A stretch of DNA of 37,670 bases, taken from contig CASFJO010000075.1 of NCBI GenBank assembly GCA_949295035.1, forward strand, positions 1 to 37,670. The letters are read 5' to 3'. The notes under the pieces were generated by a model. It saw only the letters and a program-made list of their open reading frames with translations. It searched no databases and was not told where the DNA came from. The stretch comes from an uncultured Gemmiger sp. (lineage in GTDB: Bacteria > Bacillota > Clostridia > Oscillospirales > Ruminococcaceae). This document shows, piece by piece, positions 1-37,670 of this stretch. Position 1 is the first letter of the stretch. Each line of letters opens with the position of its first letter. A program made the position numbers and the translations under genes.

Positions 1-116
1 CCCTTACCCATGTTGGCAATCATATTTGTGGTAAGACCGGCGGCAATCCGCAAGTCCTCTTTCCTCATATTGCGCTCAACCAGCGTGTGCCAGAGGGGTT
101 TATAGCTTATGTGCAT
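1..116 (-). CDS. XRE-family helix-turn-helix regulator (N-terminus only)
   Basis: The minus strand encodes a start at 116-114 followed by a typical N-terminus of the small XRE/Cro-type regulators of Clostridia (MHISYKPLWHTLVERNM, then KEDLRIAAGLTTNMIANMGK). This covers the first helix and the recognition region of a helix-turn-helix fold. A clean ribosome site (AGGAGG, 123-128 read on the minus strand) sits 6 bases before the start, and a good promoter lies at 159-187. The gene runs off the left edge, so only about 38 residues are visible. Such proteins are usually 65-75 residues long and act as stand-alone DNA-binding regulators. No target can be inferred. Confidence 0.8.
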   Translation of the reverse strand, partial: MHISYKPLWHTLVERNMRKEDLRIAAGLTTNMIANMGK

Positions 117-158
117 TTATCCTCCTGCCTTTCTCCCGGTTCCGGGGTTCCTATTCCC

Positions 159-187
159 ATTATATCAAAATTCTTGCTATCCCACAA
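159..187 (-). promoter_or_regulatory. Promoter for the XRE regulator
   Basis: On the minus strand there is TTGTGG (187-182), a 17-base spacer and a perfect TATAAT (164-159), about 43 bases upstream of the regulator start. On the plus strand a TTGACA at 195-200 is followed at 17 bases only by a poor TGGATT, so I do not call a plus-strand promoter. Confidence 0.6.
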
Positions 188-318
188 ACATTTCTTGACA
201 CAACCGCCGGTTCCGTCTGGATTGTGCTTTTCCTTTCTTTTCTTGATTACATCTACTTAGCCATAAGCTGCTTTGTGCCAACGGGGAACGCCTGCGCCAT
301 TACCGGATCTTCTGGGGA

Positions 319-1104
319 ATGCTGGCCGGTGTGCTGGCGGTGTCGGCCCTTTCTGTCTGGAACTCGTCCCGCGCAGCCCGGGAAATGGCCCGCATGGGGA
401 TCGAGCGTCCGCTGGAATTCTACTTTTTTGCCATGGCCTCTGTCATGGGGGTGGTGTTCGCCGCCTTCATCAGCCTGTTCCTGAGCGCGGAACTGGCGGA
501 CGGCGCGGTCCGCAACAAGCTGATCGTCGGGCACTCCCGCGCGTCGGTCTATCTGGCGGATTACCTGGTCTGCCTGGGGGCATGTCTGGCCTTTGTGGCG
601 GCCTGGTTTTTAGGCGGCCTGACCGGGCTGCTGTGCATCGGACCATTCTCCATGAGCCCGGGCGAGGTGCTGGTGTATCTGCTGATCGCGGCCGGCTTTA
701 CTGCCTCGTTTGCGGCGCTGTTTGTGCTGATCAGCCTGCTGTGCGACAACAAGGCGCTTACGGTCATCCTGTCGCTGGCCCTGTGGCTGGGGCATGTCCT
801 GCTGGCGGGGGCGTTTTACGACCGCCTTCACGAGCCGGAAATGAGCGGCGGCGTGATGTATCAGAACGGCGCCTTTCAGGAGGTTGCCCCTCAGCCCAAT
901 CCGCTGTACCTGGCAGGGCTGGCCCGGACGGTCTGCCAGTGCCTGCTGGAATTCCTGCCTACAGGGCAGGCCCAGCTGGTATACGGCGTGGAAGTTCAGG
1001 CGCCGGTGCGGCAGCTGGCCTTCTCGCTGCTGTTTACCGGTGTGGCCCTGTGGACGGGCATCAAGCTGTTTGAAAAAAAGAAATCCGATAAGAGGTTGCT
1101 ATGA
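319..1104 (+). CDS. ABC-2-type transporter permease, 5' end probably lost
   Basis: A 261-residue membrane protein with about six hydrophobic segments, resembling the permeases of bacitracin/lantibiotic-type ABC exporters. It overlaps the histidine kinase by ATGA, so the two were translated together. Homology-like sequence continues in frame upstream of ATG 319 back to a stop at 244 (HKLLCANGERLRHYRIFW is read just before the ATG). That stretch has no ATG, GTG or TTG and no ribosome site. ATG 319 falls inside the expected first cytoplasmic region and also has no Shine-Dalgarno. The real start therefore seems to have been removed, and the usual preceding ATPase and response regulator genes are absent. 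It could be a degenerate gene or one expressed from an unseen start. Confidence 0.6.
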   Translation: MLAGVLAVSALSVWNSSRAAREMARMGIERPLEFYFFAMASVMGVVFAAFISLFLSAELADGAVRNKLIVGHSRASVYLADYLVCLGACLAFVAAWFLGGLTGLLCIGPFSMSPGEVLVYLLIAAGFTASFAALFVLISLLCDNKALTVILSLALWLGHVLLAGAFYDRLHEPEMSGGVMYQNGAFQEVAPQPNPLYLAGLARTVCQCLLEFLPTGQAQLVYGVEVQAPVRQLAFSLLFTGVALWTGIKLFEKKKSDKRLL

Positions 1105-2024
1105 ACGGGATCCTGTGGGGCGTTATCGTTGTGCTGCTGTGTGTGATCGGCGGTCTGTGCTGGAAAATCCGGCTGCTGCGGGTTTCGGCCCGCCAGATCG
1201 GGGCGGGATTCCGCGACAGGCTGGCCGCCGATACCAATACGCTGCTCGCCATTTCCAGCCGGGATGCCGCCATGCGGCAGCTGGCGTCGGCGGTGAATGA
1301 GCAGCTGCGGCTGCTGCGAAGCCAGCGGCAGCGGTATCAGCAGGGGGACCGGGAGGTCAAGGAGGCGATTGCCAACCTGTCCCATGATCTGCGCACCCCG
1401 CTTACGACGATCAGCGGCTATCTGGAACTGATGGGCCAGCAGCAGCTTCCGCCGGACGCGGCCCGCTATCTGGCGCGGATCGGGGAGCGCACCCAGGCCA
1501 TGCAGACGCTGACCGAGGAACTGTTCCGCTACTCGCTGACCGTGTCCGCCCCGCCGCTCCAGCTGCAGCCGGTCGACCTGCGGCGCGCCCTGGAGGAAAC
1601 ACTGCTGTCCCTGTACAGGGCGTTCGCCCAAAAGGGCATTGCGCCCGTGCCGGATCTGGCCGAGCCCGGCAGCCGGTTTTTGCTGGACGCCGGGGCGCTG
1701 GGCCGGGTGCTGAACAACATCCTGGCCAACGCCCTCAAATACAGCACCGGAGACCTGACCGTCACCCTGAACAGGGAGGGGGTCATGACCTTTTCCAACC
1801 GCACGGCCGGTATGGCGGCGGTGGATGTGCAGAAGTTGTTTGACCGCTACTATACGGTGGAAACCGCGCAGAACTCCACCGGGCTGGGGCTTTCCATCGC
1901 CCGGCGGCTTACCGGGCAGATGGGCGGCCGGATCGGCGCTGCCTATCATAACGGCTGCCTGACCGTGACGGTGGACTTTTCAGCGGCCCGGCTGCCGGAA
2001 GATGCCCCGAAAACCAATTTGTGA
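1101..2024 (+). CDS. Sensor histidine kinase
   Basis: A 307-residue membrane-anchored histidine kinase. One hydrophobic segment (about residues 4-21) is followed by a cytoplasmic linker, a HisKA domain with phospho-acceptor H95 in ANLSHDLRTPL, and a HATPase domain with an N-box (LNNILANALKYS, about 204-215) and a G-box (NSTGLGLSIA, about 257-266). There is almost no extracellular sensor. This is the architecture of intramembrane-sensing kinases paired with peptide-antibiotic ABC exporters, and fits the permease directly upstream (ATGA overlap). The cognate response regulator would normally lie upstream and is not in the window. It looks intact in itself. Confidence 0.85.
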   Translation: MNGILWGVIVVLLCVIGGLCWKIRLLRVSARQIGAGFRDRLAADTNTLLAISSRDAAMRQLASAVNEQLRLLRSQRQRYQQGDREVKEAIANLSHDLRTPLTTISGYLELMGQQQLPPDAARYLARIGERTQAMQTLTEELFRYSLTVSAPPLQLQPVDLRRALEETLLSLYRAFAQKGIAPVPDLAEPGSRFLLDAGALGRVLNNILANALKYSTGDLTVTLNREGVMTFSNRTAGMAAVDVQKLFDRYYTVETAQNSTGLGLSIARRLTGQMGGRIGAAYHNGCLTVTVDFSAARLPEDAPKTNL

Positions 2025-2035
2025 AATTTTATATT

Positions 2036-2108
2036 CCGCTACATTTGTCGTTGAAATTCATTGACAAGTGTAGCGGAAAATTTTATAATGAAAGCGTCGA
2101 CAAGTGTC
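2036..2108 (+). promoter_or_regulatory. Consensus promoter with three BlaI/MecI-like operator dyads
   Basis: TTGACA (2061-2066), a 17-base spacer and TATAAT (2084-2089) form a perfect sigma-A promoter. Three copies of a [T/G]ACA-NN-TGT[A/C] dyad surround it: TACATTTGTC at 2040-2049 (upstream), GACAAGTGTA at 2063-2072 (over the -35) and GACAAGTGTC at 2099-2108 (downstream of the start point). BlaI/MecI repressors bind TACA-NN-TGTA-type sites, so this is most simply the autoregulated operator of the repressor encoded next. The first two copies also form a larger inverted repeat, 2036-2049 against 2063-2076. Confidence 0.75.
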
Positions 2109-2126
2109 CGAAAGGAGAGGCTCTCT

Positions 2127-2531
2127 TTGAACAACAACACGCAGGAGCGATTGACCGCGGCGGAGCTGGACATCATGCTCTGCCTTTGGAAGTACACCCA
2201 GCCGGTGCGCACCGCCCGCCTGCTGGAGGATCTGCAGCCTGTACACAGCTGGACCCTGTCCACCCTCAAGGTGCTGCTGGGCCGGCTGGAGGAAAAGGGT
2301 TATGTGCAGGTTACCCGGCAGGGGCGGTTCACCCTGTATCAGCCGCTGGTGGCGGAGGCGGAGTACCGCCGCCGGGAAACCGGCGGTCTGCTGCACCGCT
2401 TTTTCGGCGGTTCGCCGCAGAAGCTGGTGGCCTCCCTGGTGGAGGACGGCAGCCTGACCGGGGAGGATATCGCCGCGCTGGAAGCCATTCTGCGCAAAGC
2501 GAGGGAGGATCATGCTGACGAAAACCTTTGA
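2127..2531 (+). CDS. BlaI/MecI/CopY-family transcriptional repressor
   Basis: A winged-helix repressor of about 134 residues. The N-terminal part (LTAAELDIMLCLWKYTQPVR, then TLSTLKVLLGRLEEKGYV and the wing VTRQGRFTLYQPLV) matches the BlaI/MecI fold. The C-terminal part (about 85-134) is the dimerisation region that BlaR1-type proteases cleave or inactivate in this family. I chose TTG 2127 because AGGAGAGG lies 6 bases before it; the upstream ATG at 2061 lies inside the -35 element and cannot be transcribed. It overlaps the following M56 protease gene by 20 bases, the standard repressor-sensor pair. Its own promoter carries three matching operators, so autoregulation is likely. The inducing signal is unknown. 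Confidence 0.85.
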   Translation: MNNNTQERLTAAELDIMLCLWKYTQPVRTARLLEDLQPVHSWTLSTLKVLLGRLEEKGYVQVTRQGRFTLYQPLVAEAEYRRRETGGLLHRFFGGSPQKLVASLVEDGSLTGEDIAALEAILRKAREDHADENL

Positions 2532-4125
2532 GGCGGTGCTGCTGTTTACCCCCTGGGTGACGGTACTGGCGGTCCTGCTGCTGGCGGCCCGCCGCTGGCT
2601 GCTGCAAAACCGGCAGGCAGCCCGGGCGCTGCGCCTGGCCTGGCTGGTGCTGGCGGCTCGCTGCGCGGTGCCGGTGCGGCTGACGCTGCCGCGGCTGGCG
2701 GCTTCCCGCCCCGAACCGCCCGCCTGGAGCGCGCCGGTGCTGGTGCAGCCGGAACGTGTGCCGGGTATCCCGCTGCGGCTGGACACAGCGGCCGCGGCAA
2801 GCCCGCCCCCGGCGACGGGCCCGTCTCTGTCGGAACTGCTGATGATCCTGTGGGCGCTGGGGGCATTGTGCTTTGTCGCGGTGCAGCTGACGCGCCATCT
2901 GGTATTCTGTCGGCAGCTGTGTCGGTGCCGGGTTCGGCTGCCGCTCTGGGGCCGGATCTACCGTTCCCCGGGAGCACGGGTACCGGTTACGGTCGGTCTG
3001 CTGCGCCCGGCGGTGTACCTGCCGGTTTCTCTCGCTCCTGACGATCTGCCGTTCGTTCTGGCTCATGAGCGGCACCATATCCGCGCGGGGGATCTGTGGT
3101 TCCAGCTGCTTTTGCTGGCCGCCCAGACTCTCCACTGGTTCAATCCTGTTGTCCACCGGATGGCCCTGGCCGCCCGGCAGGATATGGAGAGGGCCTGCGA
3201 CGCGGCGGTGCTGCAAAACAAACCCCTGCCTTACCGGCTGCGCTATGGGGAGACGGTGCTCGCCGCCCTGAAGAACGCGCGGCGGCAGGCGGCGCTCTCG
3301 GCGCCGCTGTGCGGGCCGGGGCGGGCGGCGCAGACCCGTTTCAAGGAGATGTTGGATATGCGTACCCCGAAAAAATCCCTGCTGGCGCTGCCCGCGCTGC
3401 TCTGCGCCGCGGTGCTGGCCTGCAGTTTATTTACCGCCTGTACCACACAGCTGGAAAGTTCGTCCCTGGCCGGATCCGATCCGGCGGCCTTTTCCACCGA
3501 ACACGGCGCCTCCGCCCCGGAATCCGCTTCGGTGCCAGGGGATCTGAGCGTCCCCGAACCGCAGAGCAACCCGTCCACCTTTGATTCGGATACCGACGCA
3601 TCCGGCCCGGCCGCAGGATCGGGCGAACCGGCTGCCGCCAACACGGGCTTTACCTGGCCGGTGCCCAGTTCTTACCGGATAAGCCGCGGCTTTTATGTGG
3701 GAAAGGAAGAAGGAGAACAAAGCCACAAAGGCGTCGACATATTGGGGGAATATGAAACTCCCATCTATGCCATTCAGGACGGTACGGTTCTGGCTGCCGG
3801 TTCGGGCTATGAAGAAACGGATGATATAGCGAATCACTGGTCCTATGGCATCCGTGTGACCCTGGATCACGGAGACGGTTTGCAGAGCGTGTATGCCCAC
3901 CTGTCCGGTGTGGCGGTGAAAACAGGCGATACGGTGGAAAAAGGCCAGCTGATCGGTTATATGGGTTTCAGCGGCCGCACTACTACCACGAATCTGCATC
4001 TGGAAACTTGGCAGGACGGAAGCCGCTTCAATCCCTATATTTTGTTCAGCAACGGGAAAGTTCCGGAGATTGAGGAGAAACAAAACTCGAAAGACCCGTC
4101 CGCCGCATCCGGTACAGAGCCATAA
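2512..4125 (+). CDS. BlaR1-type M56 metalloprotease fused to an M23 (LytM) domain
   Basis: A 537-residue membrane sensor-protease. Hydrophobic segments lie near residues 8-26, 39-52, 106-124 and 288-310. The M56 zinc motif HERHH is at 185-189, with a downstream ERACD at 226-230. After the last membrane segment comes a low-complexity Ser/Pro/Ala linker (about 312-376), then an M23/LytM-type domain: H405 and D409 in SHKGVD, H463 in YAHLSG, and N494-L495-H496 where active enzymes have H-x-H. The first His of that motif, a catalytic residue in LytM, is Asn here, so the domain may bind zinc or peptidoglycan without cutting it. In BlaR1 the extracellular domain senses a beta-lactam; here a cell-wall fragment is a plausible signal (inference). 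M56/M23 fusions are known in Firmicutes. Confidence 0.85.
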   Translation: MLTKTFEAVLLFTPWVTVLAVLLLAARRWLLQNRQAARALRLAWLVLAARCAVPVRLTLPRLAASRPEPPAWSAPVLVQPERVPGIPLRLDTAAAASPPPATGPSLSELLMILWALGALCFVAVQLTRHLVFCRQLCRCRVRLPLWGRIYRSPGARVPVTVGLLRPAVYLPVSLAPDDLPFVLAHERHHIRAGDLWFQLLLLAAQTLHWFNPVVHRMALAARQDMERACDAAVLQNKPLPYRLRYGETVLAALKNARRQAALSAPLCGPGRAAQTRFKEMLDMRTPKKSLLALPALLCAAVLACSLFTACTTQLESSSLAGSDPAAFSTEHGASAPESASVPGDLSVPEPQSNPSTFDSDTDASGPAAGSGEPAAANTGFTWPVPSSYRISRGFYVGKEEGEQSHKGVDILGEYETPIYAIQDGTVLAAGSGYEETDDIANHWSYGIRVTLDHGDGLQSVYAHLSGVAVKTGDTVEKGQLIGYMGFSGRTTTTNLHLETWQDGSRFNPYILFSNGKVPEIEEKQNSKDPSAASGTEP

Positions 4126-4161
4126 CCATCCCTGTGCGTCTGATCCCCATACCATGAACCC

Positions 4162-4204
4162 AAAAACGTCCTGTGCCCTGTTGGGCGCAGGACGTTTTTT
4201 GCGC
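4162..4204 (+). terminator. Rho-independent terminator after the BlaI/BlaR1 pair
   Basis: A long stem (4162-4178 with 4183-4199, one mismatch, TGTT loop) reads ACGTCCTG..GCCC / GGGC..CAGGACGT and ends in a run of six T. The A-rich 5' arm would let it work from the other strand too. Confidence 0.9.
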
Positions 4205-4433
4205 GCGAATTGCCCAATATTTTTCCGTTTGGTGCTGTGAATCTGGATGATATGAAGTCTGGAAAAGTAAAAATATAACAATGAATGTAAAAAAAGTGAA
4301 AACACAGGTAAAATGGTGAGGAAAAGGTAAAAAAACCAAAAAGCCGCCCGGCGGGGGGGTTTGGTATCATAATGACAGAAAGACGCGGACATTACACCGC
4401 GCACATCCATGAGGAAACAAGGAGGAGTATCCC
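4205..4433 (+). promoter_or_regulatory. A-tract-rich promoter region of the ABC importer genes
   Basis: This gene-free stretch is much more AT-rich than its surroundings. Between 4263 and 4342 it carries A-tracts (4 to 7 A) with several centres about 8-12 bases apart (4292, 4300, 4311, 4323, 4332, 4340), as in intrinsically bent DNA. TATCAT (4365-4370, overlapping CATAAT) is the best -10 candidate. No -35 hexamer sits at the right distance; a perfect dyad CCGCC-C-GGCGG (4344-4354) is there instead. A weak -35 with bent upstream DNA suggests activation, plausibly by the AraC-type regulator encoded at 12122 (inference). The lipoprotein gene has a good ribosome site, AAGGAGGAG, just before its start. 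Confidence 0.5.
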
Positions 4434-5489
4434 ATGAAAAAACTGATCGCGCTTGCACTGGCCGGTCTGATGGCTTTCTCTCTGGTTGCCTGCGGTTCCG
4501 GCAACGGCGGCAACAACGGCGGCAGCACCGGTGAGGACGGTGACCTGCCCGTGCTGCGGGTGGCGGCAATGCCCACCATCACCAGCCTGCCCACCTACTA
4601 CATCCAGAAGAACGGCCTGGACGTGGCCGCCGGCTTCAAGATGGAAGTTACCATGTTCGATACCGGCGCGCCCATGAACGAGGCGCTGGCCGCTGACCTG
4701 TGGGATGTGGGCCATATGGGTGCCGCAGCCGTTACCGGCATGGCCAACTACGATGAGATGATCATCGGCGAGGTTCTGGAGTCCACCGACGGCCAGGGCG
4801 TGTTCGTAACTCCGGACAGCCCCGTAGCCCAGGACACCGGCTACAATCCCTCTTACCCCTCTGTGCTGGGCAGCCCGGACACCGTTACCGGCATCACCAT
4901 CCTGTGCCCCGTGGGTACCGCGCAGCACTTCACCGTTCTGAAATGGCTGGAGAAGCTGGGCATGGAAGCCACCGACGTGAACATCGTCAACATGGACACC
5001 GTGCAGGCCTATCAGGCGCTGCAGGCCGGCCAGGGCGATGCGGCTTCCCTGAACGTTCCCACCTTCTTTGACGCAGTCAACGACGGCATGGTGCAGGTAG
5101 CCAACCTGGCTGACCTGGGCACCCGCTATGTGGACCAGATCGTGGCCAACCGCAAGGCTGTGGAAGGCAAGCCGGAACTGGTGCAGAAGTACGTGGACTG
5201 CGTGCTGGAAGCCAACGCCGCGCTGGCTGCCGATGAAGAGATGGCCACCGATCTGCTGGTGGAGTTCCTGAAAGAGTCCGGTATGGAAACCAGCCGTGAG
5301 AACTGCGCTTCCGACCTGGGCCGCGTGAAGTGGCTGGTCAAGGAAGACTGGAAGGGCCGCACCCTGGGCAACTTTGCCAAGGAACTGGGCGAGTTCTACG
5401 TAAGCCAGGGCCAGCTGGAAGACAGCGCGCTGGACAAGTTCACCACCAACGTGGACAACACCTTTGTAAAGGCATATCAGGAAGGCTGA
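4434..5489 (+). CDS. NitT/TauT-type ABC transporter substrate-binding lipoprotein
   Basis: A 351-residue secreted lipoprotein: Lys-Lys start, hydrophobic core, lipobox SLVAC with lipid-modified C20, then a Gly/Asn-rich tether (21-37). The mature part starts LPVLRVAAMPTITSLPTYYI and follows the two-lobed fold of SsuA/ThiY/NMT1-type binding proteins, which capture small molecules such as sulfonates, nitrate or pyrimidine precursors for import. It leads a cluster with two permeases, two ATPases and two sulfatases, so a small sulfated or sulfonated ligand is the natural guess. The ligand cannot be read from sequence. A hairpin directly downstream would raise its expression over that of the membrane components. 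Confidence 0.85.
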   Translation: MKKLIALALAGLMAFSLVACGSGNGGNNGGSTGEDGDLPVLRVAAMPTITSLPTYYIQKNGLDVAAGFKMEVTMFDTGAPMNEALAADLWDVGHMGAAAVTGMANYDEMIIGEVLESTDGQGVFVTPDSPVAQDTGYNPSYPSVLGSPDTVTGITILCPVGTAQHFTVLKWLEKLGMEATDVNIVNMDTVQAYQALQAGQGDAASLNVPTFFDAVNDGMVQVANLADLGTRYVDQIVANRKAVEGKPELVQKYVDCVLEANAALAADEEMATDLLVEFLKESGMETSRENCASDLGRVKWLVKEDWKGRTLGNFAKELGEFYVSQGQLEDSALDKFTTNVDNTFVKAYQEG

Positions 5490-5513
5490 TTGCTCTCCCT
5501 GCGTAAGAAAGAC

Positions 5514-5553
5514 GGGCCGGCCGGCAGCTCATGCGAGCGGTCGCCGGCCCTTT
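5514..5553 (+). terminator. Intra-operon hairpin between binding protein and permease
   Basis: GGGCCGGC (5514-5521) pairs with GCCGGCCC (5543-5550), with further GCTC/GAGC pairing inside, and is followed by TTT. It is a strong stem with a short T tract: probably a partial terminator or a stabiliser of the upstream mRNA, common after binding-protein genes. Confidence 0.6.
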
Positions 5554-5586
5554 CCCTACCATGATTGAGAAAGGCGTGAAGAGCGA

Positions 5587-6378
5587 ATGAAGCAGTTTTT
5601 GCAAAAGCACAAATACAGCCTGATCTCGGTGTGCTCATTCCTGTTTGTATTGCTGGTCTGGCAGCTGGTCACCGATGTGTTCCATCTGGTAAGCCCGGTG
5701 ATGCTGCCCAGCCCCACCAAGATCCTGGAGACCTTTGTCTACAAACTCACCGGCGGTACCGTCCCCGACGGCGCCACCCTGTTTGAAAATATCTGGTCCA
5801 GCCTGAAAATCGCCCTGGGCGGTTACGTAGTAGGCGTGGTGATCGGTGTGCCGCTGGGTATCGGCATGGCCTGGAGCCGCCGGTTCGAGCTGTTTGCCAA
5901 GCCCCTGTTCGACATCATTCGCCCGGTGCCCGCCCTGGCCTGGATCCCCCTGATGATCCTGTGGCTGGGCATTGGCTATGCCTCCAAGGTGGGCATCATC
6001 TTCTTTGCCGCCTTTATCAGCGCCACCGTCAACTCCTACACCGGTATCCGCCGCACCAGTCAGGTGCACCTGTGGGTGGGCAAAACCTTCGGCGCCACCA
6101 ACCGGCAGCTGCTGTTCAAGGTGGCCATTCCCACCGCGCTGCCCATGATCTTCACCGGCCTGCGCCTGGCCCTGGGCTCCGACTGGGTGGCCCTGGTCGC
6201 CGCTGAGATGCTGGCCGCCACCAAGGGTCTGGGCTACATGATCCAGATGGCCCGCCTGCTGGGCCGCCCCGACGTGATCATCGTGGGTATGCTCACCATC
6301 GGCTTTGTGGGCCTGGTGCTGAACGCCGTACTGGAGAAGCTGCAGAAAAAATTCATCGGGAGGGAGAAAAAAGGATGA
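5587..6378 (+). CDS. ABC transporter permease 1 (SsuC/TauC-like)
   Basis: A 263-residue BPD-type inner-membrane permease with about six transmembrane segments (first near residues 12-30). The cytoplasmic EAA-like loop follows the family pattern: VGKTFGATNRQLLFKVAIP, then ALPMIFTGLRLALG. This loop contacts the ATPase. The preceding segment RPVPALAWIPLMILWLGIG is a hallmark of the NitT/TauT permease group. The neighbouring gene encodes a second permease with a different sequence, so the membrane channel is probably a heterodimer. Translation is coupled to the second permease by a 4-base ATGA overlap. It forms one transcription unit with the lipoprotein upstream. Confidence 0.88.
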   Translation: MKQFLQKHKYSLISVCSFLFVLLVWQLVTDVFHLVSPVMLPSPTKILETFVYKLTGGTVPDGATLFENIWSSLKIALGGYVVGVVIGVPLGIGMAWSRRFELFAKPLFDIIRPVPALAWIPLMILWLGIGYASKVGIIFFAAFISATVNSYTGIRRTSQVHLWVGKTFGATNRQLLFKVAIPTALPMIFTGLRLALGSDWVALVAAEMLAATKGLGYMIQMARLLGRPDVIIVGMLTIGFVGLVLNAVLEKLQKKFIGREKKG

Positions 6379-7178
6379 TTGATACCACGTCCAAAAGCCG
6401 GTTCAGCATCAAACAGCTGACCGTCATCTATACCATTATCTCTCTGCTGACACTTCTGGTGGTCTGGGAACTGGTTGCCCGCTTCACCAGCGCGTCCATG
6501 TTCCTGCCGCCAGCCAGCGAGGTGCTGGCTGCCTTTGCCCGCAGCTTTGTGGAACCCATCGGCAAGCACACCATGCTGGCCCATATCGGCGTCAGCCTGT
6601 ACCGGGTGGCGGTGGCCTTCTTCTTTGCCACCATCATCGGCATTTCCCTGGGCGTGGGCATGGGCTACTCCCGCCTGATTGAGGCAATCTTCAAGCCCCT
6701 GTTCGAGTTCATCCGCCCCATCCCGCCGCTGGCCTGGATTCCTCTGTCCATCCTGTGGTTCGGTTTGAGCGATACCGGCAAATTCTTCATCATCTTCCTG
6801 GGCTGCTTCTGCTTCATCACCGTCAACACCTACGACGGCGCCAAAAACGTGGACCCGGAACTGATCGGCGCCGCCCGGATGCTGGGCGCCAGCGAGCGGC
6901 AGGTTTTCTTTGAGATCGTGCTGCCCAGCTCGGTACCGTACATCTTTGCGGGCCTGCAGATCGCCGTCACCGCCGGCTGGAGCGCGGTGGTGGGCGCCGA
7001 GATGATCCAGTCCAATGAGGGCGTGGGCTGGATGATCGTGCGCGGCATGAACACCGGCAATACCGTCCAGATCATGGTGGGCATTGTGGCCATCGGTATC
7101 GTGGGCTTTGTACTGGCCAACCTGACAAGTGCTTTGGAGAGGAGACTGTGCGCATGGAACGAGCAAAAGGGAATGTGA
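6375..7178 (+). CDS. ABC transporter permease 2 (SsuC/TauC-like)
   Basis: A 267-residue permease of the same group as its upstream neighbour but clearly diverged. Hydrophobic segments lie near 15-35, 70-92, 105-130, 136-155, 190-215 and 235-255. It has the RPIPPLAWIPLSILWFGLS segment and an EAA loop (GAARMLGASERQVFFEIVLP). Having two non-identical permeases and two non-identical ATPases in one operon implies a fully heteromeric importer instead of the usual homodimers of this family. The gene overlaps the first ATPase by about 25 bases, another sign of tight co-translation. Confidence 0.88.
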   Translation: MIDTTSKSRFSIKQLTVIYTIISLLTLLVVWELVARFTSASMFLPPASEVLAAFARSFVEPIGKHTMLAHIGVSLYRVAVAFFFATIIGISLGVGMGYSRLIEAIFKPLFEFIRPIPPLAWIPLSILWFGLSDTGKFFIIFLGCFCFITVNTYDGAKNVDPELIGAARMLGASERQVFFEIVLPSSVPYIFAGLQIAVTAGWSAVVGAEMIQSNEGVGWMIVRGMNTGNTVQIMVGIVAIGIVGFVLANLTSALERRLCAWNEQKGM

Positions 7179-7939
7179 CCGGCAACGTGGTACTGGAGTG
7201 CCGCAACGTGGGCCGCACCTTCAAGGGCTATAACGGCGCGCCGGACAACGAGGTACTGCGCGGCGTGGACTTTACCGTTCGCGAAAACGAGTTTCTGGTT
7301 CTGTTCGGCGCAGGCCAGTGCGGCAAAACCACCCTGCTGAACATTCTGGCGGGGTTGGATCTGCCCACCGAGGGCGAGGTCTATGACCGGGGCACAAAGG
7401 TCACCGGCCCGGCGCCTGCCCGCGGCGTGGTCTACCAGAAAACCTCCCTGTTCCCCTGGATGACGGTGGAGGACAATGTGGGCTTTGGCCCGAAGGTCCG
7501 CCACATGTCCAAGACCGAGCGGGCCGAACGCATCAAAAAGTACCTGGAACTGGTGGGCCTGACCGGTTTTGAAAAGAGTTATCCCAGCCAGCTGTCCGGC
7601 GGCATGCGCCAGCGCGTGGGCATTGCCCGCGCCTATGCCAACCAGCCCGACATCATGCTGATGGATGAACCCTTTGGGCATCTGGACGCCCAGACCCGCT
7701 ACATGATGGAAGAGGAGCTGCAGCGCATCTGGCAGAAGGAAAAGCGCACCGTGGTCTTTGTTACCAACAACATCGAGGAAGCGCTGTTCCTGGCCGACCG
7801 GATCATCCTGCTGACCAACTGCCCTACCCACATCAAAAAAGAGTACGTGATCAATATGCCCCATCCCCGGGACTACACCGATCCCGAATTCCTGCGCCTG
7901 CGCCAGGAGATCACCGAGAACATGGATCTGACGCTGTGA
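7154..7939 (+). CDS. ABC transporter ATPase 1 (SsuB/TauB-like), H-loop His replaced by Asn
   Basis: A nucleotide-binding domain of 261 residues from ATG 7154; a GTG at 7148 is too close to the GGAGAGGAGA ribosome site (7136-7145). Walker A is GAGQCGKT (52-59), unusual in having GAGQ where GPSG is typical. The Q-loop is VVYQKTSLFPW, the signature LSGGMRQ (147-153) is canonical, and Walker B is IMLMDEP with catalytic E172. The switch position, normally His in VTHDIEEA, is Asn here (VTNNIEEA, N205). In ABC ATPases this His supports hydrolysis, so the site built on this subunit's Walker A should be weak. The defect is complementary to that of the next gene. Confidence 0.9.
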   Translation: MERAKGNVTGNVVLECRNVGRTFKGYNGAPDNEVLRGVDFTVRENEFLVLFGAGQCGKTTLLNILAGLDLPTEGEVYDRGTKVTGPAPARGVVYQKTSLFPWMTVEDNVGFGPKVRHMSKTERAERIKKYLELVGLTGFEKSYPSQLSGGMRQRVGIARAYANQPDIMLMDEPFGHLDAQTRYMMEEELQRIWQKEKRTVVFVTNNIEEALFLADRIILLTNCPTHIKKEYVINMPHPRDYTDPEFLRLRQEITENMDLTL

Positions 7940-7955
7940 GAGAGGAGAGCAAACC

Positions 7956-8705
7956 ATGCAAGAGAACAACCAGCCCAAGGTACGGGTTCGCAACCTCACC
8001 AAGCAGTTCGGCGATCTGCTGGTGCTCAACGACATCTCCTTCGATGTGAAAGCCGGCGAGTTCCTGTGCATCGTGGGCCCCACCGGCTGCGGCAAAACCA
8101 CCTTTCTGAACAGCCTGACCCGTCTGTACGAGCCCACCAAGGGCGAGATCCTGCTGGACGGGGAACCGGTGGACCTGAAAAAACACAACATCGCCTATAT
8201 TTTCCAGGAGTATTCCACCATGCCCTGGCTGACGGTGGAAGAAAACGTGGGCTTCGGCCTGGATATCAAGGGTGTGGAAAAGAGCAAGGCCAAGGCCCTG
8301 GTGGACGAGTATCTGGACATCGTGGGCCTGACCAAATACCGCAAATACTATCCGGATCAGCTGTCCGCCAGTATGCTGCAGCGGGTGGTGATCGCCCGCG
8401 CCTTTGCCACCCAGCCGGACCTGCTGCTCATGGATGAGCCCTACGGCCAGCTGGACATCCAGCTGCGCTACCACCTGGAAGACGAGCTTATCAGCCTGTG
8501 GCAGCGCACCGGCACTACGGTGCTCTTTATTACCCACAACATCGAAGAAGCTGTGTACATGGGGCAGCGCATTCTGGTTCTGACCAATAAGCCTACCACC
8601 ATCAAATGCAACATCGACAATGACCTGCCCCGTCCCCGGGATATTGCCAGCCCGGACTTTGTCAAGCTGCGCAATCAGGTTACCGATCTGATCAAGTGGT
8701 GGTAA
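7956..8705 (+). CDS. ABC transporter ATPase 2 (SsuB/TauB-like), degenerate signature motif
   Basis: A 249-residue nucleotide-binding domain, 16 bases after ATPase 1, with ribosome site GAGGAGAG. Walker A is GPTGCGKT (41-48), the Q-loop is YIFQEYSTMPW, Walker B is LLLMDEP with E161, and the switch His is present (ITHNIEEA, H194). The signature is LSASMLQ (136-142) instead of LSGGMRQ: the Gly pair that contacts the ATP gamma-phosphate is changed to Ala-Ser. It is therefore competent on its Walker side but supplies a poor signature to its partner, while ATPase 1 supplies a good signature. Together they predict one canonical and one degenerate ATP site. It powers import by the two permeases upstream. 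Confidence 0.9.
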   Translation: MQENNQPKVRVRNLTKQFGDLLVLNDISFDVKAGEFLCIVGPTGCGKTTFLNSLTRLYEPTKGEILLDGEPVDLKKHNIAYIFQEYSTMPWLTVEENVGFGLDIKGVEKSKAKALVDEYLDIVGLTKYRKYYPDQLSASMLQRVVIARAFATQPDLLLMDEPYGQLDIQLRYHLEDELISLWQRTGTTVLFITHNIEEAVYMGQRILVLTNKPTTIKCNIDNDLPRPRDIASPDFVKLRNQVTDLIKWW

Positions 8706-8728
8706 TCCGCCGCCATACAACCATTCAG

Positions 8729-8782
8729 GCCCGTTTTTTCGGGCGCGCCGGAACGGCAGGCCGCCCTTTGTGGGCAGCCTTT
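8729..8782 (+). terminator. Probable terminator after the importer genes
   Basis: Two hairpins in tandem: GCCCG (8729-8733) with CGGGC (8740-8744) around a T6 loop, and GGCCGCCC (8759-8766) with GGGCAGCC (8772-8779, one mismatch) followed by TTT. Neither has a long T tract, so readthrough into the sulfatase operon is possible. Confidence 0.45.
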
Positions 8783-8808
8783 ACATTCCGGGGCGGGGAT
8801 GCTATGCT
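8780..8808 (+). promoter_or_regulatory. Promoter of the sulfatase / two-component operon
   Basis: TTTACA (8780-8785), a 17-base spacer and TATGCT (8803-8808), 63 bases before the first sulfatase start. A short GC stem with a following T6 at about 8826-8850 in the leader could act as a weak attenuator. Confidence 0.6.
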
Positions 8809-8871
8809 AAGATAGTGTGCCGCCGCGCGCCGGAGAAAACGGGCGTTTTTTGAGTCAGGAGGAATCCGATC

Positions 8872-10305
8872 ATGCATCGACCCAACGTGGTGTTTATCAT
8901 CTCCGACGACCAGGGATACTGGTCACTGGGCTGCGCGGGAAACAAAGAGATCATCACCCCCCACATCGACCGGCTGGCCGCCGAGGGCACCCGGTTCGAC
9001 AATTTCTTCTGCGCTTCACCGGTCTGCAGCCCGGCCCGGGCTTCGCTGCTTACCGGCTGCATCCCCTCCCAGCACGGCGTGCACGACTGGCTGCGGGACG
9101 ACGACGAGCGCCAGTCGGCAATCGAGTATCTGGCCGGGCAGTATTCCTATACCCGGGCCCTGGCCGACAGTGGCTACGACTGCGCATTGTCCGGCAAGTG
9201 GCATATGGGTGCTTCGGCCAAGGTGCAGCAGGGCTTTGGCCACTGGTTCTGTCATAAGTCCGGCGGCGGCCCGTACTACGGCGCACCCCTGTACAAGGAC
9301 GGCAAGCTCTATCGGGAGGAACGCTATGTCACCGACGCCATCACCGACGACGCGGTGGAATTCCTGGAATCCCGCCGGGATCAGCAGCAGCCCTTCTATC
9401 TGCATGTGGCCTATACCGCGCCCCATGCGCCCTGGCTCAACAACCACCCCAAGGAATACACCGACCTGTATAAGGACTGCCCGTTTGAATCGGTACCCCA
9501 TCTGCCCCGTCACCCGGACAGCATCTATCTGACCGACGAGGTGGCCAAGGACGAGCGGGCCAACCTGATCGGATATTTTGCTGCGGTCACCGCCATGGAC
9601 GCGGGGATTGGCCGCATCCTGGCCAAACTGGACGAGATGGGCCTGGCGGAGGATACCCTGGTGGTCTTTACCGCCGACAACGGGTTCAGCTGTGGGCACC
9701 ACGGCTTCTGGGGCAAGGGCAACGCCACTTTCCCGCTGAACATGTACGAGGAATCGGTCAAGGTGCCCTTCATTGCCCGGCATCCCGGCCGCATCCCGGC
9801 GGGCCGCGTCTGCGACGCACTGGTCTCCGCCTACGACTTTATGCCCACCCTGCTGGACTATCTGGAGGTTCCCTGCACCGACACGCTGGAGCGGCCGGGC
9901 ACCTCCTTTGCGCCGGCGCTGCGGGGCGAGGCGTTCCGCCAGCACGACGAGGTGGTGGTCATGGACGAGTACGGCCCCAACCGCATGATCCGGGACCGCC
10001 GGTTCAAGTATGTGGCCCGGTATCCCTACGGCCCCAATGAGCTCTACGACCTGCAGGAAGACCCGGGCGAGACCCGCAACCTGCTGGTACAGGGCGGTGC
10101 CGAAGGGCTGGAACAGTCCATGCGGCGGCGTCTGGAGGCCTGGTTTGCCCGGTATGTGAATCCACAGATCGACGGCGCCCGGGAGGCGGTGTTCGGTTCC
10201 GGCCAGATCGGCCTGGCAGGCCTGTGGGGGGATGGTTCTCCCGCCCACAGCTGTGACGACTACATCAAGGAGAACCCCAACTACGCGCCCTATCGGGTGA
10301 AATGA
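8872..10305 (+). CDS. Type I (S1) sulfatase, cytoplasmic
   Basis: A 477-residue formylglycine-dependent sulfatase that hydrolyses sulfate esters. The N-terminal beta-strand leads to the metal ligands D12-D13 in IISDDQG. The maturation motif is C52-S-P-A-R56, whose Cys must be converted to formylglycine. K109 and H111 in SGKWHMG and D269-N270 in TADNG complete the classical active site, and the C-terminal DLQEDPGE region is typical. There is no signal peptide, so it acts in the cytoplasm on an imported substrate. No maturase (anSME or FGE) is in the window and one must exist elsewhere. It has a strong ribosome site (AGGAGG) and is followed 18 bases later by the histidine kinase, in one operon. 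The exact sulfated substrate is unknown. Confidence 0.9.
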   Translation: MHRPNVVFIISDDQGYWSLGCAGNKEIITPHIDRLAAEGTRFDNFFCASPVCSPARASLLTGCIPSQHGVHDWLRDDDERQSAIEYLAGQYSYTRALADSGYDCALSGKWHMGASAKVQQGFGHWFCHKSGGGPYYGAPLYKDGKLYREERYVTDAITDDAVEFLESRRDQQQPFYLHVAYTAPHAPWLNNHPKEYTDLYKDCPFESVPHLPRHPDSIYLTDEVAKDERANLIGYFAAVTAMDAGIGRILAKLDEMGLAEDTLVVFTADNGFSCGHHGFWGKGNATFPLNMYEESVKVPFIARHPGRIPAGRVCDALVSAYDFMPTLLDYLEVPCTDTLERPGTSFAPALRGEAFRQHDEVVVMDEYGPNRMIRDRRFKYVARYPYGPNELYDLQEDPGETRNLLVQGGAEGLEQSMRRRLEAWFARYVNPQIDGAREAVFGSGQIGLAGLWGDGSPAHSCDDYIKENPNYAPYRVK

Positions 10306-10323
10306 CACACGGGAGGCGAGCAG

Positions 10324-12144
10324 ATGCGAAAAATGTGCCGGAAATTGCGGGAAGAGGCTTCCCGTCTGCGCTGTCAGCTGTTTACGGCCTATTTCGTGCT
10401 GTTCGCCGCCTTTTTTATTCTGGTGGTGCTGATGCTCACCACCATGGTGCGGGGCCTGCTGGTGGACCAGATCGGCGGCAGCCGCCTGGATGTGCTGCGC
10501 CAGATTGCCGAGCGGGCCAACATCGTCAAAACCAGCAGCGTCACCCTGTCCAACCTGTATACCTATGAGATCTCCAGCCACCGGTATCTGCAGGGCCAGC
10601 CGGACGCGGAAAGCCAGGCGGAAGCAGCCAGCTACCTGGATCGCCAGAAACAGGTGTACGACGAGGTGTTTGCCCATATCGGGCTGGGATATGAGGTGCT
10701 GTTTCTGGGGGAGAACGGCTTCTCCTACTGTTCAGATCCATCCGCGGACTGGCAGGAGACAGTACCCGGTCAGCTCTGGTACCGGCACCTGCTGGAAGAC
10801 CTGAAGAATTCTCAGCAGGGCGGGGTGGAGTTTTCCCGCACCTTTCCCTCGGTTACTGGCAGCGGGGAAGGGTTCCAGTTCGCCGCCGGCCGCATTGTGA
10901 CCGGCCTGGACGGCAACGGTGTGCTGCTCATCCTGATCGATGAACAGCTGCTGGAAAACCTGTACAGTTCCGTGCAGGGGCAGGGCAGCGAGATCTTTAT
11001 TTACGACCAGGACGGCCTGGTGGTTTCCCACTCCAACAAGAAGATGCTGGGTAAGCAGTTCTTTGATGTGGACTACATGCGGCAGACCTACGGCGTTGAC
11101 AGCTACGACATTGTATCCCGCCAGGGGCAGGATTACCTGCTGTCCACCTTTCTGGATGAGGAGGTGGACTGGACCATTGTGGAGATGATCCCTACCAATG
11201 CAATCTTTGGTGCGTTGGACCGGCTGTACTGGATGGTGGGCTGCCTGCTGGCGGGGGCGCTGGTGCTGGCCATGCTGCTGTCCTGGCACATGGCCCGGCG
11301 GGTGGCCCGGCCCCTGAGTGATCTGAGCGCCGCCATGGATCGGTTTGGCACGCCGGAATTTGTGCCGCCCTCCGCCGCCACCGGCACCCAGGAACTGGAT
11401 CACCTGCAGGAAAGCTTCAACCATATGGCCGGCGAGATTGACCGGCTTATGGCCGCGGTGCGGGAGCGGGAAGGGCAGAAACGCCAGTTGGAGATGAATT
11501 TCCTGCGGGCCCAGATCAACCCCCATTTCCTGTACAACATGCTCTTTTCCATCCGCTGTACCATCGAGGTGGGCAAGAGCAGCCAGGCGGCTCAGATGCT
11601 CAGCGCCTTTACCGATCTGCTGCGCAGTACGCTGGCGGTCAAAGCGCCGCTTATTCCGCTGCAGGAAGAACTGGAAAGCACCCGCAAATACCTGGTGGTG
11701 CAGAAGCTGCGCTGCGGCGATAAGATCAACTATGAATTTGACGTGCAGCCCGGCACCAAAAACTGTCTGGTGCCGCCGCTGATTCTGCAGCCGCTGGTGG
11801 AAAATGCTATCTTCCACGGGCTGGAGGCCAAACCGGACGCGGACATGCTGGTGATCTCCACCGCATTTAAGGACGGGGACCTGCTGCTCACCGTTACCGA
11901 TGACGGGGCGGGTATGGGTCCGGAGGAACTGGCCGCCGTGCGGGAACGTATGAGCCGCCCGCCGGAAAAGGACGGAAACTCCATCGGCATGGCCAATGTG
12001 CACAGCCGCATCCGGCTGAACTGGGGCGAACCCTACGGCCTGACGGTGGACAGCACGCCGGAGATCGGCACCACCGTTACCCTGCGGATGCCGGCGGTTT
12101 TCTCAGAGGAAAGGAACGACCATGAAGGTACTGATCGCGGATGA
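10324..12144 (+). CDS. YesM-type sensor histidine kinase
   Basis: A 606-residue membrane kinase. TM1 is about residues 18-41, the extracytoplasmic sensor (Cache-like) about 42-300 and TM2 about 303-321. A HAMP-like segment (RPLSDLSAAMDRF) follows, then the His_kinase domain with the characteristic FLRAQINPHFLYNML (H401), an N-box LVENAIFHG and a G-box DDGAGMG. YesM/LytS-type kinases of Firmicutes normally sense carbohydrates or other small nutrients and pair with AraC-type response regulators. The regulator gene follows with a 23-base overlap. Position between two sulfatase genes suggests it senses the sulfated substrate or a breakdown product (inference). Confidence 0.9.
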   Translation: MRKMCRKLREEASRLRCQLFTAYFVLFAAFFILVVLMLTTMVRGLLVDQIGGSRLDVLRQIAERANIVKTSSVTLSNLYTYEISSHRYLQGQPDAESQAEAASYLDRQKQVYDEVFAHIGLGYEVLFLGENGFSYCSDPSADWQETVPGQLWYRHLLEDLKNSQQGGVEFSRTFPSVTGSGEGFQFAAGRIVTGLDGNGVLLILIDEQLLENLYSSVQGQGSEIFIYDQDGLVVSHSNKKMLGKQFFDVDYMRQTYGVDSYDIVSRQGQDYLLSTFLDEEVDWTIVEMIPTNAIFGALDRLYWMVGCLLAGALVLAMLLSWHMARRVARPLSDLSAAMDRFGTPEFVPPSAATGTQELDHLQESFNHMAGEIDRLMAAVREREGQKRQLEMNFLRAQINPHFLYNMLFSIRCTIEVGKSSQAAQMLSAFTDLLRSTLAVKAPLIPLQEELESTRKYLVVQKLRCGDKINYEFDVQPGTKNCLVPPLILQPLVENAIFHGLEAKPDADMLVISTAFKDGDLLLTVTDDGAGMGPEELAAVRERMSRPPEKDGNSIGMANVHSRIRLNWGEPYGLTVDSTPEIGTTVTLRMPAVFSEERNDHEGTDRG

Positions 12145-13624
12145 CGAGACCATGATCTGTGAATGGCTGCAGTTCTGCATCTCCCAGAACCCTGCCTGCG
12201 AACTGGTGGGGGTGGCGCACAATGGCCGGGAGGCGCTGGAACTGGCCGGTCGGGAAGCGCCCGACCTGATCCTCACCGATATCAAGATGCCGGTGATGGA
12301 TGGCCTGGAACTGCTGCATGCTCTGCGGGAGGCGGGCAGCCGGGTGCGGGTCGTCGTGCTTACAGCGTTTGCAGAGTTCGATCTGGCCCGGCAGGCGCTG
12401 CGGGACGGCGCGTCTGAATACATCCTCAAAACCGAAATGAAAAACGAGATGCTGCAGGAACTGCTGGACCGGGTGAACCGGGAACTGAACCTGAGTGGTG
12501 CGGCCAGCGGAATTGCCAACTCGCCCCAGGCCCATTCCATCATCCGGCGTATCCTGCGGCAGGAACGGGATTTGACCAGTGAGGACCTGGAAGAACTGCG
12601 CCGGTGCGGCGTGCACTGGCGGGACAACGGCCTGTTTGCGCTGGCGGTGTGGAAAAAAGACCTGATGAACGGGGGCCTGAGCTTTCCCCGGGAGGAGCAG
12701 ATCCGCCATGTGGCCGGTTTTGACTATACCGACCGGATCTATGTGGTGGTGGGCAACCTGCTGCGGGCGCTGAGCAGCGGCGAAAAGGCCCGCAAGCTTA
12801 CCGCCTACGCCAAAGAAGTGCAGGCCATGAACCACTGTATGGTGGGGGTCAGTTCGGTCACCGATGAACTGCGGCAGATCCCCTCGCTGGTGTTCCAGGC
12901 CGCCTGTACCCTGGGCCAGGGCTTTTATAAAGGGGAAGTGGCGCTGTATGAACCCAGCCAGCCGCTGTCCCGTCTGTTTGAACTGCACCGGGGCTGGAAA
13001 AGCGAGATGGCCGGGCTGCGTGTGCAGCTGTACCAGGCCGACGGTGCCCGCCGCCGGGAACTTCTGGAACAGTTTCTGCAGCAGATCAGCACCGACCGTA
13101 TCCCGGCAGTAGATCTGCTGGGCAAGTGGTTCCTGGATGCGTTTGACCTGTTTGCTCTGCAGGCCCGGGAACAGGGCGCTGAACTGCCGGAGCAGGATGC
13201 GCTGCGGGCCCGGCTGGCGGGCAGTGTGTCCCTGCGGGAGGTGCGGGAGATTCTGGGCCAGGTGTCGGAACTGTGCCGGGAAACTGACGAGCCCCACCGG
13301 CCGCGCTCCAACAATATCCGGCTGGCGGTGGAGTATCTGCGCAAGCATTATGCCGAACCGCTCAGCCTGGAACAGGTGGCCGCCCAGGTCTACCTGAACC
13401 CGGATTACTTTTCCCGGGCATTCAAGGAGGAGATGGGCCTCACCTTTGTCAATTACCTGACCGACCTGCGGATGCAGCATTCGGTGCAGCTGCTGGAAAA
13501 CACCGCGCTGCGGGTGCAGAACATCGCCCAGTCGGTGGGGTATGCCAACGTGAGCTACTTTTCTACCCTGTTTAAGAAGAAATACGGAATGAGCCCCTAC
13601 GAATACCGCCGCAAGGACGACTGA
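12122..13624 (+). CDS. YesN-type response regulator with AraC DNA-binding domain
   Basis: A 500-residue regulator. The receiver domain (1 to about 120) has acidic pocket D7-D8, phospho-acceptor D53 in LILTDIKMP, and K103 in YILKTE. A long central region of about 270 residues follows. The C-terminal AraC-type double helix-turn-helix (about 395-498) contains LSLEQVAAQVYLNPDYFSRA and the family end motif AQSVGYANVSYFSTLFKKKYG. It pairs with the overlapping kinase and most likely activates the importer and sulfatase genes. The importer promoter, with bent DNA and no -35, looks activator-dependent. It is followed closely (about 20 bases) by the second sulfatase, in the same operon. Confidence 0.9.
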   Translation: MKVLIADDETMICEWLQFCISQNPACELVGVAHNGREALELAGREAPDLILTDIKMPVMDGLELLHALREAGSRVRVVVLTAFAEFDLARQALRDGASEYILKTEMKNEMLQELLDRVNRELNLSGAASGIANSPQAHSIIRRILRQERDLTSEDLEELRRCGVHWRDNGLFALAVWKKDLMNGGLSFPREEQIRHVAGFDYTDRIYVVVGNLLRALSSGEKARKLTAYAKEVQAMNHCMVGVSSVTDELRQIPSLVFQAACTLGQGFYKGEVALYEPSQPLSRLFELHRGWKSEMAGLRVQLYQADGARRRELLEQFLQQISTDRIPAVDLLGKWFLDAFDLFALQAREQGAELPEQDALRARLAGSVSLREVREILGQVSELCRETDEPHRPRSNNIRLAVEYLRKHYAEPLSLEQVAAQVYLNPDYFSRAFKEEMGLTFVNYLTDLRMQHSVQLLENTALRVQNIAQSVGYANVSYFSTLFKKKYGMSPYEYRRKDD

Positions 13625-13643
13625 ACCCAAGGAGGTGCCCTCT

Positions 13644-15134
13644 ATGCGCGCCATAATGGTCATGTACGATTCCCTCAACCGGCATATGCTGGCTCCCTAC
13701 GGCTGCGACTGGACCCAAACGCCGCAGTTTACCCGGCTGGCGGAACATGCCGTTACCTTTGACAACTGCTGGGTGGGAAGCATGCCCTGCATGCCGGCCC
13801 GGCGGGAACTGCACACCGGCCGGTACAACTTTCTGCACCGCAGCTGGGGCCCGCTGGAACCTTTTGACGATTCCATGCCCGAGCAGATGAAAAATGCCGG
13901 TATCCACACCCATCTGATCAGCGATCACTATCATTACTGGGAGGATGGCGGTGCCACCTATCACCAACGGTATACCACCTGGGACTGTGTGCGCGGCCAG
14001 GAGGGGGACAACTGGGCCCCGCTGGTGGGATTTGACGGCGGGCCCCGCCCGCACCGCAATATCTGCGGCGAGCCGGCCGACCGCTGGGTGGAGCAGGATT
14101 TTGCCAACCGCACCCGCATGCCGGAGGCTGCCTGCCAGCCCCAGTGCCGGACCTTCCAAAAAGGGCTGGACTTTCTGCGGGAAAACCACGGCCGGGACAA
14201 CTGGTTCTTGCAGATCGAGACCTTTGATCCGCACGAGCCGTTCTTTGTGCAGCCGGAGTACGACGCCCGTTTCCCGGACGGCTACCAGGGCCCCTTCTGC
14301 GACTGGCCGGATTACCGGCCGGTAAACGACCAGGACAGCCCGGAGTTTATTGACCATATGCGCCGCCGGTATGCTGCGCTGCTGTCTATGTGCGACGAGA
14401 ACCTGGGCCGGATTCTGGACGCCATGGATGAGTACGACCTGTGGAAAGACACCCTGCTCATCGTAAACACCGATCACGGTTTTCTGCTGGCGGAACACGG
14501 CCAGTGGGCCAAGTGCCATTGCCCGTTCTACGGCGAGGTAGCTCACACACCGCTGTTTATCTGGGATCCCCGCACCGGCCGCCAGGGCGTGCGGGCCTCC
14601 AGCCTGGTGCAGACCATCGACCTGCCCGCCACATTGCTGGAATTCTTCGGTCAGCCCCTGCCGCCGGATATGCAGGGCCGTCCGCTCCGCCCGGTGCTGG
14701 AACGGGACGAGCCGGTGCATGAAGCCGGATTGTTCGGTATCTTCGGCGGGCAGGTCTGCTGCACCGACGGACAGTGGGTCTATATGCGCAGCCCGGTTCC
14801 CGGCAACCAGCCCCGGTATGAGTATACCCTGATGCCCACCCGCCACGGCGGCCGCCGTGCCTTTATCCACAACGAGATTTTGCAGCGTATGCAGCTGCAT
14901 CCGGCTTTCTCCTTTACCAAGGGAGTGCCAGTGCTGCGTCTGCCCTCTGAGAACCGGATTTCCCAGGCGGAGTATCCCACCATGCTGTTCCGGATGGATC
15001 AGGACCCGGCTCAGCTCCATCCAGCGAACGACCCGGAGCAGGAGGCCCGGATGCTGGCGCTGATGGCCCGTCTGATGCGGGAGAATGACTGCCCGCCCGA
15101 GCAGTTCCAGCGCATGGGCATAAAGATAAGCTGA
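13644..15134 (+). CDS. Second type I sulfatase, divergent active site, cytoplasmic
   Basis: A 496-residue sulfatase from ATG 13644, eight bases after GGAGG (13631-13635); an upstream GTG at 13635 overlaps the ribosome site and is rejected. The maturation motif is C49-M-P-A-R53 in GSMPCMPARRELHTGR. D9 and D277-H278 (NTDHG) supply metal ligands. The canonical Gly-Lys-Trp-His segment is replaced by ISDHYHYW (92-99), so the Lys that stabilises the sulfate is not at its usual place. No signal peptide is present. It is unlike the first sulfatase in sequence and probably handles another sulfate position or a second intermediate. It ends the two-component/sulfatase operon. Confidence 0.88.
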   Translation: MRAIMVMYDSLNRHMLAPYGCDWTQTPQFTRLAEHAVTFDNCWVGSMPCMPARRELHTGRYNFLHRSWGPLEPFDDSMPEQMKNAGIHTHLISDHYHYWEDGGATYHQRYTTWDCVRGQEGDNWAPLVGFDGGPRPHRNICGEPADRWVEQDFANRTRMPEAACQPQCRTFQKGLDFLRENHGRDNWFLQIETFDPHEPFFVQPEYDARFPDGYQGPFCDWPDYRPVNDQDSPEFIDHMRRRYAALLSMCDENLGRILDAMDEYDLWKDTLLIVNTDHGFLLAEHGQWAKCHCPFYGEVAHTPLFIWDPRTGRQGVRASSLVQTIDLPATLLEFFGQPLPPDMQGRPLRPVLERDEPVHEAGLFGIFGGQVCCTDGQWVYMRSPVPGNQPRYEYTLMPTRHGGRRAFIHNEILQRMQLHPAFSFTKGVPVLRLPSENRISQAEYPTMLFRMDQDPAQLHPANDPEQEARMLALMARLMRENDCPPEQFQRMGIKIS

Positions 15135-15142
15135 AATACCCG

Positions 15143-15196
15143 TTGACAAACGCAGCTTCGCATGGTATTATCAAAACAAGATTTTTCGATTTGAAA
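15143..15196 (+). promoter_or_regulatory. arsR promoter with ArsR-like operator
   Basis: TTGACA (15143-15148), a 17-base spacer and TATTAT (15166-15171) make a strong promoter. Just downstream, TTTC-GATTT-GAAA (15184-15196) is a dyad at the expected start point, well placed for repression. A near-identical 13-mer recurs at 15595-15607. Confidence 0.75.
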
Positions 15197-15208
15197 GACG
15201 GTGAGAGG

Positions 15209-15526
15209 ATGGAGCCCATCTACGAGCAGCGGGCGCAGGCCTTTAAGGCCCTGTGTGACCCCCGGCGGCAGAAGATTCTGGCGCTGCTACAAGGCGGGGA
15301 GAAGTGCGCCTGCAAGCTGATCGAAGAGATGGAGATGCCCCAGTCCTCCCTGTCCTATCATATGAAGATTCTTTGTGCTTCCGGTATTGTGGTCGGCCGG
15401 GAAGAAGGCAAGTGGATCCACTACCGCATCGATCCGGCGGGCAGCCGCCGGGCGGTGGAACTGCTGCAGGAGATCACCAGCACCGATGCAACCGCTTCCG
15501 TCTCCTGCCATTGTGGCTGCACCTGA
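15209..15526 (+). CDS. arsR: ArsR-family metalloid-responsive repressor
   Basis: A 105-residue winged-helix repressor from ATG 15209. Possible thiol ligands are C33 and C35 in EKCACKLIEEM, at the classical ArsR As(III) site at the start of the recognition region, plus a C-terminal CHCGCT cluster (C100, C102, C104). The helix-turn-helix reads MPQSSLSYHMKILCASGIV. Such proteins dissociate from DNA on binding As(III) or related thiophilic metalloids. The downstream ArsP-type permease supports an arsenic role. The ribosome site is weak (GTGAGAGG). Its own promoter carries a TTTC-N5-GAAA dyad, so autoregulation is likely. Confidence 0.88.
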   Translation: MEPIYEQRAQAFKALCDPRRQKILALLQGGEKCACKLIEEMEMPQSSLSYHMKILCASGIVVGREEGKWIHYRIDPAGSRRAVELLQEITSTDATASVSCHCGCT

Positions 15527-15544
15527 CCAAACGAAAACCGCACC

Positions 15545-15573
15545 AAGCCGGCGCGCAGCGCGCCGGCTTGCTT
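15545..15573 (+). terminator. Strong hairpin between arsR and the permease
   Basis: AAGCCGGCGCG (15545-15555) pairs perfectly with CGCGCCGGCTT (15559-15569) around a 3-base loop. There is no proper T tract, so it may attenuate or protect mRNA without ending transcription completely. Confidence 0.55.
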
Positions 15574-15594
15574 TACGGCCTATATATCCAAAAC

Positions 15595-15607
15595 ATTCGA
15601 TATGAAA
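15595..15607 (+). promoter_or_regulatory. Second ArsR-like operator candidate
   Basis: ATTCGATATGAAA shares 11 of 13 bases with the dyad at 15184-15196 (TTTCGATTTGAAA) and lies just ahead of the permease start. No clear -35/-10 pair sits beside it, so its role is uncertain. Confidence 0.4.
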
Positions 15608-15619
15608 GAGTGGGATACC

Positions 15620-16630
15620 ATGCAGGGACTGTTGTCTTTTCTACAAAATGAGCTGCTGGGCATGAAATGGCTGGACCGGCTTATGGCACGGCTGGTGGAA
15701 GCCGCCGGCCTGGACCCGGAGGGGCAGCTGGGCGGCAGCATTCGATTTTTCCTTTACGATATAATCAAGATCCTGGTGCTGCTGGGCTGCCTGATCCTGA
15801 TAATCTCTTATATTCAAAGCTACTTCCCGCCGGAGCGTACCCGCCGGATTCTCGGCCGGTTCCAGGGCCTGGCGGCCAATTGCCTGGCCGCGCTGCTGGG
15901 CACGGTCACCCCGTTCTGCTCCTGCTCCTCCATCCCGCTGTTTATGGGCTTTACCCGGGCGGGGCTGCCGCTGGGGGTCACCTTTTCCTTTTTGATCTCC
16001 TCGCCGATGGTGGACCTGGGGTCACTGGTGCTGCTCATGAGCATCTTTGGCTGGAGGGTAGCGGTGTTGTATGTGCTGCTGGGGCTGGTGATCGCGGTGG
16101 CGGGCGGCGCGCTGATCGAGCGGCTGGGCATGGAGGATCAGGTGGAACCCTACATCCGGGCCGGCAACTTGCAGAGCGCCCCCGGTCAGACACTGACCGC
16201 CGCTGACCGCCTTCACTTCGCCTGGCAGCAGATGACCGCCACCGCCAAGAAGGTGTTTCCCTATGTGCTGGTGGGGGTGGGGATCGGCGCCGTTATCCAC
16301 AACTGGATCCCGGAAAGCCTGATCGTAACGCTGCTGGGCGGCGGCAATCCGCTGGGGGTGGTGATTGCCACGGTGGCGGGCGCCCCCATGTACGCCGACA
16401 TCTTCGGTACCATCCCCATTGCCGAAGCCCTGCTGGCGAAAGGGGCGCTGCTGGGGGTGGTGCTGGCCTTTATGATGGCGGTCACCACCCTGTCGCTGCC
16501 CTCGATGATCCTGCTGCGCAAGGCGGTCAAACCCCGCCTGCTGGCGGTTTTTGTGGCCGTCTGCGTGGCGGGCATCATTCTGGTGGGCTATCTGTTCAAC
16601 GCCATCCAGCCCTGGCTGGTGAGCATATAA
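15620..16630 (+). CDS. ArsP/YraQ-family permease (DUF318)
   Basis: A membrane permease of 336 residues from ATG 15620. An in-frame ATG at 15602 lies inside the operator-like repeat and has no ribosome site. About eight hydrophobic segments flank the conserved TVTPFCSCSSIPLFMGF, with C100 and C102, and a second family motif GAPMYADIFGTIPIAEALL. In the ArsP branch, which exports trivalent organoarsenicals such as methylarsenite, Cys residues of this kind bind the substrate. The ArsR upstream and the Cys-rich thioredoxin-like protein downstream support a metalloid efflux role. Other members of the family are uncharacterised, so substrate specificity remains an inference. Confidence 0.85.
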   Translation: MQGLLSFLQNELLGMKWLDRLMARLVEAAGLDPEGQLGGSIRFFLYDIIKILVLLGCLILIISYIQSYFPPERTRRILGRFQGLAANCLAALLGTVTPFCSCSSIPLFMGFTRAGLPLGVTFSFLISSPMVDLGSLVLLMSIFGWRVAVLYVLLGLVIAVAGGALIERLGMEDQVEPYIRAGNLQSAPGQTLTAADRLHFAWQQMTATAKKVFPYVLVGVGIGAVIHNWIPESLIVTLLGGGNPLGVVIATVAGAPMYADIFGTIPIAEALLAKGALLGVVLAFMMAVTTLSLPSMILLRKAVKPRLLAVFVAVCVAGIILVGYLFNAIQPWLVSI

Positions 16631-16644
16631 AGGAGGAAAGAACC

Positions 16645-16989
16645 ATGGCATTGTTTGGTTTTGGTAAAAAGAAAGAGGAAAGCTGCGGCTGCACCTGTTC
16701 CGCGTCCGCACAGTGTGGATGCAGCTGCGGCAGCAGCAGCGAGCAGGCCCGCGTGGCGGTGCTGGGCTCCGGCTGCAAAAACTGCCACACCCTGTGGGAG
16801 AATATGAAGCAGGCCGCGCAGGAACTGGGCCTTTCGGAGCCGGTGGCCTATATCACCGACATGGAGCAGATCGCCCGTTCCGGGGTCATGAGCCTGCCCG
16901 CTGTTCTGGTGGATGGCCGGGTTGTGTCCAGCGGCCGGGTGCTGAGCCCTGCCGACGCAGCCGCCCTGCTGAAAAAGGAGCTGGGCTGA
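16645..16989 (+). CDS. Cys-rich thioredoxin-like small protein (redox-active disulfide family)
   Basis: A 114-residue protein with a good ribosome site (AGGAGGAAAG), 14 bases after the permease. The N-terminal 30 residues carry six Cys in CGCTCSASAQCGCSCG (C14, C16, C18, C24, C26, C28). The rest is a short thioredoxin fold with active site C44-K-N-C47 and a cis-Pro-like segment SLPAVLVDGRVV. It matches the small 'redox-active disulfide protein' group often found beside YraQ/ArsP permeases. The extra Cys cluster could bind a metal or metalloid and hand it to the permease, or reduce the substrate; this is inference. No signal peptide is seen, so it is cytoplasmic. Confidence 0.8.
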   Translation: MALFGFGKKKEESCGCTCSASAQCGCSCGSSSEQARVAVLGSGCKNCHTLWENMKQAAQELGLSEPVAYITDMEQIARSGVMSLPAVLVDGRVVSSGRVLSPADAAALLKKELG

Positions 16990-17106
16990 CCGACTGAACC
17001 GGCCACAGGCGGGCCAAACTTCTAGCATCACCTTCCGGCGTACCGCAGCATAGAATGGCACGGCCGCCGGGCGGCTGAGCGTTTGCAAAGAAGGGTGGTA
17101 CCGCAT

Positions 17107-17586
17107 ATGAAACAGTTCCTGATCAAGGCGTTTCCCTATATCGGATTTTCCGCGCTGGCGCTGGGTGTGGGCTGGCTGGCCAGCTGGCTGACCCGCACCG
17201 GGCTGGAAACCGTCTATCCCCAGCTGGAAAAGCCCGCGCTTACTCCGCCGGGCTTTGTCTTCCCCATCGCCTGGGGGATCCTGTATGTGCTGATGGGGGT
17301 CAGCATGGCGCTGGCGGTGAACAAGGGCCTGGCTGCCGCAACCCCTGCACTGGTGCTGTGGCTGCTGCAGCTGGCGGTCAACTTCGGCTGGACAATCCTG
17401 TTCTTCGGCCTGAATCTGCGGGGAACAGCCCTGGTCTGCCTGGCGATCCTGTGGCTGCTGGTGCTGGATATGACCCTGACCCTGGCCCGGGTCAGCACCG
17501 CCGCAGCCTTGCTGCAGGTGCCGTATCTGCTCTGGCTCAGTTTTGCCGCCTACCTGAACGCAGGCATCTGGCTGCTGAACCGGTAA
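17107..17586 (+). CDS. tspO: TspO/MBR-family membrane protein
   Basis: A 159-residue protein with five predicted transmembrane helices. It shows the family pattern: YPQLEKPALTPPGFVFPIAWGILYVLMGVSMALA in the first half, then Trp-rich NFGWTILFFGL, and a final helix with AAYLNAGIWLLN. TspO proteins bind tetrapyrroles and other hydrophobic ligands. The role in anaerobic Firmicutes is unclear. I chose ATG 17107, which starts MKQFLIKAFPYIGF; the upstream in-frame extension to 17083 is not family-like. The leader ends in AGGGTGGTACCGC directly before the start, resembling a T-box core (see findings). It is probably a separate unit from the ars genes. Confidence 0.88.
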   Translation: MKQFLIKAFPYIGFSALALGVGWLASWLTRTGLETVYPQLEKPALTPPGFVFPIAWGILYVLMGVSMALAVNKGLAAATPALVLWLLQLAVNFGWTILFFGLNLRGTALVCLAILWLLVLDMTLTLARVSTAAALLQVPYLLWLSFAAYLNAGIWLLNR

Positions 17587-17612
17587 AAGTCAGAGATTTC
17601 CGACAAAATCCC

Positions 17613-17641
17613 TTGCAATTTGCCGGAGAATATGATATAGT
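17613..17641 (+). promoter_or_regulatory. rpmE promoter
   Basis: TTGCAA (17613-17618), a 17-base spacer and TATAGT (17636-17641). It leaves a 5' leader of about 125 bases before rpmE (17648-17775) with several GC-rich stems. Ribosomal-protein leaders are known for L31, but I cannot match this one to a defined RNA family. Confidence 0.65.
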
Positions 17642-17775
17642 ATTCAGGCAATCGTTCCGAGGGCCGCTCCCTGTGCACAGGATGGTGCAGGCTGGTGGCT
17701 TTCCATTGAAGGTTGTGATGGGCGCATGATTTCGCATGGCCCCCTATGTCATAGACCAGAAATGAGGTGAATGAA

Positions 17776-17976
17776 ATGAAGCAGGGCATCCATCCCAAGT
17801 ACGTGGACTGCACCATCACCTGCGCCTGCGGCGAGGTGATCCATACCCGCTCCACTAAGCCGGAGATCCGGGTCGAGGTCTGCTCCAAGTGCCATCCGTT
17901 CTACACCGGCAAGCAGAAGCTGGTGGACAGCGGCGGACGTGTGGACCGTTTCAACAAGCGTTTCGGCCTGAAATAA
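17776..17976 (+). CDS. rpmE: 50S ribosomal protein L31
   Basis: A 66-residue ribosomal protein beginning [16 protein letters not shown] and ending in a basic tail ([10 protein letters not shown]). The zinc-binding (C+) form of L31 is recognised by Cys residues in CTITCACG and [11 protein letters not shown] 17776 is chosen because GAGGTGA (17764-17770) lies 5 bases before it; a GTG at 17767 overlaps that site. It belongs to the large ribosomal subunit. A strong terminator follows, so it is probably monocistronic. Confidence 0.95.
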
Positions 17977-17996
17977 GGCTTCATAAACGGTACGAC

Positions 17997-18028
17997 AAAA
18001 AGGCGGTTTGCATCAAACCGCCTTTTTG
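17997..18028 (+). terminator. Terminator after rpmE
   Basis: AAAAAGGCGGTTT and AAACCGCCTTTTT (17997-18009 with 18015-18027) form a perfect stem with a small loop and a T tract. Confidence 0.93.
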
Positions 18029-18062
18029 CTGTCCCTGCGGATATTCGCCGAAAGGAGACCGT

Positions 18063-18683
18063 ATGGAGGATTACCGCACGATTCAGGGGGTGTCCCTGGC
18101 TGAGATCGAGGAAAAACGCAGCCGCTTTATCGCCCGCGCCGCCTTTGCCGATTCAGAGGAAAAGGCGCTGGCAGTGCTGGCCGCCGTGCGGGCCGAGCAC
18201 CGCACCGCCCGGCACAACGTCTATGCCTATATGCTGCGGGAGGGCAGCCGCACCCGCTACTCCGATGACGGCGAACCCGCCAAAACCGCGGGCCTGCCGG
18301 TGCTGGAGGCGATCCGCCACGCCGGCGTTATCGACTGCATTGTGGTGGTCACCCGGTATTTCGGCGGTACCCTGCTGGGTACCGGCGGGCTGGTGCGCGC
18401 CTACACCGAAAGCGCCGCCCGGGCGCTGGCCGCCGCCCGGATCGTCACGGTGCGCAGCTGCGTGCGGGGGGCGGTCACAGTGGACTACAGCCTGTATGAA
18501 CAGGCCGCCCGTCTGCTGGAGGGCGCCGGAGCCCGGATGGAGGAGCCGGAGTTTGCCGCCGCGGTCACCCTGCGGTTCGTGCTGCCCCAGGGGGAGGAGC
18601 AGCCGCTGCTGCCGAAATTTCAGGAATTGAGTCGGGGCGCGGCCCGGGTGGAGATCTCCCGGCCTTTTTATACCCCCTTTTGA
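18063..18683 (+). CDS. YigZ/IMPACT-family protein
   Basis: A 206-residue protein with the two-domain IMPACT/YigZ layout. The N-terminal domain (1 to about 125) has KRSRFIARA, EHRTARHNVYAYML, YSDDGEPAKTAGLPVLEAI and the glycine-rich VVTRYFGGTLLGTGGLVRAY. The smaller C-terminal ferredoxin-like domain (about 135-205) is DUF1949-like. The start is preceded by AAAGGAG at 18053-18058. Eukaryotic IMPACT regulates translational stress signalling; the bacterial role is not settled. It stands alone between the rpmE terminator and dgt. Confidence 0.88.
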   Translation: MEDYRTIQGVSLAEIEEKRSRFIARAAFADSEEKALAVLAAVRAEHRTARHNVYAYMLREGSRTRYSDDGEPAKTAGLPVLEAIRHAGVIDCIVVVTRYFGGTLLGTGGLVRAYTESAARALAAARIVTVRSCVRGAVTVDYSLYEQAARLLEGAGARMEEPEFAAAVTLRFVLPQGEEQPLLPKFQELSRGAARVEISRPFYTPF

Positions 18684-18740
18684 CGGGAATATGGGCCGCC
18701 CGGCGAAAAATCACAAAAAATTTTGAAAAAATAAAAGGGT

Positions 18741-18768
18741 TTTACCGGGATACATCGTATATATTCTA
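18741..18768 (+). promoter_or_regulatory. Probable promoter of the dgt-dnaG-rpoD operon
   Basis: TTTTAC with a 16-base spacer and TATTCT in an AT-rich stretch (18706-18775) just before dgt. Several overlapping TATAT elements make the exact -10 uncertain. Confidence 0.45.
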
Positions 18769-18798
18769 TAGAACGTGTATCATCGGGAGGATATGGCC

Positions 18799-19800
18799 AT
18801 GACCGTGCGGGAACAGACCGAACAGATCGAGCGGCAGATCCTGTCGCCGGGCGCCAGGCGCAGCACCGAAAGCCGCGGCCGTGTGCGGAGCGAGGAGCCC
18901 TGCCCGTTGCGTACCTGCTTTCAGCGGGATCGGGACCGGGTGGTGCACAGCAAGGCGTTTCGGCGCCTCAAACAGAAAACCCAGGTCTTTCTCTCTCCGG
19001 AGGGGGATCACTACCGTACCCGGCTTACCCACACGCTGGAGGTGGACCAGATCGCCCGCACCATTGCCCGGGCGCTGCGGCTCAACGAGGATCTGACCGA
19101 GGCCATTGCTCTGGCCCATGATCTGGGGCACACCCCTTTTGGCCATGCGGGAGAGCGGGCGCTCAACCGGCTGGCTCCGGGCGGCTTTACCCACTACCGG
19201 CAGAGTTTGCGGGTGGTGGACCGGCTGGAAAAGGGCGGCGAGGGCCTGAACCTGACCTGGGAGGTGCGCAACGGCATTTTGTGCCATACCAAGGGCGTCT
19301 GGCCGGCTACTCTGGAGGGGCAGGCGGTGCGCCACGCCGACCGGATCGCCTACGTAAATCACGACATTGAGGACGCCATCACCGCCCATGTGCTGGACGC
19401 CCGCCAGCTTCCTCCGGTGGTCACGCAGGTGCTGGGTGGCACCAAATCCCAGCGCATCACCACCTTGATCGCCGACCTGGTGGCCCACAGCACATCCGAG
19501 GCTCTGGCCTTCAGCCCGGACGTGGAAGCGGCCTATCTGACCCTGCACGACTTCATGTACGCCACCGTCTATGTGGACGAGGTGGCCAAGCGGGAGGAGC
19601 GCAAGGTGGAAAAGATGCTCTCAGAACTGTACGATCGGCTGGTATCCCAGCCGGAACTGCTGCCCGGCCAGTATCTGGAGATCGCCTATCAGGAAGGGCC
19701 CGACCGGGCCGCCACCGACTATATCAGCGGCATGAGCGATGAGTTCGCCACTCGCACTTTTGAGGAACTGTTCGTGCCCCGCAAATGGCACGTACTGTGA
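18799..19800 (+). CDS. dgt: Deoxyguanosinetriphosphate triphosphohydrolase-like protein
   Basis: A 333-residue HD-domain enzyme that removes triphosphate from dNTPs. The HD metal-site motifs are visible: RTRLTHTLEVDQIART, ALAHDLGHTPFGHAGE and HADRIAYVNHDIEDAI. I start at ATG 18799, eight bases after CGGGAGG; ATG 18793 is only 2 bases away. The enzyme controls dNTP pools. In many Clostridia a dgt gene precedes dnaG and rpoD, as here, linking nucleotide supply, primer synthesis and transcription initiation. The gene is followed after 18 bases by a DUF2500 gene, consistent with one operon. Confidence 0.9.
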   Translation: MTVREQTEQIERQILSPGARRSTESRGRVRSEEPCPLRTCFQRDRDRVVHSKAFRRLKQKTQVFLSPEGDHYRTRLTHTLEVDQIARTIARALRLNEDLTEAIALAHDLGHTPFGHAGERALNRLAPGGFTHYRQSLRVVDRLEKGGEGLNLTWEVRNGILCHTKGVWPATLEGQAVRHADRIAYVNHDIEDAITAHVLDARQLPPVVTQVLGGTKSQRITTLIADLVAHSTSEALAFSPDVEAAYLTLHDFMYATVYVDEVAKREERKVEKMLSELYDRLVSQPELLPGQYLEIAYQEGPDRAATDYISGMSDEFATRTFEELFVPRKWHVL

Positions 19801-19818
19801 CCTTGACCGGGAGAAAGG

Positions 19819-20184
19819 ATGTTTATGTTCTATTTTGACGGTTCGCTCTTTTTCGGGGCGTTTTATCTGATCTTTTTCCTGGTGCTGGCGGTTTTTGCCG
19901 TCACGGCGGTGCGGGGGCTGGCCCAATGGAGCCGCAACAACGCCTCGCCGCTGCTCACTGTACCGGCCCGGGTGGTGGCCAAGCGTACCCGGGTAGGGCA
20001 CAGCGGTACCCATAACTCCGGCTACCATACATATACCCGCTACTATGCCACCTTCCAGGTGGAGAGCGGCGACCGGATGGAACTGAATCTGCCCGGTGAG
20101 GAATACGGTCTGCTGGCAGAGGGGGACGAGGGAATGCTCTCCTTCCAGGGCACCCGATACAAAGGATTTGAGCGCCGGCCCTGA
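19819..20184 (+). CDS. DUF2500-family membrane protein
   Basis: A 121-residue protein with one N-terminal transmembrane helix (about 9-33) and a soluble beta-rich domain. The end fits the DUF2500 pattern: VVAKRT, then YYATFQVESGDRMELNLPGEEYGLLAEGDEGMLSFQGTRYKGFERRP. The His/Tyr-rich insert HNSGYHTYTRYY lies between. ATG 19819 follows AGAAAGG; ATG 19825 is an alternative. No function is known. It sits inside the dgt-dnaG operon. Confidence 0.82.
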   Translation: MFMFYFDGSLFFGAFYLIFFLVLAVFAVTAVRGLAQWSRNNASPLLTVPARVVAKRTRVGHSGTHNSGYHTYTRYYATFQVESGDRMELNLPGEEYGLLAEGDEGMLSFQGTRYKGFERRP

Positions 20185-20222
20185 GCCGGCTTGACAGCGC
20201 AGCAGGAGGGGGAGGGCAGCAG

Positions 20223-21983
20223 GTGATCCCGCAGGAATACATTCAGGAAGTGGTGGCCCGCAACGACATCACCGATGTGGTGGGCAGCTATGTGCAGCTG
20301 CGTCACCGGGGCCGCACCCATACGGGCCTGTGCCCCTTTCACAGTGAAAAGACCCCCTCTTTTGTGGTCTATCCCGAAACACAGAGTTTCTACTGCTTCG
20401 GATGCGGGGCGGGGGGCGACGTGATCACCTTTATCCGCAACATCAACAACCTGGGCTATGTGGAGGCGGTCAAGTTTCTGGCTGCCCGGGCGGGGATGCC
20501 CCTGCCGGACGAGGACGACAAGGCCGGCCGGATGCGCAGCCGCATCCTGGAGATCAACAAGCAGGCCGCCCGCTTTTTCTACCAGTGCCTCAACGCCGAC
20601 AATGAGCCGTCCAGCGCCGCCCGGGCCTACTGGCGGCGAAGGGGCCTGTCCGACGGCACCATCCGCCGCTTTGGGCTGGGCTGGGCGCCGGACGATTTCC
20701 GCAGTACCCTCAACTGGCTGCGGGAGCGGGGCTTTGACGAGGAGGAACTTCTGGCCTCCGGGCTGGTCAAACGCAGCGAAAAAGGCAATCTGTACAATAT
20801 CTTCCGCGGCCGGGTCATGACCCCCATCTTCGATCTGCGGGGCAATGTGATCGCGTTCGGCGGCCGGGTGCTGGGGGACGAAAAGCCCAAGTACATCAAC
20901 AGCCCCGAGACGGCGGTCTATAAAAAAAGCCGGGCCATGTTCGCGCTGAATCTGGCCAAAAAGAGCCCCTCCCGCCGGTACATTCTCTGCGAGGGATATA
21001 TGGATGTGATCAGCCTGCATCAGGCAGGGTTCGACACGGCGGTGGCCGCTTGCGGCACCGCCCTCACCGGCGAGCAGGTCAAGCTGCTGGAGAACTACGC
21101 CGACGAAGTGGTGCTCTGCTACGACTCGGACGAGGCGGGTCAGAAAGCCACTGCCCGCAGCCTGGAGTTGTTTTCCCACAGCCCCATCAAGGTGTCGGTA
21201 CTCACCGTTACCGGCGCCAAGGACCCGGACGAATTTATCAAGAAGTTTGGCAAAAACCGGTTTGAAATGCTGCTGAACGGCACCCACAACGCGCTGGAAT
21301 ACAAGCTGGGCAAGCTGAAGGATCAGTACGATCTGGCCACCGACGCGGGCCGGGTGGAATATGTTCAGGACGCCATCCGGCTGTTGAGCGGCCACATCAC
21401 CCCCACCGAGCGGGAGGTATACGCCGGGCGGCTGGCCCAGGAGACCAACGTGTCCAAGGCTTCGATCCAGAGCCAGCTGGACGCGGCGCTGCGCCAGGCT
21501 GGTCGCCGGGAGGACCGGCGCCGCCAGAAAGAGATGTTGAATCAGGGCGCCGCAGCCCAGATCAAGGTGCCCTATTCCCTGGGGGGAGAAAAAGCGCTGG
21601 GCATTGCCAACGCTGAGCAGCAGCTGCTGGCGGCGATGCTGAAAAACGCCGATTTCATCCCCCTGGTGCGCAGCCGTATCCAGCCGGAAAAACTGCTGCT
21701 GCCGGATATGCAGCAGGCCTGCCGGGCGGTGTTCGACTGCGCCGACAGGGGCGTGACCGCCGAGCTGGCTACCCTGGCGCCGGAGGTGACGCCGGAGACC
21801 CTGTCGCTGCTGAGCGCCATCCTGGCCCGCAATCACGATGTGGCCATCACCCGGCAGGATGTGGAGATGTACCTGGACCGCATTGAGCAGAGTTTTCCCA
21901 AGAGCGCGCAGGCGGCCCGGATGAGCCCCGAGGAGCTGGAAGCCTACATCCAGAGCCTGCGGGAAAAAAAGATGAAGAAGTAA
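20223..21983 (+). CDS. dnaG: DNA primase
   Basis: A 586-residue primase that makes RNA primers at the replication fork. The N-terminal CHC2 zinc finger has C37, H40, C58 and C61. The catalytic core has the TOPRIM motif with E257 in LCEGYMDV and D301/D303 in CYDSDEAG. The C-terminal region (about 450-586) is the helicase-interacting domain. It starts with GTG 20223 after a purine-rich AGGAGGGGGAGGG, and the next residues [19 protein letters not shown] are the usual DnaG start. It lies 38 bases upstream of rpoD, the classical macromolecular-synthesis arrangement. Confidence 0.96.
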
Positions 21984-22020
21984 CGGCGCTGTGCCGCGAA
22001 AGGATAAGGAGATATCGAAT

Positions 22021-23268
22021 ATGGCAGAAAAGAAAATCACCATCCGGGAACTGATCGAGACCGGCAAGCGCAATGGCAAGCTGACCACCAAGGAGATCAA
22101 CGACGCCATTGAGGAGACCGGCTTTGACGTAGAGCAGATCGACAAACTCTATGAGACGCTGGAGCGCAACAACGTGGAGATCGTGGACGAGCCCGACCCG
22201 GAGGCGGAGGCCTTTACCCTGACCGAAGCCAGCGTGGATATGTTCGAGAGCGCCTTGTCCGCCGAGGGCGTGGCCATTGACGACCCGGTCAAGGTCTATC
22301 TGAAGGAGATCGGCCGGGTCCCCCTGCTGACTCCGGATGAGGAGATCAAGCTGGCGCTGGCCATTCAGGAAGGCAATAAAGCGGTGGAGACCAAGCAGGA
22401 AAAATTTGCTTCGGTGCTGGAGCTGGAACAGAACAAAAAGCTGTCGATCCGGGAGCGTACCGAAGCCATGAACGCCCTGCTGGACACCATGAGCAGCGCC
22501 CAGCGGGAGGAGCTCAAGACGCTGGACAGGCTCATCGGCCAGGGCGACCGGGCCAAGCAGCGGTTGAGCGAGGCCAATCTGCGGCTGGTAGTGTCCATTG
22601 CCAAGCGGTATGTGGGCCGCGGGATGCAGTTTTTGGATCTGATCCAGGAGGGCAACCTGGGCCTGATCAAAGCGGTGGAGAAGTTTGACCATACCAAAGG
22701 CTTCAAGTTCTCTACATACGCGACCTGGTGGATCCGGCAGGCCATCACCCGCGCCATCGCGGACCAGGCCCGTACCATCCGCATTCCGGTACACATGGTG
22801 GAGACCATCAACAAGGTCAAAAAGGTGTCCAGCCAGCTGCTGCACCAGAACGGCCATGAGCCCACCGCCGACGAGATCAGCGAGGCGCTGGACATGCCGG
22901 TGGAAAAGGTGCGGGAGATCATGCGGGTCGCCCAGGAGCCGGTGAGCCTGGAGACCCCCATCGGCGAGGAGGAAGACAGCCATCTGGGCGACTTCATCCC
23001 CGATGAGGATGCTCCGGTGCCCGCCGAGGCCGCCAGCCACACCCTTCTCAAGGAGCAGCTGGCCAGCGTGCTGGGCAGCCTGACCCCCCGTGAGGAAAAG
23101 GTGCTGCGGCTGCGCTTTGGCCTGGAGGACGGCCGTCCCCGCACTCTGGAGGAAGTGGGCAAGGAGTTCAACGTTACCCGGGAACGCATCCGCCAGATCG
23201 AGGCCAAAGCCTTGCGCAAACTGCGCCATCCCAGCCGCAGCAAGCGCCTGAAAGATTTTCTGGATTGA
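22021..23268 (+). CDS. rpoD: RNA polymerase primary sigma factor (sigma-A)
   Basis: A 415-residue primary sigma factor. Region 1.1 is short. Region 1.2 begins near [16 protein letters not shown]. Region 2 ([19 protein letters not shown], then [18 protein letters not shown]) recognises the -10 element. Region 3 follows, and region 4 near the C-terminus ([20 protein letters not shown], then [16 protein letters not shown]) binds the -35. It directs transcription of housekeeping genes. The TTGACA/TATAAT promoters found in the window agree with its recognition regions. A terminator follows directly. Confidence 0.97.
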
Positions 23269-23275
23269 TCGTCGC

Positions 23276-23309
23276 GCCCCCGTCCGCTTTGGCCGGGGGC
23301 CTTTTGTTT
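23276..23309 (+). terminator. Terminator after rpoD
   Basis: GCCCCCG (23276-23282) pairs with CGGGGGC (23294-23300), followed by CTTTTGTTT. Confidence 0.8.
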
Positions 23310-23327
23310 GACAAAGCGAGGTTTGCC

Positions 23328-24002
23328 ATGCTGCGATTTTCCTGCCTGGTGCTGGACCACGACGACACCGCCGTGCAAAGCACCCCCACCATCCACTATC
23401 CGTCCTTTTCCGCCACCCTGGCGCAGCTGCGCCCCGGCACGCATCTGAGCCTGCGGCGGTTTGCCGAACTGTGCTACGATCCGGGCTTTGAACCGCTGTG
23501 TAGCCGCGTGCTGGCCTTTACTCCTGAGGAGATGCGGGTGCAGGAGGAGAACTGGCGGGCGGCGGTAGCCCGGGCCCGGGCGCCCTTCTGGCCGGGCATG
23601 GTACCGCTTCTGACCCGCTACGCCGCGGCGGGAGGGCACATCTGCGTGGTGTCTCATTCCAGTGAGGAGACCATCCGCAAGGACTATGCCGCCGCCGGTG
23701 CCCCGGCTCCGGAGCTGGTGTTCGGCTGGGAACAGGGCCCGGGCCGGCGCAAGCCCGCGCCCTGGCCGCTGGAGCAGATCATGGCCCGCTGGCAGCTGGC
23801 TCCCGGGCGGCTGCTGATGGTGGACGACCTGAAACCCGGCTGGGAGATGGCCCACGCTTGCGGCGTTCCCTTCGCCGCCGCCGGGTGGGGCGTGCTCTGT
23901 GAGGCCGCCGCCCGGGACCTTGAATCCCGGGCCGACTGGTATCTGCGCACCGTGGATGAACTGGGGGCGCTGCTGTGGCCCGCGCGCGGGGCCGGCGGTT
24001 GA
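23328..24002 (+). CDS. HAD-superfamily hydrolase (phosphatase-like)
   Basis: A 224-residue protein with the HAD core. Motif I is LDHDDTAV (catalytic Asp pair), motif II VVSHSS, motif III is the Lys in GRRKPAPWPLEQ, and motif IV is LLMVDDLKPG. A helical cap lies between motifs I and II (about 20-90). These enzymes mostly hydrolyse small phosphate esters; the substrate cannot be told. I take ATG 23328, since the longer frame from 23265 runs through the rpoD terminator. The ribosome site is modest (AGCGAGG). Neighbours do not define a pathway. Confidence 0.82.
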   Translation: MLRFSCLVLDHDDTAVQSTPTIHYPSFSATLAQLRPGTHLSLRRFAELCYDPGFEPLCSRVLAFTPEEMRVQEENWRAAVARARAPFWPGMVPLLTRYAAAGGHICVVSHSSEETIRKDYAAAGAPAPELVFGWEQGPGRRKPAPWPLEQIMARWQLAPGRLLMVDDLKPGWEMAHACGVPFAAAGWGVLCEAAARDLESRADWYLRTVDELGALLWPARGAGG

Positions 24003-24092
24003 GTTCACGGGCGGACGTATAACGGCGCCTGTTTTTGTCCATACTCCACCGGAAACAAGACCGGCGGGCTGCTCTGCCGAGGAAAGCGGGGA

Positions 24093-25313
24093 ATGGATGG
24101 TATGAAACGATCCGGGCGTGGCGTGTTCATCCTGGCCGCCGGCGCGGCGATCCAGGCGCTCACCGGCATCCCGGCGGCCTGGGGCGTATTTCATGAGCCG
24201 GTTGCCGCCGAATACAGGCTGAATGAAGTGGGCGCCGAGTGGGTGTTCAGCCTCATTGTCGGAGCGTTTGGTGTGGGCTGTGTGCTGGGTGGTTTTCTGC
24301 AGGACCGGTTCGGGCCGCGCCCGGCCGGGCTGGCGGGCGCCGCATTGCTGGCCGGCGGTTTTGCCGCCGGGGCGGCGGTGCCGGCGGGCAGTGCGGCGAT
24401 ATTTGCGCTGGCCTTCAGCCTGCCGGTGGGGGCGGGCTGCGCCTTTTTGTATCCGGCGGTCATGAGCTGCGCCCAGAAATGGTACGCGGACCGGAAGGGG
24501 CTTGCCACCGGGGTGATCGGCGGCGCGGCCGGTGCAAGCGGCGCGGTGCTGTCCCTGCTGGTGAACGCTCTGACCGGTCAATGGGGCATCCGGGTCTGCC
24601 TGTGGGTGCTGGCCGGGCTGCTGGCACTGATCTGCGGCGTCGGGGCGGCTCTACTGAAAAACCCGCCGCAAGGCCAAAAACAGCCCGCGGCACAGCCGGA
24701 TGCCGGCGGGCCGGATTACACCCCGGCCCGGATGCTGCGCACCCGCCAGTACTGGCTCTGTGTGGCGGTGGTGGCGCTGGCGTCTCCCACCGTGCTTCTG
24801 TTCAGCCCCATCCTGCTGGAATTGGGCCGCCAGCGGGGCCTGTCCGATGCCTGGGCGGCACTGCCGGTGGCGGTGGGCAGCGTGGGCAGCGCCGCCGGCC
24901 GGCTGCTCATGCCCCTGCTCAGCGACAAGGCCGGCCGCCGCCGTACCTACCTGGGCTTGTTCGCCGCTTTGGCCGGCCTGTCGGTGGGATTCGCGTTTGC
25001 GCAGGGCGGATGGTTCGTGGCCGGGTACACCGCCCTCACCTTCTGCTATTCCGGCCAGGCGGCGCTGCTGCCCGCGCTGGGTACCGATCTGTTCGGGCTG
25101 CCCCACGCCGGCATCAACTACGGATTCCTGGCGCTGGGCATGAGCGTGGGCGGGCTGGCTTTTCCGATGGCGGCCCGGGCGCTGGGCTGGCAGCTGGCCC
25201 GCCATTGGGTGGCAACGGCAGCCGCCGCGGCGGGATTTGTCTGCCTGCTGGCGCTGCGGCCTACCCCAAAGGGCGGAAAATCGCCCACCGGAAAATCTTT
25301 GCGAAAAAATTGA
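24093..25313 (+). CDS. MFS transporter, OFA (oxalate/formate antiporter-like) family
   Basis: A 406-residue membrane transporter with about 12 helices in two halves of six, separated by a cytoplasmic loop (about 190-212). The OFA-like start reads FILAAGAAIQALTGIPAAWGVF. The motif following helix 2 is GGFLQDRFGPR, and a related LSDKAGRRRTY comes after helix 8. OFA members exchange small carboxylates or other anions; the substrate here is unknown. ATG 24093 and ATG 24102 are both possible, with GGGG about 10 bases before the second. It stands alone between the HAD gene and the next promoter. Confidence 0.85.
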   Translation: MDGMKRSGRGVFILAAGAAIQALTGIPAAWGVFHEPVAAEYRLNEVGAEWVFSLIVGAFGVGCVLGGFLQDRFGPRPAGLAGAALLAGGFAAGAAVPAGSAAIFALAFSLPVGAGCAFLYPAVMSCAQKWYADRKGLATGVIGGAAGASGAVLSLLVNALTGQWGIRVCLWVLAGLLALICGVGAALLKNPPQGQKQPAAQPDAGGPDYTPARMLRTRQYWLCVAVVALASPTVLLFSPILLELGRQRGLSDAWAALPVAVGSVGSAAGRLLMPLLSDKAGRRRTYLGLFAALAGLSVGFAFAQGGWFVAGYTALTFCYSGQAALLPALGTDLFGLPHAGINYGFLALGMSVGGLAFPMAARALGWQLARHWVATAAAAAGFVCLLALRPTPKGGKSPTGKSLRKN

Positions 25314-25345
25314 CGATTTTTCCTCGCTTACCGGCGGACAAATGC

Positions 25346-25374
25346 TTGAAAAAACAGCCTGTCCATCTTATAAT
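25346..25374 (+). promoter_or_regulatory. Strong promoter for the NifU-like / GGGtGRT pair
   Basis: TTGAAA (25346-25351), a 17-base spacer and a perfect TATAAT (25369-25374), with a short leader and AAAAGGAGAG before the start. This fits a highly expressed unit. Confidence 0.8.
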
Positions 25375-25422
25375 AGTATGAGCAGTGCCAATCATTTTTC
25401 AGCAGAAAAGGAGAGTACTATT

Positions 25423-26115
25423 ATGACCTATTCTCATGAAGTAGAGCGTATGTGTCCTCTGACCAAAGGCCCGCACCACGGTCCCGCCCCGATCCCCGAG
25501 GAGGGCAACTGGGTCAAAGCCTATGAGATCAAGGACATTTCCGGTCTGACCCACGGCGTGGGCTGGTGCGCCCCCCAGCAGGGCACCTGCAAGCTGACCC
25601 TGAACGTGAAGAACGGCGTCATTGAGGAGGCCCTGGTGGAGACCATAGGCTGCTCCGGCATGACCCATTCCGCCGCCATGGCCGGTGAGATCCTGCCCGG
25701 CAAGACCATTCTGGAAGCCCTGAACACCGACCTGGTGTGTGACGCCATCAACGTGGCCATGCGTGAGCTGTTCCTGCAGATCGTCTACGGCCGCAGCCAG
25801 ACCGCTTTCAGCGAGGACGGGCTGCCCATCGGCGCCGGCCTGGAAGATCTGGGCAAGGGCCTGCGCAGCATGACCGGTACCATCTTCTCCACCAAGGCCA
25901 AGGGCGTGCGTTACCTGGAGCTGACCGAGGGCTACATCCTCAAGACCGCTCTGGACGAGAACAACGAGGTCATCGGCTACCAGTTCGTGCGTCTGGGCAA
26001 GATGCTGGAGGCCATTCGTCATGGTGAGGATCCCAAGACCGCGTTCGAGAAGAACATCGGGACCTACGGCCGGTACGAAGGCGCTGCCAAGTACATCGAC
26101 CCGCGCGAAGAATAA
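25423..26115 (+). CDS. NifU-like iron-sulfur scaffold-type protein, partner of GGGtGRT
   Basis: A 230-residue cytoplasmic protein. The N-terminal half resembles the NifU/IscU scaffold fold, with possible cluster ligands C49 and C56 in GWCAPQQGTC and C77 in TIGCSGMTHSA. Another Cys is at position 11. The C-terminal half (about 125-230) has no family I recognise. It is always found next to GGGtGRT genes in the Clostridia I can recall. The start is ATG 25423 behind AAAAGGAGAG. Codon use is strongly biased, suggesting high expression. A role in holding or handing over a metal cluster is an inference; no biochemical function is known to me. Confidence 0.8.
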   Translation: MTYSHEVERMCPLTKGPHHGPAPIPEEGNWVKAYEIKDISGLTHGVGWCAPQQGTCKLTLNVKNGVIEEALVETIGCSGMTHSAAMAGEILPGKTILEALNTDLVCDAINVAMRELFLQIVYGRSQTAFSEDGLPIGAGLEDLGKGLRSMTGTIFSTKAKGVRYLELTEGYILKTALDENNEVIGYQFVRLGKMLEAIRHGEDPKTAFEKNIGTYGRYEGAAKYIDPREE

Positions 26116-26133
26116 GAGAGGAGGAGTACTGTA

Positions 26134-27132
26134 ATGGCTACTTTTGAATCTATGGAGCGCCGTATGCCCAAGATCGAGGCTTGCCTCGCGGCCAACGGCC
26201 TGGAATCCCTGGACGCTTGCCGCGATATGCTCCTCGCCAAGGGCATCGACTGCGAAGCGATCGTTAAGGGCGTGCAGCCCATCTGCTTTGAGAACGCTGT
26301 GTGGGCCTACACCCTGGGCACCGCCATCGCCGTGAAGCGCGGCCTGAAGAGCGCCGCCGAGTGCGCCGCCGCCATCGGCGAGGGCCTGGAAGCGTTCACC
26401 ATCCCCGGCTCTGTGGCCGAGCAGCGCAAGGTGGGCCTGGGCCACGGCAACCTGGGCGCCATGCTGCTGAGCGATGATACCAAGTGCTTTGCTTTCCTGG
26501 CCGGCCACGAGTCCTTCGCCGCCGCCGAGGGCGCCATCGGTATCGCCCGCACCGCCAACAAGGCCCGCAAGACCCCGCTGCGTGTCATTCTGAACGGTCT
26601 GGGCAAGGACGCCGCCTACATCATCAGCCGTATCAACGGCTTCACCTATGTGGAGACCGACTACGACTTCAAGACCGGCGAGCTGAAGGTCGTGCGCGAG
26701 AAGGCCTTCTCCGACGGCGAGCGCGCCGCCGTGAAGTGCTACGGCGCCAACGATGTGCTGGAAGGTGTGGCCATCATGAAGAAGGAGGCCGTGGAGGTCT
26801 CCATCACCGGCAACTCCACCAACCCCACCCGGTTCCAGCACCTGGTTGCGGGCACCTATAAAAAGTGGGCCATCGAGAACGGCAAGAAGTACTTCTCCGT
26901 GGCTTCCGGCGGCGGCACCGGCCGTACCCTGCATCCGGACAACGTGGCCGCTGGCCCCGCCAGCTACGGCCTGACCGACAGCATGGGCCGCATGCACGGC
27001 GACGCTCAGTTTGCCGGCTCCTCCAGCGTGCCCGCGCACGTGGAGATGATGGGCCTGATTGGCGCCGGCAACAACCCCATGGTTGGTATGACTGTGGCCT
27101 GCGCCGTGGCTGCCTCCCAGGCGAATCAGTAA
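26134..27132 (+). CDS. GGGtGRT protein, function unknown
   Basis: A 332-residue soluble protein carrying the family-naming motif GGGTGRT (residues 259-265), followed by a conserved tail: DSMGRMHGDAQFAGSSSVPA, then MGLIGAGNNPMVGMTVACA. The glycine-rich segments suggest a nucleotide- or phosphate-binding site, but this is not established. The gene is 18 bases after the NifU-like gene with a GAGAGGAGGAG ribosome site, so the two are co-expressed and probably act together. The codon bias is as strong as in ribosomal-protein genes. A clear terminator follows at 27171. Confidence 0.87.
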   Translation: MATFESMERRMPKIEACLAANGLESLDACRDMLLAKGIDCEAIVKGVQPICFENAVWAYTLGTAIAVKRGLKSAAECAAAIGEGLEAFTIPGSVAEQRKVGLGHGNLGAMLLSDDTKCFAFLAGHESFAAAEGAIGIARTANKARKTPLRVILNGLGKDAAYIISRINGFTYVETDYDFKTGELKVVREKAFSDGERAAVKCYGANDVLEGVAIMKKEAVEVSITGNSTNPTRFQHLVAGTYKKWAIENGKKYFSVASGGGTGRTLHPDNVAAGPASYGLTDSMGRMHGDAQFAGSSSVPAHVEMMGLIGAGNNPMVGMTVACAVAASQANQ

Positions 27133-27170
27133 TCCCGAAACCGTCGATCGCAGCGCTATGTGATCGCCAG

Positions 27171-27200
27171 GCGGCAGACACACTGGTGTCTGCCGCTTTG
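27171..27200 (+). terminator. Terminator after the GGGtGRT gene
   Basis: GCGGCAGACAC (27171-27181), loop ACTG and GTGTCTGCCGC (27186-27196) form a perfect 11-bp stem followed by TTTG. Confidence 0.8.
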
Positions 27201-27315
27201 TGCTTGTACGGGATCGCTCTGAAACTGCACAAGAAAAAGCGCCGTGCCAGGTGCGGGCGGCGCGAACGGGCTGTCCTGTCAACAGCGGCCGGACAGGGAA
27301 AGGAAAAGCAACCAA

Positions 27316-28272
27316 ATGGAACGGTATCGGATCGGAATTGATTTGGGTGGAACCGGCATCAAAGCGGGGATCGTCAGCGCGGACCACCAGATCCTCAAAA
27401 AGACATCCTGCCCCACCGAGGCACAGCGATCCTGACGGGAAATCGCGGGCGATATGGCGCGTCTGGTTCGGGAGCTAATGCAGCAAACCGGGGCCGCGCC
27501 GTCGGATTGCCTGGGCGTCGGGATAGGGTGTCCGGGCACCATCGACGCGATTTCCGGGCGGGTGATCTATTCCAACAATCTGGCCGGCAGGGTGGATATC
27601 CCGCTGGCCGAATCGATCGCCTCGGCGCTGCAACTGCCCGTGCGGATCTCCAACGACGCCAACTACGCGGCGTTGGGGGAATGCGTTGCCGGGGCGGCCA
27701 GAGGATGCCGCAGTGCGGTGCTGCTGACCCTGGGCACCGGCGTGGGCGGCGGCGTCGTGTGGGACGGCAAGGTGTTTGAGGGCGGTCCCGGCGGGATGGA
27801 ACTGGGGCATACTCTGCTGCGGACCGGGGGCGAGCCATGTACCTGCGGCAGGAAGGGTTGCGTGGAGGCGTATTGCAGCGCGACGGCGCTGATCCGGGAC
27901 GCTGCGCGGGCGGCCCGAAGCCAGCCGCAGAGCCGTCTGAATCAACTGTGCGGCAGTGATCTGAGCCGCATGAACGGCAAGATCCCTTTTGACGCGGCTC
28001 AGGCAGGTGACCCGGCGGCCCAAGAGGTGATCGCAGACTATCTGCATCACCTGGGAGAAGCCGTTACCGATATGGTGAACATCTTCCGCCCCGAGATCGT
28101 TCTTCTGAGCGGCGGGATCTGTGCCCAGGGCGCCGTGCTGACCGAGCCCCTGAACCGGTACGTGCAGGAACACGCGTTCGCCGGCCGGTGGCTGAAGACG
28201 CCCCCCGTCTGCATTGCCGGGCTGGGCGCCGACGCCGGTCTGATCGGCGCGGCCTGCCTGCTGGACGGCTGA
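27316..28272 (+). pseudogene. ROK-family sugar kinase with an in-frame TGA stop
   Basis: The reading frame starts MERYRIGIDLGGTGIKAGI, the phosphate-binding start of ROK glucokinases. It hits TGA at codon 40 (27433-27435) and continues in the same frame to 28272 with all other family marks: GIGCPGTID, NDANYAALGE, LGTGVGGG, and the zinc motif CTCGRKGCVE. Without the stop it would be about 318 residues, full length. A restart at ATG 27454 would lack the DxGGT motif and could not bind ATP properly. The stop is a single codon, plausibly from CGA. No selenocysteine signal was seen. Its neighbours (LacI regulator, solute-binding remnant, manA remnant) point to a former sugar-use locus. Confidence 0.8.
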
Positions 28273-28301
28273 ATCCGGTTTATACATAACGATAAAAAAC
28301 G

Positions 28302-28338
28302 GCCGGCTGTGCGGGATACAACGCACAGCCGGCTGTTT
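28302..28338. terminator. Bidirectional terminator between the ROK gene and the LacI regulator
   Basis: GCCGGCTGTGCG (28302-28313) and CGCACAGCCGGC (28322-28333) form a perfect 12-bp stem with an 8-base loop. T-rich and A-rich flanks on the two sides serve both converging genes. Confidence 0.9.
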
Positions 28339-28348
28339 TTGCGGCGGA

Positions 28349-29368
28349 TCAGGTGGAATTTCGGATAAGCAGCGAAACGGGGAAGGAATAAAATCCGTAT
28401 TGCGTATCCTCTTTGTCGGTGAGATGGTGCAGCAGAAGCCGCATGGCAAGCCGGCCCATATCCTGTTTTGGCTGGGAGAGGGTCGTGAGCATGGGATATA
28501 CATACTCCGCCATGCTGTCGTTGTTGTTGCCGATCACGGCGATATCTTCCGGAACACGGAGGCCAAATTCACGGATCGCTTTCAGTGCGCCAAACGCAAG
28601 GGAATCGTTTACGCAGATCAGGGCGTCCATGCGCTCCCCGGGAGAGAGCCGCTGCAGGGCATGACACATGGCGGAATATCCGCACAGGGTGTCTTCCTTG
28701 CCAAAATAGTCCGATTCGATCACCAGCTGATAGTCCTTGTGGTCGGCCAGCAGCTGCTCCCGGTATCCCTTGAGCCGCTGCTGGATGGTGACGCTGTTAC
28801 GCTCAAATCCGTTCAAAAACGCGATCCGGTTTCTTCCGTTTGTGTGCAGATAATGCACGGCGCGCTTGACTCCGGTCGCGCTGTCGGCGGTCACCACATC
28901 CGCCGGGATGTTCTCGATATATTTGTCGATGAAGACAAACGGAATGTTGTGCTGCTGCAGCAGTTTGTAGTTGCCGGGGAAGGAGTTTTCCACCGGGGCG
29001 ATGATGATCCCGTCTACCTGGCGCCGGCAAAAATTCTGGATGATGGTGGCCTCCGTTTCGGAATCATCGCTGGAGCAGGCGATGTTGATCACATATCCCG
29101 CGTTGGTGGCGACCTCTTCGATGCCGGCCAGGATCTCGGAGTAGTAGTGCCCCACCATGATGCCGCGCAAAATCAGGCCCACCGTCATCGAACGTTTGGA
29201 GCGCAGGCTTTGCGCGATGCTGTTGGGGGTGTAGTCCAGCTTTTCGGCAAGGTCCAGCACGCGCTGCTTGGTCTGTGCGCTGATACGTCCGGTGCCGGTG
29301 AGGGCCCGGTGGACTGTTGTTTTGGAGATGCCCAGTTCATCGGCGATCTGCTGGATGGTAAGGTTCAT
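28349..29368 (-). CDS. LacI-family transcriptional regulator
   Basis: A 339-residue regulator from ATG 29368-29366, chosen because AAGGTGAG precedes it and the LacI start follows at once (MNLTIQQIADELGISKTTVH). The headpiece continues RISAQTKQRVLDLAEKLDYTPNSIAQSLR with the hinge helix. The rest is a periplasmic-binding-protein-like sensor domain (about 60-335) with VDGIIIAP, DALICVNDSLAFGAL and the C-terminal LLLHHLTDKED. It normally binds a sugar or sugar phosphate. A matching operator, TGCGCAA-CCGA-TTGCGCA, stands in the divergent control region (29638-29655). The gene is intact although both neighbours it would control are broken. Confidence 0.9.
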   Translation of the reverse strand: MNLTIQQIADELGISKTTVHRALTGTGRISAQTKQRVLDLAEKLDYTPNSIAQSLRSKRSMTVGLILRGIMVGHYYSEILAGIEEVATNAGYVINIACSSDDSETEATIIQNFCRRQVDGIIIAPVENSFPGNYKLLQQHNIPFVFIDKYIENIPADVVTADSATGVKRAVHYLHTNGRNRIAFLNGFERNSVTIQQRLKGYREQLLADHKDYQLVIESDYFGKEDTLCGYSAMCHALQRLSPGERMDALICVNDSLAFGALKAIREFGLRVPEDIAVIGNNNDSMAEYVYPMLTTLSQPKQDMGRLAMRLLLHHLTDKEDTQYGFYSFPVSLLIRNST

Positions 29369-29425
29369 CTTCTCACCTTCATGTAATAAATTTTGTGACG
29401 GCGAAAAATCAAAATCTTTACCAAT

Positions 29426-29455
29426 ATTATACAATGCACAAGGGGAATACTTCAA
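29426..29455 (-). promoter_or_regulatory. Promoter of the LacI-family regulator
   Basis: On the minus strand TTGAAG (29455-29450), an 18-base spacer and TATAAT (29431-29426), about 58 bases before the start codon. Confidence 0.7.
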
Positions 29456-29486
29456 TAGTTATGCCTTAAAAAGAATGAGTTATCGG

Positions 29487-29518
29487 TTACACAAAATGTT
29501 TTTCGACATTTTGTGTAA
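29487..29518. repeat. Perfect 12-bp inverted repeat between divergent genes
   Basis: TTACACAAAATG (29487-29498) and CATTTTGTGTAA (29507-29518) are exact reverse complements around TTTTTCGA. Position between the two divergent promoters suggests an operator; with no T tract after it on either side it is unlikely to be a terminator. Confidence 0.65.
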
Positions 29519-29596
29519 AATGGAAAAATACTATAAAATAAATAAAATTCGTCATATATAAACGAAAAATAATGGAATATTTGTGCAGCATTCCTA

Positions 29597-29655
29597 TTGA
29601 AAAGCGAGGGAACGTGCTTATAATTTGAGGTAAAGGATGCGCAACCGATTGCGCA
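29597..29655 (+). promoter_or_regulatory. Promoter and LacI-type operator of the broken sugar-uptake gene
   Basis: TTGAAA (29597-29602), a 16-base spacer and TATAAT (29619-29624). The near-palindrome TGCGCAACCGATTGCGCA (29638-29655, 16 of 18 positions symmetric, central CG) covers the early transcribed region. It closely matches LacI/GalR operators. The adjacent LacI-family gene is the obvious binder. Confidence 0.75.
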
Positions 29656-29683
29656 AAGAATCGGAATCAAAGGAGGAGTACGT

Positions 29684-30050
29684 ATAAAAAGAGTGCTGGC
29701 GCTGGGGCTCGTCGCAGCCCTTCTTCTGACCTTGCTGGCCGCGTGCGGCGCGAACGAAGCGCAAAGCCCCGGCAGTTCCGCCGCGGAAAACCCCTACGAG
29801 GGGCAGCAGATCATCGTGTACAGCCGCTTTATGGAAGCCGACGCAAAGTGGATGGCCGATACGGTCTGGCCCGAGTTTGAACAGAAGTATGGCGTTACCG
29901 TGGTCTATAAGCAGTTGAGGACCCGGTGGACCTTTTGGAGCTGCTGGAACTGGAGAAGGGCAATAACACCGCCACGATCTTCTATGTTTCGGACGCGGTT
30001 GGTCCGCAGCTGGTGGAGGCGGGCCTGGTAACGCCGGTCAGCGAGTACGA
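29684..30050 (+). pseudogene. Remnant of an extracellular solute-binding lipoprotein
   Basis: After a perfect AGGAGG (29671-29676) the expected ATG AAA AGA start reads ATA AAA AGA (29684-29692), so the start codon is lost. The frame continues RVLALGLVAALLLTLLAACG, a lipoprotein signal with lipobox LAAC, then VYSRFMEADAKWMADTVWPE, typical of family-1 binding proteins of ABC importers. A -1 frameshift near 29911-29917 (KQ followed by VEDPVDLLELLELEKG in the next frame) breaks it. At about 30050 it switches abruptly to mannose-6-phosphate isomerase sequence. Only about 120 of an expected 330-450 residues remain. No permease or ATPase genes survive. Confidence 0.75.
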
Positions 30051-30701
30051 TGTGGACGGCAGCTACGCCCGTGCCCACGAAGGGCAGTATGGCAAGACCG
30101 AGATGTGGTATGTGCCGGAAGCGGAGTCGGGGGCCTATCTGTATTACGGTTTCCGGCATCCGATCTCGCTGGAGGAGTATAAGGCCCGCACCGAGAACAA
30201 CACGCTGCCTCAGGTCCTGAACGCGGTACCGGTCCATAAAGGGGATATGTTCTTTATCCCGGCGGGCACCCTTCATGCCATCTGCAAGGGGATCGTGGTC
30301 GCCGAGATCCAGCAAAATTCCAATGTGACCTATCGGGTATACGATTACGGCCGCGCAGGCGCGGACGGCAAGCCGCGGCAACTGCATATCGCGCAGGCAC
30401 TGGATGTGACCCGGCGCACGCCGCCCCCCGCGAGCAGGACTTCGGGGGGCATCTGGCGCGATGCGATTCCTTTACCGCCGACGTGATCCGGGGCGAGGGG
30501 GAAGGCGTATGCGGCCGGGAGTCTTTTGTCAGCTTCCTGGTGACCGACAGGGAAGGGACCCTTTCCTGCGGCGGCGAGGCGATGCCGGTCCGCAAGGGCG
30601 ACAGCCTGTTTCTGCCCGCCGGCAGCGGCGCGTGGAAACTGTCCGGCGGCGCGACGGTGCTGGTAAGCTGGGTGACCGCCCCGGGTGAAGCGAATACCTG
30701 A
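30051..30701 (+). pseudogene. manA: 3' part of a mannose-6-phosphate isomerase gene, fused to the remnant upstream
   Basis: From about 30056 the sequence is recognisably type I ManA: AHEGQYGKTEMWYVPEAE, then VHKGDMFFIPAGTLHAICKGIVVAEIQQNS with the cupin metal-site region, and the C-terminal domain to a stop at 30699-30701. The N-terminal third is missing. A -1 frameshift sits in a C6 run at 30424-30429: RRTPP in one frame continues as EQDFGGHLARCDSF in another. ManA interconverts mannose- and fructose-6-phosphate. Here it cannot be made in full. The fusion to a lipoprotein remnant marks a deletion that removed the transporter and the front of manA. Confidence 0.8.
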
Positions 30702-30804
30702 ACCGCCGCATCCACTCTGCCCGCCGGGGCGGACCGGGCGCGCTTTTGCGCGTTTTGCCCGCGCCCGGCTGCTGCCGAAAGATCCGGTTCGTGCAGGATG
30801 CCGC

Positions 30805-30833
30805 TTGACAGAACGGCCAAAATCGCGTACCAT
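30805..30833 (+). promoter_or_regulatory. Promoter of the pfl operon
   Basis: TTGACA (30805-30810), a 17-base spacer and TACCAT (30828-30833). The transcript would start near 30840, shortly before the riboswitch. A GC-rich hairpin at about 30748-30775 (GGGCGCG...CGCGCCC) lies between the manA stop and this promoter. Confidence 0.75.
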
Positions 30834-30883
30834 AAATAATGCCCCCGCTGGTGCGCCTTCTGGCTTGCCGCAAGATATAGGGG

Positions 30884-30995
30884 GCAGGCGCCTGTGACTG
30901 ACGGATCAGTGGGTCTACCACAAGGGAACAGGCCGCCCGCATACAACGCCGACCGTCTGGGCAACATCGCTGACGCGATGCTGCCCTTTTTGTTT
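30884..30995 (+). ncRNA. ZTP (pfl-type) riboswitch with transcription terminator
   Basis: The segment has the conserved pieces of the pfl/ZTP aptamer: GTGACTGACGG (about 30894-30904), a GTGGGTCTACCAC hairpin, AGGGAACAGG, and the 3' signature GACCGTCTGGGCA (30951-30963). The 3' part overlaps a terminator, GGGCAACATCGC (30959-30970), TGAC, GCGATGCTGCCC (30975-30986) and T5, the usual expression platform. The RNA senses ZTP/ZMP, a sign of low 10-formyl-tetrahydrofolate, and turns genes on. Pyruvate formate-lyase, supplying formate for one-carbon metabolism, is one of its known targets. Confidence 0.85.
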
Positions 30996-31056
30996 TCCCG
31001 GGGGCATCGCGGCGATGCGGGGAGCCTGCCTGAGGCAGGGGAAGGGAGAAAAGACC

Positions 31057-33285
31057 ATGCAGCAGTGGAACGGTTTCAAGGCCGGCGATTGGCAGAACGG
31101 CATCAACGTGCGGGATTTTATCCAGCGCAACTATACCCCGTATGAAGGGGACGAGGGCTTTCTGGCCGGGCCCACCGCCCGTACCAAAGGTCTGATGGAA
31201 AAGCTGAATGCCCTGCTCAAAGAAGAGCGGGCCAAGGGCGGCGTGCTGGATGTGGATACCGAGAACGTGTCCAGCCTGCTCAGTTACGCGCCCGGCTATC
31301 TGGATAAGGACAACGAACTCATCGTCGGCTTGCAGACCGGCGCGCCGCTGCGCCGGGGGGTGAATCCCTTCGGCGGCATCCGGATGGCCCGCCAGGCCTG
31401 CGAGGCCTACGGTTATAAGCTCTCCGACAAGATCGAGGAGGAGTTCCGCTACCGCACCACCCACAACGACGGGGTGTTCCGGGTGTACAACGAGGAGGCC
31501 CGGGCCGCCCGGCACTGCGGCCTGATCACCGGCCTGCCCGACGCCTACGGCCGGGGCCGCATCATCGGGGACTACCGCCGGGTGGCTTTGTACGGCATGG
31601 ACAAACTCATCGAGGCAAAACAGGCCGATTACGCCGCACTGGGCCGCCGCAGCATGGACGAGGATACCATCCGCCTGCGGGAGGAGGTCTGGCGGCAGAT
31701 CGATTTCCTGGACAAGCTGAAAAAGATGGCCGCTCTCTACGGCTTCGACATCTCCGCCCCCGCCGAAAACGCCCGGCAGGCGGTGCAGTGGACCTACTTC
31801 GGGTATCTGGGCGCCATCAAGGAGCAGAACGGCGCGGCCATGAGCCTGGGCCGGGTCAGCACCTTCCTGGATATCTATTTCCAGCGGGACATCGACGCCG
31901 GCCTGCTGGACGAGAACGGCGCCCAGGAACTCATGGACCAGTTTGTGCTCAAGCTGCGGATGGCCCGCCACCTGCGCACCCCCGCCTACAACGAGCTGTT
32001 CGGCGGCGATCCCATGTGGATCACCGAGGCGGTGGGCGGCATGGGGGAGGACGGCCGCACTCTGGTCACCCGCAGTTCTTTCCGGGTGCTGAACACCCTG
32101 TTTAATCTGGGCAGCGCGCCGGAGCCCAACCTGACCGTGCTCTGGGCGGCCGGGCTGCCGGAGGGGTTCAAGCGATTCTGCGCCCGGGTCTCCTGCCAGA
32201 CCGACGCTATCCAGTATGAGAACGACGACCTGATGCGTCCCATCTATGGGGACGATTACGCCATCGCCTGCTGTGTCTCGGCCATGCGGCTGGGCAAGGA
32301 CATGCAGTTTTTCGGCGCCCGGACCAACCTGCCCAAGATGCTGCTCATGGCTCTGAACGGCGGCCGGGACGAGAAGAAGAACATGCAGGTGGGGCCCGCC
32401 ACCACCCCCTGGCAGGGGGAGTACCTGGATTACGAGGGGGTCTGCCGCCGGCTGGACTTCTATCGGGAATGGCTGGCCGGGGTCTACGCCAACACCATGA
32501 ACGTAATCCACTATATGCACGACAAATACGCCTACGAGAAGCTCCAGATGGCCCTGCACGATACCGACGTGCACCGGTATATGGCCTTTGGCATCGCGGG
32601 GCTGAGCGTGCTGGCGGATTCGCTGTCGGCCATCAAGTACGCCCGGGTGCGCTGCATCCGGGATGAAGAGACCGGCCTGATCACCGACTTCGCGGTGGAA
32701 GGGGAGTACCCCGCCTACGGCAACGACGACGACCGGGTGGACTCCCTGGCCGCCGAACAGGCCCGCCTCTTCTTTGAGGAACTGAAAAAGCATCCTCTCT
32801 ACCGCAACGCCGAACCCACCCTCTCGGTTCTCACCATCACCTCCAACGTGGTCTACGGCAAAAAGACCGGCGCCACCCCCGATGGCCGGAAGGCGGGCGA
32901 GCCCTTCGCTCCCGGCGCCAACCCCATGCACGGAAGGGAGAAGAGCGGCGCGCTGGCCAGCCTGAACTCGGTGGCCAAGATCCGGTATACCTGCTGCAAG
33001 GACGGCATCTCCAACACCTTCTCGATCCTGCCCGCGGCACTGGGCCGCACCGACGCCGACCGGTACGCCAACCTGGTGCAGCTGCTGAACGGCTACTTCG
33101 CCCAGGGGGCGCACCATCTGAACGTGAACGTGATGGATCGCCAGAAGCTGGTGGAGGCCTACAACGACCCGGACAAGTACCCCAACCTGACCATCCGCGT
33201 CTCCGGCTACGCGGTGGATTTCCACAAGCTCAGCCGGGAGCAGCAGCGGGAGGTCATCCAGCGCACCTTCCACGAGGCCCTGTGA
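31057..33285 (+). CDS. pflB: Formate C-acetyltransferase (pyruvate formate-lyase)
   Basis: A 742-residue glycyl-radical enzyme converting pyruvate and CoA to acetyl-CoA and formate. The adjacent catalytic cysteines are C405-C406 in ACCVSAMR. The glycyl radical is at G717 in [10 protein letters not shown] near the C-terminus. The length is that of classical PFL. ATG 31057 is preceded by GAAGGGAGAA, and the next residues ([20 protein letters not shown]) match the family start. Expression is under the ZTP riboswitch upstream. The activase gene follows, overlapping by 4 bases. This is a main fermentation and formate-supply step of anaerobes. Confidence 0.97.
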
Positions 33286-34010
33286 CCGGCGGGGAGGTGA
33301 CCGGGCGGGTCCACTCCTTCCAGTCGATGGGGGCAGTGGACGGCCCCGGCCTGCGGTATGTGGTATTCTTCCAGGGCTGCCCGCTGCGCTGTGCCTACTG
33401 CCACAATCCGGACACCTGGGCGTTTTCCGGCGGCCAGACGATCACGGTGGAACAGGTGCTGCAAAAGGTGCGCCGCTGCGCGCCTTATATCGCAAACGGC
33501 GGCGGGGTCACCCTCACCGGCGGCGAGCCGCTGGCCCAGCCGGCCTTTGCCGCGGCGCTGCTGGCGGCGCTGCTGGCGGAGGGCTTCCACACCGCGCTGG
33601 ACACTTCCTGCGCTGCGCCTCTGAGCGCCGCCCGGGCCGCGCTGGAGCACACCAGTCTCCTGCTGGCGGACCTCAAATTCTCCACCGAGGAGGACTACCG
33701 CCGCTATACCGGCGGCAGCCTGGCCCGCACGATGGAGGTGCTGGCTCTGGCCGGGGAGTTGGGTGTGCCCGTCTGGCTGCGGCATGTGGTGGTTCCCGGC
33801 CTGACCGACGGGCCGGAACATGCCGCCCGCCTTGCCGCCCTGGCCCGCACGCTGCCCACCCTGCAAAAGGTGGAACTGCTGCCTTTCCACAAACTCTGCC
33901 TGCATAAATACGAGAATCTGGGCCTGCCTTTCCCGCTGGCGGACACCCCCGCCGCCGGCCCGGAGCATCTGGCGGCCCTGCGCGCCGCGCTGGGGGAACT
34001 GGCCGGATAA
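33282..34010 (+). CDS. pflA: Pyruvate formate-lyase activating enzyme
   Basis: A 242-residue radical SAM enzyme that places the glycyl radical on PFL. The cluster motif is CPLRCAYC (CxxxCxxC) after [14 protein letters not shown], followed by [11 protein letters not shown] for SAM binding. The N-terminus [16 protein letters not shown] is diagnostic for PFL activases rather than other glycyl-radical activases. It starts with GTG 33282, overlapping the pflB stop (GTGA) with GAGG five bases before. GTG 33297 is a less likely alternative. Co-translation with pflB is implied. Confidence 0.94.
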
Positions 34011-34074
34011 AAAATTCCTTTTCCCCTTGGCAAAGCCGGCCGGGTATGGCATCGTATAGAAAATTTTATAAGGT

Positions 34075-34354
34075 AAACCGTTGAAGCGGAGATAACGGCA
34101 GGGATGCCCGTACAGAGAGCCTGCGCAGCAGAGAGGCAGGCCGGAAACACCTTGTCAAATGGACCGCTGAGGGCGCAGTCAAATGCGGGTATCCGCAAAG
34201 TATTCTGCGACGTGAAGGCATACGTCAGTTGCCGGGGATATGTTGGTATCCCGCCAAGCGCACGGGTCATGCCGTGAATTCAAGGTGGCACCGCGGATAA
34301 AGCAATTTATTCGTCCTTGACAGGATCGTTGGGTCCTGTCAGGGACGTTTTTTT
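34075..34354 (+). ncRNA. T-box riboswitch, tryptophan-type
   Basis: A leader of about 280 bases with the T-box hallmark AAGGTGGCACCGCGG (34282-34296) followed by a terminator: CGTCCTTGACAGGA (34312-34325) with TCCTGTCAGGGACG (34334-34347) and seven T. AGAGAG near 34115 and the stem-I region precede it. The likely specifier is TGG (34160-34162, Trp), followed by A, in line with the trp genes downstream. Uncharged tRNA-Trp would stabilise the antiterminator and allow transcription. A weak TATAGA (34055-34060) may be the -10; no good -35 is visible. Confidence 0.88.
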
Positions 34355-34400
34355 GTGTCCTGACGGACCTTTCCCCGCAATCGGAAAGGAGGTGACAGCC

Positions 34401-34477
34401 ATGGAGACCGGTCCGTGGCGCGGGCAAAACGCCCGGAAACGCAGCACAACGATACCGTCAGGAGGGAGAAATCCATG
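34401..34477 (+). CDS. 25-codon ORF between the T-box and trpD
   Basis: A small frame beginning [14 protein letters not shown] has an excellent ribosome site (AAAGGAGGTGACAGCC, then ATG) and stops with TGA (34475-34477 region) overlapping the trpD ATG. It would therefore be translated and coupled to trpD. It contains one Trp. In related trp operons the T-box is followed by trpE, so this could be a scar of lost trpE/trpG or a simple coupling ORF. No homology is recognised. Confidence 0.45.
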
Positions 34478-35504
34478 ATCAAAGAAGCCATTGTCAAGAT
34501 CGTCAGCAAAGAGGATCTGAGCTATTCCGAAGCTTATACCGTCATGAACGAGATCATGAGCGGCGCCACCACCGCCACCCAGAACGCGGCGTTTCTGGCC
34601 GCTTTGTCCACCAAGAGCGCCCGGGCGGAGACCACCGAGGAGATCGCCGGCTGCGCCGCCGCCATGCGGGACCACGCCACCCGGGTGGACGCCGGGCCGG
34701 ATCTGTTCGAGATCGTGGGCACCGGCGGCGACAACGCCCACAGCTTCAACATCTCCACCACCGCCGCGCTGGTGGCCGCCGCCGGCGGCATGAAGGTGGG
34801 CAAGCACGGAAACCGGGCGGCCTCCTCCCTATGCGGCACCGCCGATTGCCTGGAGGCGCTGGGGGTGAATATCCGCCAGAGCCCTGCTTGCTGCCGGCAG
34901 CTGCTGGAGGAGGTGGGCGTCTGCTTCTTCTTCGCCCAGGAGTACCATGCCTCGATGAAGTATGTGGGGGCCATCCGCCGGGAGCTGGGTTTCCGCACCG
35001 TGTTCAACATTCTGGGCCCCTCACCAACCCGGGCTCGCCCTCCCGGCAGCTGCTGGGGGTCTACGACGAGTACCTGGTGGAGCCGCTGGCCCGGGTGCTG
35101 GTCAGCCTGGGGGTGCGCCGGGGGATGGTGGTCTACGGGCAGGACCGGCTGGACGAGATCTCCCTGAGCGCCCCACCACCCTCTGCGAGATCCGGGACGG
35201 CTGGTTCCGGTCCCGGGTCGTTACCCCGGAGGAGTTTGGGCTTGTCCGCTGTAAAAAAGAGGACCTGCGGGGCGGCACCCCCGCCGAAAACGCCGCCATC
35301 ACCCGGGCCATCCTGAACGGGCAGCCGGGGCCAAAGCGGGACGCGGTGCTGCTGAACGCCGGCGCGGCCCTGTATATCGGCGGCAAAGCCCCGGACATGG
35401 CCGCCGGCGTTGAACTGGCCGCCCGCCTGATCGACTCCGGCCTGGCCCGGCAGACGCTGGACCGATTCATCGAGGCGAGCAACCGCCCGGAGGTGAGCGC
35501 ATGA
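34475..35504 (+). pseudogene. trpD: Anthranilate phosphoribosyltransferase with two -1 frameshifts
   Basis: Read across three frames this gives a complete TrpD of about 340 residues, which joins anthranilate to PRPP. The first part has the phosphate-binding [18 protein letters not shown] and KHGNRAASS. The frame is lost at CCCC 35017-35020, where NILGP continues as [18 protein letters not shown] in another frame. It is lost again at CCCC 35171-35174, where LSAP continues as [11 protein letters not shown]. Each event is one C short of the expected run. Both may be real mutations or homopolymer sequencing errors. The gene follows the T-box and overlaps trpC by ATGA. Confidence 0.85.
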
Positions 35505-36283
35505 CCATTCTGGACCAGCTGGCCGATCATGCCCGGGCGCGCTGCCGCCTGGCCCGTCAGACCGAACCGGCCGATCAGCTGCGGGCGCGGGCGCTGGCCC
35601 TGCCCGCCGGGGATTTCGCCTTTGAACGGGCGCTGAAACGGCCGGGCCTGTCCTTTATCTGCGAGTGCAAACGTGCCTCCCCCTCCAAGGGCCTGATCGC
35701 CCCGGAGTATCCGTATCAACGCATCGCGGCCGGGTACGAGGCCGCCGGGGCGGATTGTATCTCGGTGCTCACCGAGCCCAAATGGTTCCTGGGCAGCAAC
35801 GCCCATCTGGAAGCCATCGCCCGCACCGTGTCCCTGCCCTGCCTGCGCAAGGACTTCACGGTGGATGAATCCATGCTCTATGAGGCCCGGCTTCTGGGGG
35901 CCTCGGCGGCTCTGCTGATCGTCTCGCTGCTGGAACCGGCGCGGCTGGCGGAGTATCTGGCCGTCTGCGACCGGTTGGGCATGTCGGCCCTGGTGGAGAC
36001 CCATGACCCCGGCGAGGTGCGCACGGCGCTGGCGGCGGGGGCGCGTATGATCGGAGTCAACAACCGGAACCTGCGGGACTTTACCGTGGACCCGGACAAC
36101 AGCCGCCGGCTGCGGGAACTGGTGCCGCCGGAGGTGCTTTTCGTATCCGAAAGCGGGGTACAGACCGCCGCCGACGCGGCCGCCGCCCGGGCTATGGGGG
36201 CGGACGCGGTGCTGGTGGGGGAGGCCCTTATGCGGGCGGCGGACAAAACCGCCAAACTGGCGGAACTGCGGGGTGAAACATGA
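35501..36283 (+). CDS. trpC: Indole-3-glycerol phosphate synthase
   Basis: A 260-residue TIM-barrel enzyme closing the indole ring in tryptophan synthesis. Family marks are [13 protein letters not shown] (catalytic Lys), the [19 protein letters not shown] segment, [32 protein letters not shown] and VSESGV. It is the only visibly complete trp gene in the window. It overlaps trpD and trpF by 4 bases each (ATGA), so translation depends on the frameshifted upstream gene being read or on re-initiation. Confidence 0.94.
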
Positions 36284-36887
36284 CACGGATCAAACTTTGC
36301 GGGCTGACCCGCTTGTGTGATATCGAGGCCGCCAACCGGCTGCGGGTGGAGTATGTGGGCTTTGTGTTCGTCCCGGCCAGCCGGCGGTATGTAAGCGGCC
36401 GGGAGGCCGCGGCTCTGAAAGCCGCGCTGGACCCGTCCATCCGGGCGGTGGGGTCTTTGTGGACGAAAACCCGGACCGGGTGGCCGAACTGCTCGGCGCC
36501 GGCGTGATCGATCTGGCTCAGCTCCACGGCCGCGAGGACGAACTCTGGCTGGCCCGGCTGCGCCGACGCACCGAAAAGCCGGTCATCCGGGCCTTCCGGG
36601 TGAAAAGCCCCGCCGACATGGCGGAGGCCCGGGCCAGCCGTGCCGACTATGTGCTGCTGGACTCCGGCGCGGGCTGCGGCCGGACCTTTGACTGGAGTCT
36701 CTGCGCCGGGATCGGCCGGCCCTGGTTTCTGGCCGGCGGGCTGGACGCGGACAATGTGGCCCGGGCGGTGGCGCAGCTGCACCCCTGGGCGGTGGATGTG
36801 AGTTCCGGTATCGAGGCCGGCGGGTATAAGGACCCGGAAAAGATGGAGGCCTTTGTGCGGGCCGTGCGAAAGGAAGGAGAACCATGA
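36280..36887 (+). pseudogene. trpF: Phosphoribosylanthranilate isomerase with a -1 frameshift
   Basis: The frame starts [20 protein letters not shown] and includes VEYVGFVFVPASRRYV, the TrpF signature. At GGGG 36450-36453 it breaks: RAVG should continue as VFVDENPDRVAELLGAGVID, which is in the next frame. One G is missing from an expected run of five. The rest (VIDLAQLHGRED, then WFLAGGLDADNVARAV and [19 protein letters not shown]) is normal to the stop at 36887. Joined, the protein would be about 202 residues, full length. It overlaps trpB by 4 bases. Confidence 0.85.
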
Positions 36888-37539
36888 CCGATCCGAGAGG
36901 ACGCTTTGGCATTCATGGCGGGCAGTATATCCCGGAGACGCTGATGAACGCCGTCATCGAACTGGAGCGAGCCTATGACCACTACAAAAACGACCCGGCC
37001 TTTAACCGGGAACTTACCGCTCTGTTCAACGATTACGCGGGCCGGCCCTCCCGGCTGTACTTCGCGGAGAAGATGACCCGGGAACTGGGTGGGGCGCGGG
37101 TCTACCTGAAACGGGAGGACCTGAATCACACCGGGGCCCACAAGATCAACAACGTGCTGGGCCAGGCTTTGCTGGCCAAAAAGATGGGCAAGACCCGGCT
37201 GATCGCCGAGACCGGCGCGGGCCGGCACGGGGTGGCCACCGCCACCGCGGCCGCCCTGTTCGGTATGGAGTGCCTGGTCTTTATGGGGGAAGAGGACACC
37301 CGCCGTCAGGCGCTGAACGTCTACCGGATGCGGCTGCTGGGGGCCCGGGTGGTGGCGGTGACCACCGGCACCGCCACCCTCAAGGATGCGGTATCGGAGG
37401 CCATGCGGGAGTGGACCCGCCGCATCGGCGACACCCACTACTGCCTGGGCTCGGTGATGGGGCCCCATCCGTTCCCGGTCATGGTGCGGGATTTTCAGGC
37501 GGTGATCTCCCGGGAGATCCGGGATCAGCTGGGTGAATT
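36884..37539 (+). pseudogene. trpB: Tryptophan synthase beta chain, interrupted by an insertion element
   Basis: The first about 218 residues are a normal Trp[23 protein letters not shown]-binding K87 in [10 protein letters not shown], and [21 protein letters not shown]. After REIRDQLGE the sequence turns AT-rich and unrelated, where TrpB should continue with its glycine-rich phosphate-binding loop (GGGSNA). The open frame ends at 37603 inside the foreign DNA. Nearly half of the protein is cut off and the cofactor phosphate site is lost, so the product cannot be active. Confidence 0.88.
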
Positions 37540-37670
37540 ATACTATCAAGTGCAACACTTTAGGAAAATAAAAAGAAGTTCATACAGAACCCTGGTAGAA
37601 TAGAGTTACCACACAACTAAACCACCGGGAGGGAACTGTATGAACTACCATCATCTTAGCATAGAAGAGC
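37540..37670 (+). mobile_element. IS30-family insertion sequence, left end
   Basis: From about 37536-37540 the composition shifts to AT-rich, with TATCAAGTGCAACACTTTAG-type sequence (37543-37562) resembling the terminal repeats of IS30-family elements in Firmicutes. A transposase start follows at 37640. The right end and the target duplication lie outside the window, so the left boundary is only approximate. Confidence 0.75.
37640..37670 (+). CDS. IS30-family transposase, first 10 codons
   Basis: ATG 37640 with ribosome site GGGAGGGAA starts MNYHHLSIEE, the standard N-terminus of IS30 transposases (MNYxHLTIEER type). The gene continues beyond the window. Confidence 0.75.
   Translation, partial: MNYHHLSIEE

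Follow-up and report, generated by a model that had tools for sequence, protein, structure and literature searches.

What does an ABC importer of the sulfonate/taurine type do beside two sulfatases and a YesM/YesN pair? This question is raised by a locus of an uncultured Gemmiger sp. (contig CASFJO010000075.1, assembly GCA_949295035.1), which lies within the 37,670 nucleotides analyzed here, referred to as the window. Our answer, which we consider likely, is that the locus is a unit for uptake of a small sulfate ester and its desulfation in the cytoplasm under YesM/YesN control, the substrate being most likely a small sulfated sugar or polyol. The unit comprises nine genes, all on the forward strand between positions 4434 and 15134, namely, a five-gene SsuA/TauA-type importer, sulfatase 1, YesM, YesN and sulfatase 2, which is the order that the original prediction had given. 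These genes, together with one promoter-like site, are as follows.

4434..5489, + strand: substrate-binding lipoprotein of SsuA/TauA (NMT1) type; PF13379 at 43 bits (cut-off 24.7), PF09084 above cut-off
5587..6378, + strand: ABC permease 1; PF00528
6375..7178, + strand: ABC permease 2; PF00528; 4-base overlap with permease 1
7175..7939, + strand: ABC ATPase 1; PF00005; 4-base overlap with permease 2
7956..8705, + strand: ABC ATPase 2; PF00005
8780..8808, + strand: weak promoter-like site, TTTACA-17-TATGCT with TG, inside the 166-base gap 5' of sulfatase 1
8872..10305, + strand: sulfatase 1, Cys type (CSPAR, GKWH); PF00884 at 177.4 bits (cut-off 25)
10324..12144, + strand: YesM-type sensor kinase; PF06580, PF02518 and PF00672 above cut-off
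12122..13624, + strand: YesN-type response regulator with AraC DNA-binding domain; PF00072, PF00165, PF12833
13644..15134, + strand: sulfatase 2, Cys type (CMPAR), divergent; PF00884 at 115.8 bits; start set by the ribosome-binding site

The start of ATPase 1 was corrected to the ATG at 7175, rather than the GTG at 7148, and that of sulfatase 2 is most likely the ATG at 13644, behind AAGGAGG, rather than the GTG at 13635. The kinase has a HAMP domain and a Cache-like sensor region, with a dCache_1 score of 27.3 bits, below the cut-off of 45. Both sulfatases match PF00884 above cut-off and carry the CxPxR formylglycine motif with cysteine. As had been predicted, they appear to lack signal peptides: by a hydropathy heuristic, rather than a signal-peptide program, neither sulfatase has a hydrophobic N-terminus or an N-terminal export signal of the Bacteroides type, and the lipoprotein does have a hydrophobic N-terminus.

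Co-conservation of importer and sulfatases had been set beforehand as the test by which the original prediction could fail; the locus passed it, with the following results. First, the identical nine-gene order occurs in eight relatives from two families (L010-L016 and L075; L074, from the same genome as L010, was left out), which places it beyond chance, and few genes of the unit are conserved as well as ATPase 2, with 92-98% identity across these eight. A rearranged unit is found in six further relatives, three with sulfatase 2 (L024, L025, L128) and three without it (L018, L019, L127). Second, when regions were recovered by the binding protein alone, a sulfatase was present in 24 of 36, compared with none of 20 control regions, and a TauE exporter in six of 36 compared with none of the 20; the unit in the window itself has no TauE. 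Third, one large clade of the binding-protein tree (fragment L027:13726-14001 left out) has a sulfatase within 9 kb in 26 of the 29 members recovered independently of sulfatase 1; L037 was scored as positive manually, since its sulfatase is located on L027, a neighboring stretch of the contig to which L037 belongs. Twelve of the 36 importer regions are without a sulfatase, and three of these fall in the sulfatase-linked clade (L083, L129 and the broken L088).

The 55 sulfatases found near importers form ten groups at 40% identity, and none has a hydrophobic N-terminus, a test weakened by the codon-usage gene caller, which may set starts too late and omits some genes (permease 2 of L012, ATPase 2 of L079). 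Judging by these sequences, the importer appears to stay while the ten sulfatase groups alternate beside it. We take these loci to represent a wider clostridial family, in which importers of sulfate esters are paired with cytosolic sulfatases that can replace one another. We also lean, with less confidence, towards the view that one SsuA/TauA-type importer clade has become devoted, in gut Clostridia, to bringing in sulfate esters; the unit would be passed between species with its transporter kept and its cytosolic sulfatase swapped, among at least ten groups, to fit the sulfated compound available, and TauE would at times provide an exit for freed sulfate. Sulfatase 1 also occurs without the importer, in stretches from five genomes of other phyla, and a search with it in a phage collection gave no match.

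The lipoprotein scored 77.9 bits against the NCBIfam SsuA family model (TIGR01728), below the curated cut-off of 163.5, and fell far under those of the taurine and aliphatic sulfonate models. A Foldseek search with its AlphaFold model, which is moderate (pLDDT 64) and was used solely for fold-level matching, returned SsuA (2x26, E 5.6e-14) as the best match, with TauA next. The lipoprotein shares both fold and Pfam family with SsuA and TauA (2x26, 6ssy), but it scores far under their curated models and adjoins sulfatases; the same fold also binds thiamine precursors, nitrate and bicarbonate. Co-conservation, the sulfatases' lack of a hydrophobic N-terminus and these binder folds together give good support to the core of the original prediction, namely, that a small sulfate ester is imported and loses its sulfate within the cell, though not to its candidate list of aryl, choline and steroid sulfates.

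We infer the following course of events. First, the lipoprotein would capture from the surroundings a sulfate ester that is small and hydrophilic, for example a small sulfated sugar released from mucin by other bacteria, and the importer, with its two permeases and two ATPases, would carry it in intact. Second, the anaerobic maturase of the genome would activate both sulfatases by oxidizing their active-site cysteine, and these would cleave off the sulfate in the cytoplasm; the two probably differ in the position that they attack or in the member of one substrate class on which they act. Third, YesM may respond on the outer side to the compound or to the lipoprotein carrying it, with YesN turning the genes on, and the desulfated carbon part would enter general metabolism. 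An anaerobic sulfatase-maturating enzyme is present in the same genome (C9:4529-5620; TIGR03942 at 376.5 bits, cut-off 349.45), as it is above cut-off in 12 of 12 relatives, and a maturase homolog accompanies the related loci L079 and L138.

The freed sulfate would probably be discarded, because a search for sulfate-activation genes was negative: the genome gave no match to ATP sulfurylase PF01747 nor to PF01507, profiles that detected five and 14 of 14 controls, respectively, and, since it is 91.8% complete, an assimilation gene may have been missed. This result bears on the alternative that survives best, namely, sulfur scavenging, in which aryl or alkyl sulfate esters would be imported as by the Ats and Ssu systems of Pseudomonas and their sulfate passed to cysteine synthesis. 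The sulfonate/taurine type of the importer fits this alternative, and the PF01507 match in six of 12 relatives makes scavenging possible there. However, PF01507 is also missing from the other six, TauE exporters stand in related regions, the regulator of the unit is YesMN, and the absent matches in its own genome weaken sulfur assimilation as the main purpose; we therefore consider scavenging unlikely.

Which sulfate ester is taken up must be judged from relatives, because the unit has no enzyme for the carbon part. A paralog of sulfatase 1 (49-51% identity) lies in a fucose locus, a Gfo/Idh oxidoreductase stands next to sulfatase and importer in L076, and nucleoside loci hold three paralogs of sulfatase 2 among those read. 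A distant relative of the importer adjoins a 3-sulfopropanediol dehydratase (1027.2 bits, cut-off 1000). These contexts point to sugars and polyols, and for sulfatase 2 also to nucleosides. At the transketolase loci of other distant importers (L072, L082, L084-L087) the enzymes are no more than suggestive of sulfoquinovose-type metabolism, which we do not claim; the iron alcohol dehydrogenase of L084, for instance, scored 228.3 against the sulfoacetaldehyde reductase model, far under its cut-off of 700. A known sulfoquinovose binding protein is related to one from Agrobacterium, according to the accessible part of PMC11659671.

The sulfatases themselves scored far under the models for other substrate classes, with bits for sulfatases 1 and 2, respectively, of 189.2 and 98.9 for choline sulfatase (TIGR03417, cut-off 433.45), 215.4 and 86.6 for arylsulfatase (NF010322, cut-off 481), and 124.8 and 111 for the phosphoric/sulfuric ester hydrolase PehA (NF045661, cut-off 900). 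An arylsulfatase is discussed in the available portions of PMC12581299 and PMC3918161. GlcNAc-6-sulfatase outscored steryl-sulfatase for both sulfatase 1 (186 vs 129 bits) and sulfatase 2 (88 vs 24 bits), and the best solved match of sulfatase 1 is BT4656 (5g2v). The recognition triad of S1_11 GlcNAc-6-sulfatases is given, in the part of PMC10154612 available, as His plus Asp/Arg, with no residue numbers.

These scores, together with the contexts of the relatives, count against the aryl, choline and steroid sulfates of the original prediction, and they make it quite improbable that importer and sulfatases deconjugate host-conjugated steroid, bile acid or aryl sulfates. Such a role would suit the gut and mouth, from which the genera of the relatives are generally known, and PMC9631449, as far as its accessible part goes, deals with the desulfation of sulfated progesterone metabolites in the gut. 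Nevertheless, visual inspection of the listed gene starts in the relatives' loci brought up no enzyme for steroids or aromatic compounds, and the enzyme beside the distant importer relative acts on a small polar sulfonate. A small sulfated sugar or polyol is most likely the substrate on this evidence.

Sulfatase 2 differs from sulfatase 1 in that it is without the GKxH motif, which 13 of the 14 proteins in its 40%-identity group lack; in its place stands [ST]DHxHY, found in all 13 family members examined. Because this active-site motif is divergent, the substrate of sulfatase 2 may be a phosphoric ester, and phosphonate monoester hydrolases (4upk, 2w8s) occur among the solved structures related to it, beside sulfatase-family enzymes (4upl, 4upi) and the sulfatase 5g2v; its own AlphaFold model (pLDDT 60.5) was too poor for use. 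This divergence and the nucleoside loci would favor a reading in which the imported ester is phosphoric or otherwise non-sulfated and sulfatase 2 is a phosphodiesterase or phosphonate monoester hydrolase from within the same superfamily, but it is very unlikely given that 38 of the 55 importer-adjacent sulfatases, sulfatase 1 included, have both CxPxR and GKxH, that the binding protein folds nearest to SsuA and TauA, and that TauE and maturase homologs occur at related loci.

Sulfate-ester uptake with desulfation is known from the Pseudomonas AtsRBC-AtsA system, where an SsuABC-type importer is tied to an intracellular sulfatase; in this aerobe the system supplies sulfur and is controlled by sulfur starvation through a LysR-type regulator. 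The unit described here likewise places an importer of SsuABC type next to a sulfatase that lacks an export signal, but it belongs to anaerobic Clostridia, has two permeases, two ATPases and two sulfatases, carries YesM/YesN as its only regulator, and lies in a genome without a match to the sulfate-activation families searched. Gram-positive sugar-utilization loci, which combine YesM/YesN with intracellular glycosidases, resemble it in import-first logic and type of regulator, and differ in that here a sulfonate-type importer is combined with sulfatases as the sole enzymes. The Bacteroides carbohydrate sulfatases for mucin and glycosaminoglycans (for example BT4656, 5g2v) belong to the same S1-type superfamily, but, according to the accessible part of PMC10154612, they act outside the cytoplasm and the freed sugar is taken up afterwards, whereas here uptake would come first.

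No description of such a locus, or of precedents, was found in the open-licence PMC literature searched, in keeping with the original prediction, whose author knew of no described system of this exact composition, although Pseudomonas Ats shares the principle; what appears to be new, by this comparison, is an anaerobic, YesMN-linked, multi-sulfatase version. The literature surveyed on gut desulfation, in the parts available, centers on Bacteroides enzymes acting on mucin and glycosaminoglycans ahead of uptake. The corresponding parts of two other accounts state that no glycosaminoglycan locus of gut Firmicutes has been characterized (PMC9067506), and that a Gram-positive mucin degrader showed no induction of two sulfatases (PMC13096917), the latter with no comparable unit. 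If our reading is true, host and dietary sulfate esters would have an import-first route, the reverse of the Bacteroides order, and sulfated sugars released by others would be food for Gram-positive bacteria. The importer clade would then also mark unknown sulfated metabolites and help to assign orphan sulfatases.

Upstream, the unit is delimited by a terminator-like stem, such stems being in slight excess over chance (12 observed, 9.3 expected). An ArsR/ArsP/thioredoxin-like operon, whose promoter-like site at 15143-15171 is close to consensus, marks the downstream limit. Promoter-like sites in the region number five, against 3.5 expected from shuffles, and the one at 8780..8808 is a possible second transcription start for sulfatase 1.

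The unit consists of nine neighbouring genes on the forward strand of the window, arranged as follows.

4434-15134, + strand: in gene order, binding lipoprotein, two permeases, two ATPases, sulfatase (sulfatase 1), YesM-type kinase, YesN-type regulator, sulfatase (sulfatase 2)

These genes overlap or are separated by at most 16-18 bases, with two exceptions, namely, 97 bases 3' of the lipoprotein gene and 166 bases 5' of sulfatase 1. A terminator-like stem sits between the lipoprotein gene and the gene preceding it, and the 166-base gap includes a promoter-like site; sites of either kind are only slightly more frequent here than by chance (12 versus 9.3 and 5 versus 3.5, respectively). Downstream of sulfatase 2, at 15143-16989, an operon encoding an ArsR regulator, an ArsP-type permease and a small thioredoxin-like protein has its own strong, near-consensus promoter-like site (11/12), and is treated as separate from the unit. 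Further along the window, a ZMP/ZTP riboswitch (RF01750, 56.8 bits, cut-off 39) at 30884-30969 is shortly followed by a 756-aa open frame (31015-33285) that by eye resembles pyruvate formate-lyase, with its apparent activase behind it.

The lipoprotein scores above the PF13379 cut-off and below those of the SsuA and TauA models, and E. coli TauA was the only solved sequence that its profile matched with E ≤ 0.001. In a fold search using a moderate model (pLDDT 64), SsuA ranked first (E 5.6e-14, TM 0.56 by query length) and TauA fourth. Since binders of thiamine precursor, nitrate and bicarbonate share this fold, the ligand is not fixed by fold alone. As for the enzymes, sulfatases 1 and 2 match PF00884 with 177.4 and 115.8 bits, respectively (cut-off 25), as two of seven such matches in their genome. 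Both have the CxPxR motif with Cys, and should therefore require a maturase; one anaerobic sulfatase-maturating enzyme above the TIGR03942 cut-off was found in the same genome, and 12/12 relatives have one or more. According to a hydropathy heuristic, rather than a signal-peptide program, a hydrophobic N-terminus is present in the lipoprotein and absent from both sulfatases. The usual GKxH motif is found in sulfatase 1, for which the GlcNAc-6-sulfatase 5g2v is the best solved match. Sulfatase 2 is without GKxH, and [ST]DHxHY is found in 13/13 sequences, that is, in this enzyme and 12 paralogues; as solved relatives it has 4upl and 4upi, both named sulfatase family protein, and 5g2v, followed at lower rank by the phosphonate monoester hydrolases 4upk and 2w8s. 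With the choline sulfatase, arylsulfatase and PehA models both enzymes fall far under the cut-off, and neither was assigned to a named family.

When sulfatase 1 was used as query in a scan of genome contigs, 17 loci were obtained, 12 of them Clostridia by their titles. In 11 of these 12 the stretch examined includes the importer, the exception (L017) beginning 647 bases from a contig end, and in nine it includes sulfatase 2; for the other three, L017-L019, no relative of sulfatase 2 was found in the genome with E ≤ 1e-60. Neither importer nor sulfatase 2 is present in the stretch examined of the five loci belonging to other phyla (L020-L023, L026). Once loci found through the binding protein are included, the full nine-gene order is seen in eight relatives (L010-L016, L075). 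In L024, L025 and L128 the genes of the unit are present with its two halves having changed places, L024 having one unrelated gene inserted and a stretch that stops inside permease 2. Sulfatase 2 is missing from the unit in L019 and L127, as well as in L018, where the importer is on the opposite strand, with other sulfatases. The flanks of L010, from the close relative Gemmiger An120, are those of the window, and L013 shares those of L016; the remaining relatives differ.

In the five Lachnospiraceae relatives with the same gene order (L012-L016), permeases and ATPases share 83-93% identity with those of the window, versus 80-81% for the conserved core of RpoD (residues 184-425 only), which suggests horizontal transfer of the unit that they share. 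The YesM/YesN pair is just 56-63% identical in this set, and so the sensor pair evolves much faster. The argument for transfer does not hold for the rearranged L019, L024 and L025, whose permeases and ATPases, 71-80% identical to those of the window, are at or under the RpoD core identity, except for L019 (RpoD core 69%). In the comparison with L010, identity is 89-98% for the binding protein, permeases and ATPases, and 99-100% for YesM, YesN and sulfatase 2; a possible explanation is recombination that replaced the importer half.

Alignment searches with the binding protein (E up to 1e-40), in which scoring was limited to the best five or six first-look candidates per genome and may have missed some copies, gave matches in at least 2/391 genomes of the class and at least 14/297 of the family, the window's own genome included in both, and in at least 15/397 of the family of G686, the genome of the Enterocloster locus, three of them already known. 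All matches outside the stretches already examined were read, namely, 37 regions, or 36 after L074 was dropped as a duplicate of L010. Within these regions, located through the binding protein and not through sulfatases, a profile built in this analysis found a sulfatase in 24/36, and a TauE-type exporter was present in 6/36, versus 0/20 in each case for 20-kb control regions, set at arbitrary places in 17 of these genomes.

Arranged in a tree, 54 binding proteins form two sides, with a sulfatase within 9 kb in 38/41 rows versus 2/13. The sulfatase label changes six times, versus 12.6 in shuffles, on a midpoint-rooted tree where near-copies favour such clustering and several long branches are placed unsurely. 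Twelve of the 41 rows are the window or were found via sulfatase 1; 26 of the other 29 have a sulfatase (one of them, the C30 copy of the window's own genome, was first met in a sulfatase search), the exceptions being L083, L129 and L088, which is broken. Clustering at 40% identity divides the 55 sulfatases that lie no more than 9 kb from the tree importers into 10 groups. Since the importer stays while its neighbours span these groups, the importer would be the constant part and the sulfatase the part exchanged beside it. CxPxR and GKxH occur together in 38/55 of these sulfatases, and a hydrophobic N-terminus in 0/55, versus 46/55 binding proteins (the 55 including one fragment), counts in which the gene caller may place starts too late. 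The C30 copy is a second unit, with importer, sulfatase, YesM and YesN in that order, its binding protein being 43% and its sulfatase 29% identical to those of the window. In one stretch, L138 (2579-10472), importer, sulfatase, maturase homologue (46%) and TauE-type gene are consecutive, such that all the functions from import through activation and desulfation to the exit of sulfate would be covered.

In the genome of the window (completeness 91.8%), neither ATP sulfurylase nor PF01507 gave a match, the latter being matched in 6/12 relatives, and a TauE-type gene lies one gene from the maturase. We infer that the carbon part would be the gain and the sulfate discarded, at least in this genome. 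Near the maturase gene (L031:4517-7622 and 7993-9477) are a TauE/SafE exporter, a LacI regulator and a gene that by eye resembles a LarA-type racemase.

In the Ats systems of Pseudomonas, an SsuABC-type importer and an intracellular sulfatase serve sulfur supply. Given this known principle, and because a literature search of titles and abstract starts gave no description of the nine-gene unit, we rate the latter as a probable variation on import plus desulfation, rather than as wholly new, with the clade-level coupling of importer and sulfatase as its newest side. Bacteroides sulfatases, according to two reviews, act ahead of uptake (PMC10154612, PMC9067506), and the second states that no GAG locus of gut Firmicutes has been characterised (PMC9067506).

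The contexts of relatives provide clues about the ligand. On the 13-row side of the tree the importer is often accompanied by other enzymes. At L089 (8749-17427) it occurs with a glycyl radical enzyme scoring 1027.2 against the (2S)-3-sulfopropanediol dehydratase cut-off of 1000, and an activase scoring 364.2, under the equivalog cut-off of 500, such that the wider family likely includes a sulfonate carrier; other importers of this side have split transketolases, RpiB or aldolases alongside. Next to a distant importer (L145:5544-13912), a gene sized like a glycyl radical enzyme and an activase-like neighbour were seen by eye. The window's own genome has a fucose locus, with fucosidase, fucose isomerase, FGGY kinase and class II aldolase, that includes a sulfatase ~50% identical to sulfatase 1, and at L076 a Gfo/Idh oxidoreductase adjoins sulfatase and importer, L077 having a similar gene start. 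Nineteen further sulfatase 2 relatives were found in the genomes searched for this enzyme, and among the 12 whose surroundings were examined three (L090, L096, L098) have PnrA-type nucleoside importers alongside. Relatives at L091, L092, L095, L097, L099 and L101 are found, by eye, with oligopeptide-type or sugar-type importers, and two importer loci of the window's kind (L142, L144) also have a sulfatase 2 relative (45-50%). Taken together, these contexts favour small sulfated sugars or polyols as the probable ligand of the window's unit.

The sulfatase-2-family enzymes of the three nucleoside loci (L090:2240-10699, L096:5695-13339, L098:2786-9759) are 51-54% identical and lie with a PnrA/Bmp binding protein, an ABC importer and a purine nucleoside phosphorylase, identified by model in L098 and by eye in L090 and L096; L096 has a deoxyribose-phosphate aldolase too. 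Given this setting, sulfated nucleosides, or nucleosides esterified in another way, may be the substrates of these three enzymes.
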